A stretch of 64,000 bases of DNA, taken from contig NZ_JAVTTP010000001.1 of NCBI RefSeq assembly GCF_032248455.1, forward strand, positions 248,001-312,000, written 5' to 3'. The translations under genes were made by a program, and so were the position numbers. Each line of letters begins with the position of its first letter. Position 1 is the stretch's first letter. Shown here one piece after another: positions 1-64,000 of the stretch. The notes under the pieces were generated by a model. It was given only the letters and a program-made list of their open reading frames with translations. It had not been told where the DNA came from and did no database searches. The DNA is from Pricia mediterranea. Its GTDB lineage: Bacteria; Bacteroidota; Bacteroidia; Flavobacteriales; Flavobacteriaceae.

Positions 1-127
1 GTTCTTCGAGACATATCTGTACCAAAAACCGAGTTGGTACAGTGATTTTAATCTTCACTTTCAAATTGATTATAATTCGGCTTTGAATGCATTATTCAAT
101 ATTTTCCCTGAACCAGAAGCATTTTGA
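1..127 (+). CDS. possible C-terminal end of an unidentified gene
   Basis: One plus-strand frame is open from the window edge to a TGA at 125-127 and gives 41 residues rich in aromatic amino acids, ending in Pro-Glu-Pro-Glu-Ala-Phe. The other plus frames carry early stops. I do not recognise the family. It could be the tail of a gene starting outside the window or a chance open frame. The stretch from 128 to 295 shows no further gene or clear signal. Confidence 0.3.
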   Translation, partial: FFETYLYQKPSWYSDFNLHFQIDYNSALNALFNIFPEPEAF

Positions 128-295
128 GCAAGATAATGTTCAAGGTATATGATAAGGCAACGCTTTAAAATAGAGTTTTGAGTAGGTATCGTTTATCGCA
201 AATGAGTTGATTTTTAATGTGATGACACTACTTTAAAAACTATCAATACAGTATCATGGTACAGGAAAACTTATACCGAACCACTGAATTAAAAA

Positions 296-970
296 TCAAT
301 CATAATCTTCAATTACGATTTTCTCGGCAGCAACACCTAAACTTTTTAAATCCTCAGTAACACTCTTTGTCATTTCCGGTGGGCCGCAAACATAGAAATA
401 CTGTGAAAAATCTGCTATAGTAGATTTCAAAAAGTCTTTGTCTATATGGCCCGTGGGATACTTTTGAGTTTCTTCTTCAGAAAGGATGTTCATAAATCTA
501 CTTCCAAGCAAAGTCTCAAATTCTTGCTTAAGAAAAATATCCTTTTCTGTTTTATTGGCAAAAATCAATGAATTATGATTCATTTCGTTTTGATATTCCA
601 ACGACTTGAAAATTGCAATAAATGGAGTTACCCCAGCACCACCGGCTAAAAAAGTACCTTTTCCCTTAAACTGGATAGCTCCGAAAACCTCTCCTAGAAT
701 AAGTTCGTTCCCTATTTTCAGTTTTGAGAGCTTTTCGGTTACTCCGTCATGTGAGGGATATACTTTAATAGTGAACTGCAAATCGTTTTCCCTTGGCAAA
801 TTGGTAAATGTAAAAGGTCTCTTCTCTTCCTTCCAATCCTTTTGGTTAATTGCTATTTCAGTGGCCTGTCCCGGCTCAAAATCATAGTTTCTTGGCTTTT
901 CCGTAACTATTTGCAGAACATTATAATTGATGAATCCTATGGACTTGATTTTTACGATGTGTTTTTTCAT
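296..970 (-). CDS. FAD/NAD(P)-binding reductase, ferredoxin-NADP reductase type
   Basis: A 224-residue flavin reductase of the ferredoxin-NADP reductase superfamily, which moves electrons between NAD(P)H and a partner through FAD. The FAD motif is Arg-Pro-Phe-Thr-Phe (about residue 51), the nicotinamide motif is AGGAGVTPF (about 106), and the family's YVCGPPEM motif lies near the C-terminus. It has no iron-sulfur domain, so the electron partner is unknown. I chose the ATG at 970, which is preceded by GGAGAA; the upstream extension to 1042 would need a TTG start. It is the last gene of the soft-metal block and appears to have its own promoter at 1074-1106. A link to metal stress is inferred from position only. 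Confidence 0.8.
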   Translation of the reverse strand: MKKHIVKIKSIGFINYNVLQIVTEKPRNYDFEPGQATEIAINQKDWKEEKRPFTFTNLPRENDLQFTIKVYPSHDGVTEKLSKLKIGNELILGEVFGAIQFKGKGTFLAGGAGVTPFIAIFKSLEYQNEMNHNSLIFANKTEKDIFLKQEFETLLGSRFMNILSEEETQKYPTGHIDKDFLKSTIADFSQYFYVCGPPEMTKSVTEDLKSLGVAAEKIVIEDYD

Positions 971-1073
971 TTCTCCAGTCTTCAAATTTTTTTTCCAATT
1001 TTTAAAAATTTCATTTGGAAGATAGGTTTTGAAAAAAATCAAGATTGATTGTATTCATCTAATTGTTGACGCA

Positions 1074-1106
1074 CAAAAATGTATCTATCAGGTAGATACT
1101 TTGCAA
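1074..1106 (-). promoter_or_regulatory. promoter with dyad in the spacer, upstream of the flavin reductase
   Basis: On the minus strand TTG (1104-1106) is followed after exactly 22 bases by CATTTTTG (1074-1081), close to the Bacteroidota pair TTG and TAnnTTTG. A perfect 7-5-7 inverted repeat, GTATCTA-N5-TAGATAC (1081-1099), fills most of the spacer. A dyad inside a lengthened spacer is the layout of MerR-type activated promoters, but no MerR-family gene lies in the window. The same dyad could also act as a hairpin after the preceding gene. Confidence 0.45.
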
Positions 1107-1112
1107 TTGAGG

Positions 1113-1331
1113 TTAATTTGAATTTAAACATTCCGCTTTAAACCCCACTTTTTGCAAAACCGATTTTACATCTTCCTCGGTTACACCATCGCTTTCAATG
1201 GTTAGGATTTTATCAGGATTGGCGGTATCTACTTCCCAACTTTCTACACCGTCTTGTTTGTTTAAAAAAGGGGTTACTTTTGATACACACCCACCACAAT
1301 TGATATTTGTTTTAAATTTTAAAGTTTTCAT
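1113..1331 (-). CDS. HMA-domain copper chaperone-like protein
   Basis: A 72-residue single heavy-metal-associated (HMA) domain with the metal-binding motif Cys-Gly-Gly-Cys at residues 12-15. Proteins of this size and fold are cytosolic copper(I) carriers of the CopZ/Atx1 type that hand metal to P-type ATPases. It lies 20 bases downstream of the CPC-type ATPase on the same strand, so co-transcription and direct delivery to that pump are likely. Cys-Gly-Gly-Cys replaces the commoner MxCxxC arrangement with a preceding methionine; this may tune metal preference. No signal peptide is visible. Confidence 0.85.
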   Translation of the reverse strand: MKTLKFKTNINCGGCVSKVTPFLNKQDGVESWEVDTANPDKILTIESDGVTEEDVKSVLQKVGFKAECLNSN

Positions 1332-1351
1332 AGTATTGAATTTATTTATTA

Positions 1352-3610
1352 TTAAAGTTTTACTCGTTTAAGTCTTAAGCTATTTGCAACTACAGACACA
1401 CTACTGAATGCCATTGCAGCACCTGCTATCATCGGATCCAATAAAAAACCATTTACGGGATACAGAACTCCCGCTGCAATTGGAATACCGATGATGTTAT
1501 AAATAAATGCCCAGAACAGGTTCTGACGTATGCCCAAAACGGTTCTTTTTGATAGTTCCAATGCTTTTGGGATGAATTGTAAATCTGATGTTATCAAGGT
1601 CATTTTTGCTACATCCATTGCTATGTCCGAACCTTTGCCCATTGCAATACTAACATTGGCTTGCGCCAATGCGTGCGAATCGTTGATACCATCGCCCACC
1701 ATTGCTACTATCTTCCCATCCGCCTGTAATTTTTCGACAAAAGCCGCTTTGTCCGAAGGCATTACTTCGCCTTGATAATTTGTTATTCCTACCTGATGTG
1801 CCACGGCAGAAGCCGTTTTATTGTTATCTCCCGTGAGCATATAGACCTCAATGCCTCTTTCTTGAAGCTTAGCTATGGCTTTTTTTGAAGTTTCTTTAAT
1901 CTTGTCTGCAATGGCCAGTATCGCAAGCACTTGATGTTCGTTAGCAAAGAATATGACCGTTTTTGCTTTCTCTTCGAGGCTTTCTGCTGTTTGCATTAAA
2001 GAAGCGTCGATTTGAATATTCTTTTCGACCATTAGTTTATGGTTGCCCACATAATATTTTGAACCGGTCTCCGATTGCGCCTTTACGCCTTTTCCTGTAA
2101 TGCTTTCGAAGGAAGTAATTTCTGCTTGTTCAATATTTTCCTCTTTTAAATAGGTAATGACCGCTTCTGCCAAAGGATGCTCTGATTGTGCTTCGATAGC
2201 CAAAAGAATTTCCTTGTATTCATTTTTATTTTCAAGCATATCGTTCCAGAGTATATCGGTTACCAATGGTTTGCCTTCTGTAATCGTACCCGTTTTATCA
2301 AGGATTACTGCATTCACTTTATGGCCGAGTTCTAAACTTTCGGCATCCTTTATCAAAATATTGTTTTCAGCTCCCTTGCCGATACCCACCATTATGGCGG
2401 TAGGTGTTGCCAAGCCCAAGGCACAGGGGCAAGCGATAACCAACACGGCTACAGAGGTCAATAGGGCTTGTGAAAAAGCGTTATCGCCTCCTACTGACAT
2501 CCAGACGATGAAGGTGACAATGGAAATACCCAATACCACCGGAACAAAAATACCTGCAATCTTATCGACCAGTTTTTGAACGGGTGCCTTACTCCCTTGC
2601 GCTTGCTGAACCATTTTAATGATTTGGGAAAGCAGGGTTTCCCCGCCTACTTTTTCAGCGGTAAACTGAAAGCTTCCTTTTTGATTAACGGTACCAGCGA
2701 ATACCTTTTCCCCTTGGGATTTCTGAACTGGAACGGGTTCTCCCGTAATCATACTTTCATCTACATACGAGCTCCCCTTGGAAACTTCGCCATCCACAGG
2801 AATCTTTTCTCCGGGACGTACCAAAATGGTCTGACCAACTTGTACAGATGAAATAGGGATTTCCTTCTCTTCCCCATTCTCAATAATTTTAAGGGTTTTA
2901 GGCTGAAGCCCCATTAGTTTTTTAATGGCTGAAGAGGTATTTGATTTTGCCTTTTCTTCCAATAGTTTCCCCAAGGAAATAAAGGTGATAATCACGGTAG
3001 CCGCTTCGTAATATACGTGAGGTTCGATACCGCGACTTAACCAAAATTCAGGAAAAAAGGTATTGAAAACACTAAAGAGGAAGGCAATTCCGGTACTCAA
3101 CGTCACCAAGGTATCCATATTTGCTTTACCGTGTTTGGCCTGCTTTAACGCATTGATAAAAAAGCTACGCCCGAACCAAAAAAGAATAGGAAAGGCCAAT
3201 ACCAAAGAAATCCATTTGCCTGGTTCCCATTGCATATAGAACATTCCCAATACAAAAATGGGAAGGGTAAGTATGGCCGACCAGATGGTTCGGTTTTTTA
3301 TGTCTTGATAATGTTTTTGCTGTAATTCTTGTTGTACTTCTGAAGGATTCTCCGCATCAATGATAATGTCATAACCCACTTCGCGAAGTGCATTTTGAAG
3401 TTGATTAGGGTTCAACCCCTCATCATACTCTATCAAAACAGAACTGTTCGCGAAATTGACGTTTGCGTCAAATACTCCCTCGGTATGTTTTAATACAGAT
3501 TCAACACTCGCTGCACAAGAGGCACAGGTCATTCCCGTAACCGGAAATGATTCTTTCACAACCTGTTTATGATTCTTCTTTTTAGTTTCAAACATGTCGA
3601 TTGTCTCCAT
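1352..3610 (-). CDS. copA: copper-translocating P-type ATPase (CPC type)
   Basis: A 752-residue P1B-type ATPase, the usual length for CopA pumps that export copper(I) or silver(I) from the cytosol. It has one N-terminal HMA domain (GMTCASC, about residues 26-32) and eight expected membrane segments. The transport motif is CPC at 394-396, the phosphorylated aspartate is D438 in DKTGT, TGEP is in the actuator domain and GDGIND near the C-terminus. The CPC motif places it in the Cu+/Ag+ subgroup, unlike the CPH pump at 43579-45735. It is followed by a small HMA chaperone. The 165 bases upstream (3611-3775) contain a short GTAA-N4-TTAC dyad at 3657-3668 but no convincing promoter. Confidence 0.93.
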
Positions 3611-3775
3611 AAATCCGTTCTTATTTGTATGTTACAAATTTCAGGATTAAAAGACTGTAATGTGTTACGTTATATGCTGAATGATTTGTAGAATTTGCTT
3701 TTCACGAATTATTACTAACCAATTGGAATAAGTCGTTTTCGATTTATGCCTCTTATCATCACAATGGGAACGTGT

Positions 3776-4387
3776 CTATGGGTTTTTAGTATTTGTAATC
3801 AAATACCCTTTTGATTGGATGACCTTTTTTATCTCATTGATATTCGTTTTAGTGGTATCAAATACTATAATTGAAGTCTCTTCTTCATAAGACGTAGAAA
3901 CATTTGTAACCCCGTCAATTTCATTTACAGAATGGTTGATATTTTCTTCACAACCCGAGCATACCATCCCTTCAATATTCAACTTTATGGATTGAATATC
4001 GGTGTTGTTTGTTGCAACAATTCCTACTTTCTCTGTTGAATAAAATATTTGCGGATAATAAGAAACCAATGTCATTACAACAACAAACACTGTAACCAAC
4101 CACAAATAGAATTTTGATTTAAAAAATGATGGCTTAGCAGTATCACAGCTGCCACAATCAACCTTCTTTTTTTTATAAACTTGATAAAAAGCAAAGCCCA
4201 ATGACAAAAAGGCAATTCCTAACAAATAAGGTTTTAGGGCAATGAGCCAAGAGAAATACACCGAGCTACCACTAATCCCAGCAACTCCTGTCAACAGTAG
4301 TGGTCCCCAACAGCAAAGCTTTAGAGAAACTGCTGAAAATACAGCAGTTCCCAAAGATACTTTTTTGTTCCATTTAGCAATTGCCAT
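3776..4387 (-). CDS. merTP: MerT-MerP fusion, mercuric ion transporter (copy 1)
   Basis: An inner-membrane MerT-like transporter fused to a MerP-like HMA domain. The first membrane helix holds a Cys-Cys pair (KLCCWGP) as in MerT, three helices follow, a cytoplasmic loop carries CGSC, and the C-terminal HMA domain has GMVCSGC. Fused MerTP proteins of about 200 residues are known in Bacteroidota and bring Hg(II) or other soft metals into the cell for reduction. The ATG at 4387, two bases after the stop of the thioredoxin-fold gene, is preferred over the TTG at 4396. A second, more typical copy lies at 6716-7339. Confidence 0.85.
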   Translation of the reverse strand: MAIAKWNKKVSLGTAVFSAVSLKLCCWGPLLLTGVAGISGSSVYFSWLIALKPYLLGIAFLSLGFAFYQVYKKKKVDCGSCDTAKPSFFKSKFYLWLVTVFVVVMTLVSYYPQIFYSTEKVGIVATNNTDIQSIKLNIEGMVCSGCEENINHSVNEIDGVTNVSTSYEEETSIIVFDTTKTNINEIKKVIQSKGYLITNTKNP

Positions 4388-4389
4388 AC

Positions 4390-4659
4390 CTAACAACTTC
4401 CTATGCCTTCGTTTACCAAATCATCTTTTGTGATTTCGATGTTGGTGCAGCAATTCAGTAGTTTTCCGTCAACAGCAATGGCGGGAACTCTTGTAACCCC
4501 ATATTCGTTCATTTTTGAAACACAGATTTTACTTTCGCATTGCTCGGACAGACTATGAAGTATGATTTCGCAGTCCTTTCCTGCTGTCTCATTTACTAAT
4601 TGTACCACAGGCTCGCATACTGGGCAACCTGCTGTAAAAATCTCGATTTGTCGTTTCAT
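4390..4659 (-). CDS. thioredoxin/glutaredoxin-fold protein with CPVC motif
   Basis: An 89-residue thioredoxin-fold protein with a Cys-Pro-Val-Cys motif at about residues 12-15 after a beta-strand, a cis-proline loop (RVPAIAV), and further cysteines (CESKIC, LLNCC, and a final Cys). No signal peptide is seen, so it should be cytosolic. The extra cysteines suggest thiol transfer or metal handling beside MerTP. It is the first gene of a two-gene unit with the downstream MerTP and is preceded by a candidate promoter with a dyad at 4702-4718. The precise substrate is unknown. Confidence 0.75.
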   Translation of the reverse strand: MKRQIEIFTAGCPVCEPVVQLVNETAGKDCEIILHSLSEQCESKICVSKMNEYGVTRVPAIAVDGKLLNCCTNIEITKDDLVNEGIGSC

Positions 4660-4688
4660 CTTATGTTATGTTTAAATTAATAATGGAA

Positions 4689-4722
4689 CAAAGATGAGAA
4701 CGTGAGGTAGGGGGTCACCAAA
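4689..4722 (-). promoter_or_regulatory. promoter with GC-rich dyad in the spacer, thioredoxin-merTP unit
   Basis: On the minus strand TTTG (4719-4722) and CATCTTTG (4689-4696) are separated by 22 bases. The spacer contains GTGA-N9-TCAC (4702-4718) with a run of cytosines in its centre. CsoR/RcnR-family operators commonly have a G/C tract between short inverted arms, and a CsoR-family gene ends just upstream at 4729. The geometry matches the element at 1074-1106 almost exactly. Confidence 0.5.
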
Positions 4723-4728
4723 CTTTTT

Positions 4729-5115
4729 TTATCCTTTTTTTTCGTTGTAGTTTTTTAATCTGGTTTCAATGGTTTGAATTTCTTTTAAGCGATTGGTCAA
4801 ATCGGATAATTCCAAATTGGGAAATTCACTTTTTAAATATTCAATTTTATCTTCATTGCCACAATTTCCAGGGCAAGAATCCACGGCCTTTACTATTCCA
4901 ATAGCAAGAGCTTTTCTGTAAACCTCATCCAACAGTAAGTAATGTGCTTTTTGAATGCCCTTATCAATGGATTTGAACTGTATGTTTATTTGTTCGGGGT
5001 CTTTTCCCTCATCAAGCATTTTAACAATGCCGTTTAATTGACCGCTCAAAGTTTTTAATCTGGATTTAATATCCAAGATTAAATCAGCAGGTAATTTATG
5101 CTGTTCTATATTCAT
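4729..5115 (-). CDS. CsoR/RcnR/FrmR-family metal-sensing repressor, divergent
   Basis: A 128-residue all-helical protein of the CsoR/FrmR (DUF156) family, shown by the helix pattern RLKTLSGQLNGI-KML and the later IDKGIQKAHYLLL. These proteins are tetrameric repressors released by metal or electrophile. The cysteine that normally starts helix 2 in copper sensors is absent (the region reads EQINIQFKS), and the second copper-ligand position has no cysteine. Instead a CPGNC motif and a C-terminal extension of about 40 residues are present. It therefore may sense another metal or signal. It is the last gene of the ArsR-MerTP-flavoprotein-GDCCVxC array and lies beside a candidate operator at 4702-4718. 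Confidence 0.75.
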   Translation of the reverse strand: MNIEQHKLPADLILDIKSRLKTLSGQLNGIVKMLDEGKDPEQINIQFKSIDKGIQKAHYLLLDEVYRKALAIGIVKAVDSCPGNCGNEDKIEYLKSEFPNLELSDLTNRLKEIQTIETRLKNYNEKKG

Positions 5116-5134
5116 AATTTGTCAATTATAATGT

Positions 5135-5359
5135 TTAGCAACAACCTGAATTATTACAACTTTTATTTTCTTGAATCGGTGGGCAGGCCACAGTCCCATA
5201 AGAGCAAAACACACAACAATCCCCTTCTTTTGGTTTGAGTATTTGTTTGCAATTCTCACATTCATAGAAGAATTGACAGGCCGTGGTTGGCATTTCTTCA
5301 GCCTTTTTGTGGCCGCATTCAGGGCAGGTAATCGTAGATTTTAGTATAGTAGCTTCCAT
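5135..5359 (-). CDS. GDCCVxC domain-containing (heavy) metal-binding protein
   Basis: A 74-residue cysteine-rich protein containing CPECGH, CENCKQ, the family-defining GDCCVFC, a Cys-Pro-Pro segment and a terminal SGCC. The GDCCVxC family is small and is found beside mercury and other soft-metal genes in Bacteroidota and Proteobacteria; its biochemistry is unsettled. The paired CxxC motifs suggest a zinc-ribbon-like fold or a thiol-rich metal buffer. It sits between the MerA-like flavoprotein (9 bases upstream) and the CsoR-family gene (19 bases downstream), all on one strand. Confidence 0.8.
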   Translation of the reverse strand: MEATILKSTITCPECGHKKAEEMPTTACQFFYECENCKQILKPKEGDCCVFCSYGTVACPPIQENKSCNNSGCC

Positions 5360-5368
5360 AAATATTAA

Positions 5369-6715
5369 TTAGAGCATATAGGTTAGGTCAGATGCCATTG
5401 TAGGGTATGAAAATATCATTGTCCGCAAATCGCTTATGGTCATCTTGGTCTTTATCGCCATTGCAAAAAGATTTACTGTTTCTTCACAATGAGGCCCAAT
5501 AAGATGTGCGCCCAAAATGGTATTATTATTTTTATCGATGATTGTTTTAAAGGCATATTCATCCACGTTTAAACGCCTTGCGTTAAACCAATTATCCACT
5601 TTTTCGAAATTGACATTGATATCATATCCCTTTTCTTTGGCATCATCTTCCAATAAACCTACGGTTGCCATAGTGGGTAAGGTGAAAACCACGGAAGGCA
5701 TTGGGGGATAATTGACTTTTTTCTGGTCCCCCTTGATGATATTTGAAGCCACGATATGTCCTTCCAAAACAGCTACGGGTGTTAGGGGCAGTCCTCTTGA
5801 GTCCGCTGCATCGCCAGCTGCATAAACGTTCGCGTTCGATGGGCTCTGAAGATATTCGTTGACCTCAATGCCCTTTTTTGAGAAGGATATACCTGCTTTT
5901 TCCAGTTCCAAATCAAAAATGGCTGGGGGACGACCAGCGGAATTAAATACTGCTGCCGATTTGTAATTAGTTTCCTTTCCGTTTGAAATTCCTGTAGTTA
6001 TGTAGCTGCCATCTTTCCGTTCAATTTTAGAAACTTCAGTTTCAAGGACGAGCTTGACACCTAAATTACGTGTGGCATCTACCAAATGTTTTACAATATC
6101 CTTGTCAAAGATTTCCAATGGACGTTTGCCTCGATGTACTATTGTTACCTCGGCACCGGAACGTGCGGCAATATGGGCGAATTCAAAGGCGATATATCCA
6201 CCACCGATGAAAAGCAGGGATTGGGGTAATCCCTTAAGGTTTAGAAAATCCGTACTCGTTTTAGCAAGCTGTCCGCCTTCAAAATCTAAAACTTTTGGTT
6301 TTGAACCTGACGCAATCACAACTTTATCAGCTTGAATGGTCTCGTTACCTACACTTAAGGTATTTTCATTTATAAACGTAGCGGAACTGTGAAAGGTATC
6401 GATGCCGTTCTTCTTATACCCCTTTTCTATTTTCTTCGGCATTTCATCGACAAAGGTCTGTTTGAACGCCATTATATCCTTCCAGTTAATATCCGGAATG
6501 GTATCAATGCCTTTTCCTTTAAGCCTTTTGGCGAAGTCGCGTACTTCCGTGGCGCCGATAATTACTTTTTTGGGGTCACAGCCTCGCAGGGCGCAGGTGC
6601 CACCGTAAGGTAGTTCATCTGTAATGCCCACCGAAAGACCTTTTGAAGCGCATTTATTGGCGATTGTCATACCGGCCATACCCGAACCAATAACGAAAAC
6701 ATCATATTTTTTCAT
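5369..6715 (-). CDS. MerA/glutathione reductase-like FAD disulfide oxidoreductase
   Basis: A 448-residue class I pyridine-nucleotide disulfide oxidoreductase. It has an N-terminal FAD motif (GSGMAGM), a redox-active C-x4-C pair within GGTCALRGCDPKK, a central NAD(P) motif (GGGYIAFEFA), a second FAD motif (YAAGDAAD) and a dimerisation domain. Known mercuric reductases use CVNVGC and end with a vicinal Cys pair that binds Hg(II); here the active site reads CALRGC and the C-terminus ends in Thr-Tyr-Met-Leu without cysteines. There is no N-terminal HMA domain. It could be a divergent mercuric reductase-like enzyme or a reductase of another thiol or metal compound. Its start immediately follows the merTP stop. 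Confidence 0.8.
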   Translation of the reverse strand: MKKYDVFVIGSGMAGMTIANKCASKGLSVGITDELPYGGTCALRGCDPKKVIIGATEVRDFAKRLKGKGIDTIPDINWKDIMAFKQTFVDEMPKKIEKGYKKNGIDTFHSSATFINENTLSVGNETIQADKVVIASGSKPKVLDFEGGQLAKTSTDFLNLKGLPQSLLFIGGGYIAFEFAHIAARSGAEVTIVHRGKRPLEIFDKDIVKHLVDATRNLGVKLVLETEVSKIERKDGSYITTGISNGKETNYKSAAVFNSAGRPPAIFDLELEKAGISFSKKGIEVNEYLQSPSNANVYAAGDAADSRGLPLTPVAVLEGHIVASNIIKGDQKKVNYPPMPSVVFTLPTMATVGLLEDDAKEKGYDINVNFEKVDNWFNARRLNVDEYAFKTIIDKNNNTILGAHLIGPHCEETVNLFAMAIKTKMTISDLRTMIFSYPTMASDLTYML

Positions 6716-7339
6716 CTATTTATTTTCTTTAGCGGTATTCTCTACTACTTTGTATCCTGTTTTCTCTATGGCCTTTCGGATTGTGGACAAATCGGTTTTG
6801 GTCTTGTCAAATTCCACTATGGTGTTGGCATTTTCGTAGCTGGCTTTGACCGAAATAATTCCGTCCAACTTATTGACTTCGCTTTCTACGTGTGCCTCAC
6901 AACCTGCACAGGTCATTCCAGCGACTTCAAAAGTCTGCTTTTTGATATTGGATTGAGAGACATAGACGATATCCTTAGTGGGCTGTGCATAAAATAGATT
7001 GGAATAGTACGGAAAGGCCAGCATCAATGCGGCGAAGAGTGTTACTATCGATAAGAACCGTTTGGATTGCCAAAACGTAGGTTTTGCATCATCCTCACAG
7101 GCGCAATCAATTTCTTCCTGAGTTTTCGGCCGTAGTTTCTGATACCAGGCAAACACCAAGACAATAATGGTCAGGCCGATAAGATAGGGTCTAAATGGTT
7201 CGACCCAAGAGAATGTTGATGCAATTCCACTTGTTCCGGCAATTAGTGCCAAAACAGGTGTAATACAACATATTGATGCTGCAACTGCGGTAAAAATGCC
7301 AGTATAAGCTGCGGTGTTTGAAGTTTTATTCGGTGTCAT
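6716..7339 (-). CDS. merTP: MerT-MerP fusion, mercuric ion transporter (copy 2)
   Basis: A 207-residue MerTP fusion. The first membrane helix carries the Cys-Cys pair (SICCITP), the loop carries CACEDD, and the C-terminal HMA domain holds GMTCAGC. It would bind Hg(II) on the outside and pass it inwards to a reductase. It lies 12 bases after the arsR-type regulator and abuts the flavoprotein, so these genes form one transcription unit. It shares layout and many residues with the copy at 3776-4387 (the same loop and HMA order), which points to an old duplication. Confidence 0.88.
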   Translation of the reverse strand: MTPNKTSNTAAYTGIFTAVAASICCITPVLALIAGTSGIASTFSWVEPFRPYLIGLTIIVLVFAWYQKLRPKTQEEIDCACEDDAKPTFWQSKRFLSIVTLFAALMLAFPYYSNLFYAQPTKDIVYVSQSNIKKQTFEVAGMTCAGCEAHVESEVNKLDGIISVKASYENANTIVEFDKTKTDLSTIRKAIEKTGYKVVENTAKENK

Positions 7340-7351
7340 AATATAAAATTT

Positions 7352-7723
7352 CTAAGCTGTTTTCTTTCTTGTCGAAATTGAATTGAAAATTCCATTCAAA
7401 ACATTGTCCTCACTCTTTACCAGCGAATAATATAAAGTTTGCCCTTCACGTCTCGATATAATAATTCCTGCATCTTTCATTTTTCGGATATGCTGGGACA
7501 CGGCGGGAACACTCATTTCAAGAATGTCAGCAATATCGCAGGGGCACAATTCGTTTTCTATGTTCAAAAGGAATAGGATTTTAAGCCGCACCTCGCTGCC
7601 AGCAAGGGCCAGAATTTTGCTTGTTGCATTAAAGCTGACCAAAGAATTCTCTATGGTTTCCTTGCATCTCGATATTTGCTTCTTGTCCGCCTCGTTCCGT
7701 GTACAGGTTATTTCCAAGCTCAT
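7352..7723 (-). CDS. ArsR/SmtB-family metal-responsive repressor
   Basis: A 123-residue winged-helix regulator of the ArsR/SmtB family with a recognition helix around VPAVSQHIRKMKDAG. It has a Cys-x-Cys metal motif (ELCPCDI, about residues 62-68), the position of the ELCVCDL inducer site of ArsR. Additional cysteines lie near the N-terminus (ITCTRN, SRCKE). Such proteins leave DNA when As(III), Sb(III), Hg(II) or similar metals bind. It is the first gene of the merTP-flavoprotein-GDCCVxC-CsoR array, where proteobacteria would have MerR. A perfect 8-6-8 palindrome over its -33 box supports autoregulation. Confidence 0.88.
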   Translation of the reverse strand: MSLEITCTRNEADKKQISRCKETIENSLVSFNATSKILALAGSEVRLKILFLLNIENELCPCDIADILEMSVPAVSQHIRKMKDAGIIISRREGQTLYYSLVKSEDNVLNGIFNSISTRKKTA

Positions 7724-7745
7724 CTTTTTTGATTTATTGTGGCTA

Positions 7746-7787
7746 CAAATATATCATTATTATATTATTTAAGCAAATACTTAAATA
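7746..7787 (-). promoter_or_regulatory. ArsR promoter and palindromic operator
   Basis: The minus strand has TTG (7774-7776), a 20-base spacer and TATATTTG (7746-7753), a full match to the Bacteroidota consensus. The -33 TTG lies inside a perfect inverted repeat, TATTTAAG-N6-CTTAAATA (7766-7787). A repressor bound there would block the promoter of the arsR-merTP array, whose first codon is about 20 bases further on. Confidence 0.7.
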
Positions 7788-7842
7788 GTATAGCAAATAG
7801 CTTTGAACTATTAAAGAGTCCTTGATTTTTATTGTCCTTTAA

Positions 7843-8409
7843 TTAAATCGCATCCAAAAATTTTCGGTTTTTGTCCACAGATTTCTTGAACTGCGTAGGT
7901 GTCATTCCCGTTACTTTTTTGAATTGATTGCTTAAGTATGCAACACTACTATAATGTAGTTGAAAAGCTATCTCGCTCAAGGTCAATTCATCGTACACAA
8001 TGAGTTCTTTGACACGTTCAATCTTTTGGTTAATGACGTATTGTTCAAAAGTGATGCTTTCTACTGACGAGAAAAGGGAACTTAAATACTTGTAATCAAG
8101 GTTAAGCCTGTCACTGATAAAATCGGGCCATTTTATATCCAGTTCTTGATCGGAGTGATGGATTTTTTGCACCACAAAACTTTTCATTTGCTCGATAAGT
8201 TGGCTTTTTCGGTCGTTTATCAAACTGAAACCTGCATCTTGAAGCTCTTTGGATAACGACAACTTTTTTGTCAAATCAAGTGCCGAAATCAATTCTACTT
8301 CTCCCAATTTAATAGAAGTGTAGGGAATGTCCGATTTCTGTAAAATGGACGAAACCGCCTTTATACATCTGGGGCAGACCATGTTCTTAATATGAATAGT
8401 ATTGCTCAT
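7843..8409 (-). CDS. AraC-type regulator with N-terminal CxxC (HMA-like) sensor, copy 1
   Basis: A 188-residue protein with an HMA-like N-terminal domain and an AraC-type DNA-binding domain. The N-terminus reads IKNMVCPRC (Cys12, Cys15), a pattern typical of small copper-binding domains. Residues about 100-185 hold two helix-turn-helix units (LTLSEIAFQLHYSS and FKKVTGMTPTQFKK). It has no signal peptide or membrane helix, so it may be a one-component cytosolic sensor in which metal binding alters DNA binding. It ends the minus-strand copper array, and a clear paralogue lies at 27942-28523. Metal specificity is inferred from context. Confidence 0.85.
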   Translation of the reverse strand: MSNTIHIKNMVCPRCIKAVSSILQKSDIPYTSIKLGEVELISALDLTKKLSLSKELQDAGFSLINDRKSQLIEQMKSFVVQKIHHSDQELDIKWPDFISDRLNLDYKYLSSLFSSVESITFEQYVINQKIERVKELIVYDELTLSEIAFQLHYSSVAYLSNQFKKVTGMTPTQFKKSVDKNRKFLDAI

Positions 8410-8444
8410 TTGATCCTATGTTAACCATTGAATTTTCATGTTGA

Positions 8445-8600
8445 CTACCGAAAAGCGTTGATCAAAACTAATATTGTTGCTATCAAGAACAATAGTACTA
8501 TGGCAATTATACCATAAACTCTGTCTTTCTTACTAATACCATCCTTTGGCGGTTTTCTTTCCTTTTTTCTTCTTTCCCTTCGATTTTCGCTCATCATCAT
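8445..8600 (-). CDS. small single-pass membrane protein, 51 residues
   Basis: The frame starts with three ATG codons in a row (8600, 8597, 8594) and ends in TAG. It encodes a strongly basic head (many Arg and Lys), then KKDRVYG, then a hydrophobic stretch of about 20 residues. A cytosolic positive N-terminus and one membrane helix are expected. It lies in the same order and strand as the preceding 39-residue gene (8672-8791), and the two share a K-D-x-x-Y motif just before the helix. I do not recognise a family. Retention of two such frames inside a copper array makes coding likely, but there is no homology evidence here. Confidence 0.55.
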   Translation of the reverse strand: MMMSENRRERRKKERKPPKDGISKKDRVYGIIAIVLLFLIATILVLINAFR

Positions 8601-8671
8601 CCGTTTAAAATTCGGAGTGGGTTCAGTGCCGTTCCTCAGTCTTTAATTTCTTGATACTACTGTTCAACTAT

Positions 8672-8791
8672 TTAGACTTGCTCATACAAAGCCATGATAA
8701 ACAGCGTTACCAAAGTGTGTATCACAAACAATAGTAGTATGGATATCAAGGTATAGAGACCGTCTTTCTCAGTAAGTATGTTATTTGGCAT
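8672..8791 (-). CDS. small single-pass membrane protein, 39 residues
   Basis: ATG at 8791, TAA at 8672. The translation begins MPNNILTEKDGLYTL and continues as one hydrophobic helix followed by a short polar tail. The EKDGLYTLISILLLF segment resembles KKDRVYGIIAIVLLF in the 51-residue protein next door, so the two are probably related. It lies between cusB and the CxxC-AraC gene. Function is unknown; small helical proteins can accompany efflux pumps as accessory subunits, which would be an inference here. Confidence 0.5.
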   Translation of the reverse strand: MPNNILTEKDGLYTLISILLLFVIHTLVTLFIMALYEQV

Positions 8792-8866
8792 AGCTGTCAG
8801 TTTTCCCCCTTTCTTCTTATTGATTCTTTGACCATCCTAATATATTATCGCATGGCTTGCATTCGA

Positions 8867-10678
8867 TTACTGTAATGTGGCCTTTACTTCTCCACACGTT
8901 AACATGGCCTCTCCGTAATACGGATTACGAATCTCTTTTTCCAAACTTAACCAGTACGCACCTTTGTTACTATCCGCCATTGGGCAGTAATTAGTATATA
9001 CCGTTTGATCAATACCAAAAAGCTGTACGCTGCTTATCATATGAGCAGATAAATGCTTGAAATGATTTCTTTGTTCTGCAATTTCAGAAGCATTCGCAAT
9101 TGCGCTGGAAGAAGCTTTGATTTCTTTTTGAAGGGTCATCCAATGGTTATGCGCCTTCTCCTCTTCAAGTAATTTCATATCTACTTTGGCAAGGCTTTCT
9201 CCGATTTCTTTCGCAGAGGATTGGGCTTTATCAGCGTTGTCGGCGACCAAGGCATCTTTTAAAAGCGTGTACCCTTCAAAAACTTCTTTTAGTTGCCCTT
9301 GAAACTTTTTGGAGACCTCTAAACGCTCGTTCATTTTGGTATGGTCGACGGTAGGATTGGACGTTTCGCCACTTTCCGGTTGCATTCCCAAATGCCCTTC
9401 GTGACCTGTCATTGTCTTGCCACCCTCCGCATTCATCATGGATTTTTTTCCTTGCAATTGGGCAGCTGCATCCACAGTGAAGGTTCCGTTGGTCACTATT
9501 TCATCGCCGCTTTCAAGTCCGCTTAAAATGGTAAAGCTATCCCCGTTGGTATTTCCCAGTGTGACCTCCCTCATTTCAAAAATCGGTTCGTTGGGGTTGG
9601 TCTTTACATAGACCACGGAACGTTCGCCCGTCCACATTACGGCTGTCGAAGGAACGATGATCACTTCATCGGACTCATCGTTCGGCATGTCTATTCTGCC
9701 CTCTACGAACATCCCCGGTTTTAATAGGTCTTCCGAATTGTTGAGCACCGCACGAACCATTACCGTTCTTGTAGCGGAGTTCAACAGTGGATCTACAAAC
9801 GATACCTTCGCCGTAAACTCTTTATTCGGATATGCATTGGTGGTAAGCTTTATCTCTTGACCTGTCTTTAGGGACGCTATCTGGTTTTCGTAGGCATCAA
9901 ATACGGCCCAGACGGAATTCAGGTTTGCTATTTTATAGAGGGGCTGGCCCTGCTTGACATAGTCTCCTTCTTCGACCATTTTTTCGGTTACCGTTCCGGA
10001 TACTGTGGCATACACGGGGAAGTTTTCCTGAACCTGCCCCGACTCCTCAATACTATTGATTTGTTTGTTAGAAAGCTTCCATAATTTTAATTTGTTACGG
10101 ACGGCCTTGTATAAAGCGGGCTGCGATTCTTTCAAGGATGCCGCCGTAAGTAATTCTTGCTGTGCCGCAACCAGTTCGGGGGAATAGATTATGGCAAGTA
10201 GCTTTCCTTTCCCTACGCTTTCCCCTGTATAGTTGACATACAGTTTTTCAATCCTGCCTGCAAAATAAGTAACCTGTACGGCGTTGGCCTCTTCGTTTTC
10301 CCTAATCTTCCCTGAAAGTTTCAAGGAATTCCCATCCATACCGCCCGCACCAACCACAGTAGTACGTATGTTGGCCAAGGCCATGGCATTTTCGGTCATC
10401 TTGATTTCATTGGCACTAAGACCTTCGGCCCCGGTCTCCGCAGGAATCAAATCCATTCCACAAATAGGGCAATCGCCAGGTTCGGGCTGCATAATCTGTG
10501 GGTGCATGGAGCAGGTCCACATCTGTTCGGCCGTTTCGCCAGAGTGGTCGTGCGTATCCGACATATCCGACAAGTCCTTTACCGCCGCCTCATCCTCCGA
10601 CGAACTGCTGAAAACAAGATATCCCGCTAACAGTCCAACGATGAGGGCCGTTCCAATATAAATGATGTTTTTGTTCAT
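8867..10678 (-). CDS. cusB: CusB-type periplasmic adaptor with metal-binding and DUF3347 domains
   Basis: A 603-residue membrane-fusion protein of a heavy-metal RND efflux pump. After an N-terminal membrane anchor and a His-rich linker it carries a heavy-metal-binding domain at about residues 54-79 (WTCSMHP and CPICGMD), then the HlyD/CusB barrel-sandwich and beta-barrel domains. A DUF3347 domain (about 435-600) has the motif CPMA-x5-GAYWLS followed by NPYYGEAMLTCG. The adaptor collects copper(I) or silver(I) in the periplasm and joins CusA to the outer-membrane channel. CusA and CusC are encoded about 11-16 kb away on the same strand, unusually separated from the adaptor. Confidence 0.92.
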   Translation of the reverse strand: MNKNIIYIGTALIVGLLAGYLVFSSSSEDEAAVKDLSDMSDTHDHSGETAEQMWTCSMHPQIMQPEPGDCPICGMDLIPAETGAEGLSANEIKMTENAMALANIRTTVVGAGGMDGNSLKLSGKIRENEEANAVQVTYFAGRIEKLYVNYTGESVGKGKLLAIIYSPELVAAQQELLTAASLKESQPALYKAVRNKLKLWKLSNKQINSIEESGQVQENFPVYATVSGTVTEKMVEEGDYVKQGQPLYKIANLNSVWAVFDAYENQIASLKTGQEIKLTTNAYPNKEFTAKVSFVDPLLNSATRTVMVRAVLNNSEDLLKPGMFVEGRIDMPNDESDEVIIVPSTAVMWTGERSVVYVKTNPNEPIFEMREVTLGNTNGDSFTILSGLESGDEIVTNGTFTVDAAAQLQGKKSMMNAEGGKTMTGHEGHLGMQPESGETSNPTVDHTKMNERLEVSKKFQGQLKEVFEGYTLLKDALVADNADKAQSSAKEIGESLAKVDMKLLEEEKAHNHWMTLQKEIKASSSAIANASEIAEQRNHFKHLSAHMISSVQLFGIDQTVYTNYCPMADSNKGAYWLSLEKEIRNPYYGEAMLTCGEVKATLQ

Positions 10679-10734
10679 GATTTTAAGTATTAATGCTGTT
10701 TTATTGATTTAAATATTCAGTACAAATTGCTTGC

Positions 10735-11460
10735 CTAATTTTTGTTTTTCTTTTTAGTATTGCTTCGTCTTTTAATTTTTATGACCGAAGGTGATGATAC
10801 ATACCATAATAAAAACCCGCTCAAAACGGTTATTAGCCCTAAAAGCGAAAAGGCTCTAAGGACTATGGTATTGAAATCGTCCCTTCCCTGATAATCCATC
10901 GTATGGGTCATCCAAAGAAAGTCGAACCAACGCCAATCGCGATGGCGCAATGTTTGGAACGAACCATCTTTGACGGAAACATAGGCTTTTATATTTTCGG
11001 GTGTTTCATATGATATGGAATAGGCTGGAAGGGGCCTGCCTCGATATTCACTATGGCTCCCCACTTCCTCGATGCGTTCTATGTTTTTCACTTTCAGTTC
11101 AGGCAGCATATTTCTCCTCGCCACCTGAAGGGCGTCCTGTTCGGATATTTCAGCCTTTAAGGCCCCTGTTTTTGCATTGACCAATTGACTTTGATTAATC
11201 CAATAATAAGGCTCTCCTGCTATTTCCCTTAGTTCCAGAGAATTTATGGCATTGTCCTTGATATTTGTTGGACTAACCAAATCCGTATACACAGTTTTAT
11301 CAACAGGATCTTGTCGAAATTGGTCGCCGTGTATCTCGTCAATGTCCGTCCAACTGAAATACATGCCGCTGATGGTCCACATCAGGAATTGGATACCTAA
11401 GAAGATACCTAGATAGCGATGCACCTTTCTAATCTTCAATGCTGTTTTTCTGTTGACCAT
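10735..11460 (-). CDS. PepSY domain-containing membrane protein
   Basis: A 241-residue protein with an N-terminal membrane helix (KVHRYLGIFLGIQFLMW), a periplasmic region with a PepSY-like segment (EQDALQVARR) and a second helix near the C-terminus. It ends in a basic tail. This two-helix PepSY layout is seen in proteins near iron or copper uptake and reduction systems; histidines near both helices (KVHRYLG, WMTHTMD) may bind haem, which is inference. It lies 31 bases from the permease gene and 56 bases from cusB. Confidence 0.75.
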   Translation of the reverse strand: MVNRKTALKIRKVHRYLGIFLGIQFLMWTISGMYFSWTDIDEIHGDQFRQDPVDKTVYTDLVSPTNIKDNAINSLELREIAGEPYYWINQSQLVNAKTGALKAEISEQDALQVARRNMLPELKVKNIERIEEVGSHSEYRGRPLPAYSISYETPENIKAYVSVKDGSFQTLRHRDWRWFDFLWMTHTMDYQGRDDFNTIVLRAFSLLGLITVLSGFLLWYVSSPSVIKIKRRSNTKKKNKN

Positions 11461-11491
11461 TATTGTTTTTGCTTTATTCTTTATCTGTATT

Positions 11492-12712
11492 TTAATTCAC
11501 GAAAAATCTGACTAGTATTCCACCTACTAACCATACATAACAGATATGGGAAGCATATTTTAGAACGCTCTCCAGCAATGGGCTTTTCGGTGCCATTTCG
11601 CTCATTGAGTGCTTTACATCCTTCCTCTTGAAAAAACCTAAGTATATGAGATATCCTGAAATTGTGAGGAAAGCTATATTCAAATAGAAGGTATAGTCAA
11701 TTTTGAAATGCTCTTTGTCCTGAATCTTGACCTGCGATGGGTCCGGTAACATACCCAACAAATCGAAAGAGTAATGCAAGGCCAATGATGTTCCGATTAA
11801 TGCTGTAAACAGTAGGAACAGAATGAAAAATGACATCTTCCACCCGTAATATTTTGCATTGATTCGTAGTACCGGAAAGACTACCAAATCACTAAAGATG
11901 AAAGCCATGACCCCTGCAAAACTTACGCCCAAAAGTAATGCCGCCAATGGAATGTTCCCCATTGACCCTATAAAAGTCAAAAATGCGGCAATAGGCCCTA
12001 CAATGATATGTTCCAATATTTCTAGAAAAGTAAAGTCTGTATTGCCCTGACCACTATTGATAAATAGTGTCTGGAAGAAAGAATCGGGAACGAAGGCCGC
12101 TACGATTCCCGCAATGGTAAAGCCAACGGTAACGTCCTTCCATACCATCTGCCACTCCATTTTATATTTCTTGCCAACCCTTGCCCAACTATCTTCTTTC
12201 TTAATTTGCTTTTGCCAGTCTTTGGAACCATCCATCGCATCGTCATCTTCGCCCCCTAAGTTTTTACGTGCCCTTTCTATAAGTTTTTTAGGATTGATTA
12301 TTCGTATAAGAATCCACGAAATAAGAATTAAAAGAATTCCACCTACGTATTCCCCGACCACGAACTGCCATCCTAAAAATATGGAAATGAGAATACCTAA
12401 TTCAATTACCAGGTTCGTTGACGCAAGCAGGAAGGCCATAGAAGAAATGAAGCTTGCACCTTTCTTAAAAATGGACTTTGTACTCGCTAAAGCCGAGAAA
12501 CTACAAGAGCTGCTTATAAAGCCGAAAAACGTACCTAAGAGTACACTTTTACCTTCATTTTCGTTCATCGTTTTTTGCATCCTTTTCTCGGTTACAAAAA
12601 TCTGTATCATACTACTGATGATGTATCCCAAAATGAATGCCCAAAGTGCCATCCAGAAAAATCCGGTAGTTGTATAGGCCGCTTCGCCCCATTGTTTTAA
12701 AAATTCGCTCAC
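11492..12712 (-). CDS. permease of the DUF318/ArsP type
   Basis: A 406-residue polytopic membrane protein with about ten helices. Its first half carries a conserved SSSCSFSALA segment and the second half a related loop (GSMGNIPLAALL), as in the two-repeat DUF318 permease family that includes the organoarsenical exporter ArsP. The cysteine in the SSSCS turn could contact a soft metal. In Bacteroidota copper islands this permease recurs, so metal or metalloid export is a reasonable but unproven role. The first codon is GTG (12712). Confidence 0.75.
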   Translation of the reverse strand: MSEFLKQWGEAAYTTTGFFWMALWAFILGYIISSMIQIFVTEKRMQKTMNENEGKSVLLGTFFGFISSSCSFSALASTKSIFKKGASFISSMAFLLASTNLVIELGILISIFLGWQFVVGEYVGGILLILISWILIRIINPKKLIERARKNLGGEDDDAMDGSKDWQKQIKKEDSWARVGKKYKMEWQMVWKDVTVGFTIAGIVAAFVPDSFFQTLFINSGQGNTDFTFLEILEHIIVGPIAAFLTFIGSMGNIPLAALLLGVSFAGVMAFIFSDLVVFPVLRINAKYYGWKMSFFILFLLFTALIGTSLALHYSFDLLGMLPDPSQVKIQDKEHFKIDYTFYLNIAFLTISGYLIYLGFFKRKDVKHSMSEMAPKSPLLESVLKYASHICYVWLVGGILVRFFVN

Positions 12713-12764
12713 AGGTTAAATTTTATTATTTTGTTTTTCTTGATGATTAATGCGTTTTTCAGGT

Positions 12765-13313
12765 TTATTTATTTACTCGAATTCTATTCACATTTGCGAT
12801 ACCAAAAACAAGTACAAAAAATCTAAGCGCCACCTCAAGTGCCACCAAGGTTTTAGCTGTAACTGTTATTGGAACTATATCGCCGTAGCCCACAGATGAG
12901 AAGGTAATTAGACTGAAATAGGACATATCGAAAAATGCCAACAGCCTATTACTTCCCGAACTATTATTTATCTTAAAATGAGCAGAATCAAAAAGGTGCA
13001 ATGCCGTGTAATCTATTGCAAATGAAAAAACTATCAGTACAATTAGAAATCCGAACAAAACCAAAACGTGGCTTAACAAATGGCTCTGACCAATAATTTT
13101 CATCAATTGATTGAAAGATAAGGCTATGATAAATCCTATTTTTATTAGCGTAAGGGCCAAAAGTATAATTACAGCATAAGTAGCGTTAATATTAAGTAGG
13201 ACATACAGCCCGATAGCTGTAGCAACAAGCACTACCAGTAGCACGTACTTTGAACTATTGAAAAGTTGCCCATAAAAGGCAGCTGTAGTTTCTATATCTT
13301 TTTCTTCACTCAT
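12765..13313 (-). CDS. ion channel family protein (two-helix potassium channel type), copy 1
   Basis: A 182-residue membrane protein with several N-terminal helices and a pore region reading TFSSVGYGDIVP, the potassium selectivity filter (TVGYGD class). The final helix ends VFGIANVNRIRVNK. No RCK or cyclic-nucleotide domain is present. A paralogue lies at 37397-37951 with the same length and a matching C-terminal helix (VFALANIKKIHING). The gene lies inside the copper array, perhaps to adjust membrane potential during metal stress (inference). Confidence 0.85.
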   Translation of the reverse strand: MSEEKDIETTAAFYGQLFNSSKYVLLVVLVATAIGLYVLLNINATYAVIILLALTLIKIGFIIALSFNQLMKIIGQSHLLSHVLVLFGFLIVLIVFSFAIDYTALHLFDSAHFKINNSSGSNRLLAFFDMSYFSLITFSSVGYGDIVPITVTAKTLVALEVALRFFVLVFGIANVNRIRVNK

Positions 13314-13412
13314 TTGTCAGAGGGTTTAAAAAAATTTCATCATAGTTCTTTGTTTCTGTTTCGTTTATTCTTCTTGTAATATGCTTTTTGTATTAACTCT
13401 TACGGTTTTTAA

Positions 13413-13559
13413 TTAGTCCCCCATCAGTTGCAGCACCAAAGCCCCAAGAACTATGATGGCTATGATAGCGTACACGATATAATTGAACCACTTCTTTAGC
13501 GGATTCTTATTTTGCTGTTTGCCATTGCCCGTATTGCAACAATCCTTCATGTTATTCAT
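13413..13559 (-). CDS. small membrane protein with CC motif, 48 residues
   Basis: ATG at 13559 and TAA at 13413 give MNNMKDCCNTGNGKQ, a basic segment, one hydrophobic helix rich in isoleucine and a short tail ending Met-Gly-Asp. The N-terminal Cys-Cys could bind copper. The frame is on the same strand and in line with the neighbouring copper genes. It was found by reading the gap and has no family assignment. Confidence 0.55.
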   Translation of the reverse strand: MNNMKDCCNTGNGKQQNKNPLKKWFNYIVYAIIAIIVLGALVLQLMGD

Positions 13560-13567
13560 TCTTTGTG

Positions 13568-13628
13568 CCTGTCAAGGGAAGGGCATTAAACACTAACCAT
13601 TAACTACATATTCCCTTCCCATAACAGG
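13568..13628. repeat. palindromic intergenic repeat, copy 1
   Basis: CCTGT (13568-13572) and GGGAAGGG (13576-13583) on the left pair with CCCTTCCC (13613-13620) and ACAGG (13624-13628) on the right. The loop contains ACTAACCA. A homologous element lies at 14323-14380; both end CCCTTCCCATAACAGG and share the loop sequence. Each copy follows a minus-strand gene, so it may act as a mRNA-stabilising or REP-like hairpin. Confidence 0.65.
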
Positions 13629-13714
13629 ACTTTTTCCATCAATACTATTGTTTGGGCAGAAATGGGAAACACTAAATAAAAACACTCCCCAAGCCCGCCC
13701 TGAGCTATATCTTA

Positions 13715-14245
13715 CTATACTTTTTCCTTTACAAACTTCTTGCAAATCAAAAAAATCAACCATGGCAATATTGTAAACTGAAGTACGGGAGACAGGCCCA
13801 CTTCCACCATTGGCAATCGCGGCATGGCATCGGCATAGGCCCAATCTCCCCTAGCGGTATGCCAAACCTCTGCTAGAATCGCCCCGAAAAATCCGACAAG
13901 AACCAAGAGCAATATTCTTTTCAACCCCCAATTTTGCATCCAATACACATCTTTATAAATCAGTCCGAAAGCAAAAAGCAGTATAAATACCATTAACATA
14001 TCCGCAATGGATGCCAAGGCGCAAAAGGAAATATGTTTCAAATCGTATTCAAACCCTTCGTACAGTGGGCCCTGAGCTAGCTCCCATACAAAATTCAATG
14101 CAAAAGAAGTTACTGCCACTGCCATCACAAAACTCTTATATTCCCCTACGTCTTTTACCCGTCTCGTAAAATACAAATAGCCCAAAATGACCAAAGTCAA
14201 CGCTATGGTGGGTACAACGAAAATGCCGAGGGTTAATTCTTCCAT
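13715..14245 (-). CDS. multi-pass membrane protein of unknown function
   Basis: A 176-residue protein with about five hydrophobic helices and polar loops holding WELAQGP, AEVWHTARGDW and a Pro-rich turn (PRLPMVEVGLSP). I do not recognise a characterised family. It lies within the copper array but is bracketed by two copies of the same palindromic repeat (13568-13628 and 14323-14380), as though it were a unit added to the operon. Tryptophan and histidine residues in the WHTARGDW loop could be functional. Confidence 0.65.
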   Translation of the reverse strand: MEELTLGIFVVPTIALTLVILGYLYFTRRVKDVGEYKSFVMAVAVTSFALNFVWELAQGPLYEGFEYDLKHISFCALASIADMLMVFILLFAFGLIYKDVYWMQNWGLKRILLLVLVGFFGAILAEVWHTARGDWAYADAMPRLPMVEVGLSPVLQFTILPWLIFLICKKFVKEKV

Positions 14246-14322
14246 TTATTTTCTACTTAGATTTATTTTTTAAGACCACTAAATTGGCGTTCAATTCTTT
14301 GGCCAATACCAACCGGATATTA

Positions 14323-14380
14323 CCTGAAAGGGAAGGGGCTAACCAACTAACCAAACTAAATAGCCCCTTCCCATAACAGG
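14323..14380. repeat. palindromic intergenic repeat, copy 2
   Basis: A perfect 12-bp stem, GGGAAGGGGCTA (14330-14341) with TAGCCCCTTCCC (14361-14372), has a 19-base loop containing ACTAACCA. Outer CCTG and CAGG extend it. It ends with the same CCCTTCCCATAACAGG as copy 1 and lies seven bases after the stop of the DUF3347 gene on the minus strand. Confidence 0.7.
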
Positions 14381-14386
14381 CTCTCA

Positions 14387-14905
14387 TTATTCGATTACTT
14401 CCACCACTTTTCCGCAACTGAGCATTTGGGCACCGTAATAGGGATTACGGATGTCCTCAATTGATGACAACCAATAGGCGCCTCCATTCAAGGCCATAGG
14501 ACAAAAGTCCTTATACAATTTACCCGATGTTATTTTTCCTCTTAAAAGAGCTTCCATTTCAGTACTTAATTCTGAAAATGCTTTTCGCTGTACCTTTAAG
14601 TTATCCGTATCGGCTATCTTTTGTGAGGCCGATAAAGCGGCATCGGCACCTTCAACTTTACCAAGTGCTTCGCTCAACATCTCCGCACCCTTTTGGGCAT
14701 CTCCCGGATTTGAACCGACCAAATCATTTTTGATGTGTTCGTAATGTTCGTAGACATTGGCCACATTTTCATTGCTGAACTCAATAGGCGTTTGCTTCAT
14801 TTCCATTTTGCTATGGTCATGGTTCAACTTTATCTTTTCCTGTGCGTAAGAAAAAGTGAGGGTCAGTAACAGTAGGGCTGAAACCCCGTTTTTCAAATTC
14901 TTCAT
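14387..14905 (-). CDS. secreted DUF3347 domain protein
   Basis: A protein of about 172 residues with a signal peptide ending SYAQ, a His/Met segment (HDHSKMEM) and a DUF3347 domain. The domain ends with CPMA-x4-GGAYWLS and NPYYGAQMLSCG, the same Cys, Met and aromatic pattern found in the CusB C-terminus and in the lipoprotein at 15383-16012. Copper binding in the periplasm is likely for this family but not proven. I prefer the ATG at 14905, preceded by AAGGA at good spacing, over the TTG at 14929 and the ATG at 14911. Confidence 0.82.
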   Translation of the reverse strand: MKNLKNGVSALLLLTLTFSYAQEKIKLNHDHSKMEMKQTPIEFSNENVANVYEHYEHIKNDLVGSNPGDAQKGAEMLSEALGKVEGADAALSASQKIADTDNLKVQRKAFSELSTEMEALLRGKITSGKLYKDFCPMALNGGAYWLSSIEDIRNPYYGAQMLSCGKVVEVIE

Positions 14906-14929
14906 TGTCATCCTTTTTAAATTATTCAA

Positions 14930-15382
14930 TTATAGACTGTCCTTTAATTTTGATACCCAATCCAAAACGATTTTCTTTTCGGTGTCCGAAAGTCTTGCAT
15001 CCCTGTGGATGAGCGTGTACGATGGAAGGGGCATTTCATCATCCTCGATTTGACTTATAATTGATTTTAACTTGCTATTCTTTCTTCGTGATGAATAGGA
15101 ATCCCATTCATTAAAATTCAATTCTTCCTTGCCATGCTCCACATGGTCTTCCAAGTACCACGCAACCGGTTGTACCTTGTTGTACCAAGGATAGTCGGTA
15201 TTGTTGCTATGGCAGTCATAACAGGAGGTTTTGATGACGCTCTCGATATTTTTTGGCACCTCGTTAACGACCATAAAATCCGTTTTGGGTATCAAATCGC
15301 TTTGATTGCGTTCGGTGGGCATAAACTGGATGCCCACCAACGCAACCAGCAAAATCCATCCTGTGACCTTTACCGCCTTCAC
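14930..15382 (-). CDS. haem-binding domain protein with CxxCH
   Basis: A 150-residue protein with an N-terminal helix that may be a signal anchor, followed by CYDCHSNNTDYPWYNKVQP, the classical c-type haem site (CxxCH) of the Bacteroidota haem-binding domain. The remainder has a charged region and a C-terminal segment with ARLSDTEKK. It should face the periplasm and may take part in electron transfer or metal redox chemistry. It lies between two DUF3347 genes with no spacing, so translation is probably coupled. Confidence 0.85.
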   Translation of the reverse strand: MKAVKVTGWILLVALVGIQFMPTERNQSDLIPKTDFMVVNEVPKNIESVIKTSCYDCHSNNTDYPWYNKVQPVAWYLEDHVEHGKEELNFNEWDSYSSRRKNSKLKSIISQIEDDEMPLPSYTLIHRDARLSDTEKKIVLDWVSKLKDSL

Positions 15383-16012
15383 TTAATTGATCTGCTTTTG
15401 TACACTACCGCAGGTCATCATTTTACTGCCGTAATAAGGATTCTTAATTTCTTCAGTGGCACTTAACCATTGTGCTCCCTTATTATCGTTGTACATAGGA
15501 CAATAGGCTTGGTAAAGTGTTCTTTCCGAACCTGCTATGGCCAAAAGGTCAATGACATCTTTGCTCAATATATCAAAGTGCTCACGTTGATGCCCGATGT
15601 CGCTTTTGGCGATATGTTCCGCATGTTCTGTGGCATCTTCAATAATGTCTGTTAACTCGGCCCGTTGTTCGTCTGAAAATTTGCTCGTGTCAAAATCCTC
15701 AAGACTACCTTCCAGCTTTTCCCCTGCTGTTGCTGCACCGTCTTTGTCATCTGATACAAGGGCGTTTTTGAGCGTTAGATAATCCGCGACGACTTCTGAT
15801 GACATCATGGCCATTCCGCCCTGGTTCATATTATCTTGCTCCATTTGCGAATGGTCTTCCATGGTACCGTCCATGTGGCCGCTGTCATCCATTTGTTCGG
15901 TATTGTGGCCTTCTTGGTTTTCTTGCTCCTTATTCTTGTCTTTACAAGATGTGGCCATTAGGGCTATGATTGCCATGGCCAAAATTCCAGTTGCTACATT
16001 TGTTCTTTTCAT
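15383..16012 (-). CDS. DUF3347 domain lipoprotein
   Basis: A 209-residue lipoprotein: the signal peptide ends in MATSC, the lipid-anchored cysteine. An acidic His/Met-rich linker (HMDGTMEDHSQMEQ) follows. The DUF3347 domain covers about residues 70-205 and ends in CPMY-x5-GAQWLS and NPYYGSKMMTCG. The linker and the C-terminal Cys/Met pattern suggest periplasmic copper binding. It abuts the haem-binding gene and lies 22 bases from the DUF302 gene. Confidence 0.85.
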   Translation of the reverse strand: MKRTNVATGILAMAIIALMATSCKDKNKEQENQEGHNTEQMDDSGHMDGTMEDHSQMEQDNMNQGGMAMMSSEVVADYLTLKNALVSDDKDGAATAGEKLEGSLEDFDTSKFSDEQRAELTDIIEDATEHAEHIAKSDIGHQREHFDILSKDVIDLLAIAGSERTLYQAYCPMYNDNKGAQWLSATEEIKNPYYGSKMMTCGSVQKQIN

Positions 16013-16034
16013 TTGTGATTTGATTTAAGATTTA

Positions 16035-16505
16035 TTACAGTTTAAAATTTGTTCGTCCAATATTGTCAAGGACCTTCTTTAGATTTCCCTTCGTTTTTTT
16101 TGCTATTTCTTCGACATCCTTTTTAAGGGAAGAAGACCAGGTAACCGAAGTATCCTCCATTGAAACCTCTACCACCGATTCATCCTCTAACTCTTTAATG
16201 GTCACATTACAGGGAAACAAGATGCCCATTTGAATATCGTTGGCAATCAGGTCAGCGGCGGTATCTTGGTCACAGACCAAGAGAATAAGATGCTTGGGCA
16301 TATCTTTCATTTTTGCGCCCAAATATTCCTTGACATCGAACTCGGACACGATATCAAGGCCCAACCTATCAAGTTGATTCTTCACATTTTTGACCGCTTC
16401 CCCAAAAGTGAGGTTATATCTTTCTGTGACACAATAGCGGGTATTCATGCTCTCGCTATAATCTTGAGTGGGAATTTCCTTTGTTTTGTCTTTGCCATTT
16501 TCCAT
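16035..16505 (-). CDS. DUF302 domain protein, copy 1
   Basis: A 156-residue DUF302 protein. The core begins near NTRYCVTERYNLTFGEAV and continues with the family pattern of a two-layer fold (LGLDIVSEFDVKEYL and LFPCNVTIKELEDE). Most DUF302 members are small and soluble; function is unknown, although the family recurs in metal and sulfur gene clusters. No signal peptide is visible. The start at 16505 could be replaced by the in-frame ATG at 16448, closer to the domain start. It is next to a second DUF302 gene. Confidence 0.82.
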   Translation of the reverse strand: MENGKDKTKEIPTQDYSESMNTRYCVTERYNLTFGEAVKNVKNQLDRLGLDIVSEFDVKEYLGAKMKDMPKHLILLVCDQDTAADLIANDIQMGILFPCNVTIKELEDESVVEVSMEDTSVTWSSSLKKDVEEIAKKTKGNLKKVLDNIGRTNFKL

Positions 16506-16515
16506 CCTCTCGTTT

Positions 16516-16905
16516 TTAAAGTTTTTCGATCACATGCTCAAGCTTGGAAGTTATCTCATCGGCCACCTCGTTCAATTTTTCGTTTTCTACCGCTTGCATC
16601 GAGGCCATCGGGTTTACTGCGGCAACTTCTACCGTACCTTCCTCGATTTCCTGCACGATTACGTTACATGGCAGCATAGTGCCTATCTTATCTTCGGCTT
16701 CCAATGCCTTATGTGCATAAGGAGGGTTACAGGCACCCAGAATTTTATATTTTTTGAAATCGACGTCCAATTTCTTTTTCAAGGTCTCCTTCACATCGAT
16801 TTCGGTCAGAATACCAAAACCTTCGTTTTTTAGTTCCTCGGTAACCTTTTCGATTACTTTGTCAAAGTCTTCGTTCAGCGTTTTATTGAAATAATACTTC
16901 ATCAT
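16516..16905 (-). CDS. DUF302 domain protein, copy 2
   Basis: A protein of about 129 residues that matches the DUF302 pattern, including EGFGILTEIDVKETLKKKLDV, YKILGACNPPYAHKAL and MLPCNVIVQE. It is more typical than the neighbouring 156-residue copy because it keeps the ACNP motif. Two consecutive ATG codons (16905, 16902) lie just after the stop of the SHOCT gene; either could start translation. The tandem arrangement suggests duplication with divergence. Confidence 0.85.
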   Translation of the reverse strand: MMKYYFNKTLNEDFDKVIEKVTEELKNEGFGILTEIDVKETLKKKLDVDFKKYKILGACNPPYAHKALEAEDKIGTMLPCNVIVQEIEEGTVEVAAVNPMASMQAVENEKLNEVADEITSKLEHVIEKL

Positions 16906-16906
16906 T

Positions 16907-17098
16907 TTAGTTTTTAGAGTTAATCGTTCGTTTTTGTTCTTCGTATTCATCTTTTGATATTTCGCCCTTTGCGAAACGGTTGTCTAGGATATCCATAGGA
17001 TTTTCCTTGTTTTTAGAGCTTCGCGGACTTCCTCCTCTGAAAAGGAATATGGCCAATATCAAAATAATCGGTATCAGTATCCACCACCACATCATCAT
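16907..17098 (-). CDS. SHOCT domain membrane protein, copy 1
   Basis: A 63-residue protein: a tryptophan-rich N-terminal membrane helix (MMMWWWILIPIILIL), a basic linker, then the SHOCT motif (PMDILDNRFAKGEISKDEYEEQK) common at the ends of small membrane proteins. SHOCT modules are thought to mediate oligomerisation. A second SHOCT protein lies in the divergent array at 29706-29924 and shares the same FAKGEISK-EYEE core, another of the duplicated families here. Confidence 0.85.
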   Translation of the reverse strand: MMMWWWILIPIILILAIFLFRGGSPRSSKNKENPMDILDNRFAKGEISKDEYEEQKRTINSKN

Positions 17099-17178
17099 AA
17101 CTATATCTTTTTAATTGTTAAATAAATTATTCTCATTGCCTATGAAGTTCTTGGATTTACTACCCTTAATTCTTCATT

Positions 17179-17718
17179 TTATCTTTCATTTTTTTGCATC
17201 ATTCCGGGATTTTTTTCCATCATCTTCTGCATCATTTCTTCCATCATTTCCGGATTCTCTTCCATCATTTTTTTCATTCTTTCCTTCATTTCCTTTTTCA
17301 TCATTTCATTATTGTGCATTTTTTCCATCATCATCTTGCGGCCCTTTTCGCTTTCCATCATTTTATCCAGCATTTTGGAATGCATCTTTTTTTTCATTTC
17401 AGGGTTCTTTTCCATCATTTGCTGCATATGGGCCTGCATTTTTTCCTTCATTTCCGGATTCTTGTCCATCATCATTTTCATATTTCCCGATTCCATCTGT
17501 TCCATATGGGTCTTCATCATTATCTTTTTGGCATCTTCATTCTTTCGTGCCTCACTGATGAAATTTGTGAACTGAACAGGGTTCGAGATAATCTCTTGGT
17601 AAATGGCATTCCTGTTTTCCTCGACCTGCATGGTCTCGGAAGCATTGAAAGTTGATTTGCAACTTATTACTGTTCCTAGTATTCCAATTACCATCAAAAG
17701 TTTTACTGTTGTTTTCAT
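17179..17718 (-). CDS. methionine-rich lipoprotein (copper-binding candidate), copy 1
   Basis: A 179-residue lipoprotein with signal sequence and a Val-Ile-Ser-Cys lipobox. From about residue 65 onwards it is dominated by Met, Lys and Glu in a heptad-like helical repeat with motifs such as MMMDKNPEMKEKM and MMEKNPEMKKKM repeated about every 15 residues. Met-rich helices bind copper(I) through thioether sulfur. A long alpha-helical or coiled-coil form is expected. A related protein lies at 28709-29173. The His-rich frames on the opposite strand are shadows of the ATG codons. Confidence 0.75.
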   Translation of the reverse strand: MKTTVKLLMVIGILGTVISCKSTFNASETMQVEENRNAIYQEIISNPVQFTNFISEARKNEDAKKIMMKTHMEQMESGNMKMMMDKNPEMKEKMQAHMQQMMEKNPEMKKKMHSKMLDKMMESEKGRKMMMEKMHNNEMMKKEMKERMKKMMEENPEMMEEMMQKMMEKNPGMMQKNER

Positions 17719-17751
17719 TTTATTATTTTTTAAAATGTATAAATCGTCTAT

Positions 17752-19059
17752 CTATTTTTCTTTTTCTTCACTTTTATTTTTCAGGAACCATTTTTCACCT
17801 AAAAAAATCAATACCATCAGTATTGCAGCTACAATTACGACCAATAGGTCACTAGAAGCCTTTATCCATAAGAATGCGGCCAAAACAATACAATCCAATA
17901 ATATTGCAGTATATAGAATAGAGACACGGGCGTTTATGTCTTTTCTCATATTTTTAAGTACGCCCCAATGAATTCCTATATCCATAATTAGATAGAAAAT
18001 AGCACCTAATGATGCAATTCTTTTAAGGTCAAAAAGAATGGTCATTGTGAGTGCCAATACCACAGTATAAATGAGCATATGTTTTTGCAACTTACCTGGT
18101 AGCCCAAAATGTTTATGGGGAATTAGATTCATCTGAGTTAGCATTGTAGTCATCCTTGACACTGCAAAAATGCTTGCCACCACTCCTGAGATAGTAGCTA
18201 TGATTGCAATACCCACGGTGAACCACAATCCGTACTTTCCGAAAGCCGGCCTTGATGCCTCGGCCAAAGAATAGTCCTTAGCTTTGATTATCTCTTCAAT
18301 AGTAAGATTAGAAGAAACAGCAAATGCAACAAGTAGATATACCACGGTACAGATAGCAAGTGATAGAATTATAGCACGTCCTACATTTTTATTGGGATTG
18401 GTGATTTCTTCACCACTATTTGTAATCGTAGTAAAGCCCTTATAAGCTAAGATTGAAAGGGCCAAGGCTCCTAAATAATTGGTAATAGGGTATTCCTTCA
18501 AACTCTCTGAAGGGACAACTTCAGAAAATGAAAATCCTGCCGCCCATAATCCACCAATAGCAAATATTGCTATCCCTCCAATTTTTAAGACCGCCATCGC
18601 AAAGGATGATTTACCGATAATAGTATTGCCAGAAATATTAATTAAAAAAGCAACGATTAATAGCAATACCCCAAGTATTGGCACCCAAACACTATTGTCA
18701 TTAATATCAAATAACTGAAGCGTGTACGAACCAAATGTACGTGCTACCAAACTTTCATTGATGACCATTGAAAGTGCCATTAGCAACGCTCCTGAAGCTG
18801 TAACCGCACCTTTACCATATATCTTTTTTAGATAGGTAGCAATACCGCCAGCAGATGGATACGCATTGGAAAGTTTCACATACGTATATGCACTAAATCC
18901 TGAAATGATAGCACCTACAAGAAAAGCATACGGAAACCATTGCCCTGATAACTCAGCTACCTGTCCTAATAAGGCAAATATTCCTGCACCTATCATAACA
19001 CCTGTACCAAGCGACACCGCTCCGGTTAAACTCAAACTATTTTTCTTGTATTGTGCCAT
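17752..19059 (-). CDS. APC-family amino acid permease-like transporter
   Basis: A 435-residue transporter with twelve predicted helices and the N-terminal APC motif GTGVMIGAGIFALLG. The GAGIF segment contacts amino-acid substrates in this superfamily. Substrate cannot be told from the sequence. It lies 33 bases before the Met-rich gene and starts directly after the multicopper oxidase, so it seems part of the copper operon. Import of cysteine, histidine or another metal-binding amino acid would make sense there, but that is inference. Confidence 0.85.
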   Translation of the reverse strand: MAQYKKNSLSLTGAVSLGTGVMIGAGIFALLGQVAELSGQWFPYAFLVGAIISGFSAYTYVKLSNAYPSAGGIATYLKKIYGKGAVTASGALLMALSMVINESLVARTFGSYTLQLFDINDNSVWVPILGVLLLIVAFLINISGNTIIGKSSFAMAVLKIGGIAIFAIGGLWAAGFSFSEVVPSESLKEYPITNYLGALALSILAYKGFTTITNSGEEITNPNKNVGRAIILSLAICTVVYLLVAFAVSSNLTIEEIIKAKDYSLAEASRPAFGKYGLWFTVGIAIIATISGVVASIFAVSRMTTMLTQMNLIPHKHFGLPGKLQKHMLIYTVVLALTMTILFDLKRIASLGAIFYLIMDIGIHWGVLKNMRKDINARVSILYTAILLDCIVLAAFLWIKASSDLLVVIVAAILMVLIFLGEKWFLKNKSEEKEK

Positions 19060-19062
19060 TTC

Positions 19063-21483
19063 TTAAAATCTAACTAACAGACCGCCACCCCAGCCATAAC
19101 GTTTATTGTAATTTCCTTGTATGGAAAAGTTTCTGGAAACGATGTATGCCAGCCCTACCAGCCATTGGGTTTCACTTTCAAAAGATTTATTGTTTTCCAA
19201 ATCATTGACCCAACCAAAATCCGCTCTGTACTCATATTCTCCTTCCAAAAAAATTCTTGGAAAAATCAATAGTTCTCTATCCAAACGTATTCTTGGGCGC
19301 AGTTGATGGTCCATACTCACATCTACATTAAATCTGTAAGGCGTAAAGTATTTAATCCCAACCAATCCAACGGTATTAAATGTATCGTAAGAATCTGGTG
19401 TAGAAGTTTCGGTATTTACCCCTGCATACAGGCGTACCCAATCATTGAGGTATCGATTGTAGTTCACTTCTATCTCGGCATTTTGGTTATAATCAAACTC
19501 GCCACGTAGTCCAAATTCATTTCGGATGTTGCTAGACATCAAAAAAAGCTCATTAAAGTTTGAACCTACACGCGCAGCTCCCCAAGAATAATAGTGGTCT
19601 GTCTCGTCAATTAGTTTTTGAACTGGATAATCCTTCATTCTTTCATCCCTTGGTGTATCATAACTAAATACGCGTGCCATACCGCCCATCATATGATATA
19701 ATACGTGACAATGAAAGAACCAGTCACCATATTCTTCGTTATAAAATTCGATGACCACTTTTTGCATCGGTGGTACATTAACAGTATGTTTTAAGGGCGA
19801 GCGTTCCCCGTTTTCGTTGATTACCCTAAAGTAATGTCCGTGTAAATGCATTGGATGGTGCATCATAGTAAGGTTGTTCAAGGTAATTCTTGTGACCTCC
19901 CCACTTTTGATTTTTATTTTATCAGTTTCTGATAAGGGCACGCCGTTCATACTCCAAACATAGCGTTGCATATTTCCTGTCAGATTAAGCAAAATGTCAT
20001 TAACAGGTAAATCTGCTTCATATGTGGTTTTTTCTCTTGCCTTTAAAAAATCATAGTTGAAATAGGTTTTACGGGTACTGTAATCGAAAACGGAACTGTC
20101 TTTTTGCATTTTGGACATATCGTGATTCATGTGGTCATTCATTTTGTCCATTGTTTTATTATGGTTCATTGGCATAGAATCCTTTTTCATTACCATCGTA
20201 TTGTCCATATTCATATTGCCGTCGTTCATGGGCATTTTCTCATCCATCTTCATGTTCATATCCATTTGCTTTTTCATTGCACCATCTTTCATGGACATCC
20301 TATCGGGCATATCCATGTTCATCTGTTCATCTTTCATATCCATCTTCATTCCATATTTCTGCATCAAAAACTCTGGTGTTTTTTTCTTTTGATTTCCTAC
20401 CATTGCGGGCGCGCCCATCTTCATATCCATTTTTGCCATTTGCTTCATCATTGCCACTTTGTCCGGTCTGTCAATCGGTTTTGCAGGATAAAGTATACCT
20501 TGCCCTAAACGCACGGTAGTATGTCCGGAACCATCTTGGGCTGTAGCAGTAATTTCTAATGTGCCTTCGGGGATGGTAACGATAACATCGTAGGTCTCCG
20601 CAATGCCGAAAAGAAATCGGCTTTTGGATATAGGTTCCACATCTATACCATCACTTGAGACAACCATTGGGCTGCCTCCTCCAAAATCCATCCAATAATA
20701 GGTAGATGCTGCGGCGTTAATAAAGCGAAGCCTTACTTTTTCACCGGGTTGAAAATTTGGGTACTCTGCTAGTTTTTTACCGTTGGACAAAAAAGCAGGA
20801 TAATAGACGTCTGCAATATCGGCACCTTCCATTCTATCGCGCCAAAACTTAAATTGAGCTCCCAATGCACCTTCTTTTATGACTCTACTTAATGGCACTG
20901 CAGTACCTTTTTTAACTTGGTACCATTCGTTACCCCTTTTAAGGTTACGCAAAACGTTCATAGGTTTTTCATTGGTCCAGTCAGATAACACTACAACCAA
21001 ATCTTTGTCATAATCCAATGTCTTTTCTTTTGGATGAATGACTATGGAACCATAAACTCCCTTTTGCTCCTGCAACATTGTATGGGAATGATACCAATAC
21101 GTACCCGATTGGTTAATAGGAATTCTATACTGAAATGTCTTACCAGGTTCAATTGGTGGTGTAGTTAAATAGGGTACACCGTCATAGAAATTTGGAAGTA
21201 TCAACCCGTGCCAATGCACTGAAGTTTCTTTGTCCATTTTATTGGTTACATTGATTATGGCAAGGTCTCCTTCATTAAATTTTAACGTAGGGCCAGGAAT
21301 ACTACCATTTATAGTCATTCCATTGGCCGTTACGCCTCCAAGGGTGATCTCCTTTTGTTCCAGGGTAAGGTTATACTCTTTTACGGGACGCCCTTCTTCA
21401 CTTCTGTCTTCTCCGTTTGTTCCGACTTGGGCAAATATTGAAGAGGTAAATAGTACTAGTGTGATTATTTTTAGTGTTTTCAT
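19063..21483 (-). CDS. multicopper oxidase (PcoA/CopA type) fused to CopB-like outer-membrane barrel
   Basis: A protein of about 806 residues. Signal peptide, then a multicopper oxidase with HWHG (His90), HSH (about 132), HHPMHLHGH and HCHVLYHMMGG (His591-Cys592-His593), the four-copper ligand set. A Met/Asp/Lys-rich insert covers about residues 340-460, as in periplasmic copper oxidases that oxidise Cu(I). After the oxidase, residues 621-806 form alternating aromatic strands (YYSWG, GEYEYRADFGW, GGGLLVRF with terminal Phe) typical of the CopB/PcoB outer-membrane barrel. Joining CopA and CopB in one chain is unusual. The ATG at 21483 begins the signal peptide; the upstream extension to 21516 is unlikely. 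Confidence 0.9.
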   Translation of the reverse strand: MKTLKIITLVLFTSSIFAQVGTNGEDRSEEGRPVKEYNLTLEQKEITLGGVTANGMTINGSIPGPTLKFNEGDLAIINVTNKMDKETSVHWHGLILPNFYDGVPYLTTPPIEPGKTFQYRIPINQSGTYWYHSHTMLQEQKGVYGSIVIHPKEKTLDYDKDLVVVLSDWTNEKPMNVLRNLKRGNEWYQVKKGTAVPLSRVIKEGALGAQFKFWRDRMEGADIADVYYPAFLSNGKKLAEYPNFQPGEKVRLRFINAAASTYYWMDFGGGSPMVVSSDGIDVEPISKSRFLFGIAETYDVIVTIPEGTLEITATAQDGSGHTTVRLGQGILYPAKPIDRPDKVAMMKQMAKMDMKMGAPAMVGNQKKKTPEFLMQKYGMKMDMKDEQMNMDMPDRMSMKDGAMKKQMDMNMKMDEKMPMNDGNMNMDNTMVMKKDSMPMNHNKTMDKMNDHMNHDMSKMQKDSSVFDYSTRKTYFNYDFLKAREKTTYEADLPVNDILLNLTGNMQRYVWSMNGVPLSETDKIKIKSGEVTRITLNNLTMMHHPMHLHGHYFRVINENGERSPLKHTVNVPPMQKVVIEFYNEEYGDWFFHCHVLYHMMGGMARVFSYDTPRDERMKDYPVQKLIDETDHYYSWGAARVGSNFNELFLMSSNIRNEFGLRGEFDYNQNAEIEVNYNRYLNDWVRLYAGVNTETSTPDSYDTFNTVGLVGIKYFTPYRFNVDVSMDHQLRPRIRLDRELLIFPRIFLEGEYEYRADFGWVNDLENNKSFESETQWLVGLAYIVSRNFSIQGNYNKRYGWGGGLLVRF

Positions 21484-21575
21484 TTTTATCGTGTGTGTTA
21501 TAATTTCATGTTCCAAGGAAAATAACAGTTCAGTTGCCCGTCCCTTGCCCTATCCGATTCTATTTTTAACTTTTT

Positions 21576-22793
21576 TTAACTCTTTAAATAATTAATGTTG
21601 GCCGATTGTATATAATATCCTTTAATGGATTCTATTTGATTCGTCTGGAATTTCAATTGCAGTTCCTGAACATCGAGCACATCATTAAAATCAATGGTTC
21701 CCGTTTCGTAACTTTTAATAAGGATTTCCTCAGCATCGTTGGCTTTACCTATATTCCGCTGTTGCACATTAAAGCGTATCCTAAAAGCATCCCTTTGGTT
21801 GATCGCTTCGCTCAATAAGGTTTCCAGTTTGTTTGTTCTTTCGGCCTTCTGCGCAGTAATCTCCTGTTGCCGAAGCTCGTTCTGTTTTGAAATGGATTTG
21901 TACTTGTTGTTGAAAATGGGTATGGACAAAGAAACCATCGGCATGATGATATCCTTTCCGTTATCACTGAAATCCATAGCTGGCCGTTCGGCAACAGGTA
22001 TATAGTCAAGTCCAAAACCAAGATCGGGCAATGCCTCCTTCTGGTTCAACAGCTCGGATTTTTCTACGGATTCGTACAACTTATCGTATTTAACAAGTTC
22101 GGGGTGTAATTGAAGATTGTCGTCTACGAATACAGGATCCACTTCGGGTACGGTAAAACCGTCGTATGCATCGACCCGTGTATTTTCATCCCTGTTGAGT
22201 AGATTGTTGAACAGGGTTTGCTCGGCCTGATATTCCTCATTTAAGACCTCTTTGCTCTGTTCCAGTTCATTCTGACGTATCTGTAGCCTAAGCACATCTA
22301 CAGCGGAGGCATTGCCAATTTCAACCGAGGTCAAGGCCAGTCGTTCATAGGTTTTCAGCAATTCGATATTTTCATCGAGCACCTTTTGTTTTGCACGAAT
22401 CGCATACAGGCGGTAGTAGGATTGGGAAACGGCCAAGGTCAATTTTCGTTTGGCGATGACCAGATCTTCGTACTGTGCCTCGGCCATTGAACTGGCATAG
22501 TTTTCCCGTGCGGTAATGGTGCCGAACCAAGGGATCATTTGCTTGGCGGAAAACCTTGCCTTTTGGGCACCTGTTCGGGTTTCCGGTTCACTGGCAAAGA
22601 CTCCCGCACTAATTTCCGTGTTAGGAAGCGTATTGACCTCATTGATTTTTTCCGAGGCGATATTGTAGCGCAGTTCATAGGCCTGAATTTCGGGATTGTT
22701 CAATTCGGCCTGCTCGATCAAGCTTTCCAACTCCTGTGCATTTACAGAAGCTATGGACATGATTCCTAAAAAGAGTTGTACGTATTTTTTCAT
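21576..22793 (-). CDS. cusC: TolC-family outer-membrane channel (CusC type)
   Basis: A protein of about 405 residues with a signal peptide ending in VNAQ and two long helical repeats typical of TolC/OEP channels (NTEISAGVFASEP, GNASAVDVLRLQIRQNELEQ, ETGTIDFNDVLDVQELQ). It forms the outer-membrane duct of the tripartite copper/silver pump. The ATG at 22793 overlaps the cusA stop by four bases (ATGA), indicating translational coupling. The longer frame starting at 22829 lies within cusA and is less likely. Its adaptor partner CusB is at 8867-10678. Confidence 0.9.
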   Translation of the reverse strand: MKKYVQLFLGIMSIASVNAQELESLIEQAELNNPEIQAYELRYNIASEKINEVNTLPNTEISAGVFASEPETRTGAQKARFSAKQMIPWFGTITARENYASSMAEAQYEDLVIAKRKLTLAVSQSYYRLYAIRAKQKVLDENIELLKTYERLALTSVEIGNASAVDVLRLQIRQNELEQSKEVLNEEYQAEQTLFNNLLNRDENTRVDAYDGFTVPEVDPVFVDDNLQLHPELVKYDKLYESVEKSELLNQKEALPDLGFGLDYIPVAERPAMDFSDNGKDIIMPMVSLSIPIFNNKYKSISKQNELRQQEITAQKAERTNKLETLLSEAINQRDAFRIRFNVQQRNIGKANDAEEILIKSYETGTIDFNDVLDVQELQLKFQTNQIESIKGYYIQSANINYLKS

Positions 22794-25700
22794 TTCGACA
22801 ATCGTTTTAATTGAAACTCCGCTTTCCAACTATATAAGACAGGAACCACGAAAAGAGTAATCAACGCAATAAGCATCCCACCAAAACTTGGTATCGCCAT
22901 CGGTATCATAATATCGCTACCACGGCCTGTGGAGGTCAATACTGGCAACAATGCCAAAATGGTAGTTGCCGTGGTCATCAAACAGGGACGGATACGCTTT
23001 TCGCCTGCTTCCACTACTGAATCCTGAATGCCGATAAGGGTATCCGGTTTGTTTCTATCGAAAGTCTGTGTCAGATAGGTGGCCATGACTACACCGTCGT
23101 CGGTGGCAATACCGAACAAGGCAATGAACCCGACCCAAACGGCAACACTCAGATTTATGGTGTGCATCTGGAAGAGGTCCCGAAGGTTTTCGCCAAAGAA
23201 ATTAAAGTTCAAAAACCAATCCTGACCATAAAACCATATCATCAAAAACCCTCCTGCGAAGGCGACCGCTATACCTGTGAACACCATTAACGATGTACCA
23301 ACGGAGCGAAATTGGAAATAGAGGATCAGGAAAATAATGGTCAATGCCAAAGGCACTACTACAGATAAGGTTTTTTCGGCCCTTAACTGGTTTTCATAGG
23401 TTCCTGTAAAGAGATAGTTGATTCCTTTGGGAACTACCAGTTCGCCGCTATCGATTTTTTCCTGAATTAAGGCCTGGGCGTTTTCGACCACTTCCACTTC
23501 CGCGAAACCGTCCAACTTATCGAAGAGTACGTAACCCACCAAAAAGGTGTCCTCACTTTTGATTACCTGTGGCCCTTGTTCGTAGTTGATGGTTACTAGC
23601 TCGCTCAAGGGAACAGGATTACCTTTTTCAACGGGCACATAAATTTCCTTTAGGTCTTGTGGGTTTTCCCTAAGTTCCCTTGGGTACCTGACACGAACCC
23701 CATAACGTTCACGGCCTTCAACGGTCTGGGTAAGCACCATTCCGCCAACGGCCACCTGCAATACACTTTGCACATCTTCAATGGTTATACCATAGCGGGC
23801 CAATCGTTCCCTGTCGATGTCTATCAAGAGATAGGGTTTGCCCACGATTCTATCGGCGAAGACCGCTTCGTCCTTGACCCCCTCGGCCTGTTTGAGAATG
23901 TCTTCCAATTGAAGACCGAAGGCTTCGATTTGTTTGAGATCCTGACCTTTGACCTTGATGCCCATGGGTGCCCGCATTCCGGTCTGCAACATGACCAGAC
24001 GGGTTTCGATAGGTTGAAGTTTCGGGGCGGAAGTAACACCAGGGAATTTGGTTACCTTAACAATTTCCTTCCAAATATCGTCGGGCGACTTTATTTCGGG
24101 TCGCCAGTTTCGAAAATACTCGCCGTCCTCGTCAGGAATCAAATCCTTTTGCTGTACCGAGAAAGGGGATTTTATTGCTGATTCCTTATAATCCGCATCA
24201 TCAGTATCGACCTCTAGATTCGGATTGGTCACAAAAGTACCGTCCCTCAGTTCGAACATGCCATCTTCATTGACCTTGTAGCGTTGCCACTTCCTATCTT
24301 CATTGAGCATGTATTCCGGTTTGTACTGAATAACATTCTCGTACATGGAGAGTGGAGCGGGATCCAAGGCCGATTCCGTTCTTCCCGATTTACCGACTAC
24401 GGTCGCTATCTCGGGAATACTGGCCACGGCCATATCGAGTTGCTGAAGTACGCGTTTGTTCTCTTCCACCCCTGCGTGTGGCAACGATGTGGGCATCAGA
24501 AGGAAGGAACCTTCATTGAGTGAGGGCATAAATTCCTTTCCAGTATTACGCATAATCATCACACCGAACACAACTATCGCGGTCGGAATAGAGAGGAAAA
24601 TAAGTTTGTTGCGCAAGGCCCAACGTAAGATTCGTGTATAATAATTTCTGAAAATCGTAAAGAAACCCAAAAGCCCAAAACAGATAAGTCCCACGAATAT
24701 GAGATTCCAGAAAATGCTTTTGTCCAACCCCAAGGGCCTCCAGTATTCGGCGAGGACAAAAACAATGGCAAAGGCCGAAATGATGATATTGATTAAGTTG
24801 GCACGCTTATCGGAAATCGAGAATCCCGATGAAATTTTTGAGGCCAATTCGGGATATTTCAATAGACCTATCACACCAAAGGCTATCAGTATCAACCCTA
24901 ACCAAGAGCCATAGACAATGGCAAGGATACCCAAAACAATAAGCACCCCATTGACACCATAGCCCAGCGTATTTCTTACACTCTTTTTACGAAACAGAAA
25001 AGCTGCAAAGGGTGGTATCAAGAATAAGGCGACGATAATGGATGCTGTCAATGCAAAGGTCTTGGTAAAGGCCAATGGGCGAAAGAGCTTTCCTTCTGCC
25101 CCGATCATTGTAAAGACCGGAATAAAGCTGATAATAGTGGTCATTACCGCCGTTAAAATGGCACCCGACACTTCCGCTGTTGCCGTATAGACAACTGTAT
25201 TGATGGATTCTTTACCATCGGATTCATCCAAATGCCGTATAATATTCTCGGAGAGGATGACCCCTACATCGACCATGGTGCCAATAGCGATAGCGATACC
25301 CGACAGTGCTACGATATTGGCATCTACGCCAAAAAGTTTCATTGCTATAAAGACCATCAGCACTGCAACCGGCAAGAGTCCGGAAATCAAAATGGACACC
25401 CTTAGATTAAAGACCATGACGATAATGACCAAAATGGTAATCAGTATTTCCAAGGTCAATGCCTCATCGAGCGTTCCAAGTGTTTCCTGAATCAACTCGG
25501 TTCTATCATAAAAAGGGACAATGGTCAGTTGCGATGTCGTCCCGTCGCTAAGTTCTTTTGAAGGAAGCCCCGCACTGAGTTCGTTTATCTTTTCCTTTAC
25601 ATTATTAATGACCTCCATTGGGTTCGCACCGTAGCGCGCCACGACCACGGCGCCAACGACCTCTGCACCTTCCTTATCCAATATTCCTCTTCGGGTAGCC

Positions 25701-26557
25701 GGGCCATGTGTTACCCTGGCAATATCCTTAATACGTATCGAGGTAAAATCGCTCGAAGTAACCACGGCGTTCTCTAAATCAGACAATGATTTGACATAAC
25801 CCAGTCCGCGAATCAGATATTCGGCCTGATTGATTTCCAATGTTTGCGCACCGATGTCCCTATTACTCTGTTTTACGGCTTTTACGACTTGTTGCAGACC
25901 GATACCGTACTGCTTCATCAATTCTGGATTTACGTCTACCTGATATTCCAGAACATACCCCCCGATGGAAGCCACTTCGGAAACTCCGCTCGCCGAAGAA
26001 AGGGCATATTTCACATAGAAATCCTGTATGCTACGAAGCTCCTGCAAGTCCCAACCTCCGGTAACATTGCCATCCTTATCACGGCCTTCAAGTGTATACC
26101 AAAAAATTTGGCCCAATCCTGTTGCATCGGGTCCCAGTGCAGGGTTGACACCTTCCGGCAACAATCCTGCCGGTAATGAATTCAATTTTTCAAGGATACG
26201 GCTACGGCTCCAATAGAACTCAATATCCTCCTCAAAAATGATATAGATACTCGAAAAGCCAAACATTGAGGAACTACGAATGGTCTTTACGCCAGGAATG
26301 CCCAATAAAGATGTGGTCAACGGGTAGGTTATCTGGTCTTCGATATCCTGCGGGGAGCGACCGTCCCATTTCGTAAATACGATTTGCTGATTTTCCCCAA
26401 TATCGGGAATGGCATCAACAGCAACCGGATTTCTAGGTAGCGCACCGGTATTCCATTCAAAGGGTGCATTTACGATTCCCCAGCCTACAAAAAGGACCAG
26501 AAGCAAGACCGCTACTAATTTATTTTCTATGAGAAACTTTATGCTCTTATTTAGCAT
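22790..26557 (-). CDS. cusA: CusA/CzcA-type heavy-metal RND transporter
   Basis: A 1,255-residue inner-membrane proton-driven pump of the heavy-metal efflux RND family. The start (IENKLVAVLLLVLFVGWG) is the first helix; the TM4 region reads GTMVDVGVILSENI with the conserved acidic residues of the proton path. The chain is about 200 residues longer than E. coli CusA. Extra hydrophobic segments lie between helices near residues 530-640 and an additional periplasmic insertion is rich in charged residues (about 740-840). Such longer versions are typical of Bacteroidota. It exports Cu(I)/Ag(I) with CusB and CusC. A structured 89-base spacer precedes it. Confidence 0.93.
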   Translation of the reverse strand: MLNKSIKFLIENKLVAVLLLVLFVGWGIVNAPFEWNTGALPRNPVAVDAIPDIGENQQIVFTKWDGRSPQDIEDQITYPLTTSLLGIPGVKTIRSSSMFGFSSIYIIFEEDIEFYWSRSRILEKLNSLPAGLLPEGVNPALGPDATGLGQIFWYTLEGRDKDGNVTGGWDLQELRSIQDFYVKYALSSASGVSEVASIGGYVLEYQVDVNPELMKQYGIGLQQVVKAVKQSNRDIGAQTLEINQAEYLIRGLGYVKSLSDLENAVVTSSDFTSIRIKDIARVTHGPATRRGILDKEGAEVVGAVVVARYGANPMEVINNVKEKINELSAGLPSKELSDGTTSQLTIVPFYDRTELIQETLGTLDEALTLEILITILVIIVMVFNLRVSILISGLLPVAVLMVFIAMKLFGVDANIVALSGIAIAIGTMVDVGVILSENIIRHLDESDGKESINTVVYTATAEVSGAILTAVMTTIISFIPVFTMIGAEGKLFRPLAFTKTFALTASIIVALFLIPPFAAFLFRKKSVRNTLGYGVNGVLIVLGILAIVYGSWLGLILIAFGVIGLLKYPELASKISSGFSISDKRANLINIIISAFAIVFVLAEYWRPLGLDKSIFWNLIFVGLICFGLLGFFTIFRNYYTRILRWALRNKLIFLSIPTAIVVFGVMIMRNTGKEFMPSLNEGSFLLMPTSLPHAGVEENKRVLQQLDMAVASIPEIATVVGKSGRTESALDPAPLSMYENVIQYKPEYMLNEDRKWQRYKVNEDGMFELRDGTFVTNPNLEVDTDDADYKESAIKSPFSVQQKDLIPDEDGEYFRNWRPEIKSPDDIWKEIVKVTKFPGVTSAPKLQPIETRLVMLQTGMRAPMGIKVKGQDLKQIEAFGLQLEDILKQAEGVKDEAVFADRIVGKPYLLIDIDRERLARYGITIEDVQSVLQVAVGGMVLTQTVEGRERYGVRVRYPRELRENPQDLKEIYVPVEKGNPVPLSELVTINYEQGPQVIKSEDTFLVGYVLFDKLDGFAEVEVVENAQALIQEKIDSGELVVPKGINYLFTGTYENQLRAEKTLSVVVPLALTIIFLILYFQFRSVGTSLMVFTGIAVAFAGGFLMIWFYGQDWFLNFNFFGENLRDLFQMHTINLSVAVWVGFIALFGIATDDGVVMATYLTQTFDRNKPDTLIGIQDSVVEAGEKRIRPCLMTTATTILALLPVLTSTGRGSDIMIPMAIPSFGGMLIALITLFVVPVLYSWKAEFQLKRLSK

Positions 26558-26568
26558 GATTTGGATAA

Positions 26569-26657
26569 TTAAGTAATTGGAAATTCAAGTTGAAAATTCA
26601 ACAAAAACAGCTTGACCCGAACAAAAATATGTTGGGCCTAAATGGTCAATTACTTAA
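26569..26657 (-). promoter_or_regulatory. structured intergenic element before cusA
   Basis: An 11-bp perfect inverted repeat, TTAAGTAATTG (26569-26579) and CAATTACTTAA (26647-26657), encloses two smaller hairpins: GTTGAA-AA-TTCAAC (26589-26602) and CCC-g-AACA with TGTTGGG (26616-26636). Such a three-way folded RNA between the HYC_CC_PP gene and cusA could modulate processing or expression of cusA. No promoter consensus was recognised inside it. Confidence 0.45.
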
Positions 26658-26660
26658 AAA

Positions 26661-27077
26661 TCAAATCAGAAAAGTCTGATCTAGAACTTGAACGTCCCGT
26701 ATCAGTAGAGGGGGGGAATAATCTTTAAAAGGAACGATTTTCATATCGGATCCTTCGTAAAGATTTATGTAAGAATATATAAATGAAACAACAAAGAGTT
26801 GTTGCTCCGTGCTTAGTTTTTCAAATGAAACCTTTAAATCATCTTGGCCTGCAATGGCCAAGGTTTGATCTTCGCAACAACTTGTTTTATCCAAACTATG
26901 GTCATGTGATTCGCTGGCTTGTTGCATATCCATACCACAGGATTCCGCTTTGCCGAAAAAAGAAAAATCCACCAACTCATCGCCACAATAATGCTGATCA
27001 ACGGCAAAGGAGAACGTCGATAACAACACTACCAGTGCCATTACAAAAGACGATATTTTGAAAAAACTCTTTTTCAT
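26661..27077 (-). CDS. HYC_CC_PP family secreted protein, copy 1
   Basis: A 138-residue exported protein with a signal peptide ending SFA. It shows the family signature: QHYCGDELVD, a His/Cys segment (SHDHSLDKTSCCED) and a C-terminal YSPPLL. The family occurs in Bacteroidota copper clusters; the paired Cys and His suggest metal binding in the periplasm, with function unproven. It is the first gene of the long minus-strand array and is divergent to its paralogue at 27342-27761. A possible -7 box (TAGTTTTG, plus-strand 27086-27093) lies only eight bases before the ATG, implying a very short leader if used. Confidence 0.85.
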   Translation of the reverse strand: MKKSFFKISSFVMALVVLLSTFSFAVDQHYCGDELVDFSFFGKAESCGMDMQQASESHDHSLDKTSCCEDQTLAIAGQDDLKVSFEKLSTEQQLFVVSFIYSYINLYEGSDMKIVPFKDYSPPLLIRDVQVLDQTFLI

Positions 27078-27191
27078 TCGATATGCAAAACTACAACAAT
27101 TTTAACAGGTCATTTTTGTTTAACACAATTTTAGTATTGAAAATTCGTGTTTTTTTTGTAGAATCAAGGCTAATGGAACTGATTTCTTTCC

Positions 27192-27237
27192 AACATGATT
27201 TAAATCATGTTCTCGCTTTGTATATTTTTTACCTTTG
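27192..27237. promoter_or_regulatory. 20-bp perfect palindrome and -7 box in the divergent HYC promoter region
   Basis: AACATGATTTAAATCATGTT (27192-27211) is a perfect palindrome. Its core TGAT-N4-ATCA fits the arm pattern of Crp/Fnr-family sites. TACCTTTG (27230-27237), a Bacteroidota -7 match, follows on the plus strand; the palindrome sits where its -33 element would be, and no good TTG is present. It lies between the two divergent HYC_CC_PP genes and could control either array. Confidence 0.55.
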
Positions 27238-27341
27238 TATTCGGAGGGGTTGAAAATTAATTCATAATTGACTAAATTTCAGTTAATTATTAGCGAAGGA
27301 AAGTTGCCCCTTGTTGAACAATTCTTATTCAATTTAAAAAA

Positions 27342-27761
27342 TTGAACCGCATTTTGAACAAAATATTGTCCGTTACATTAGCTTTCGCAGTGCTTTTTGC
27401 CACTACGTCATTTGCTGCGGAGATGCATTTTTGTTGCGACAAGCTAGTGGACATGGCGGTTTTCAGTAAGGCAAAGTCCTGTGCTGAAAAAATCCAACCA
27501 ACAGAAAATTCTTCAAGAAAATGTTCTATTGGGGCAAAAGATTGTTGCAGCAATAAGACCTTTGTAAAACAAGGCGAGGATAATTTAAAGAAAACCAATT
27601 TTGAACAAAATATCCACGACTTAGTTTTTTTACACACTTTCTTCTATACTTATGTCAATCTATTTGAAAACCTTGATAAAAATGTAGTACCCTTCTTTGA
27701 CTACGATCCGCCTTGGATTGAACGGGACCTAAATGTACTTCACGAAACTTTCTTGATTTGA
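27342..27761 (+). CDS. HYC_CC_PP family secreted protein, copy 2
   Basis: A 139-residue exported protein with signal peptide and the same layout as its divergent paralogue: MHFCCDKLVDM (HFC replaces HYC), AKDCCSNK and DYDPPWIERDL with the shared end HETFLI. The first in-frame ATG lies after the signal peptide, and a TAA stop is two codons upstream, so the TTG at 27342 must be the start. Periplasmic metal binding is likely for this family but unproven. It leads the plus-strand array. Confidence 0.82.
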   Translation: MNRILNKILSVTLAFAVLFATTSFAAEMHFCCDKLVDMAVFSKAKSCAEKIQPTENSSRKCSIGAKDCCSNKTFVKQGEDNLKKTNFEQNIHDLVFLHTFFYTYVNLFENLDKNVVPFFDYDPPWIERDLNVLHETFLI

Positions 27762-27809
27762 TTTTTATTTAAGCAGGTTAATGTTGTATTAATCTGTGCT
27801 TCCCATTGG

Positions 27810-27867
27810 CCAACAGTCCGTTGTTGGTTATCTATTGTCGCACCCATTTTCTAGCGACAACCTTTTT
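27810..27867 (+). terminator. two hairpins after the HYC gene, second terminator-like
   Basis: CCAACA-N6-TGTTGG (27810-27827) is followed by TTGTCGC-N12-GCGACAA (27835-27860) and then CCTTTTT. The second hairpin with its T-run could end or attenuate the plus-strand transcript before the CxxC-AraC gene. The stem is short and the T-run is preceded by two C residues, so efficiency is uncertain. Confidence 0.45.
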
Positions 27868-27941
27868 CGACCTGTATTTAATCGGATAATCAATCTTCCG
27901 ACGGCTTTATAGTTTAGTTAAGAACATTAGCATTTTCATAT

Positions 27942-28523
27942 ATGGAATCCACTAGAATTTATTGGATCAAGAACATGGTCTGTAGACGGTGTCTGAAAGT
28001 TATAAAACTGGAACTTGAAGAAATCAATATCGAAGTACTTTCCCTTGAACTCGGAAAACTGACCGTGCGCGCATTCAACCTTGCCGATACCAAAATTGAT
28101 GGTAAAGTGGCCGAGGTACTTCACACAAACGGGTTTGAAATCGCACGGAGCGAAGAGGATATGCTAGTGGAAGAAGTAAAGATCACTTTGATCGAACTCA
28201 TCAATGATTTGCCCGCCCATTTAAAGGAAAAGACTTCCGAGCATTTGGCTTCTAAACTACATCGCGATTATAAAACGCTAAGCAAACTGTTCTCAAAAAA
28301 CGAAAACACGACAATTGAAAAGTATTTCATCAAACTTAAGATCGAGAGAGTAAAAGAACTGATACAGCTTCAACAGTATACCTTTTCGGATATAGCCTAT
28401 ATGCTGGACTATAGTAGTGTAAACCATCTGTCGAGGCAGTTCAAGAACATCACGGGTATAAGCATGACCGATTATAAGAATGCTGAAGATTGGGAGCGCA
28501 AATTCTATGACGAAATTATATAA
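27942..28523 (+). CDS. AraC-type regulator with N-terminal CxxC (HMA-like) sensor, copy 2
   Basis: A 193-residue paralogue of the regulator at 7843-8409. The N-terminal HMA-like part reads WIKNMVCRRC (Cys14, Cys17); the C-terminal AraC domain contains KIERVKELI, FSDIAYMLDYSSVNHLSRQFK and ITGISMTDYK. The two CxxC-AraC proteins bracket the copper genes: this one at the start of the plus array, the other at the end of the minus array. It is likely a metal-responsive transcription factor that acts on one or both arrays (inference). Confidence 0.87.
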   Translation: MESTRIYWIKNMVCRRCLKVIKLELEEINIEVLSLELGKLTVRAFNLADTKIDGKVAEVLHTNGFEIARSEEDMLVEEVKITLIELINDLPAHLKEKTSEHLASKLHRDYKTLSKLFSKNENTTIEKYFIKLKIERVKELIQLQQYTFSDIAYMLDYSSVNHLSRQFKNITGISMTDYKNAEDWERKFYDEII

Positions 28524-28708
28524 ATAAGAAAGAAAGTTATGCAGATAAAGGTTCGGACGGTTACATACATTTATCCTGAGTGCTTGCTGTTACAAACACT
28601 ACGCACTCACAGCTTTTAGTGATAAAAAGAATATTGAACCCGATAACGGAACAAAGGCGATTTGAGCAAATAAAATTCAATTAAAAAGTAAACCTTAAAT
28701 CAAGTACA

Positions 28709-29173
28709 ATGAAAACAGCGACACTATTTTTTTTGACGATCGGGTTGTTTGCCTTACATGGTTGCAACCAGAAAACTGACGTTAACGCAATGCTAGACAA
28801 CTCCGAAACACGAAGTGAAATTTTTGATGCCATTGCGAACAACCACAAATACATGACCGGTTTTATGGACAACATGCAAGAAAGCGATCATGCAATGCAA
28901 ATGATGCAGGGCAATACTAAAATGATGGGAAACATGATGCAGGCAGGCGGTATTCAGATGATGATGAAAGACAGTATGATGATTAAGAATATGATGAAGG
29001 ACGGGAAGATGATGGGCAACATGATGAAAATGATGCACGAAAAAGGGATGATGAGCGAAGACTGTATGGAATCTTGTAAGAAAATGATGGAAGATAAGGG
29101 AATGGACATGAATGGAATGATGGGTAACATGCCATCGGGTTCTTCCAGTACCGATCACTCTGAAAATCACTAA
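28709..29173 (+). CDS. methionine-rich lipoprotein (copper-binding candidate), copy 2
   Basis: A 154-residue lipoprotein: signal sequence ending in LHGC. A short N-terminal region resembles the start of the Met-rich protein at 17179-17718 (a segment of about 40 residues before the Met-rich part), then comes a domain of repeated MM pairs (KMMGNMM, GGIQMMMKDSMM, KMMHEKGMM) with CMESCKKMM. The combination of methionine clusters, a CxxxC pair and a C-terminal His segment suggests periplasmic copper(I) binding. The 185 bases before it (28524-28708) carry a TGAGTGC/GCACTCA hairpin at 28577-28609 and no recognised gene. Confidence 0.75.
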   Translation: MKTATLFFLTIGLFALHGCNQKTDVNAMLDNSETRSEIFDAIANNHKYMTGFMDNMQESDHAMQMMQGNTKMMGNMMQAGGIQMMMKDSMMIKNMMKDGKMMGNMMKMMHEKGMMSEDCMESCKKMMEDKGMDMNGMMGNMPSGSSSTDHSENH

Positions 29174-29199
29174 AGTTTAATTTAAAAGAATACAGAACC

Positions 29200-29442
29200 A
29201 TGAAAAATCACTGGTTATGGATGGTCATCGGATGTGGCCTACCCCTATTGCTAATTTTTTTCGCTCCCGCATTCGGAATCAAAGGCAACCTGACCCTATT
29301 CACTTTTATCGTAATCATGTTTGCCGTGCATTTGTTAATGCCAATGCGACACCGTGGCCACAGTCATGGTCTAACAGAGGATAACCTGAAAAGGAAAAGT
29401 GAAGAAAAACAGGACAAGGGCAAAGAACAGCACCAACATTGA
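29200..29442 (+). CDS. DUF2933-like small membrane protein
   Basis: An 80-residue protein with two hydrophobic helices (HWLWMVIGCGLPLLLIFF and LTLFTFIVIMFAVHLLM) followed by a His-rich cytosolic or periplasmic tail (RHRGHSHG, KEQHQH). The layout matches the DUF2933 family of small membrane proteins found in copper and silver resistance clusters. The His-rich tail is a candidate metal site. It ends 13 bases before the HMA gene. Confidence 0.65.
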   Translation: MKNHWLWMVIGCGLPLLLIFFAPAFGIKGNLTLFTFIVIMFAVHLLMPMRHRGHSHGLTEDNLKRKSEEKQDKGKEQHQH

Positions 29443-29455
29443 AATCGAAAAACGG

Positions 29456-29671
29456 ATGAAAAAGAAGTTTCAAATAGACGGGATAAGCTGTGGAGGCTGC
29501 ATCACAAGGGTCAAGAAGGTTTTGGAAGCCCATGAGGCTATAGATGAGGCGAAAATATTCTTGAGTCCAAAAGGAGTTGCCAAAATCAATATGAACGAGA
29601 ATCTTTCAATAAATGATTTGCAAAAACAACTCGATCAGCTTGACGGTTACACAATAACCGAAATAGATTAG
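29456..29671 (+). CDS. HMA-domain metal chaperone, copy 2
   Basis: A 71-residue HMA domain beginning MKKKFQIDGISCGGC with the metal-binding Cys-Gly-Gly-Cys at about residues 11-14. The open frame extends upstream to 29399 through the end of the preceding gene, but the ATG at 29456 fits the domain start. Like the chaperone at 1113-1331, it carries CGGC rather than the usual MxCxxC pattern. It probably carries copper(I) between partners in the cytosol. Confidence 0.83.
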   Translation: MKKKFQIDGISCGGCITRVKKVLEAHEAIDEAKIFLSPKGVAKINMNENLSINDLQKQLDQLDGYTITEID

Positions 29672-29705
29672 AACAAATAAGTACTAACATTTAAAACAAA
29701 AAACT

Positions 29706-29924
29706 ATGCATTATTTCGACGGACACTGGGGCGGTATGCACTTTATATGGTGGATCGTATGGTTGATCCTATTAGTCTGGATATTCTTTGTCCCATACGA
29801 CATTCCTTATCGGAAAAACGAGAACGAGAACCCAAACGATATTCTTAAAAAGCGATTTGCCAAAGGCGAAATCTCGAAGGAAGAATATGAGGAATCAAAG
29901 AAAATTTTGGAATCTGATAAATAA
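29706..29924 (+). CDS. SHOCT domain membrane protein, copy 2
   Basis: A 72-residue protein with an aromatic N-terminal helix (FIWWIVWLILLVWIFF) and a C-terminal SHOCT module (DILKKRFAKGEISKEEYEE). It closely matches the SHOCT protein at 16907-17098 in both segments. It probably oligomerises at the membrane; the role in metal handling is unknown. Confidence 0.85.
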   Translation: MHYFDGHWGGMHFIWWIVWLILLVWIFFVPYDIPYRKNENENPNDILKKRFAKGEISKEEYEESKKILESDK

Positions 29925-29939
29925 CAAAAAACGAAAATC

Positions 29940-30221
29940 ATGAATCGAATCAACATAAAAAAATTAGGTTTTGCCATGGGGCTTACAGGAGCATTGGTAT
30001 ATCTGGGCTGTATGGTAGTAATGTTAACGGCCGGCCGTGAGGGAACAATAGATTTCTTCAACAGTTTGCTGCACGGGTTGGACACTACAAATATCATTAG
30101 AATGGATGTACCCCTTTGGGAAGCGGCTATAGGCATCGTTCAGACCTTTATCATAGGGTGGTTGATCGGAGCACTTATAGCGGCATTTTATAATGTACAG
30201 TTAAAAAACCAAAGAGTATGA
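29940..30221 (+). CDS. DUF5676-like small membrane protein
   Basis: A 93-residue protein with an N-terminal basic stretch (INIKKLGFAMGLTGALVYLGC) and two hydrophobic helices, with a short loop containing FFNSLLHGLD between. The arrangement and the loop resemble the DUF5676 family, small membrane proteins near copper genes. The stop overlaps the ATG of the GAPDH gene by four bases (ATGA), linking the copper and metabolic parts in one unit. Confidence 0.65.
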   Translation: MNRINIKKLGFAMGLTGALVYLGCMVVMLTAGREGTIDFFNSLLHGLDTTNIIRMDVPLWEAAIGIVQTFIIGWLIGALIAAFYNVQLKNQRV

Positions 30222-31231
30222 AAAATATAGCAGTAATAGGATACGGTGTCATCGGAAAGAGAGTGGCCGATGCCTTAAAAGTACAGGACGATATGAACCT
30301 TGTCGGGGTATGCGACATCATTAGCGATTGGCGCATACAGACCGCCATAGAAAAAGGTTTTGCAGTGTTTGCCGCAACCAAGGAAGCCGATGAAGAAATG
30401 CGATCGGAGGGAATATCCGTTGCAGGTTCTATGCAAGAACTCTTGGAACGGGTGGATCTGGTTGTGGATTGTACCCCCAAAAAAATTGCGGCTAAAAATG
30501 TTGAAACCTATAAGAAAGAAGGCATCAAATTTATCGTTCAAGGTGGGGAAAAACATGAAACCACAGGCCATTCCTTTAGTGCCGAAAATAATTATGAATC
30601 GGCTATAGATTTGGATTCGACAAGAGTGGTTTCCTGCAATACCACATCCATCTTAAGAACACTGACCGCTCTAAAAAGAGCCGATTTGCTCGATTATGCA
30701 AGGGGCACTCTGTTAAGAAGGGCCACCGACCCTTGGGAAAGCCATTTGGGAGGCATTATGAATACCATGGTTCCCGAAAAGGAAATCCCTAGCCACCAAG
30801 GTCCGGATGCCCAAAGTGTAGATCCCGATCTCGATGTAATCACAGCGGCGGTAAAAGTACCCCAAACTTTGAGCCATATGCACTACTGGAACGTAAAGCT
30901 AAAGAAAAAGGCATCCAAAGAGGAAGTACTAGCTGCCCTTAAAACCTCGACCCGTATCAAATTGATACGCTACGATCAAGGGCTGGTCTCCAACAATACA
31001 ATCAAGGAAATGTATCTGGATATGGGACGGCCTTGGGGCGATATGTACGAAGTTGCCCTTTGGGAAGACATGCTCAAAGTCGTGGGCGACGAACTGTTTT
31101 ATGCCTATGTGGTAGACAACCAAGCTATCGTAATTCCTGAGACTATTGATGCCATACGGGCATTGACAGGTATCGAAAGTGATGGTCAAAAATCCATCGT
31201 CAAAACCAACGAAAGTTTGGGAATCAGTTAA
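30218..31231 (+). CDS. type II (archaeal-type) glyceraldehyde-3-phosphate dehydrogenase
   Basis: A 337-residue dehydrogenase of the archaeal GAPDH family, shown by the N-terminal [13 protein letters not shown] nucleotide motif and the catalytic region [11 protein letters not shown] with Cys140. The bacterial family would have SCTTN. The enzyme converts glyceraldehyde-3-phosphate, phosphate and NAD(P)+ to 1,3-bisphosphoglycerate. It is followed after 11 bases by a class I aldolase and later by phosphofructokinase and lactate dehydrogenase. It may be a second GAPDH beside a normal chromosomal one; that cannot be seen here. Confidence 0.9.
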
Positions 31232-31242
31232 AAAAAAAGACA

Positions 31243-32304
31243 ATGAAAACATATGAACATATCGTGGAACTCTTGGGGGATAAAGCATCCCACTATCTGG
31301 ACCACGTGAGCGAGAAAATAACCAAAGACGAATTGCAACTGCCTGAAAAAAATGTGGTGGACAAGGTATTTTTGAACAGCGACCGGAATACACGGGTCCT
31401 CGGAAGCCTATCTAAACTTTATAATCACGGCAACCTTGCAGGAACCGGATATCTGAGTATTCTTCCGGTAGATCAGGGCATCGAACATAGTGCCGCTTTT
31501 TCCTTCTATAAGAATCCCGATTATTTTGACCCTGAGAATATCATAAAATTGGCCATCGAAGCTGGCTGCAATGGGGTGGCCTCGACCTTTGGGGGCCTCG
31601 GCCTTTACGCTAGGAAATATGCGCATAAGGTTCCGTTCATCGTAAAAATAAATCACAACGAACTGTTGACCTATCCGAACAAATATGACCAAACGCTCTT
31701 CGGTACAGTGAAGGAAGCTTGGAACATGGGTGCAACGGCAATCGGTGCGACCATCTATTTCGGTTCCGAGGAAAGTAATCGGCAGTTGAGGGAGATTTCC
31801 GAGGCCTTTGCGGAAGCACACAGTCTTGGAATGGCCACCATTCTCTGGTGTTACACCCGCAACGAAGCTTTCAAAACCGATACGGAAGACTATCATTCAT
31901 CGGCCGATTTGACTTCACAGGCCAATCATCTTGGGATTACTATACAGGCGGATATCATCAAGCAAAAGTTGCCAACTACCAATTATGGATTCAAAAATAT
32001 TGGATTCGGCAAATTTAACGATGCCATGTATGAAACCTTGACCACGGAACATCCCATTGACCTATGTAGGTTACAAGTGGCAAATTGCTATATGGGCAAA
32101 ATTGGGTTGATCAATTCGGGAGGTGGCTCCAAGGGAGAATCCGACCTGACCGAAGCCATTATTACGGCAATCGTCAACAAACGGGCCGGAGGATCCGGTC
32201 TGATTCTGGGAAGAAAGGCTTTTCAGCGACCGTTCAAAGAGGGGGTTGAACTGTTACATGGCGTACAGGGCGTTTATTTAGAGAAGAAAGTAACCATAGC
32301 ATAA
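31243..32304 (+). CDS. fbaB: class I fructose-bisphosphate aldolase (DhnA/FbaB type)
   Basis: A 353-residue class I aldolase of the DhnA family. The Schiff-base lysine is K240 in ADIIKQK, close to the K237 position of E. coli FbaB, which has about the same length. Other family segments include [10 protein letters not shown] and the phosphate-binding [11 protein letters not shown]. It reversibly cleaves fructose-1,6-bisphosphate without a metal ion. Bacteroidota generally use a metal-dependent class II enzyme, so a class I form here with type II GAPDH is notable. It could serve glycolysis or gluconeogenesis under metal stress, because it does not need zinc (inference). Confidence 0.9.
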
Positions 32305-32317
32305 TGGATAATCAGGA

Positions 32318-33682
32318 ATGTTCGATACGGAAATAAAATCACTGAAATCACTTAACCACTACCTGCAAAAATTGGTGGAAGATAGGTTATGGCTAAAAGT
32401 TATCATTGCACTGTTCCTTGGGGTCGGTCTTGGACTGTTGTTAAGTCCCCAAAATGGTTGGATAACCAAAAGCACTGCCGATGTTCTTGGCAATTGGTTG
32501 GCCCTACCTGGCATGCTCTTTCTCAAATTGGTTCAGATGATCATGATTCCCTTGATCGTTGCCTCCATCATTACAGGTATAGCAAGTAATGACAAGGAGA
32601 ATCTGAAAAAGTTGGGTGGTGGGGTGCTCTTATATTTTATATCCACAACAATTATTTCGGTAACCATAGGTACAATCCTTGCCTTAATCTTTCGTCCTGG
32701 TAAGTATCTACATCAACAGGCCGTTGAGGATCATGAGGAGGCATTGGCCAATACTTCCGAAAGCACTGAATTATCATTCGGGATAAACGATATTCCAAAT
32801 GCTATTACAAATTTGTTGCCCGACAATCCTTTGGCATCCATGGTAAGTGGCGAAATGTTGAGTATCGTCATTTTTACCATTATAATAGGTGTTGCCGTGT
32901 TGTCCCTTCCCGACGATTTGCTAAAACCTGTAAAATTATTGCTGAGTGCCATACAGGAAATCTGTATGACCGTGGTCAAGTGGGCCATGTTGTTGGTTCC
33001 AGTCGCCGTATTCGGATTAATGGCACAGCTGACCTCCAGTGTCGGTCTGAATTCACTTTCAGGTCTGGGCTTTTATGTGCTCGTCGTCTTGATAGGGTTA
33101 TTGTTGTTGGTGGTAATTTACCTTATAGGTGTAAGCCTTTTAGGTAAGGGGAATCCGTTACAATTTTTACGTAAGATCAGGGATGTACAACTACTTGCAT
33201 TCTCCACCACCAGCTCCGCCGCAGTAATGCCCCTTTCCCTTAAAACGGCTGAGGAAGAACTGGAAGTGGATCCTACCATTAGCAATTTCATAATACCCAT
33301 TGGTGCTACCGTAAATATGGACGGTACGGCACTCTATCAGACCATAACCACCCTGTTTATTGCCCAAGCCTATGGATTGGAAATGGGATTGTTGAATGTC
33401 ATTGTGGTAGTGGTTACCATCGTGGCAGCTTCCATTGGTACTCCGGCAATACCCGGAGGGGGCGTAGTGATTTTGGCTTCTGTACTGTCCGGTGCAGGTA
33501 TACCAGCCGAGGGAATTATCATAATCATAGGGGTAGAACGGTTACTGGGAATGTTCCGGACGGCAGTTAACGTTACCGGAGACCTTACCGCCTGTATGGT
33601 GTTCAATCGATTTTATGGAAATCAGCCGGCCATAGGCTCAGATGGCGTATTAAAAAATCAAGAAGAGTATTCCACTGTTTAA
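32318..33682 (+). CDS. dicarboxylate/amino acid:cation symporter (DAACS)
   Basis: A 454-residue transporter of the DAACS (GltP/DctA) family. It has several N-terminal helices, a loop of acidic residues around 130-160, and the conserved helical-hairpin region STTSSAAVMPLSLK. The cation/substrate site MDGTALYQ and GGGVVILASVLSGAGIP are also present. It takes up C4-dicarboxylates, glutamate or aspartate with protons or sodium; the substrate is not determined. It sits between aldolase and phosphofructokinase. Confidence 0.9.
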   Translation: MFDTEIKSLKSLNHYLQKLVEDRLWLKVIIALFLGVGLGLLLSPQNGWITKSTADVLGNWLALPGMLFLKLVQMIMIPLIVASIITGIASNDKENLKKLGGGVLLYFISTTIISVTIGTILALIFRPGKYLHQQAVEDHEEALANTSESTELSFGINDIPNAITNLLPDNPLASMVSGEMLSIVIFTIIIGVAVLSLPDDLLKPVKLLLSAIQEICMTVVKWAMLLVPVAVFGLMAQLTSSVGLNSLSGLGFYVLVVLIGLLLLVVIYLIGVSLLGKGNPLQFLRKIRDVQLLAFSTTSSAAVMPLSLKTAEEELEVDPTISNFIIPIGATVNMDGTALYQTITTLFIAQAYGLEMGLLNVIVVVVTIVAASIGTPAIPGGGVVILASVLSGAGIPAEGIIIIIGVERLLGMFRTAVNVTGDLTACMVFNRFYGNQPAIGSDGVLKNQEEYSTV

Positions 33683-33742
33683 AAACTAGAAAATGAAAAG
33701 AATGACCGATGACATGAATGTTTAACAAACAAAGATTGAACT

Positions 33743-34714
33743 ATGGACACAAATATTAAACATATAGGCGTATTTACCTCTGGAGGCGATTCCCCTGGAA
33801 TGAATGCAGCACTGTACGCCATTTCAAAAGCTGCCGAAATAAACAATATAAGATTAAGCGGTATCCGCAGAGGCTATGAAGGGTTGATCGACGGCGATTT
33901 TGTAAAGTTGAAACCTAATGAAATGCAAAAAATTGTCCATCGGGGCGGTACCGTATTAAAGACGGCACGAAGCTCACGTTTTTTGACTTTGGAGGGAAGA
34001 AAACTTGCTTTGAACAACCTTTTGAAAAACAAAATCGATGCCTTAATAGCGATTGGTGGCGACGGCACTTTTAAAGGTCTACTTGTTTTTTCGGAACTAT
34101 GTGAACTACCCTTTGTGGGGATTCCCGGCACCATAGACAACGATCTGGCCGGTACCGATTTTACCCTTGGTTTTGATTCGGCGGTTAATACAGCCATTGA
34201 TAATATAGATAAAATCAGGGATACGGCAGAATCGCATAACCGCATATTCTTGATCGAAGTAATGGGCAGGGATTGCGGGTACATTGCCATTAATGCCGGA
34301 TTGGGGGTCGGTGCGGATGCTATTTTAATTCCTGAAAGTGGACAGGACTTCGTCCGTTTACTTGATAAGATTAAAAATTATGAAAGTGAAGATGCATTTA
34401 TCGTAGTTGTTGCCGAGGGCGATGAACTGGGGGCTGAAATTACAGCATCAAAAATTAAGGAATTGAACCCCGAAGTAGATCTGCGCATTACAAAATTGGG
34501 TCACGTACAGCGTGGTGGTAATCCGTCTGCTCTTGATAGGATGTTGGGCATACGGCTCGGGGCAGCTTCCGTAACCGCCCTCATGAATGGTGAAAGAAAT
34601 GTAATGGCAGGAATCCTTGATAACCAACTAAAATTTACCCCATTTGACAGCGTGGTAAAGCAGCATCAGGTAAATGAAGAGCTATATGAATTATTGAAAA
34701 CTTTGAACACATAA
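33743..34714 (+). CDS. pfkA: ATP-dependent 6-phosphofructokinase
   Basis: A 323-residue PfkA-type kinase that phosphorylates fructose-6-phosphate to fructose-1,6-bisphosphate. Motifs: GGDSPGMNA at the N-terminus, GGDGT (a glycine at the position that distinguishes ATP- from PPi-dependent forms), GTIDNDLAGTD with catalytic Asp132, EVMGRDCG and the phosphate site HVQRGG. It lies four bases before the D-lactate dehydrogenase gene, and 60 bases after the symporter with a 10-codon open frame between that I do not call. Confidence 0.95.
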   Translation: MDTNIKHIGVFTSGGDSPGMNAALYAISKAAEINNIRLSGIRRGYEGLIDGDFVKLKPNEMQKIVHRGGTVLKTARSSRFLTLEGRKLALNNLLKNKIDALIAIGGDGTFKGLLVFSELCELPFVGIPGTIDNDLAGTDFTLGFDSAVNTAIDNIDKIRDTAESHNRIFLIEVMGRDCGYIAINAGLGVGADAILIPESGQDFVRLLDKIKNYESEDAFIVVVAEGDELGAEITASKIKELNPEVDLRITKLGHVQRGGNPSALDRMLGIRLGAASVTALMNGERNVMAGILDNQLKFTPFDSVVKQHQVNEELYELLKTLNT

Positions 34715-34717
34715 AAG

Positions 34718-35707
34718 ATGAAAACGACCGTATTCAGCACCCATCAATTTGAAAAACCGTATTTGGAATCTGCGAACAATGATACGCATGAACTCAAACT
34801 GCTCGAAGTACGATTATCTGAAAATACGGTTTCCTTGGCACAGCATGCTGAAGCCGTATGTTTATTTACGGGCGACGATGCATCGGCGCCTGTTTTGGAA
34901 AAACTAAAGGATCTCGGGGTAGCATATATAGCACTTCGTTCGGCAGGTTTCAATCATGTGGATATTAAAAGAGCAAATGAACTGGGCCTAAAGGTGGCAA
35001 GAGTTCCGGCCTATTCTCCTTATGCAGTGGCCGAACACGTGTTGGCTCTGATCCTAGGCCTGAACAGAAAGCTCACAAGGGCGCATAACAGGGTTCGGGA
35101 GCAGAACTTCTCCCTAAACGGATTAATAGGTTTCGATATGAACGGCAAGACCGCCGGAATAATAGGAACGGGAAAGATCGGGGCCGTCTTGACAAAAATC
35201 CTACATGGTTTTGGATGTAAGATACTGGCATATGATGTTGAAAAGGATGAGAAGTTGGTCAAAGACTATGGAGTCCAATATACGGACTGTAAAACGCTTT
35301 GTAGCAAATCCGATATCATCAGTCTTCATATCCCCTTGACTTCCGAAACAAAGCATTTGATCGATGATGACCATATTGCCTTAATGAAGAAAGGGGTCAT
35401 GCTAATCAATACGAGTAGAGGGGGCCTAGTGGATACCAAAGCCGTCATCGAAGGATTGAAAACGGGTAGGATCGGATATTTTGGAATGGATGTTTACGAG
35501 GAAGAAGAAGGATTGTTCTTCGAAGACCGCTCGGACGAAATACTACAAGATGATGTCATTGCGCGTCTAATGACTTTCAACAATGTTTTGATAACCAGCC
35601 ATCAGGCTTTTCTGACCGACACGGCATTGACAAATATTGCCGAGACCACAATCTACAATTTGGATTGCTTTGAGAAAGGAAAGAATTCTGAAAATGAAGT
35701 TTTTTAA
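34718..35707 (+). CDS. ldhA: D-lactate dehydrogenase (2-hydroxyacid dehydrogenase family)
   Basis: A 329-residue D-2-hydroxyacid dehydrogenase of the LdhA group. The NAD-binding motif GTGKIGAVLTKIL and the catalytic segment NTSRGGLVDT are followed by DVYEEEEGLFFED and the catalytic His in TSHQAFLT. It reduces pyruvate to D-lactate and regenerates NAD+, so the pathway from phosphofructokinase would be fermentative. Its place directly after pfkA supports a role in low-oxygen energy metabolism. Confidence 0.92.
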   Translation: MKTTVFSTHQFEKPYLESANNDTHELKLLEVRLSENTVSLAQHAEAVCLFTGDDASAPVLEKLKDLGVAYIALRSAGFNHVDIKRANELGLKVARVPAYSPYAVAEHVLALILGLNRKLTRAHNRVREQNFSLNGLIGFDMNGKTAGIIGTGKIGAVLTKILHGFGCKILAYDVEKDEKLVKDYGVQYTDCKTLCSKSDIISLHIPLTSETKHLIDDDHIALMKKGVMLINTSRGGLVDTKAVIEGLKTGRIGYFGMDVYEEEEGLFFEDRSDEILQDDVIARLMTFNNVLITSHQAFLTDTALTNIAETTIYNLDCFEKGKNSENEVF

Positions 35708-35750
35708 TTAAGAAAAAAATACGAACACAATAATTATATAAACTTAAAAT

Positions 35751-36524
35751 ATGGATAGAGTAAAGAATAAAGTGGCCATTGTCACGGGAGGTGCCTCCGG
35801 CCTAGGAAAATCAAGTGCTATTTTGTTGGCGCGGGAAGGAGCAAAAATAGTTGTAACCGATATAGATGAAGAAAATGGAAATGAGGTAGTTCAACACATA
35901 AGGAATAGTGGCGGTGAGGCCATATACATTGAACAGGATGTATCCAAAGAAAATCAATGGGAAATGGTTATCGAAACTACGCTCAAAAAATTTGGAAAGC
36001 TACATGTCGTAGCTAATGCCGCAGGTATTGGACTCGGTGGAACGGTAGAAGAAGTTAGCCTTGAAGATTGGAAAAACCTTTTGGATATAAATCTGAACGG
36101 CACCTTCTTAGGCACCCAATATGGCATCAAGGGGATGAAAGAGACCGGAGAGGGCGGCTCAATCATCAATTTCTCGTCTATCGAAGGACTTATTGGTGAC
36201 CCCAATCTACCAGCATACAATGCGAGTAAAGGCGGTGTTACCATATTTACCAAATCTGCTGCGCTCCATTGCGCCAAACAAGGTTACAAGATTCGGGTCA
36301 ATTCTATTCATCCAGCTTATATCTGGACACCGATGGTAGAAAATTTTCTGAAAGCCCAAGGTGATGTAGAAGAAGGTAAAAAACAATTGGAAAGTTTACA
36401 CCCCGTCGGACATTTGGGAGAACCCGATGACATAGGTTATGGCGTAGTATATCTGGCCTCTGATGAATCTAAATTCATGACCGGCTCCGAATTGGTAATC
36501 GACGGGGGTTACACAGCACAATAA
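35751..36524 (+). CDS. SDR-family oxidoreductase
   Basis: A 257-residue classical short-chain dehydrogenase. TGGASGLG is the cofactor motif, the active-site Ser lies in NFSSIEG, and YNASKGG holds the catalytic Tyr and Lys. An Asp in VVTDIDEEN after beta-strand 2 points to NAD(H) preference. The substrate is unknown; hits of this length include cyclohexanol and hydroxysteroid dehydrogenases. It lies in line with the glycolytic genes, 43 bases after ldhA. Confidence 0.88.
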   Translation: MDRVKNKVAIVTGGASGLGKSSAILLAREGAKIVVTDIDEENGNEVVQHIRNSGGEAIYIEQDVSKENQWEMVIETTLKKFGKLHVVANAAGIGLGGTVEEVSLEDWKNLLDINLNGTFLGTQYGIKGMKETGEGGSIINFSSIEGLIGDPNLPAYNASKGGVTIFTKSAALHCAKQGYKIRVNSIHPAYIWTPMVENFLKAQGDVEEGKKQLESLHPVGHLGEPDDIGYGVVYLASDESKFMTGSELVIDGGYTAQ

Positions 36525-36550
36525 ATATTATACCCAAAAAATTAGAAAGA

Positions 36551-37381
36551 ATGAAAAATATACTTGTACCCACAGATTTTTCCGAAAACTGCACTAAAGC
36601 TGCCAATCTCGGAATAGCCATGGCCAAACTTTTTGATGCCGAAATCCATTTTTTCCATTTGATACAGACCCCTGTGGATTGGGTAAATCTGGACAAGCAA
36701 AAGGAAAAACGGTATCCTGAAACCTTAAAAAAAATCGGTAGTGCAAAATCCGCTTTACGCGAGCTGGAAAGGAAGGCCGAAAAGGAACATCTAAAATGTC
36801 AAACTTTCTTGCAATATCAGGTAAGCACCAGTAATATTTTAGAACATTCGGGGCATTTCGACCATGATTTTATCATCACGGGGAGCAGTGGCACCAAAGG
36901 CACGGTTAGGGAATTGTTCGGTAGCAACGTTGAGCAAATAGTACGAAAATCGGATGTGCCGGTAATCGTGGTCAAAGAGGAAGAGGTTTCATTTCCATTT
37001 AAGAATATCGTGTTCGTTTCTGATTTTGAAGAGGATGTAAGTGAAGCCTTTAAGCATGTAATCTCCATCGCTGACAAATGTAATGCACATATCCGTCTAT
37101 TGCGCGTCAATACCAAAACGGATACTAATAGTATCGAAGCGGGACTAAATCCGATTAAAACTTTCCTTGAAAAGTTCCCAGACCTGAAAAATTATTCCAT
37201 GTTCGTCAATAATGAACCTTCTGTAGAAACGGGGATCAATACCTTCTTAACCTATGAACCAGCTGATTTGATTGCCATGTGCACGCATGGAAATACTGGT
37301 TTTTTAAGCTTGTTTTCCAAAAGTATCGCAGAGGGTGTGGCAAATCATTCCACGCTTCCGGTAATGACGATTAAAATTTAA
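36551..37381 (+). CDS. tandem universal stress protein (UspA family)
   Basis: A 276-residue protein with two Usp domains (about 1-140 and 150-275). The first has the full ATP-binding loop GSSGTKGTVRELFGSN-VEQIVRKSDVPV. The second keeps THGNTGFLSLFSKSIAEGV-NHSTLPV. Tandem Usp proteins in Bacteroidota respond to starvation, oxygen shift or redox stress. The gene lies 26 bases after the SDR gene and 15 before an ion channel, in a block that looks like a stress-metabolism unit. Confidence 0.92.
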   Translation: MKNILVPTDFSENCTKAANLGIAMAKLFDAEIHFFHLIQTPVDWVNLDKQKEKRYPETLKKIGSAKSALRELERKAEKEHLKCQTFLQYQVSTSNILEHSGHFDHDFIITGSSGTKGTVRELFGSNVEQIVRKSDVPVIVVKEEEVSFPFKNIVFVSDFEEDVSEAFKHVISIADKCNAHIRLLRVNTKTDTNSIEAGLNPIKTFLEKFPDLKNYSMFVNNEPSVETGINTFLTYEPADLIAMCTHGNTGFLSLFSKSIAEGVANHSTLPVMTIKI

Positions 37382-37396
37382 ATAAACCATATCAAA

Positions 37397-37951
37397 ATGT
37401 CGGGAAGCTTACTTCAAATACGAGAAAAACCCTTTTACAAATTATTGTTGGGAAGAACGATTTTGCCCCTTGTTACTATTTTGGGTATTGGTATCCTGTA
37501 TGTTGTTTTAATGTCAATGGTCGATCATAAATCGTTGCCATTCCACATTATCATTGTAACAGCAGCATTGAGTAAGACCATCGTCATTACGATGACCACT
37601 TTAAAACGGTTATCAAAATTGATAAAAATTTGTCATTCATTGGAGCGATTGCTATGGGTTTTTGGTTTGATAATCATCATAAGTATTTTTTCTTTTGCGA
37701 CTGATTATGCATGCCTTTTTCAATTCAGCCATTCTACATTTGAAGGCGTACCCGATTATTCAAATTCGTACCTGTACAATTTGTACCACTTTTTCTACTT
37801 CAGTGTGATAACTTTTTCAACGGTGGGCTACGGCGATATAATTCCAACGTCCGATGTAGCCCGGTTCGTTGTTATGCTCGAAATATTCTTAAGTTTTTTC
37901 TTGATCGTCTTCGCTTTGGCCAATATTAAAAAAATACACATCAATGGATAA
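37397..37951 (+). CDS. ion channel family protein (two-helix potassium channel type), copy 2
   Basis: A 184-residue membrane protein with an N-terminal pair of helices, another pair around the pore and the filter TFSTVGYGDIIP. It resembles the channel at 12765-13313 in size and in the final helix (VFALANIKKIHING). The ATP-cone nuclease starts within its last codons (8-base overlap), so the two are translationally coupled, an odd pairing of channel and nuclease. Confidence 0.87.
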   Translation: MSGSLLQIREKPFYKLLLGRTILPLVTILGIGILYVVLMSMVDHKSLPFHIIIVTAALSKTIVITMTTLKRLSKLIKICHSLERLLWVFGLIIIISIFSFATDYACLFQFSHSTFEGVPDYSNSYLYNLYHFFYFSVITFSTVGYGDIIPTSDVARFVVMLEIFLSFFLIVFALANIKKIHING

Positions 37952-38795
37952 GATAAATATCATAAAGGCAAGCGGCGAGAAAGCACCTTTTGAAATAGAA
38001 AAAGTGATACGTTCATTAGAACGGGCGGGTGCCGATAAATTGTTGGTCAAAGAGATAGTTCAAGATATTGATAAAAAAGTTCATGACGGAATGACTACCA
38101 AAAAGATATATCAAATGGCCTTTAACACATTAAAGAGAAGGTCTAGGGTTAGTGCTTCAAAATACAAGCTCAAAAAAGCTCTAATGGAACTGGGGCCATC
38201 AGGCTATCCCTTTGAAAAATTTGTTGGCAAAATTTTGGAGCACGAAGGCTTTGATGCAAAAGTCGGGGTGATCGTACAAGGAAACTGTGTACAGCACGAA
38301 GTGGATGTGATTGCCCAAAAGGAGAATAAACACTTTATGATTGAATGCAAATACCATAGTGACCAAGGACGGTTTTGCAATGTGAAAATCCCGCTCTACA
38401 TCCAATCTAGATTTTTGGATGTCCAAAAGCAATGGGAAAAGCAAGAAAGCCACAAAAACAAATCACATCAAGGCGGTGTGTACACTAATACCCGTTTTAC
38501 GACCGATGCCATGCAATATGGAAACTGTGTCGGGTTGATGCTGACCAGTTGGGATTATCCTAAAGGAAGAGCGTTAAAGGATAGAATAGACAAAGCTGGC
38601 CTGCATCCCTTAACCTCACTGACCACGATTACCAAATCGGAGAAATCGAAATTGTTGGAACAGGAAATCGTACTCTGTAGGGAAATAAAGGACAATCCCG
38701 ATGTGTTGAAAAAAGTTGGGATTGATGGGGCCAGACGAAAAAAGATTCTAGCGGATTCACAAAGTCTATGCGAAACCCATCAACCAAACACTTGA
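37944..38795 (+). CDS. ATP-cone protein fused to a Mrr-type PD-(D/E)XK nuclease
   Basis: A 283-residue fusion. Residues about 3-90 form an ATP-cone (IIKASGEKAPFEIEKVIRSL; KIYQMAFNTLKRRSR), the nucleotide-sensing domain of ribonucleotide reductases and NrdR. Residues about 95-220 form a Mrr-like restriction-endonuclease fold with the catalytic residues D121 and E134-Cys-K136 (EVDVIAQ; IECKYH). The intact residues imply nuclease activity, presumably gated by ATP, dATP or AMP binding. Partners follow directly: a beta-CASP RNase, AMP phosphorylase and PRPP synthetase. The target (DNA or RNA) is unknown. Confidence 0.88.
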   Translation: MDKINIIKASGEKAPFEIEKVIRSLERAGADKLLVKEIVQDIDKKVHDGMTTKKIYQMAFNTLKRRSRVSASKYKLKKALMELGPSGYPFEKFVGKILEHEGFDAKVGVIVQGNCVQHEVDVIAQKENKHFMIECKYHSDQGRFCNVKIPLYIQSRFLDVQKQWEKQESHKNKSHQGGVYTNTRFTTDAMQYGNCVGLMLTSWDYPKGRALKDRIDKAGLHPLTSLTTITKSEKSKLLEQEIVLCREIKDNPDVLKKVGIDGARRKKILADSQSLCETHQPNT

Positions 38796-38798
38796 ATT

Positions 38799-40175
38799 AT
38801 GACCGATAGCACTATTAATATCCATTTTTTAGGAGCGGCCGGTACTGTTACCGGCTCCAAATATCTTTTGGACACAGGGGATAGAAAAATACTTATCGAT
38901 TGCGGTCTATTTCAGGGGATCAAAGAACTACGCTTAAAAAACTGGGAATATCCACCTGTAAACGTCAACGAAATTGATGCCGTATTGCTTACCCATGGCC
39001 ATTTGGACCATACGGGCTATCTGCCAAGGTTGGTAAAGCAAGGCTTTAGGGGACCCATTTATGGCACCTACCCCACTCTGGACATCGCCAAGATTATATT
39101 GAACGATAGTGCCAAAATACAAGAGCAAGAAGCCGAACGTGCCAATAAGGAAGGGTATTCAAAGCACGATCCGGCAAAACCCTTGTATGATTTAAAGGAT
39201 GTTGAAAAGACTATTCTGTATTTCAAGGGAGTACCGCCCGGCCAGTGGCTCCCCCTGTTAAAGAACGTAAAAGCAAGATTTCAGTATAACGGGCATATTC
39301 TCGGGGCAATCCATATTGAATTGGATGTGCAGGGTAAACGATTCGTTTTTTCAGGGGATATTGGTAGAACAAACGATTTGCTCTTGTATCCCCCAGTAAA
39401 GCCAAAAAGGGCGGATGTGTTGTTTATGGAATCAACGTATGGTGGCAGGTTCCATCCCGAAGAGGAAGAGGCCATCCCTCTCATAGAAAAATTGGTCAAC
39501 GAAACCCTTACACGGGACGGTAGTCTTTTCATTCCAAGTTTTTCGGTTGAACGCGCCCAATTGATGATGTTGATATTTTGGAGGCTATTAAAAGAAAACA
39601 AAATTCCGAAAGTCCCCATGATAATGGACAGTCCCATGGGGGCCAATGTCTTGGAACTATTTCACAGAACGCGGGACTGGCATAGGTTGGAAGATGACGA
39701 GTGTGACAAAATGTGCTCCCACTTTACCGTTGTTAGCAGCTACCGTGAAACTATGGAACTGAGAAGTGATGATAAATCAAAAATTGTCATTGCCGGAAGC
39801 GGAATGCTCACAGGCGGCAGAATGTTGAACTATCTGGAAACCCAGGCACAAAATCCTGATAACACCTTACTCTTTGTTGGCTATCAAGCGGAAGGTACCC
39901 GTGGAAGAAAATTATTGGAAGGAGAAAAGGAATTAAAAGTGTATGGAAAGACCGTATCCTTCAAAATGCAAGTGGCCGAGATTGAAGGACTTTCGGCCCA
40001 TGCAGACCATGCCGAATTGTTGGATTGGTTGAGTGATGTAAAGGAACCGCCAGAGAAAATATTTATAGTTCATGGCGAAAAAGAAGGGGCCGAGGCCTTA
40101 AAACAGGGAATCAAGGAAACCTATGGTTGGAATAGTGAAATTCCTCAACTCTATGGTATCGAAAAGTTAAAGTAG
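38799..40175 (+). CDS. beta-CASP metallo-beta-lactamase-fold RNase
   Basis: A 458-residue metallo-beta-lactamase-fold protein of the RNA-processing type. Zinc motif THGHLDHTGYL with His66, His68, Asp70 and His71; the downstream GDIGR motif; the beta-CASP insertion with GSGMLTGGR; then AHADHAELLDWL and VHGEKEGAEAL at the end. It resembles bacterial relatives of CPSF-73, often annotated as RNA exonucleases. It follows the ATP-cone nuclease after three bases and precedes the AMP phosphorylase. Together they suggest RNA breakdown coupled to nucleotide salvage. Confidence 0.92.
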   Translation: MTDSTINIHFLGAAGTVTGSKYLLDTGDRKILIDCGLFQGIKELRLKNWEYPPVNVNEIDAVLLTHGHLDHTGYLPRLVKQGFRGPIYGTYPTLDIAKIILNDSAKIQEQEAERANKEGYSKHDPAKPLYDLKDVEKTILYFKGVPPGQWLPLLKNVKARFQYNGHILGAIHIELDVQGKRFVFSGDIGRTNDLLLYPPVKPKRADVLFMESTYGGRFHPEEEEAIPLIEKLVNETLTRDGSLFIPSFSVERAQLMMLIFWRLLKENKIPKVPMIMDSPMGANVLELFHRTRDWHRLEDDECDKMCSHFTVVSSYRETMELRSDDKSKIVIAGSGMLTGGRMLNYLETQAQNPDNTLLFVGYQAEGTRGRKLLEGEKELKVYGKTVSFKMQVAEIEGLSAHADHAELLDWLSDVKEPPEKIFIVHGEKEGAEALKQGIKETYGWNSEIPQLYGIEKLK

Positions 40176-40198
40176 GTAAGAAATTACGAAAGAATAAC

Positions 40199-41707
40199 AT
40201 GGAAATGGAAAAAAAATCAAACATCCTCAAATACAAATCGCTAGGCATTTACACGCAAAATGAAAACGTTGTGTATATGCGAGAAGATTGTCATGTCTGT
40301 ATTTCAGAAGGGTTTGAGGCATTGACCCGAATAAGGGTATCGAACATGAGCACCTCAGTAATTGCAAGCCTCCATATCATTACTTCGGATGTACTTAGGC
40401 AGGGCGAAATAGGGCTGTCACAAATAGCAGCAAAAAAACTCAACGTATCTGACGGCGAAACGTTATATGTATCCCATTTGGAACCCATTGAATCATTGAG
40501 TTTTGTAAGGGCGAAAATTTATAATCAAAGACTCGATTACAAAGCCTACACGGATATTATTACGGATATCATCGAAGGGGATTATTCAAACATCCATCTA
40601 TCGGCATTCATTACAGCATGTGCAGGCGACCGAATGGATTTAGATGAAATCTCGGATCTTACCAAGGCAATGATTACCTCGGGAAAACAACTGGATTGGA
40701 AGAAGAAAATAGTGGTGGACAAACACTGTATCGGGGGGTTGCCGGGCAATAGAACTACACCTATCGTTGTAGCAATTGCCGCCGCTTACGGGTTGACCAT
40801 GCCCAAAACGTCCTCACGGGCCATTACCTCGCCTGCTGGTACGGCCGATACCATGGAAGTATTGACGAATGTGACCCTTTCTGGCGAAGAAATCAAACGT
40901 GTCGTGGAACAGGAGGGCGGCTGTTTGGTATGGGGCGGCACTGCGGAATTAAGCCCAGCGGACGATATTCTTATCAAAGTCGAGAAAGCACTCGATATTG
41001 ATAGCGAAGGCCAGCTAATCGCCTCCGTACTGTCCAAAAAAGCGGCTGCAGGTGCTACCCATGTGGTCATCGACATTCCTGTTGGGAAAACGGCCAAGGT
41101 GCGCAGTGAAGAGGCCGCGCAAAAACTCAAGGAACATATGGAAGCCGTAGGCAATGCAGTAGGGCTTAAAATAAAGGTGGTCATTACCGATGGCAGCCAG
41201 CCCGTGGGAAGGGGTATCGGCCCTAATTTAGAGGCGGTTGATGTGCTAAGTGTTTTGCAGAATAAGAGGGATGCGCCACAAGACCTAAAAGAACGGGCAT
41301 TATTGTTGGCGGGGCACCTCTTGGAACTATCGGAAAAAGTGGAAACAGGAAAAGGCCTTGATACAGCGAAAGAATTGTTGGAAAACGGAAAAGCTTATCA
41401 AAAATTCGAGGCCATCTGCAAGGCCCAAGGAAGATTTTCAAAAACCTATGTTGCCCCTTACCAATTTGAGATGCATGCACCTAAACGTGGTAAGGTCAAA
41501 AAAATAAACAATCGAAAGATTGCAAAACTTGCAAAGCTATCGGGGGCGCCACAATCCAAATCGGCAGGCATTTCGATGAACGTCCGGTTGGGCGATGAGA
41601 TAGAAAAGGGGGAATTGCTCTATATACTCCACGCGGAAACAAATGGCGAACTGAACTATGCCTTGGAATATTATGAGAATCATGATGATATAATTACAAT
41701 CCAATAA
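40199..41707 (+). CDS. AMP phosphorylase / thymidine phosphorylase family (archaeal-length form)
   Basis: A 502-residue member of the nucleoside phosphorylase-II family with an N-terminal extension of about 90 residues, the length and layout of archaeal AMP phosphorylases (about 503 residues) rather than the 440-residue thymidine phosphorylases. The motif DKHCIGGLPGNRTT begins at D174 and SSRAITSPAGTADTMEV follows, with the Ser/Thr and Lys for phosphate. AMP phosphorylase converts AMP plus phosphate to adenine and ribose-1,5-bisphosphate; archaea pass that to R15P isomerase and RubisCO, neither of which is in this window. It is coupled with PRPP synthetase (nine bases). Confidence 0.85.
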   Translation: MEMEKKSNILKYKSLGIYTQNENVVYMREDCHVCISEGFEALTRIRVSNMSTSVIASLHIITSDVLRQGEIGLSQIAAKKLNVSDGETLYVSHLEPIESLSFVRAKIYNQRLDYKAYTDIITDIIEGDYSNIHLSAFITACAGDRMDLDEISDLTKAMITSGKQLDWKKKIVVDKHCIGGLPGNRTTPIVVAIAAAYGLTMPKTSSRAITSPAGTADTMEVLTNVTLSGEEIKRVVEQEGGCLVWGGTAELSPADDILIKVEKALDIDSEGQLIASVLSKKAAAGATHVVIDIPVGKTAKVRSEEAAQKLKEHMEAVGNAVGLKIKVVITDGSQPVGRGIGPNLEAVDVLSVLQNKRDAPQDLKERALLLAGHLLELSEKVETGKGLDTAKELLENGKAYQKFEAICKAQGRFSKTYVAPYQFEMHAPKRGKVKKINNRKIAKLAKLSGAPQSKSAGISMNVRLGDEIEKGELLYILHAETNGELNYALEYYENHDDIITIQ

Positions 41708-41716
41708 AAAGAACTT

Positions 41717-42610
41717 ATGCAAACGATATTGTTTAGCCTTCCCGGCAACCAAGAACTAACGGAACTCTTGGCAAAGAAAATGAATGCTGAAATCGGGGAA
41801 TGTGCGATACGTAAATTTCCCGACGGCGAATCCTATACCCGTATCCTTTCCGATGTGAAAGGAAAATGTGTGGCAATGGTCTGTACCCTTCACGAACCCG
41901 ATGAAAAGTTGTTGCCACTTTACTTTTTGAGCCATACGGCCAAATCATTGGGGGCAATGTGTACCTGTTTGGTGGCACCCTATTTGGCTTATATGCGCCA
42001 AGACAAGGTTTTTAACGAAGGTGAGGGGGTTACCTCCACCTATTTTGGAAAATTGATTTCGGGCTTTGCCGATAGTATCACGACCGTCGATCCCCATTTG
42101 CATCGCATAAGTTCTTTAGGCGAGGTATATGATATTCCGAATAGGGTTATCCATGCCGCGGATGCCATCTCCAAATACATCAAGGAAAATATACACAATC
42201 CGGTATTAATAGGCCCTGATTCCGAAAGCGAGCAATGGGTCTCCGATGTGGCGGAAAAAGCCGGAGTTCCGTTTACCGTATTGCAAAAGGTGCGCCATGG
42301 CGATCGTGATGTTGAAGTTTCCGTTCCCGATGTAGACAAGTATGAGGATTGCACACCTGTTTTGGTGGATGATATTATATCTACGGCCCGGACTATGATA
42401 GAAACCACAGAACATTTGAAAAATGCCGGAATGAAACCAGCAATATGCATAGGTATACATGCCGTTTTTTCCGGAAATGCCTATCAAGACCTTTGGGATG
42501 CCAATGTAGAGAATATCATTACGTGTAATACAATTCCACATCAATCCAACGGCATTGACTTGAGTGATATCATTGCCAAAGAAGTAACTGAACTGATGTA
42601 CCATACATGA
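41717..42610 (+). CDS. prs: ribose-phosphate pyrophosphokinase (PRPP synthetase) family
   Basis: A 297-residue PRPP synthetase-like protein. It retains the PYLAYMRQDK motif that binds ATP and the PRPP loop VLVDDIISTART with D218 and D219. The length (near 300) and an early FPDGESYTRI segment fit the shorter archaeal-like class more than the bacterial 315-residue enzymes. PRPP synthetase makes PRPP and AMP from ribose-5-phosphate and ATP. Beside AMP phosphorylase it may close a loop that recycles AMP. The stop overlaps the next gene's ATG (ATGA). Confidence 0.88.
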   Translation: MQTILFSLPGNQELTELLAKKMNAEIGECAIRKFPDGESYTRILSDVKGKCVAMVCTLHEPDEKLLPLYFLSHTAKSLGAMCTCLVAPYLAYMRQDKVFNEGEGVTSTYFGKLISGFADSITTVDPHLHRISSLGEVYDIPNRVIHAADAISKYIKENIHNPVLIGPDSESEQWVSDVAEKAGVPFTVLQKVRHGDRDVEVSVPDVDKYEDCTPVLVDDIISTARTMIETTEHLKNAGMKPAICIGIHAVFSGNAYQDLWDANVENIITCNTIPHQSNGIDLSDIIAKEVTELMYHT

Positions 42611-43257
42611 AAAGTACCATTGGCATATTGACCGTTTTATTGTCATCCTTTTTTTCACAGGCACAAGAAGAAATGCTTATAGGCCAACTCGCCGACAGAT
42701 TGGTCGTAAGGGAAAATTATGATGAAAATGGCGCTTTTCTTAATAAGCAAACCTTTCAGGCGGGAGGGTTAATAGAAACGGATGGATATTATGAAATTCA
42801 GGTAGAAACCGAATTCTTTGATGAAAATGGGAAATCAACGGATAAATACTCCACCACCTATCGCTGTCGGCCAGAAGCATCGAGCGTTATGGTAATGGCA
42901 TTTCCATTTTCAAATCGAAAATCAAAAGAAACCGAAATAAACACCAGTTCCAAAAATTTCAAGGATTTATACGACATGGACAATTTGAAAGATGTTGAAC
43001 TCGAAATAAGTTTTGATTCGGGATTACTGGATTTTTTCGGCTCAAAAAGTAAGATCAACATTTTTGACAGAAAGCTGAATCCTGAAACAAAGGAAATCCA
43101 AATCAATTCAAAACTCACGGCGAAAGCCTATACGTGGGGTATACGCATTAAGGAACTTGAGTATTCGGTACTTGAAAAAATATCGAAAAAAGGGCTGCTG
43201 TCCTTTCAAAAATTCGAAGAAAACGATGGCAGCTATTTTACGATAATCTATAAATAA
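42607..43257 (+). CDS. secreted protein of unknown function
   Basis: A 216-residue protein with a signal peptide (STIGILTVLLSSFFSQAQ). The remainder is rich in beta strands and charged residues and shows no motif known to me. The gene overlaps the PRPP synthetase by four bases, so the two are likely co-translated even though one works in the cytosol and the other outside. It could bind an outer-membrane or periplasmic partner. Confidence 0.55.
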   Translation: MKSTIGILTVLLSSFFSQAQEEMLIGQLADRLVVRENYDENGAFLNKQTFQAGGLIETDGYYEIQVETEFFDENGKSTDKYSTTYRCRPEASSVMVMAFPFSNRKSKETEINTSSKNFKDLYDMDNLKDVELEISFDSGLLDFFGSKSKINIFDRKLNPETKEIQINSKLTAKAYTWGIRIKELEYSVLEKISKKGLLSFQKFEENDGSYFTIIYK

Positions 43258-43268
43258 AAACAAAGAAA

Positions 43269-43562
43269 ATGAAGAGTTACGATACACTTTCAGAGGCGAT
43301 AAACGCACTTCAAAATAGAGGGTATACCTATGATTTCAACCTCAACCCCCACTGTTTGGAATGTGCCGCCCTAAAATTGGAAATAAATCCCGAAGATTTT
43401 GAGGTGGATGAAATGCACCGCTTTGAAGGAATGAGCAGTACCGATGACAACAGCATCCTGTATGCAATTTCATCCAAAGACGGAATCAAGGGCACTCTAG
43501 TCGATGCCTATGGGGTATATGCACAGAACATCTCCGAAGAAATGCGAAAAAAACTACGATAA
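43269..43562 (+). CDS. small conserved Bacteroidota protein (often labelled phosphoribosylpyrophosphate synthetase)
   Basis: A 97-residue protein beginning MKSYDTLSEAINALQNRGY, with a Cys-Leu-Glu-Cys segment near residue 29 (HCLECAALKL) and a compact C-terminal half. Homologues in Bacteroidota of about this length are sometimes named phosphoribosylpyrophosphate synthetase, but nothing in the sequence shows the PRPP loop or kinase fold. A small regulatory or metal-binding role is possible. It lies 11 bases after the secreted protein and 16 before the P-type ATPase. Confidence 0.65.
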   Translation: MKSYDTLSEAINALQNRGYTYDFNLNPHCLECAALKLEINPEDFEVDEMHRFEGMSSTDDNSILYAISSKDGIKGTLVDAYGVYAQNISEEMRKKLR

Positions 43563-43578
43563 CACTTAAATAAAGAAC

Positions 43579-45735
43579 ATGGAAAATCACGAGCATCACA
43601 AGCACAATCATAGCAAAAGAAGTAAGGATTCCGCAAAGGAAAAGGCAGTAGATAAAAAGACCGAATTGAAAGATTCACTGGCCGAAAAAACCGAGCATGG
43701 CCATACCAAAGCCATGGATAAGGAACACAAAATGAGCCATGACGACCATTCAGGCCATAATCCGAAACATGGGCAGATGGGTCATGACCACCATAAGATG
43801 ATGATCGCTGACTTTAGAAAACGTTTTTGGGTAACCTTGGTACTTACCATACCTATTCTATTTCTGTCGCCGATGATCCAGGAATTTTTCGGCTATGAAT
43901 TTTTGCTGCCGGGCAATCCGTACATTCTATTTGCGCTATCGTCCATAGTGTATTTCTATGGTGGCTGGCCATTTTTAAAGGGGTTCTGGTCTGAGGTAAA
44001 AAAAGGTGCCCCGGGAATGATGACCCTGATTGCCATGGCTATAAGTGTGGCCTATTTTTACAGTTCGGCTACCGTTTTTGGTCTTGAAGGTGTTGATTTC
44101 TTTTGGGAACTGGCTACCCTTATAGCTATTATGCTCGTAGGCCATTGGATAGAGATGAAGAGTGTTCTGGGAGCTTCTAAAGCCTTACAGCTATTGGTTA
44201 GTATGATGCCCGCCGAAGCACACCTCGTAAAAGGCGATACGATAGAGGACATAGCACTGGAAGATTTATTGAAAGGTGATCTGATCCTGATAAAACCAGG
44301 AGAGAAAGTTCCTGCGGACGGTATTATCGTAGAAGGTTCCAGTTATTTGAACGAATCGATGCTTACAGGAGAATCCAAACCTGTAAAAAAAGAACTGAAC
44401 GACAAAGTGATAGGTGGTTCGGTAAACGGGAACAGTAGTTTAAAGGTCAAGGTGGAACATACCGGTAAGGATAGTTATCTAAATAAAGTGATAACCATGG
44501 TCGAGGAAGCCCAAAAAACAAAATCCAAAATGCAAAACCTTTCAGATAGGGCTGCCAAATGGCTTACCTATATTGCATTGGCGATTGGTTTTGGCACATT
44601 GGCTGTTTGGCTAGTATTGGGCTTCCCCTTTGTATATGCCTTGGAACGGATGGTTACGGTTATGGTCATTGCCTGTCCTCACGCACTGGGTCTTGCCATT
44701 CCATTGGTGGTAGCCATTTCCACAGCAGTTTCTGCACAGAACGGATTATTGATCCGCAACAGGACGGCATTTGAAGAATCCCGAAAAATATCCGCTCTGC
44801 TTTTTGACAAGACCGGAACGCTGACCAAAGGAGATTTTGGCGTTACCCGTATAGAATCGGTAGATAATAACTATTCCTCTGACGAAGTCCTACGGCTTGC
44901 CAGTGCCCTAGAACAAAGTTCCGAACACCCCATTGCAGTTGGCATTATCAAAAAAGTCAAAGAGGATAAGATAACAATCCCTAAACCTGAAAATTTTAAT
45001 TCCATTACCGGAAAAGGTGTTGAAGCGACTGTAGAGGGCAAAAAGATAAAAGTGGTAAGCCCCGGTTATTTACGGGATGAAAAAATAACCATTCCAGAAG
45101 ATGCTTACAGCGATGCTGCGGAAACGGTGGTTTTTGTCCTTATCGATGGAAAATTGGTGGGATATATCGCCCTTGCCGATGAGATCAGACCGGAATCCGC
45201 CGAAGCGATTAGAGTATTCAAAAAGAACAATATAAAAGTACTCATGGCAACAGGAGACAATGAAAAGACCGCAAAGGCAGTAAGTGAAAAACTGGGGCTT
45301 GACGGTTATTATGCCGAAGTTTTGCCCCACCAAAAAGTTGAAATCGTAGAGCAATTACAAAACAAAGAAGAATTTGTTGCCATGACCGGCGATGGGGTAA
45401 ACGATGCACCTGCACTGGCAAAGGCCGATGTGGGAATCGCAGTTGGCTCGGGCACCGATGTTGCCGCAGAGACCGCCGATATTATTCTGGTCAACAGTAA
45501 TCCGCAGGACATAGCCAACCTGATTTTATTCGGCAAGGCCACTTACAACAAAATGATCCAAAACCTGATTTGGGCAACCGGTTATAATGTTGTGGCTATT
45601 CCCTTAGCAGCTGGAGTCTTGTATTCTTCAGGATTTGTCCTAGGTCCGGCGGTCGGTGCTGTTTTTATGAGCCTGTCTACTATCATTGTGGCCATCAACG
45701 CTCAATTACTAAAGAGGAAAATTGCGAAGAAATAA
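43579..45735 (+). CDS. copB: copper-translocating P-type ATPase (CPH type)
   Basis: A 718-residue P1B ATPase with a His-rich N-terminus (ENHEHHKHNHSKR; SHDDHSGHNPKHGQMGHDHHKM) instead of an HMA domain. The transport motif is CPH (366-368, ACPHALGLAIP), DKTGT has Asp410, and TGES and GDGVNDAPALA are present. The CPH type belongs to P1B-3 pumps such as CopB, which export Cu(II)/Cu(I) or Ag. It complements the CPC type pump at 1352-3610. The gene ends one base before the MFS gene. Confidence 0.92.
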   Translation: MENHEHHKHNHSKRSKDSAKEKAVDKKTELKDSLAEKTEHGHTKAMDKEHKMSHDDHSGHNPKHGQMGHDHHKMMIADFRKRFWVTLVLTIPILFLSPMIQEFFGYEFLLPGNPYILFALSSIVYFYGGWPFLKGFWSEVKKGAPGMMTLIAMAISVAYFYSSATVFGLEGVDFFWELATLIAIMLVGHWIEMKSVLGASKALQLLVSMMPAEAHLVKGDTIEDIALEDLLKGDLILIKPGEKVPADGIIVEGSSYLNESMLTGESKPVKKELNDKVIGGSVNGNSSLKVKVEHTGKDSYLNKVITMVEEAQKTKSKMQNLSDRAAKWLTYIALAIGFGTLAVWLVLGFPFVYALERMVTVMVIACPHALGLAIPLVVAISTAVSAQNGLLIRNRTAFEESRKISALLFDKTGTLTKGDFGVTRIESVDNNYSSDEVLRLASALEQSSEHPIAVGIIKKVKEDKITIPKPENFNSITGKGVEATVEGKKIKVVSPGYLRDEKITIPEDAYSDAAETVVFVLIDGKLVGYIALADEIRPESAEAIRVFKKNNIKVLMATGDNEKTAKAVSEKLGLDGYYAEVLPHQKVEIVEQLQNKEEFVAMTGDGVNDAPALAKADVGIAVGSGTDVAAETADIILVNSNPQDIANLILFGKATYNKMIQNLIWATGYNVVAIPLAAGVLYSSGFVLGPAVGAVFMSLSTIIVAINAQLLKRKIAKK

Positions 45736-46950
45736 ATGGACAAGCCACAAAAACTTGGCAGGATATTTTTGATTCTGCTAAGTTTATTTGTCGTTATGCT
45801 AGGGTACGGGATACTGCTGCCCATACTCCCCTACTATACCGAAATACTGGCATTAAAGGATAATTTAGATGCCGACCGGATTAACTTCCATATCGGCATG
45901 TTGACCAGCATTTATCCGTTATTCCAACTCATATTCGTAATTGTATGGGGCAGACTTTCGGATAAGTATGGTCGTAAGCCCATAATTCTAGTGGGCCTTA
46001 TCGGATTTATAGCAATGAACTTGCTGACCGGACTGGCCACTTCGCTTGCCATGCTCTATGCCGCCCGTATCTTAGGGGGAATATTCACTTCATCTGTCAT
46101 CCCTGTAAGCAATGCCTATCTAAGTGATATAACCTCGCAAAAACGAAGAACCAAAATAATGGCATGGTCAGGTGTTGCAATTAGTTCTGGTGTTATTTTC
46201 GGCCCTGTTTTGGGCGGCCTCTTATCCCAGACCAATATACATTGGGAACTTTCTTTTTGGGTATTTCATTTTAACCGATTTTCGGTTCCATTTCTCTTTG
46301 CAGCCGTATTAGGTTTTATCGTGTTGCTCGTAATTGTAAAATGGTTGAAGAATACAGCCGTTGCGACCAAGATCAGAGAAAAATCGACAAAATTCAGTTT
46401 CTCCTTTAGTCATTATTTTATGGTACTATTAGCACTGTCTTTTGTCATGCAATTTGTTGTGACCCTCTTTGAAACCGTATTTTCAATTTATGGCAAGGAT
46501 GAATTAGCGTTCAATAGTAATCAAGTCGGTATTGGCTTTATGCTTTGCGGTTCTGTGATGGCAGTCTTACAGCCTGTTTTTGCTACTTATGGGGAAAAGA
46601 TAATGACCTCGAAACAGCAAATCACGTTAGGCTTATTGATAACAGGGGTATCGCTCGTAGTATTCCCCTTTTTACAAAATGAGCTATCTGTATATGGCAT
46701 GATAATACTATTTGCCAGTGGCGGTGCCATGGTAACCCCAAACCTGCTTTCGGCGGTCTCTATGTTATCCAAGGAAGATACGGGAAGTAATATTTCCATT
46801 CAAAGCTCCACGAACAGTATCGGACAGATTTTGGGACCTGTGTTGGGAACATGGTTGTTGGCAGGTGGCTTTTATTATCCCTTTATAATTGCAGGATTAG
46901 TCGTTTTGGTTGCAATAGGATTGGTTTATTATCTACAACCAAAAAATTAG
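45736..46950 (+). CDS. MFS transporter
   Basis: A 404-residue major facilitator protein with 12 expected helices and motif A (GRLSDKYGRKPIIL) after helix 2. It resembles drug or metal-related exporters of the TetA/DHA1 type; substrate is unknown. It begins directly after the CPH ATPase, so it may export a ligand connected to metal stress. It is the last gene of the plus-strand array before a gap. Confidence 0.87.
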   Translation: MDKPQKLGRIFLILLSLFVVMLGYGILLPILPYYTEILALKDNLDADRINFHIGMLTSIYPLFQLIFVIVWGRLSDKYGRKPIILVGLIGFIAMNLLTGLATSLAMLYAARILGGIFTSSVIPVSNAYLSDITSQKRRTKIMAWSGVAISSGVIFGPVLGGLLSQTNIHWELSFWVFHFNRFSVPFLFAAVLGFIVLLVIVKWLKNTAVATKIREKSTKFSFSFSHYFMVLLALSFVMQFVVTLFETVFSIYGKDELAFNSNQVGIGFMLCGSVMAVLQPVFATYGEKIMTSKQQITLGLLITGVSLVVFPFLQNELSVYGMIILFASGGAMVTPNLLSAVSMLSKEDTGSNISIQSSTNSIGQILGPVLGTWLLAGGFYYPFIIAGLVVLVAIGLVYYLQPKN

Positions 46951-47397
46951 GGATTCTTATTATTGTGATAAAAAAGTAACTTTATTTTATATGGGATATG
47001 AAAAAGGAATAATATGTTTATTGGTCTTGTAAAGTTAAGTTGTTTACTAGATTAATATTTTAAAATCGAACAAATAACGAACTAATTTAAAAGATTAAAT
47101 TTTTAAAATATTTAAAATCAATTATTTATCATCGTTAAGATGATACACAGAACGTGTACCATTCGATGAAGGAGTAAACGACACCCACAAGCTGGTTTGC
47201 CTTCCCGATTTTTTTCACTTTTTCTATCTGCCCAGCTATAAATCAGCCGTTGGGGGAACGGTTTCCTAACACCGGTTCGCCTCCAATTTTCCATCTTTTC
47301 CCCCGTTCCCATAATCTTCACGGCAATAAAAAAGCCCGAAGTCTCATCTCGAGACTCCGGGCTTTTGGTCAGCTGGTCAATTTGCCAGATCGATACA
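46951..47397. other. intergenic region between converging genes
   Basis: 447 bases without a credible gene lie between two genes that end towards each other. The left half is very A/T-rich with no clear terminator for the MFS gene. GGGAACGG (47254-47261) and CCGTTCCC (47303-47310) form a stem with a 41-base loop and are followed by ATAAT, which resembles the CCCTTCCCATAA end of the repeats at 13.6 and 14.4 kb. The terminator of the giant gene is at its right end. No tRNA or att-like direct repeat was seen. Confidence 0.6.
47330..47366 (-). terminator. rho-independent terminator of the giant gene
   Basis: Read on the minus strand, AAAAGCCCGGAGTCTCG is followed by a short loop and the near-complementary GAGACTTCGGGCTTTT, then a T-run. 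One G-T pair interrupts an otherwise perfect long stem. It lies 32 bases past the stop codon of the giant surface-protein gene. Confidence 0.85.
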
Positions 47398-50300
47398 TCA
47401 ACGCCGTACCAGCAATTTCTCATCGAAGACGTTGCCATCGCTGGCCACCATTCTCAAGAGATAAACGCCGTTTTCAAGGTTAGAGACCTGCAGCAGATAG
47501 GCACCGGGACTAGTTTTTAGTTCCAAGCCTTCGTAGCTCCGGAGCAGACGTCCCGAAACATCGTAAACGTACAGCTTCGTAATATCCGCTTCTGGATTCG
47601 ACATCGTAATCTGTGTCTCGTACTTCGCGGAGTTCGGGAACATGCTTACCTCGTTCGGAACCGGCGCGTTGAAATCTTCAGGAACCGTTTTGTTGGCGTT
47701 ACCCGAATTGTCGGTCACCTCGTTCAGATCAAAAGTTTGCTGTGGTCCATCGCAGTTCGTCGATGTACCGCCCAATGCGGTCGGAATATCGTCGGTCTGG
47801 GTGATAAAGAGCTTGTCTAACGCGGCACCGGATTCCCTATGGCCGATTTCGATCTGGTTCACGCCATCGATGAATTCGAAGCTACGTGGCTGGCTCAATT
47901 GCTCGTTCAGATGGATCCTATGCCATGCAAATGCATTGCTGGCGGGAATACTGTTCCATCTCACCCACGGACCACCGTTCACCCGTACCCAGAAACTGTC
48001 TTCGGTACCACTGGGAGTTCTCACGCGACCGAATATCTTGTAGGTACCCGCGGATACCGAAAAGTTAAAGGTCACGATGGCGTTTCCGATTGCGGAGCTG
48101 GAAGAATTAAAGCCTGAGGGAGGCATGACATATTGCCCGCCCGAGCTACTTCCATCATCTATGGTATTCCATCCTGGACCGACATCGGCACATTCCGCTT
48201 CCAACCATACCGATTCAAAATCACCGGTGGTGGCCGTTACCGTTACCTCATCGAACGCGGTTGCACCTTCGTCGTCGGTTACGGTCAGTCGGAAGGTATA
48301 GTCACCCTCGACCAGCACCTCTGCGGTCAGTTCATAGGTATTGGCGTTGGTCATCAAGGCCGTATCGGGCCCATCAACTTGGGTCCATTGATAGGAGATT
48401 GTGCCCCCATCGGGATCGCTTCCGCTACCGGACAAAACAAAACCATTTGTCGGTAAGATCACCTCGACATCGGCGCCCGCATCTACCACGGGGTCGAGCT
48501 GCATCGATCCGACGCCCAATATCTCTATGGCGGATACCTTGGGCTGATCTACGCCATCGCTACCGGCGGCATCGAAGTCCAAGTTTAGCACTCCGTCGCT
48601 AACCGTAACGTTGAAGGTTTTGATTGCAACACTTTCCGAACCTACATCGGCATTGATATCGTAATCGTCCAGAATGGTATTGCCTTCCAAAGACACATCG
48701 AAGATTCGTTGTCCAGTTCCACCGGAGCCTCCTCCCGTAGCGCCCCAATAGATTTCGGCAAAGTGGAGCACCACCTGATAGTTGCCGTTATCGACGGGAA
48801 CGTTGTAGGCGAAGGTAGGTGGCGACGCACTTCGTTCGGTCTGGTATAGGTCGGGTACGTTCGCATTCGCATTTTCGTACGATTTACCGCTGGCGAAATT
48901 AGTGTCTGCCACAAAGGTTTCCCCGTTGTAGGATGCCTGAGGTCCACCGGCGTTGATTCGCAGGGCGAAATCATTGACAACCGGCTCTTCGACCATTATG
49001 GTCAAGGTTGTCTCGTCCGTAGCACCTTCTGCATCCGCTACGGTCAGACTGACATCGTAATTGCCAGGGGTAGCGAAGGTGTGCTGCGGGTTTTGATCCG
49101 TCGATGTATTACCGTCCTTGAAATCCCACATATAGGATACGATGTCCATGTCATCGTCGGAGCCGTTGGAGCTGAAATCTACCTCTAAGGGCGCTTCTCC
49201 AGTTAACGGATTCGCACTGGCCACAGCCGTCGGTACGGCATTGATAACACCCTCGCTAACGATTTCGATAGCGGAAAGCTTCGGTTCGTTCTTACCGTCG
49301 CTACCGGCAGCGTCAAAGGCCAAATTCAACGTACCATCTTGGATTACTACGTCAAAGGTCTTCGTAACTACGGTTTCCGTACCTACGTCGGCAATGATAT
49401 CGTAATCATCGAGTATCGTATTGCTCTCCATTACAACGTCGAATATACGTTTTCCGACACCCCCGGAAGATCCACCGTTGGCACCCCAGAATAGCTCCGC
49501 AAAATGCAAGGTGACTTTATAATTGCCATTGCTCAATGGAATTTCATAGTCAAAATTCGGTGGCAAGGCACTACGCTCCGTTTGATAGAGTTCCGGCAGG
49601 GCCGCACTGGTATTGACATAGGATTTTCCGCCGACAAAATGCTGATCGGCCTCGAAGGTTTCTCCATTGTGTACTACTTCTGGTCCGCCCGCGTTGATGC
49701 GAAGGGCGAAATCCGGCGTCACGGGTTCCTCGGCTATGATCTGCTGTGTTGTGACATCGGTAAGGCCTTCCGCATCGGTGACCGTTAGGGTAACGTCGTA
49801 GGTGCCGGCCATGGTAAAGGTATGGCTTGGTGACATTTCGATCGAAACGTTTCCATCATCAAAATCCCACGAATAGGACACGATGGCGTTATCATCGCTG
49901 GAACTGCTCGAATCAAAAGCGACCAAGAGCGGAGCTTGCCCGTTCATCGGAGTAGCGCTAAACGAAGCTATCGGGCCTTGATTGGGTTCATCGACCGTAA
50001 TCGTAACCGTGTCCGTATCGGTCTCACCTTCGGCATCAGCGACCGTCAACGTTACTTCAAACGTGCCAGACGTGGTAAAGGTATGACTGACTTCAGCACC
50101 TGAAACCATGGGCGTACCATCGGCAAAATCCCAGTCATAAGAAACGATACCCGTGTCATCGTCCGAACCGGAACTGTCGAAAACTACTTCCAGTGGCGCA
50201 ATTCCATTCAACGGATTTGCCCCAATCAAAGCTGTTGGAGCTTGATTTTGGGCTATCGCTTCGGTAACGCTTACGTTATCATAAACTGCATTGGTCAGCG

Positions 50301-53300
50301 TTCCGTCGTTATGCGAGGTAGTCGCCAAGCCCACAAAAATGGTTTCGTTCATAGCGACACTGGTCGACCCGACCTCGGTCCAGTTTCCATTGGTCTCGGA
50401 AACATATCCCGTAAAGGTATTGCCGGAGCGAACCATTCGTACATAATGAGGGAATCCGCCGGGCACCAAGGCAGGTGCCGTAAAATTGGCTCCGCCCATG
50501 GTTGCGCCCTTGGTCGGTCTGTGCTGGAAACTGTATCCAGGGGCACCAAGACTCTGTGGGTTAGGCGCAATGATCATCATCGTGGAAGCGGAATTGGCAT
50601 CCATATCGTTACGCATCATAACGCCGGCCTTAGCCCAGACACTGGTGGGATCCAAGCTGAGGACCTGGGCAATAATCTCCCCATCGCCCTCCAGCTCTTG
50701 GTAGACAAAGTGGAATTCATCGGCATTGTTCCAAATATCGGCACCGGAGGCGCTGACCTCGAATCGGCCCGCTTCGTAACACGTATCCCCGTTGGCCGCT
50801 ACCGCTCCGATATCGGAGTTCGTCCATTCCTGGGGCAATTCACATTCCGCCACAGGGTCTTCGATGCCGATTACCGCGATTGCGGACAATTTTGGTTGAT
50901 CAACACCATCGCTGCTCGTCGCGTCGAACTCCAGATTCAAGATTCCGTCCGAAACGATCACTTCAAAGGTCTTCTGCACTGCGGTCTGCGGCCCCACATC
51001 GGCGTTGATATCATAGTCATCGAGCACGGTCGCATCTTCAATCGTTACGTCAAAAATCCGCTTACCGGTACCTCCCGAACTACCCCCGGTGGCTCCCCAG
51101 TAGATTTCCGCGAAATGCAGGGTAATTTGGTAAGTGCCGTTCTCCACCGGAATGTTGTACGCGAAAGCTTTTGGTACCGAACTGCGCTCGGTCTGGTACA
51201 ATACTGGTACCTGGGCACTGGTATTCGCATATACCTTGCCGCCGACGAAATTCTGGTCGGCCATATAGTTCTGTCCCTCATGGACCACATCGGGTCCGCC
51301 TGCATTGATGCGCAGGGCAAAACCGCCGGTCGCTGGCTCTTCGGCCACCACTTGAAGGGTCGTGGAATCGGTCAAGTCACCTTCATCGGTCACCGTAAGC
51401 GACACATCATAGGTACCAGCCATCGCGTAGGTATGGTTCGGCGATTCCTCTGACGACGTATTCCCATCCCCAAAGTTCCACTGATAGCTGACCGTACCCT
51501 CCGAATCGCTAGAACCGCTACCGTCAAAACCGAACTGTAATGGATTTCCGCTGTTCGGCGATGCACTTGCCACGGCGGTCGGCGCCGTATTGGGCGGTGT
51601 GGAAACCGTAATAGTCGTCGTTTCCACGTCAAAGAGTCCCTCATCATCGGTTACCTTGAGACTTACGGTGTATATTCCGGCTGAAGTGAACGTATAATCG
51701 GTATCTGCATCCATAGAAGTGCCTGAACCATCACCAAAATCCCATTCATAAACTAGGGTACCGGGATTTTCATCGGTAGAACCGCTGCCGGTAAAGGTGA
51801 CGAACAAGGCGGCGGGACCTTCGTTGATGCTGGTGACGATAAGGGCAGTCGGGGCTTGGTTCTCAGGAGTTACCGAGATGAACACATTGGCGGAGGCCGA
51901 TAGTCCGGTTTCGTCTTCAATGGTATAGGTAAAGCTATCGGAACCTACGTAGCCCGTATCCGGAGTGTAGAGAACGGATAGTCCGTCCGTCTGCAGCTCA
52001 GCGGTCCCATTGAGGGGCGTGTCGACCGTTGTAATCAGGATGTTCTGTCCGTTCGGTTCGGAATCATTGGCCAACAGTTGATCGAGGAGTATGGCCACGT
52101 TCTGTGTAGTGGTCACCTCGTCATCGACCGCGATGGGTGCCTCGTTGATATTGATGGTCAAAGTTGTGGAGGCCATTAGTCCGTTAGGATCAACGGCATC
52201 GAAGTCCACTTCCACACTTCCGGTAGTACCGACCGGCGGGGTTCCCGAAAGCGTTCCGTTCGTCGGATCGAAGTTCAACCAGTTCGGAAGTGCTCCGTTT
52301 GCGACCGTGGCCGTGATGGACAGACTATTACCAGGATATCCTTTATCGAAATATTGTGCAATATCCAATTCAAGGGCTTCCTCTACGTTAGCAAGATAGG
52401 CATCGGCCGGTTGAGCGGTCGGTACGCCTTCGGGACGGATATTGATAAAATAGAACGTATTGTCGTTCCAATCACAATTGGCCGAGCCGGCACCACAACC
52501 TCCCTGAACAAAATCCTGTAGAACAATATACTCGTTCGGTATGATATTGCCGTTGTGATCAATGACCTTATAGATGCGAAGACCCAGAAGATCCGGCCGA
52601 TTTCCATTAATATTGTTTCCCCCGCTGCTCAAATAGTTGGCTACCGCAATACGGAAAGGACCGTTAATCGAACTCGTGGTATCAAAATTGATTTCCGCAC
52701 CCTTTTTGGGTAGCAAGGTTTGGTAATACCCGGAATCGTGGGAGAAGCTCATTCCCCCGACGATGTTCGTTCCATCTACCGCGACGAATTTGGCCCCGTT
52801 AGATCCGGGTCCACCGTGCAGAGCGGATAGTTGAATCCCGATTACCGGTTTGGACGGGTCGGCCTGGACAAAATTATCCGATAAGATCAAATCTCCTTCA
52901 TACCCCGCGTCTATATTGTCAGGGTTTGGATAGTTTGAACTTGGTCGGTAGGAAATGTTGTTCGGGGGCGTAATCGTGCCCTCGTCGTTCACAATGCTCA
53001 ACATACTGGATTGGAATCCAAAGGCATCGAACACCTCTTGGGCATTGATTTCATCACCGCCCTCCGGTTGTGGGGAATAGGCGCCGTGAAGCACCGCGGT
53101 ATTCGCCAGAGCATTGTCGGCATTCGAAACAATTTGAATATCCTCTACAAATATTCCATTATTGCCGTTGCCGGTGGTACCGATAAAGGTAATATCAAGA
53201 TCGGCAAAGCTTCCTGCGGCTATCGTGATAGGTAAGGTGGCCGCAGACCCTGTCGCATCCATCACCTCATAGGTATAGTCGTTGGCGTCGGAAACGATGG

Positions 53301-56300
53301 CATCGGTGATAATGAGCTCCCCGGTGCCCGTGTTGTTCAAGCGCATGACGTTGGCATCGTGAACGAGGGCCTGCCCTGGCGTGCCCAACCTATGGAAGGT
53401 ATAGTAATCATCGGCAGGGAATCCCCTATCGGTGCCCGGCACTTTGGTCATATTCTCAATGGCCAACAGGGCTCCCGTTGCGGCCTCGATAGTAAAGTTA
53501 AAGGTCCTTTCGGTGGTGTTGCCGTTGTTATCCTCGGCCGTGACGACTAGCGTGTGCTGACCTATTCCGCTTACCGGGATCGGCTGATCGTAGGTCAGGG
53601 CGGTATTACCGTCTAACGCATACTCCAGAGTTGCGATTCCACCGCTTCCGCTGTTATCGGTAGCTTCCAAGGCGATATCGACCGGGCCCCGGTATGTATC
53701 GGGCGCACTTTCGTTGCCCCCGAAGGTTGCTGCGATCGTTGGCGGCAACAGGGAGCTATCTATCGGTGCCAAGCGGATGTAGTTGGGCTTGGCATTATAG
53801 CCTTGCGGGTTCAAGGATAGCCGTAAAAGGCCGTCGGTAACCTCTACACGTTTCGTATTCCCGAAATACACCAGGTTGTCGGGATTATTGTTCTCCTGGT
53901 CAAAACTGAGGACGGTAACCCCGTTGACATCCAAAATATGGTTGCTATTCGAATAGTCGCGTTCCCCTACGCTGATGTTGACCGAATAGGTACCGTTCGG
54001 CACATTGACCACCCAGTCCCGTTGCGGGAAACTGGCCGGGGTCGGATGTCCGATAATGGTAAAGGTCTTCAAGAGCACGCCGTCTTGGGCGCCGCTATCG
54101 CGGTTTCTTCCGTTGACGGAAGCATCTGCAGGGGTAAGCGTTCCCGGGAGCACCCAGCCGTAGGTCAAATCACCCAAAAGGGTAGATTGTTCGCCATAGG
54201 GCGCACCGATGTCATCGATATAGCCCTCCGGGGAATTTTCCGAATTATCTGAATCCTGGAAATTGAACTGATAGGTGTACACTAGTTCGTTGGTCACCTC
54301 AAGCGACAGGTTTAGTACGGCATCATTATAATTCGGTGCCGAGGCGGTAATATCGGCTTGATAGGAACCGATGGACAGGCCGGACACATCCACGCCTATT
54401 TCGAAGGAAGTACCTAGCTCGAAATTGTCCGACAGCATCACCCATGGCTCGGAAGCCTGAAGGTCGATTTCCTGCGCGGTAATGCCCCCGTTTCCGGAAA
54501 GTGTGGTGAGCTGGACGGGTACATTCTCTTGATTGATGGAGGCGATAAAGTCAAGATTTTCTTTATCGAAATCCAAGGCCAAAAGTCCACTTTCAAAGGG
54601 AATAACATTGTCGATGACAAACATATAATCCTGATAATCGCCATTTGAAGCGTCCTCAAAAGCAATCAGATAGCTATTTTCGATGGGATTTCCGTCCCTA
54701 TCCGCCATGGGATAGATTCTGGTTCTATGTGTTACTCCCCCGGTCTGCGTAGCATTTATCGCATCTTCGGTATAGCTTAACCTATTGAAGGTGTTGGATT
54801 CCACGTAGAAACCGAACACGGCACCTTGCGGGTCAAAGGAAGCATCGCCGGAAGCAATGGGCGGGAACAAGGTCTGTGCGTTCTCGATGCCATCCGCCAA
54901 AATTCCGACTTCGTTGGTGACTACGATGCCATTATCGTTTGTGTACCATCCGAAGGGAAGCGTTTCCCCGGGGGAATAACGACCTACGGGGGTGACATTG
55001 ATCGGCGCATCTGTCGCCTTGACCCAAAGTTCGACCTCGGACTCATCACCAACGGGGTTCGGATTGGTTCCGTTGGTCAAGCCGGTCCATCCTACGTCGA
55101 TACCTATACCCAAAGCATCGACCACGTCTTGAAGGGCGGGTTCTTCCCCGCCTTCAAATCCGGCCTTCTTCAAGGCATGAAGTCCTATTGAGAAGCTCGG
55201 ATTTTCAGGATCATCACTAGCTATGGTAAGCGCGGCCTCTTGATAGCCCAGGTTGGTGTTATCCAAAGCTGGGGTATAGGTTACCGTGAATACTTGGCTC
55301 TCATCGGGATTAATGACAAGGGCTCCTGCAGGTTGTACGGGTTCGAACTGCGCGGCAGAATCACCGGTGATCGAAACATTCGAAATATTGAGCACCTCGT
55401 TCCCGTCATTGGTGACCTCGACCGTTTTGGTGTCGGTGTTGTCACCGTCGTTATTCACGGTCATCTCAAAGATCAATTCTTCGGGAGTGGCCGCGATGGC
55501 GGGACCGGTGGTAGCCGGTACGGTAGCTCTCAATAGGGTCAATCTGGGCGTGCCGTTGCCGTTACGGTCGTATTCGGATACATATATATTTCCGGTCACC
55601 GGATCTTCGACCACATCCAAGGGATCGTCGAAGCCGCCTAGACCGGGGACGTCACCATTGACATTGCCAATGTTTCCGTTGGCTTCGGGCTGCATGACCA
55701 GCAGGTCATCTTGCCCACTGAAGCGCACGACCATCAATAACCCTTGAAGCTTGCCGCCAAAAGCATCGCTCTGGTATTCGATAACCCCATTCGGCGATTT
55801 GTTGAACTCGAAATCGTAGGCCGGTTCCCTGTAGTTGGGATCGGGACCTAAATTATCGGGATATTTGGCCACATCGACATGGCTGGTTTCCTGTTGTCCG
55901 GGTACGCCGCTATATGGCGCACCACCATGGTTCAGGATAAATTCTCCACGGAACGGATTGGGATGACCGTGATACGATCCGCCCTGGGTCTTAAAGAGCC
56001 AGTCTTTTTGGGTTTCATTACCATTGGTAGCGGGAGATGAAGGCACCGTGGTCAAGCCGTCAATCCTTCTGGCCAAATCGTAATCGGCGGTAGCGGGCGT
56101 GTTGGAGCCACCGGCGGTACCGTTGGTCGGCACGTACAGCCACCCGTTGCTATGCCATACCAGGTCATAGGCATTACGCACGCCTGTTGAAAACAGGGTT
56201 AAGGGGGCGTTGGTCGCGTAAGGATTGTAAGTGCCGTCGCTCATGGTCAAACTGGCCGTCGAGGCGCTGTTTATAACCCCGATATCATCGGTAGTGAACG

Positions 56301-59300
56301 CACTTAAAGGCAAGGTCGCCGGTAATTTGTCCAATTCGAGCTTCAGCACGGCCGCCGATAGCAAACGTTCAGGTCTAAAGGCCCAGCTGCCGTCGGGTTG
56401 CCCCCCGGCGGAGTTACTGCCTTGATTGATATACATTACACCTTGCGGATCGAAAGCGATACTATTTGTCAAATGATCTTTCGAAGAGCGCGGCAGGTGA
56501 ATGATAAGGTCTTCCACAACGCTAAGGTCGGGTCCACTCAAACGGGTAAGCACCCCGTCCCATTCCGGACCATTGGTTTCCGAGGCGAAGCTATGGGTCA
56601 CATAGGCGATCAGGTTATCGGCAGTTGCCGCGGGATCGAAGGCAAAACCGATAATCAGGCGATCACCGTTGTTCCTTGCGCCGTTTACCGGATGCGGGGC
56701 ACCCTGAAGTTGGGGAGAAAGGATCTCCAGGTTTTCAAGGGTACCGTCCGTAGCCATATCCCATCTATAAATCTGGCCATCGGATGCGAAATTACCGATG
56801 GTACTGGCATACAGCTTTCCATCAGGACCCACGACAAGACTGGAGAACCGCTGGTTCACGGTACCCTCGCCCAAAGTGGCGCCCCCCTGTATTTTGGTGA
56901 ATTCCACCCCGGTAAGATCCAAGGGGGTCAAAGTGCCCCTGTCGCCGGTAGTAAAGTCGGACACGAAGTCCGCAAAGTTCAAACGATCGCCCAGATCACC
57001 GATACGATTGGCCTCTATAGCACTGGTCAACCTAAATCGATACTCGGTGAATTCCTTGAGTTCGCTCAATGGTGTCAGCGTGATGGCATCGCCGCCGCCC
57101 GTATCATTGGAATTGGATGGGACCAATACCTCATTGCCGTTCACGACTTCATAGAGATTGACGTTGCCCTCCAATGTGGACTTATCCAACTCATAGTCCT
57201 CCGGCACTACGACGTTCACCGTAATCTGGAATTCGTTGATGGCTACATTGGTGGCGTTATCGGCAGGGTTTACGTTGGCGAAGAAGGGTTGCCCGCCGGT
57301 TGCGCCTTGGGTAATTGTCAGGGAATTTATCTTGGTATTAAAACCTCCTGAGGCATCGATGGTCAACCGACCGTCGGTTACCGTCGCGGTGGCCGTACCG
57401 GAAGTAAAGCGCGTAGCGGCACCTTCGTCTCCCGTAGGGGAATACCGGTCTATGGCGGTCACGCCCTCAACGTTGATGCTGTGAAAAGGTTCCGTACCGG
57501 CCTGTCCATCTACATCGGGGTCACCTACTCCTACGGATACATTATAACTTCCGTTCGGCACTTCGATTTCCCAAATCCCTTCCTGACCCTCGGGATTGAC
57601 ATTTTGGAACTGCATATGCACTAAGGTGTTCTGTAAAATGTCCACCCCGGACACTTCTCGGTTTCTGGCCCGATCTGAAAGGTCTAACGCTGTGGTTCCG
57701 TCCGTGGCCAGCCATCCATAGTTGTAGTCATTGCCGCGATTGCCGAATCCCAGTCCGGAATCGGTCAAGTATCCGGCGGGAGGAACATCCCCCGGCAGGG
57801 AAAAGTTGATCTTGATCGGGTCAAAAGCGATTACGTTATCCGAGGTAATCGAAAAGTCTTCGAAAGTATAGTTGACGTCGGCCGTCATTTCCCGGCGCTT
57901 GGAGGCAAAAATACCGGCAAAGGAGAGATTATCGTAGGCCGTATTGCCCACAACGTAGCTCGAGGGAAGCGGCATGGAGCCCATTTCGACCTCAGCACCG
58001 TTGTCTAAGGTATAAAATGCGGTCATAGCGTTCGCGGCCACATCGACAAATAGGCGCAGCCCGACGGTACTATTGTTTAAACCGGTAACCGGGAGGCTCA
58101 ATTGATCGGTGGCATCGTTTTCTGAAATACCGTTTACTTCTTTGCGTAGCTCCAGCTCGCCGCTGACGTTCGCCACATATTTAACGAAATTGTCCTCGTC
58201 GAGCCCGAACCAGATTCCCGCCTGTTCGGAATTATTGCTACCATCGGTGTACGGGTTTACGATAGAAGTCTCGATACTAAAGCTTCCATAGGTATCGGCA
58301 TCGATACCCACGCCCAAAGTATTGATCTGGGAATTGACGTCGGAACTGTTACCCGCGCCGAGTCCATTGGTCCTGTAGGCAATACCGTTGTTGGCATTGA
58401 TAATCAGGTTATCATTGGAGAAACTTAATTTACTGGGTTCATATCCGGGTACATTCGGGTTGGTGACCGGTCCGTCTGCCGTTATCCTAGCGGAAGGATT
58501 GTCGACCATCGTAAAGCCGGTATTGGAGAGTCCACCTTCCGAACCGTCAAAACTGAGGTTAAAGGGGAGGGCGACCTCCAGTTCGTCGCATTCCAAAATA
58601 CTGATGGGCGAGCAGGCCACAAGGGGGCTCTCATCAAAGGGACGGATGTTTCTGGCAATGACCACGATATCTTGATAGTCGAATCCGGAGACGTGTTCCT
58701 CGGTCGCGATGATATAGGCATTGTCCTCGCCAGGCAGCTCGTACACCCGAACGTGGTGCGGAATAGCTCCGCTAAAGGTGTTGAGGGCATCTTCACTGAA
58801 CAGTTGACGGTCGTCGAAGAAAGGCCATCGGCTGTAGAAGCCGAAGGATTCGGTTCCGGGATCGAACTCCGTAACGCCTGTAATAGGAGCGTTCAAGGTC
58901 TGCCCATTGCTCGCCGGATTATTGGTTACCGTAAAGAGTTCAATGGTAGAGGAGGCGTCACCGCTGAGGTACCATCCGAAGGCAGTGACGGGGTCGATGG
59001 CAGTAGGACCGTAAACGCTCAGCAGTTCCAGGGTCACGGGGGCATCGATGGCGCGCTCAAACTTTTGTACGGACACTTCATCCCCCAGAATATCGTTATA
59101 GCTATTTCCGTTGGATAGGTCGATGAGGTTCGTGGTCGGATCGGTATCCCCTACGTTCACAACCCCGGCACCCAACTGCGTATCCAATATCCATTGGAGG
59201 GAGGGCTCGTTGCTACCGCCCGATCCGGTTTTGCCCAATCCGCTTAGCGGGATAGTCACTGTTTCGGCATCGGTACCGGAAACTATCAATTGCGCAAATT

Positions 59301-62300
59301 TAGGTCCGTTGGAGGTCGGCGTAAAGAGCACCTCGAACGAGCCGGAATTCTGGGAATTGATACTGCCGGGCACGCCGTTCACCGTAAATTGATCGGCGTC
59401 GGCACCGGTAAGCTGGACATTGATGTCAGCCAAGGTCGCGTTGCCTAAATTAGAAAGTAAAATTTCTTTGGTAAAGGTAGCATTGACCACGGCGTCTCCG
59501 GTAATATCATCGGTATTCAAAACGATAACAGGAGTGGGCGCAGCCTGGTTACTGGGCTTGAGCAGTACGATCTCACTTCGTCCGTAATCGGAAACATAAA
59601 TGTTCCCGTTGCTGACGTCCTCTATCAAATCTAAGGGGTCACCAAATCCGCTGAAGCCGGGAATGCCTTCCTTAAAAGTGGCAATGTCACCGTTCGGACC
59701 GTCGGGCACAAGTGCGATGATATCGCTACCACCGCTATATCGTACGACTAAAAGAGCCCCTTTTAAATTTCCATTTTCCGCATTGCTGCGGTACTCTATA
59801 ACACCGTTCGGCGATTTGTTGAATTCAAAATCAAAAGCCGCACCCCTATAGTTTTCATCGGCCTGGACGCCATTGTAAACCGAATTGTTCACATCGGCAT
59901 CGCCCCGGTTGAGTACGAACTCGCCCCTGTACGGGTTGGGATGACCATAATAGCCAAGACTACTGTTCGGGTCGATCCGGAACAGCCAATCGCGCTGCAC
60001 ATTGTTTCCGTTGGAGGCGGAAACCTCGGGGTACAATGGGTTGGAATGATCGTATAAGGTTCCGTCGGGACGCCTTGTTCCATCGATAGAAGCAGGCGCA
60101 TTACTACCGCCGGCCGTTCCGTTGGTGGGCACATACAGCTGGCCGTTCGAGTGCCAGACCAGATCGTAAGCATTTCGTATCCCTGTCGCGAACAAGGTCA
60201 GGGGTGCATTCACGTAATAGGGATTGTATTCCCCGTCCAAGGTCGGGGAATTGACATCCACATTGTTGATGGCCGTAGCGTTCCGGGTCGTATGTACGTT
60301 CAAGGGCAAGGTCGAGGGCAGTTTGGAAAGGTCCAGCCGCAAGGTGGCCGCCGTTAACAGACTTTCTTCCCTGTTGCCCCACGAACCGTCAGGTTTTCCG
60401 GCCGCGCTATTACTTCCTTGGTTGAAATAGAGCATGTTCGGTTCACCCGGCCTAAAGGTAAGGCTGTTGGTCAGATGATCTTTGGTCGAACGGGGCAGGT
60501 CGGTGACCAAAAGTTCCTCATTCTCCAAATTGGCTCCGGTAAGCCGTGAGATTTTGCCATCCCAATCGGGTGCGCCGTTCAATCCGCCTGAGTCATGCGA
60601 AACGTAGGCAATAAGGTTGCCGGCCGTCGCAGCTGGGTCAAAGACCATCCCTACGGAAGTCCGGGATCCATAACCCGTTTTCCAAGCGGATAAGGTTTCC
60701 TTATTCGCCAAGGTACCGTCGGCATTGATCGTCCAACGATGGATATCCCCGGAAATAACCAGTCCGTACAACTTATTATCAGGGCCAATGACCAAGCTCG
60801 AATACTTACTGCCCGTGGCCACGGCGCCCAAACTGGTAAAGGAAACATTATCCAGATCCGTGGTCGGACCCGTATTTCCGCTCCCCGTGGTGAAAGAAGA
60901 GGTGAAAAATTCAAAAGGTTCCCCCACCAAATCCAAAACGCCGTCGATCTCAAAGATATAGGTGGTGTTCGTTTCCAGGGGAAGGTCGGGAACCAGGTTG
61001 ATGGCATCGCCCCCACCGGTTCCATTGACACTAGCGCCGATCGGGGTGGAGTTTCCTTGCTTGAACAGTCGAACGGTCGCATTGGTAATGGTCGTATTAT
61101 CCACACCGGCATTGCCATCCGCATCGAAATTTGGAAGGAAAAGGTCGTTGGCCGATATACTTGCATTGACAGCTACATCGGTAGCTCCATCGGCAGGAGT
61201 GATGCCCGCGACACTTGGTGTCTGCACCGTACCCGTGGTAGCAACTATACGTACGCTGTTTATTTTTGTATTGAACCCACCATTAAGAGGGTCGAGGGTC
61301 AATCTACCATCGGTAACGTTCACCGTTGCACTGCCCGAGGTAAAGCGGGTACTGGTGCCTACCGATCCGGTCGGGACGTAATTATCCACCAGATTCACGC
61401 CCTCGGCATTTATTCTGTGCGTTGGCGTATCTTCAGGGCTACCATCCACGTCAGGATCGCCAACGAATACGGTAACCGAATAACTTCCGTTAGGTACTTC
61501 CAGCTCCCACTTGGCATCCGGCAAATATCCATTGTTGGCGTTGGTCGAAACCTCTCCATATTGCATATGGATGAGCGTATTGTTCAAATCACTTACACCA
61601 CCGACAGTTCTGTTACGACCATTTTTTGTAAGGTCGGCCGGTGCGGAGGTGTTCGCATCCAACCATCCATAGGTATAACCGTTTCCTCTATTGCCATAGC
61701 TGTCCCCTGCATCTTTTTCATAGCCGGAAGGGGCCGCGGTGGCCGGGTCGGAGAAATTGACATTGACCGCAAAATCGTTTGTCGGCTCGATAATTTCAAG
61801 GCTGATGGACAATTCGCCATTGGCATAGCCGGAATCAGGCTCATCCGTAGCAAAGATTGTCGTGGAATAACTACCGGCGGGCAGTCCTTCCTGAATTCCG
61901 AATTCAATGTCTCCCAACGGGAAAGCCAAGGTATTGTCGGGCAGGGTAATCGTCCCTACCGGTAAAATTAACCATTGGGTGGCATCGGGATCGTCCGAGA
62001 GTTTAAAAGTCGGATTTCCCGAACTGGCCGAGACCGTGACCGTTTGCGGGGCGATAGTCTCACCGACCGTTCCGTTAAAATTCAGTGTTTGCGTATCGAA
62101 GGCCAGCACTAACGGCTGTTGCTCCGCGGCAATCTCAAAATCCTTGAACACTACCGCAATCGGTTGGTCGACCTCCGCTCTCCGATGGGTGGTGAAAATT
62201 CCGGCGAAATTCAAGGTTTCGGCAGGGTTACTGGTATCGTATGATATTCCGGAAAAATAGCTGGCAGGAACCGATAAACCGTCCGATCCGCCTTCGTTCA

Positions 62301-64000
62301 CCAAAATTTCCGTTCCGCCACCTAGGGCGTAATAACCCTTGGCCGTGAGGCTGACCGGATCGAGTTCGAGCCTAAGGCTAATGTCCCCGGTATCCGAACC
62401 TATGTTCCCAGTATTCAGTTCGGGGTACGCGGTAGCACTGGTCGTTTGGTCCATATCCTCGACCTGAAGCTGTACTTTTCGGGTGGTATTGCCTGTTTTT
62501 ACCACCACTAATTTTACGATATGATCTTCATCGAGACCGTACCAGATTCCGGCCTGCTGGGAGTTGGTACCATTGCTAACCGAAAAATCCGGATTCTGAA
62601 GCGTGGAGGACACATTGAACGTTGAAGATGGGGCACTGACACCGGTACCCAGGGCGTTCATCTGGGAATTGGTGTCCGAACTGCTTGGAGTGCCCTGCGC
62701 GGGCAACTGACTGTAAAAGATACCTTTGGTACTGGTAAGGGAAAGTCCCGCTGCACTTTGGGCGATAAGGCTCGGTGCGTACCCGGGCACATTGGCATCG
62801 GCGATAGCATCGTCGGAAGCCAATCGGACACTGGGCTCGAGGACCATGGTCATACCGGATTCGGAGATATTTCCATTGGCGGCCGTGAAGTCGAGGGAAA
62901 CGGGGAGTGTGGTTTCCAATTCATCGCAAGGCAAGGTACTTAATGGATTACAAGGAATTATTTCGAGGCTATTATCGATTTCTTCAGTGACCACGGCGGA
63001 ATAATCCGTCGCAAGGCGTACGGGGCCCAATCGGGCATCATTGGTATTGGCCGAACTGATGAACAGCCGCCCGATTTTCGGCGTTCCCTGAACCGTGTGT
63101 GTACCGGCATTGGTCCACAGCGTTTCTTCGAGGACCAGTTTTGGTTCGGTAGTCCAAGAGTAGTTGATGGTATTCGCGCCATCCCATTCTCCCCGGACAA
63201 CAAATTGGAAGACCTCATCGGAATCGATCGCCACTACCCCGTTGTCCGATCCAGCATTTCCGAGACCTATCCTCGCTATGAGTCCGCCCGAACCGTCGTT
63301 GGCAACTTGTTCGCGCACCCATTGATCGCCGGCCGCGTCGTCGTCGATGCGGATGGCGGTCCGCACCCGGTCGCCTGCGCTGGCCACCTTGAAATATGTT
63401 GCAAAGTAAAAGGGCTGTCCGGACTCCAAATCCACTGGATTATTGGTCAAAGGAATCAAATCATGGGCGTGCCCGCCATTCGAAAAATCGAGGGAATGAG
63501 TCGTATTCGGGGTAAGGCCTTCCGCGAGTACGGGAATGGCCGCATCACCGGTTTTCTCCTTCAACCACTGTTGGGGAGCAATGTCATGCAAGTTGCCCGT
63601 TCCATACGCGTCGAAATCTTCAATAAAGGCAAAAGTGGAAGGTGCTCCGGCCGTTACGGTCAAATCCGCCGCCAAGATAGCAGGCTCGAAACCTTTGGCC
63701 GTTGCGATGATTACATTGTTTCGGGTATAATCGGCTACCAATGCGGTGGCGTCGATAGCAAAATCGAATTGCCCCAAATCGGTTTTAATCGGGAGTGCCA
63801 GCCACTCGTTACCGGCCGTTTCGTCGATGTTGTCGTCGATGACCAATCCGATACCGGTGGCGCCGTCACCGGAAAGTTCACTGGAGAAGTTTCCGGTGAT
63901 ACCCGCTTCCATGGTTTCGCTGACGGATGCGGGCGTGAAGGTCAAGATTCCATTTACGGGAGTCTCCGTACTCTTGACGACATCGATATGGGTAATCTTT
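47398..64000 (-). CDS. giant multi-domain secreted protein with T9SS sorting domain, 5' end outside the window
   Basis: An open frame of at least 5,533 codons with no stop up to the window edge and no ATG start near it, so the gene begins upstream. From the N-terminal side, domains read: LamG-like (63.6-62.1 kb), malectin-like, SbsA-type Ig, glucose/sorbosone dehydrogenase-like propeller, ASH-like beta domain and DUF4114-like (to 58.6 kb). That order repeats from 58.6 to 54.6 kb. A third partial run includes DUF4114-like near 53.0-52.4 kb. Then come Ig and cadherin-like domains (52.4-51.9), PKD domains (51.8-51.3, 50.2-49.7, 49.2-49.0, 48.5-48.2), three malectin domains, CBM6-like (48.2-47.8) and a T9SS type A C-terminus (about 47.66-47.40, LLVRR end). 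It probably faces the surface and binds or acts on glycans. Confidence 0.93.
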   Translation of the reverse strand, partial: KITHIDVVKSTETPVNGILTFTPASVSETMEAGITGNFSSELSGDGATGIGLVIDDNIDETAGNEWLALPIKTDLGQFDFAIDATALVADYTRNNVIIATAKGFEPAILAADLTVTAGAPSTFAFIEDFDAYGTGNLHDIAPQQWLKEKTGDAAIPVLAEGLTPNTTHSLDFSNGGHAHDLIPLTNNPVDLESGQPFYFATYFKVASAGDRVRTAIRIDDDAAGDQWVREQVANDGSGGLIARIGLGNAGSDNGVVAIDSDEVFQFVVRGEWDGANTINYSWTTEPKLVLEETLWTNAGTHTVQGTPKIGRLFISSANTNDARLGPVRLATDYSAVVTEEIDNSLEIIPCNPLSTLPCDELETTLPVSLDFTAANGNISESGMTMVLEPSVRLASDDAIADANVPGYAPSLIAQSAAGLSLTSTKGIFYSQLPAQGTPSSSDTNSQMNALGTGVSAPSSTFNVSSTLQNPDFSVSNGTNSQQAGIWYGLDEDHIVKLVVVKTGNTTRKVQLQVEDMDQTTSATAYPELNTGNIGSDTGDISLRLELDPVSLTAKGYYALGGGTEILVNEGGSDGLSVPASYFSGISYDTSNPAETLNFAGIFTTHRRAEVDQPIAVVFKDFEIAAEQQPLVLAFDTQTLNFNGTVGETIAPQTVTVSASSGNPTFKLSDDPDATQWLILPVGTITLPDNTLAFPLGDIEFGIQEGLPAGSYSTTIFATDEPDSGYANGELSISLEIIEPTNDFAVNVNFSDPATAAPSGYEKDAGDSYGNRGNGYTYGWLDANTSAPADLTKNGRNRTVGGVSDLNNTLIHMQYGEVSTNANNGYLPDAKWELEVPNGSYSVTVFVGDPDVDGSPEDTPTHRINAEGVNLVDNYVPTGSVGTSTRFTSGSATVNVTDGRLTLDPLNGGFNTKINSVRIVATTGTVQTPSVAGITPADGATDVAVNASISANDLFLPNFDADGNAGVDNTTITNATVRLFKQGNSTPIGASVNGTGGGDAINLVPDLPLETNTTYIFEIDGVLDLVGEPFEFFTSSFTTGSGNTGPTTDLDNVSFTSLGAVATGSKYSSLVIGPDNKLYGLVISGDIHRWTINADGTLANKETLSAWKTGYGSRTSVGMVFDPAATAGNLIAYVSHDSGGLNGAPDWDGKISRLTGANLENEELLVTDLPRSTKDHLTNSLTFRPGEPNMLYFNQGSNSAAGKPDGSWGNREESLLTAATLRLDLSKLPSTLPLNVHTTRNATAINNVDVNSPTLDGEYNPYYVNAPLTLFATGIRNAYDLVWHSNGQLYVPTNGTAGGSNAPASIDGTRRPDGTLYDHSNPLYPEVSASNGNNVQRDWLFRIDPNSSLGYYGHPNPYRGEFVLNRGDADVNNSVYNGVQADENYRGAAFDFEFNKSPNGVIEYRSNAENGNLKGALLVVRYSGGSDIIALVPDGPNGDIATFKEGIPGFSGFGDPLDLIEDVSNGNIYVSDYGRSEIVLLKPSNQAAPTPVIVLNTDDITGDAVVNATFTKEILLSNLGNATLADINVQLTGADADQFTVNGVPGSINSQNSGSFEVLFTPTSNGPKFAQLIVSGTDAETVTIPLSGLGKTGSGGSNEPSLQWILDTQLGAGVVNVGDTDPTTNLIDLSNGNSYNDILGDEVSVQKFERAIDAPVTLELLSVYGPTAIDPVTAFGWYLSGDASSTIELFTVTNNPASNGQTLNAPITGVTEFDPGTESFGFYSRWPFFDDRQLFSEDALNTFSGAIPHHVRVYELPGEDNAYIIATEEHVSGFDYQDIVVIARNIRPFDESPLVACSPISILECDELEVALPFNLSFDGSEGGLSNTGFTMVDNPSARITADGPVTNPNVPGYEPSKLSFSNDNLIINANNGIAYRTNGLGAGNSSDVNSQINTLGVGIDADTYGSFSIETSIVNPYTDGSNNSEQAGIWFGLDEDNFVKYVANVSGELELRKEVNGISENDATDQLSLPVTGLNNSTVGLRLFVDVAANAMTAFYTLDNGAEVEMGSMPLPSSYVVGNTAYDNLSFAGIFASKRREMTADVNYTFEDFSITSDNVIAFDPIKINFSLPGDVPPAGYLTDSGLGFGNRGNDYNYGWLATDGTTALDLSDRARNREVSGVDILQNTLVHMQFQNVNPEGQEGIWEIEVPNGSYNVSVGVGDPDVDGQAGTEPFHSINVEGVTAIDRYSPTGDEGAATRFTSGTATATVTDGRLTIDASGGFNTKINSLTITQGATGGQPFFANVNPADNATNVAINEFQITVNVVVPEDYELDKSTLEGNVNLYEVVNGNEVLVPSNSNDTGGGDAITLTPLSELKEFTEYRFRLTSAIEANRIGDLGDRLNFADFVSDFTTGDRGTLTPLDLTGVEFTKIQGGATLGEGTVNQRFSSLVVGPDGKLYASTIGNFASDGQIYRWDMATDGTLENLEILSPQLQGAPHPVNGARNNGDRLIIGFAFDPAATADNLIAYVTHSFASETNGPEWDGVLTRLSGPDLSVVEDLIIHLPRSSKDHLTNSIAFDPQGVMYINQGSNSAGGQPDGSWAFRPERLLSAAVLKLELDKLPATLPLSAFTTDDIGVINSASTASLTMSDGTYNPYATNAPLTLFSTGVRNAYDLVWHSNGWLYVPTNGTAGGSNTPATADYDLARRIDGLTTVPSSPATNGNETQKDWLFKTQGGSYHGHPNPFRGEFILNHGGAPYSGVPGQQETSHVDVAKYPDNLGPDPNYREPAYDFEFNKSPNGVIEYQSDAFGGKLQGLLMVVRFSGQDDLLVMQPEANGNIGNVNGDVPGLGGFDDPLDVVEDPVTGNIYVSEYDRNGNGTPRLTLLRATVPATTGPAIAATPEELIFEMTVNNDGDNTDTKTVEVTNDGNEVLNISNVSITGDSAAQFEPVQPAGALVINPDESQVFTVTYTPALDNTNLGYQEAALTIASDDPENPSFSIGLHALKKAGFEGGEEPALQDVVDALGIGIDVGWTGLTNGTNPNPVGDESEVELWVKATDAPINVTPVGRYSPGETLPFGWYTNDNGIVVTNEVGILADGIENAQTLFPPIASGDASFDPQGAVFGFYVESNTFNRLSYTEDAINATQTGGVTHRTRIYPMADRDGNPIENSYLIAFEDASNGDYQDYMFVIDNVIPFESGLLALDFDKENLDFIASINQENVPVQLTTLSGNGGITAQEIDLQASEPWVMLSDNFELGTSFEIGVDVSGLSIGSYQADITASAPNYNDAVLNLSLEVTNELVYTYQFNFQDSDNSENSPEGYIDDIGAPYGEQSTLLGDLTYGWVLPGTLTPADASVNGRNRDSGAQDGVLLKTFTIIGHPTPASFPQRDWVVNVPNGTYSVNISVGERDYSNSNHILDVNGVTVLSFDQENNNPDNLVYFGNTKRVEVTDGLLRLSLNPQGYNAKPNYIRLAPIDSSLLPPTIAATFGGNESAPDTYRGPVDIALEATDNSGSGGIATLEYALDGNTALTYDQPIPVSGIGQHTLVVTAEDNNGNTTERTFNFTIEAATGALLAIENMTKVPGTDRGFPADDYYTFHRLGTPGQALVHDANVMRLNNTGTGELIITDAIVSDANDYTYEVMDATGSAATLPITIAAGSFADLDITFIGTTGNGNNGIFVEDIQIVSNADNALANTAVLHGAYSPQPEGGDEINAQEVFDAFGFQSSMLSIVNDEGTITPPNNISYRPSSNYPNPDNIDAGYEGDLILSDNFVQADPSKPVIGIQLSALHGGPGSNGAKFVAVDGTNIVGGMSFSHDSGYYQTLLPKKGAEINFDTTSSINGPFRIAVANYLSSGGNNINGNRPDLLGLRIYKVIDHNGNIIPNEYIVLQDFVQGGCGAGSANCDWNDNTFYFINIRPEGVPTAQPADAYLANVEEALELDIAQYFDKGYPGNSLSITATVANGALPNWLNFDPTNGTLSGTPPVGTTGSVEVDFDAVDPNGLMASTTLTININEAPIAVDDEVTTTQNVAILLDQLLANDSEPNGQNILITTVDTPLNGTAELQTDGLSVLYTPDTGYVGSDSFTYTIEDETGLSASANVFISVTPENQAPTALIVTSINEGPAALFVTFTGSGSTDENPGTLVYEWDFGDGSGTSMDADTDYTFTSAGIYTVSLKVTDDEGLFDVETTTITVSTPPNTAPTAVASASPNSGNPLQFGFDGSGSSDSEGTVSYQWNFGDGNTSSEESPNHTYAMAGTYDVSLTVTDEGDLTDSTTLQVVAEEPATGGFALRINAGGPDVVHEGQNYMADQNFVGGKVYANTSAQVPVLYQTERSSVPKAFAYNIPVENGTYQITLHFAEIYWGATGGSSGGTGKRIFDVTIEDATVLDDYDINADVGPQTAVQKTFEVIVSDGILNLEFDATSSDGVDQPKLSAIAVIGIEDPVAECELPQEWTNSDIGAVAANGDTCYEAGRFEVSASGADIWNNADEFHFVYQELEGDGEIIAQVLSLDPTSVWAKAGVMMRNDMDANSASTMMIIAPNPQSLGAPGYSFQHRPTKGATMGGANFTAPALVPGGFPHYVRMVRSGNTFTGYVSETNGNWTEVGSTSVAMNETIFVGLATTSHNDGTLTNAVYDNVSVTEAIAQNQAPTALIGANPLNGIAPLEVVFDSSGSDDDTGIVSYDWDFADGTPMVSGAEVSHTFTTSGTFEVTLTVADAEGETDTDTVTITVDEPNQGPIASFSATPMNGQAPLLVAFDSSSSSDDNAIVSYSWDFDDGNVSIEMSPSHTFTMAGTYDVTLTVTDAEGLTDVTTQQIIAEEPVTPDFALRINAGGPEVVHNGETFEADQHFVGGKSYVNTSAALPELYQTERSALPPNFDYEIPLSNGNYKVTLHFAELFWGANGGSSGGVGKRIFDVVMESNTILDDYDIIADVGTETVVTKTFDVVIQDGTLNLAFDAAGSDGKNEPKLSAIEIVSEGVINAVPTAVASANPLTGEAPLEVDFSSNGSDDDMDIVSYMWDFKDGNTSTDQNPQHTFATPGNYDVSLTVADAEGATDETTLTIMVEEPVVNDFALRINAGGPQASYNGETFVADTNFASGKSYENANANVPDLYQTERSASPPTFAYNVPVDNGNYQVVLHFAEIYWGATGGGSGGTGQRIFDVSLEGNTILDDYDINADVGSESVAIKTFNVTVSDGVLNLDFDAAGSDGVDQPKVSAIEILGVGSMQLDPVVDAGADVEVILPTNGFVLSGSGSDPDGGTISYQWTQVDGPDTALMTNANTYELTAEVLVEGDYTFRLTVTDDEGATAFDEVTVTATTGDFESVWLEAECADVGPGWNTIDDGSSSGGQYVMPPSGFNSSSSAIGNAIVTFNFSVSAGTYKIFGRVRTPSGTEDSFWVRVNGGPWVRWNSIPASNAFAWHRIHLNEQLSQPRSFEFIDGVNQIEIGHRESGAALDKLFITQTDDIPTALGGTSTNCDGPQQTFDLNEVTDNSGNANKTVPEDFNAPVPNEVSMFPNSAKYETQITMSNPEADITKLYVYDVSGRLLRSYEGLELKTSPGAYLLQVSNLENGVYLLRMVASDGNVFDEKLLVRR
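48510..51329 (-). repeat. three malectin-like domains alternating with PKD domains
   Basis: Three copies of about 155 residues each begin FALRINAGGP: about 51329-50863, 49716-49248 and 48983-48510. All share LYQTERS, HFAE-x-WGA-GG and FDV-LDDYDI. PKD domains with the WDFGDG or WDFDDG-type motif separate them. The high similarity of the copies suggests internal duplication; malectin-like domains commonly bind carbohydrate. Confidence 0.88.
54588..58621 (-). repeat. tandem multi-domain unit 2 of the giant protein
   Basis: About 4.0 kb with the same six-domain order as unit 1, ending with NVIPFES. It holds its own propeller with VRNAYDLVWHSNGWLYVPTNG and the same NKSPNGVIEY end. The amino-acid identity looks moderate rather than near-perfect, so the duplication is not recent. 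Confidence 0.85.
58622..62962 (-). repeat. tandem multi-domain unit 1 of the giant protein
   Basis: This unit of about 4.3 kb begins near CNPLSTLPCDELE and ends with RNIRPF. It contains LamG-like, malectin-like, Ig (SbsA-type), sugar-dehydrogenase-like propeller, ASH-like and DUF4114-like domains. Unit 2 follows directly and starts with the related CSPISILECDELE. Matching signatures in both include NRGN-YGW, VRNAYDL/IRNAYDLVWHSNG and NKSPNGVIEY. Confidence 0.85.

Follow-up and report, generated by a model that had tools for sequence, protein, structure and literature searches.

The best-conserved part of a four-gene stretch in Pricia mediterranea is a pair of genes, one for an AMP/NMP-phosphorylase-like enzyme and one for a divergent ribose-phosphate diphosphokinase of the PRK07199 family, and we think it rather probable that this pair is the core of a horizontally spread nucleotide-salvage module serving in energy stress, chiefly at low oxygen. 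When oxygen or energy is low, the pair probably breaks down nucleotides such as AMP by phosphorolysis and recovers the ribose moiety. The phosphorylase would convert AMP (perhaps also CMP and UMP) and phosphate to the base and ribose-1,5-bisphosphate (R15P), and the PRK07199 protein may draw on one small pool shared with it (AMP/ADP/ATP, R5P, R15P and PRPP), bringing the phosphoribosyl unit back to PRPP or R5P; where present, a beta-CASP RNase would supply the pair with 5'-NMPs from RNA, and an ATP-cone nuclease may be an optional add-on. The case is built on gene order, conservation, co-occurrence, family and residue assignments, the absence of the archaeal partner enzymes and a PhnN fusion, together with published low-oxygen control of a like-named operon and published RNase activity of TTHA0252; from these we infer the substrates, the direction of flux, the supply from RNA and selection on the pair rather than on single genes.

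Gene order and conservation of the pair

The window (the whole stretch of 64,000 nucleotides that was analysed) carries the four genes on one strand with intergenic gaps of 3, 23 and 9 bases (Table 1), as the original prediction had described, and its family calls agree with the Pfam and profile matches (ATP-cone and Mrr_cat; beta-CASP and RMMBL; Glycos_transf_3/PYNP_C; PRPP synthetase domains). The limits that it gave for the unit, 37944-42610, were too short, as 17 same-strand ORFs, none more than 60 bases from the next, span 29940-46950; the ion channel ORF overlaps that of the ATP-cone nuclease by 8 bases, and the ORF starting at 42607 overlaps the PRK07199 ORF by 4 bases. The upstream block recurs, more or less complete, in flavobacterial, Verrucomicrobia and Marinicella loci.

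Table 1. Genes of the same-strand run, with positions in the window
Feature	Coordinates	Strand	Length	Place in the locus
DUF5676, type II GAPDH, class I FBA, dicarboxylate symporter, PFK, D-LDH-like, SDR, Usp, ion channel	29940..37951	+		upstream genes
ATP-cone + PD-(D/E)XK (Mrr/AF1548-type) nuclease	37944..38795	+	283 aa	optional partner
beta-CASP/RMMBL RNase, TTHA0252 type	38799..40175	+	458 aa	frequent third member
AMP/NMP-phosphorylase-like enzyme	40199..41707	+	502 aa	core member
divergent ribose-phosphate diphosphokinase, PRK07199 family	41717..42610	+	297 aa	core member
two proteins without Pfam match, heavy-metal P-type ATPase, MFS transporter	42607..46950	+	216 and 97 aa (the two proteins without Pfam match)	downstream genes

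Among 80 named phosphorylase loci, some of them on short contigs, a PRK07199 gene was found near the phosphorylase in 71 (within 300 bp and on the same strand in 63) and was not seen in 9. A second sample, of 250 genomes from the family containing a Polaromonas locus, held both genes in 83 genomes, the phosphorylase alone in 4, PRK07199 alone in 13 and neither in 150 (Fisher 1.2e-46), and 82 of the 92 phosphorylase copies in it had PRK07199 within 600 bp on the same strand. The pairing is far beyond chance. In the host's own phylum the 3 genomes of 395 with one gene over cut-off were also those with the other, and the neighbourhood of phosphorylase and PRPP-synthetase homologue, often with the RNase, was seen in records from Bacteroidota, Pseudomonadota, Chlamydiota and others. 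A beta-CASP gene was present in 49 of the 80 loci and absent from 31 (some contigs being short), and the ATP-cone nuclease gene was present in 23, so that of the four-family co-occurrence envisaged originally the pair and the RNase are borne out and the nuclease is not. Weighing against a module are the genomes of the Polaromonas-containing family in which PRK07199 lacked a detected phosphorylase (13/96) or the phosphorylase lacked PRK07199 (4/87), as well as the 9 loci without PRK07199 and the 31 without beta-CASP; one annotated plasmid stretch (L158) has a phosphorylase and an MBL gene without a PRPP synthetase. Alignment distances of the phosphorylase correlated with those of the PRPP-synthetase homologue (r 0.73, 73 loci), the RNase (0.88, 49) and the nuclease (0.90, 26), with 0 of 999 permutations reaching each value, but these were not counted as evidence because shared phylogeny alone can produce them.

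The PRK07199 protein and the fate of R15P

The putative partner of the phosphorylase passes the curated PRK07199 cut-off (395.2 bits against 322), and its structure model (pLDDT 92.9) matches Thermoplasma 3mbi with a TMq of 0.89. Compared with the E. coli PRPP synthetase site residues given in PMC9232217, the catalytic D36, E38, R94, Q95, D96, H127, D168, K191, R193, D218, D219 and T226 are kept in 97-100% of 59 aligned rows. The family is thus like known PRPP synthetases (3mbi; E. coli 7xmu) in fold and catalytic residues, but its phosphate loop reads PDxES in 59/59 rows instead of the PDxGG of the host's own canonical copy (class I) or the PDxGA of two archaeal chains, DPHLHR is invariant, and the gene is a second copy beside the canonical synthetase encoded elsewhere in the host genome. 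The START form of the PRPP loop was also considered as a telling sign and dropped because it varies within the family.

The absence of the archaeal partners, stated in the original prediction, was confirmed: neither R15P isomerase nor RubisCO had a match in the whole host genome. Across 40 genomes the isomerase was over cut-off in none, and matches to its family below cut-off, presumably of MtnA type, occurred in 10; RubisCO was present in 4. The archaeal pentose bisphosphate route was rejected on these counts. Phosphoketolase had no match in the host and was found in 10/40 genomes, so a route from R5P to acetate is not general and phosphoketolase was rejected as a general R5P sink.

PhnN, a guanylate-kinase relative whereas PRK07199 is a PRPP-synthetase relative, is described from E. 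coli as a ribose 1,5-bisphosphokinase of phosphonate and NAD pathways that converts R15P to PRPP. It was over cut-off in 9/40 genomes and in the host genome had no match over cut-off. Two plasmid genes fuse PhnN to the same type of phosphorylase as that in the window (the PhnN part of one scores 179.7 bits against a TIGR02322 cut-off of 156; the second case is annotated), two further loci look alike, and nadC lies directly upstream in all four. These fusions are context evidence that the phosphorylase family may make R15P and that R15P may return to PRPP, and the order nadC-PhnN-phosphorylase suggests that this chemistry has a second use.

A variant within the same module, which we rate as a serious possibility somewhat short of an even chance, is that PRK07199 is an ordinary PRPP synthetase (R5P + ATP -> PRPP + AMP), the phosphorylase clearing that AMP or giving adenine for salvage with that PRPP, and R15P going elsewhere. 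The PRPP-synthetase fold and the retention of every canonical catalytic position would fit this, as would a 2026 preprint in which catalytic residues were kept across the major PRPS classes and both divergent classes assayed were active with R5P + ATP. However, the host already has a canonical PRPP synthetase, the phosphate loop is altered in every row, R15P has no other known user among the products of the four genes, and 31/40 genomes lacked both R15P isomerase and PhnN at the cut-offs applied.

More tentatively, PRK07199 may in practice not be a PRPP synthetase at all; it may instead be the enzyme with which bacteria use the R15P made by the NMP phosphorylase, catalysing R15P + AMP -> R5P + ADP or making PRPP from R15P as PhnN does. 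Both versions are kept in view: the loop is changed, most of the genomes checked have neither R15P isomerase nor PhnN, and PhnN, where it is fused to the phosphorylase, seemingly replaces PRK07199. If the former reaction were true, it would combine with the phosphorylase to give 2 AMP + Pi -> adenine + R5P + ADP, and a phosphoanhydride bond would be gained from spent AMP without oxygen.

Low oxygen or metal stress

The energy-stress setting originally suggested for these genes gained support from one side and not from another. With an FNR-type operator pattern, the window gave 17 matches against 12.0 expected, and 12 of 100 shuffles had as many; the lack of a box above chance counts against the module. 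On the supporting side, a search of the neighbourhoods for eight genes of fermentation or energy metabolism found one nearby in 27/80 loci. Expression tables in two Bradyrhizobium papers include like-named genes of the pair: proteins of the like-named operon bll3117/3116/3115 showed a log2 FC of 2.1/4.4/2.9 in microoxia (2019 table), and bll3117 and bll3115 were lower without FixK2 in a 2022 table that also lists a FixK2 motif for the genes, while the 2019 table neither marks them as direct FixK2 targets nor has them changed in bacteroids.

Metal stress is an alternative setting because metal genes are about as common at these loci as the RNase (47 against 49 of 80): a P-type ATPase was found in 42, an RND pump in 15 and either in 47. 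Plasmid-borne phosphorylase loci beside copper genes were also seen, and the phosphorylase has matches in 171 plasmid records, of which 114 cover at least 80% of its length, true thymidine phosphorylases included. The genes might then be cargo of metal-resistance islands, stress isozymes (type II GAPDH, class I aldolase) replacing metal-poisoned enzymes and the pair acting in nucleotide repair when metals, and not low oxygen, are the stress. We consider this unlikely, since the like-named Bradyrhizobium operon responds to oxygen and 33 of the 80 loci have neither metal gene in the DNA available for each. The P-type ATPase or RND neighbours in 47 loci also weigh against the module, as the linkage could arise from shared mobile islands.

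Identity of the phosphorylase

AMP phosphorylase is the closest characterised family for the window enzyme. Its nearest solved chain is PDB 4ga5 (E 2.9e-100), and it is like the archaeal AMP/NMP phosphorylase (T. kodakarensis TK0352; 4ga5) in family, length and AMP-type residues, 29 alignment columns siding with two haloarchaeal AMP phosphorylases against four TP/PyNP and 1 column the opposite way. The original label of AMP phosphorylase stands on residues but not on profile score, as the enzyme reached 500.8 bits with TIGR03327 AMP_phos, whose curated cut-off is 535, and this also weighs against the module; four other non-fused bacterial members scored 452-506, a PhnN fusion 383 and a haloarchaeal member 616. 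The archaeal enzyme of the pentose bisphosphate pathway is described in PMC9700705 as yielding R15P, which would be the product expected of the bacterial one; what differs in bacteria, besides the score below cut-off and the isomerase and RubisCO counts given above, is that a PRPP-synthetase homologue occupies the neighbouring place.

The enzyme passes PRK04350 (699.2 bits, curated cut-off 434) and TIGR02645 (607.5 bits, curated cut-off 434.6), both named 'thymidine phosphorylase', names that are annotation and not assay. That it is a thymidine or pyrimidine phosphorylase, as many records have it, and the cluster ordinary nucleoside salvage is very improbable and was rejected, since T_phosphoryl (TIGR02643, cut-off 570.7) gave 150.1 bits and Y_phosphoryl (cut-off 409) 211.3, the residue columns side with the haloarchaeal enzymes, the column that holds Arg in each of the four TP/PyNP holds Glu in 82 of 83 bacterial members, and deoC and deoB were not found among the annotated neighbours at those phosphorylase-family loci whose annotation was inspected. 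One or other of deoC and deoB does adjoin annotated pyrimidine or thymidine phosphorylase genes.

The RNase and the ATP-cone nuclease

The RNase aligns over nearly its full length with TTHA0252 of Thermus thermophilus (E 1.5e-71), for which 5'-3' exonuclease activity on RNA is published. The HxHxDH motif and the partner His/Asp of the MBL fold are present, with T65-H66-x-H68-x-D70-H71, H166, D187, H401 and H425 invariant in 14 rows, and RNase activity is predicted here too, in an enzyme that differs from TTHA0252 in sitting in a nucleotide-salvage run. Identities as Cas14 (NF045584, 393.7 bits against a cut-off of 800) and aCPSF1 (TIGR03675, 305.9 against 580.2) were rejected.

The nuclease has Pfam matches to ATP-cone (31.4 bits, cut-off 25.8) and Mrr_cat (26.1), and its motif is intact as first described, E91, D121 and E134-x-K136 being invariant among 24 aligned members. 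It resembles AF1548, a protein of unknown function, by sequence (PDB 1y88, E 8.4e-35) and by model (pLDDT 91.3, TMt 0.82), with the nuclease and C-terminal part and fold in common; the 1y88 chain aligns to residues 93-274 only, leaving the ATP-cone outside the match, and NrdR/RNR ATP-cones gave weak structural matches (E ~0.004 and above). In the host's phylum 72 of 395 genomes carry it and 4 of these have a phosphorylase match, so that it is an optional partner, mostly standing alone, and not the regular unit member first proposed. That it forms with the RNase a defence or dormancy pair beside which the metabolic genes are chance neighbours is extremely unlikely and was rejected, since the only PADLOC matches, weak ones of the nuclease part to CARF-PDDEXK effectors (31.2 bits), reflect a shared nuclease fold, neither the phosphorylase nor the PRPP-synthetase homologue had a match there, and the RNase adjoins the phosphorylase in 36/80 loci, the nuclease being absent from at least 16 of these. 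The earlier idea of a path from RNA through AMP to ribose phosphate is partly supported by the conserved pair and RNase, the AMP-type residues, the exoRNase family and the PhnN link, but its ATP-cone nuclease is only an occasional participant.

Implications

Our literature search, judged mostly by titles and the openings of abstracts, found no paper dealing with the bacterial pair, which is no proof of absence. In the records examined the bacterial phosphorylases mostly carry the name 'thymidine phosphorylase family protein', which obscures a probable R15P branch in bacteria without the archaeal pathway. Should the pair act as we propose, it would reveal a bacterial use of ribose-1,5-bisphosphate and may explain how AMP and RNA are cashed in under low oxygen or metal stress.

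Conservation of the phosphorylase-PRK07199 pair

The original prediction joined an ATP-cone nuclease (gene 1), a beta-CASP RNase (gene 2), an AMP phosphorylase (gene 3) and a PRPP synthetase (gene 4) into one unit, and the positions, strand and spacing that it gave match the open reading frames (gaps of 3, 23 and 9 bases). These genes lie within a run of 17 same-strand ORFs with neighbours at most 60 bases apart, preceded by type II GAPDH, class I aldolase, dicarboxylate symporter, PFK, D-lactate-dehydrogenase-like, SDR, Usp and channel genes, and followed by genes for two unnamed proteins, a heavy-metal P-type ATPase and an MFS transporter (the last label coming from reading and from the annotation of neighbours). 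The genome comprises 4.57 Mb in 3 contigs, and the closest named matches, among the matches listed, were from flavobacterial genera including Arenibacter, Tenacibaculum, Aequorivita and Gillisia; the genome is accordingly assigned, by inference, to Bacteroidota. Parts of this island are also found in flavobacteria, in Marinicella (L048) and in a MAG from Verrucomicrobia (L049). Protein identities range over 31-92%, the majority exceeding 60%, which suggests that these parts may have been transferred across phyla.

Coordinates of features in the window and in compared loci (L) and the source genome (G000)
Feature	Location	Strand	Remark
Gene 1	37944-38795	+	ORF
Gene 2	38799-40175	+	ORF
Gene 3	40199-41707	+	ORF
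Gene 4	41717-42610	+	ORF
Large same-strand island	29940-46950		alternative glycolysis, stress and metal-efflux genes
Conserved protein directly after the pair	42607-43257		no Pfam match; family clusters in 15 loci, window counted; seems by eye to have an N-terminal signal peptide
Conserved protein directly after the pair	43269-43562		no Pfam match; family clusters in 10 loci, window counted
ORF of 5515 aa	47398-63945	-	directly after island
Second ATP-cone nuclease	G000:C1:3703272-3704105		L003, L168; away from phosphorylase; 50% identical over 275 residues
F1F0-ATPase operon close to pair	L036:2548-9280		Legionella anisa plasmid; alpha subunit annotated 'alternate'
F1F0-ATPase operon close to pair	L133:14240-20770		Novosphingobium plasmid
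nadC-PhnN-phosphorylase stretch	L128:8400-11395		one CDS for PhnN + phosphorylase
nadC-PhnN-phosphorylase stretch	L156:5125-8091		one CDS for PhnN + phosphorylase
nadC-PhnN-phosphorylase stretch	L157:5148-7710		in frame by match positions
nadC-PhnN-phosphorylase stretch	L170:3406-6335		in frame by match positions

Genome contigs were scanned with nine phosphorylases, and neighbours in the best 80 of 569 confirmed loci were sought by tblastn with stated queries; contig ends cut some of these 80 loci, so misses are upper bounds. The expected co-occurrence of phosphorylase and PRPP synthetase was borne out in 71 of the 80, and in 63 the two genes share a strand and lie no more than 300 bp apart. 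A beta-CASP gene was found in 49, in 36 of them as a same-strand neighbour of the phosphorylase. Of the four genes the pair was thus the best conserved part; the ATP-cone nuclease was present in 23/80 and the full set in 20/80. The same 80 loci carried P-type ATPase (42), RND (15) or either (47), type II GAPDH (10), D-LDH-like protein (10), phosphoketolase (10) and acetate kinase (7), with at least one of eight fermentation/energy genes in 27. Of the annotated plasmid stretches, 11 carry a bacterial phosphorylase that is not fused; ten of these had a PRPP synthetase (L034-L041, L133, L159) and one (L158) had none beside the phosphorylase; six of the first eight (L034-L041) included an MBL gene within the stretch shown.

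In Oceanospirillales-type loci the pair is found repeatedly next to unrelated genes and with no beta-CASP gene, and we therefore regard the pair and not the island as the core. In these genomes (L057, L065, L068, L080, L090, L103 and L105, from Amphritea, Neptuniibacter, Nitrincola and Marinobacterium) it adjoins formyltransferase, CBS or nitroreductase genes, not a stress island. A better outline of the unit is phosphorylase and PRK07199 as a pair, to which nucleases may be added and which often sits on mobile stress or metal islands.

The distribution of the phosphorylase family is patchy: among 40 genomes (own genome and relatives), 4 had a member over cut-off. Across 395 genomes of the phylum, PRK04350 and PRK07199 were over cut-off in the same 3, a fourth phosphorylase match being truncated (Fisher 3.9e-7, counting this match as phosphorylase only). 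In 250 genomes from the family of a Polaromonas locus (G072), searched with a fusion-protein query for phosphorylase (E 1e-60) and at E 1e-75 for PRK07199 (95 over cut-off), phosphorylase occurred in 87, PRK07199 in 96, both in 83 and neither in 150; thirteen had PRK07199 without phosphorylase at E 1e-60 and four the reverse, and 82 of 92 phosphorylase copies had a same-strand PRK07199 gene no further than 600 bp away.

In Bradyrhizobium, bll3115 (MBL), bll3116 (PRPP synthetase) and bll3117 ('thymidine phosphorylase family'), equated with the window's families by product names and gene order alone, are reported as raised in microoxia (protein log2 FC 2.9, 4.4 and 2.1; transcripts 15.4, 7.7 and 5.1 fold), and carry there no direct-FixK2-target mark and no differential expression in bacteroids (PMC6515984). 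A second study predicts that they form a single operon, preceded at -74 by a FixK2-type motif, and gives values 30.6-fold (bll3115) and 6.6-fold (bll3117) lower when FixK2 is missing; it also describes, elsewhere, a phosphoketolase-acetate kinase operon under similar regulation (PMC9104804).

Both nucleases are optional

Gene 1 combines an ATP-cone with an Mrr-type PD-(D/E)XK domain; residues 93-274 match AF1548 (1y88, function unknown; E 8.4e-35), and its AlphaFold model (pLDDT 91.3) also hits 1y88 (E 2.6e-16), with weak hits to chains of RNR and NrdR. E91, D121 and E134-x-K136 are invariant in 24/24 aligned rows, made up of 21 of the 23 ORFs identified in the loci, two from plasmids and that of the window. 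The family is present in 72 of the 395 phylum genomes, among them all 4 with a phosphorylase match (p 0.001), so it is linked to the phosphorylase, yet mainly an independent gene and an add-on to the pair. Gene 2 encodes a beta-CASP protein whose closest match is TTHA0252 (E 1.5e-71) and whose metal motifs are intact (14 aligned rows), and TTHA0252 is described as having 5'-3' exoRNase activity and influencing global mRNA levels (PMC4229858). It is plausible that gene 2 is a dispensable source of NMP for the pair.

Gene 3 resembles archaeal NMP phosphorylases

Gene 3 scored over cut-off for PRK04350 and TIGR02645, but reached 500.8 bits against AMP_phos (cut-off 535) and 150.1 against T_phosphoryl (cut-off 570.7). 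When five bacterial members, two haloarchaeal enzymes annotated as AMP phosphorylase and four TP/PyNP proteins were aligned, 29 columns had one residue common to all bacterial and archaeal proteins that none of the four TP/PyNP shares, against one column siding with TP/PyNP. E262 is Glu in 82/83 bacterial members and Arg in all four TP/PyNP rows, where it presumably binds the pyrimidine. In Thermococcus, AMP, CMP and UMP are all substrates for phosphorolysis by this type of enzyme, according to PMC9700705. An N-terminal DCHxC motif (residues 30-38), possibly a metal or redox site, has C34 in 81/83 bacterial phosphorylases and C (69) or S (14) at position 31; none was seen in the two haloarchaeal phosphorylases or L133.

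Gene 4 and the fate of R15P

Gene 4 passed the PRK07199 cut-off (395.2 bits, cut-off 322), and its model (pLDDT 92.9) has the PRPP-synthetase fold (TMq 0.89 to 3mbi). In 59 PRK07199 rows (the window and 58 of 61 fitting-length ORFs from 65 found, three being left out) the PRPP-synthetase catalytic positions are kept in 97-100%. It is quite possible, if short of probable, that within the module PRK07199 carries out ordinary PRPP synthesis alongside the phosphorylase. One further PRPP synthetase elsewhere in the genome has canonical loops, and against this copy PDxGG becomes PDxES (E170, S171, Q173 and W174 invariant) and DLHADQ becomes DPHLHR in the PRK07199 rows; two archaeal chains have PDxGA at this place, which shows that proteins named synthetases do not all share one loop form. 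By residue numbering, Q173 would be the equivalent of human PRPS2 K176, an argument that is weak given this basis and the lack of the Lys in the archaeal chains too. K176 binds the ADP beta-phosphate, unlike in E. coli, as stated in PMC10227994. A 2026 preprint distinguishes classes I, II and IV-XI among bacterial PRPS, and 'phosphorylase' is absent from its main text (PMC13252144).

The claimed lack of R15P isomerase and RubisCO agrees with the source genome, where neither these nor PhnN or phosphoketolase were over cut-off. In a 40-genome set (this genome and those of 39 loci from the best 80 of 569), R15P isomerase was over cut-off in none, RubisCO-family genes occurred in 4, PhnN over cut-off in 9 and phosphoketolase in 10, and therefore 31/40 were without both known R15P-consuming enzymes searched for.

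A 717-residue Variovorax plasmid protein (L128 9242-11395) fuses PhnN (179.7 bits, cut-off 156) to a PRK04350 domain (604 bits), and a Pacificitalea plasmid gene (L156) has the same layout in one annotated CDS. PhnN then phosphorylase matches, in the same direction and in one frame by match-start arithmetic, occur in Paraburkholderia (L157) and in L170, whose genome (G492) had no PRK07199 match. All four loci have nadC just upstream, which suggests a cycle in which quinolinate and PRPP would give NaMN, NaMN and Pi would give nicotinate and R15P, and R15P and ATP would give PRPP. The gene context of these loci is evidence for R15P as the product of the phosphorylase family and for the return of R15P to PRPP. 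In L128 and L156 a gene for a binding protein of the TctC or TRAP type lies nearby. In Variovorax, bug27 stands beside nadC and phnN and quinolinate binding was seen in vitro; 'phosphorylase' does not appear in that paper (PMC11452294).

Proposed reaction scheme

We consider the pair to be, fairly probably, one module, in which the phosphorylase would convert NMP and Pi to base and R15P, as family and residues support, and R15P and AMP would then meet the PRK07199 enzyme. More tentatively, PRK07199 may itself use R15P, either by PhnN-like PRPP formation or by R15P + AMP -> R5P + ADP; the latter would need no shift in PRPP-synthetase geometry, because it would be the reverse PRPP-synthetase reaction minus the outer phosphate. 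The finding is real and is a variant of known chemistry, that of archaeal NMP phosphorylase, which the pair's phosphorylase appears from its sequence to share, and not a separate category. If R15P + AMP -> R5P + ADP is true, the pair would carry out 2 AMP + Pi -> adenine + R5P + ADP.
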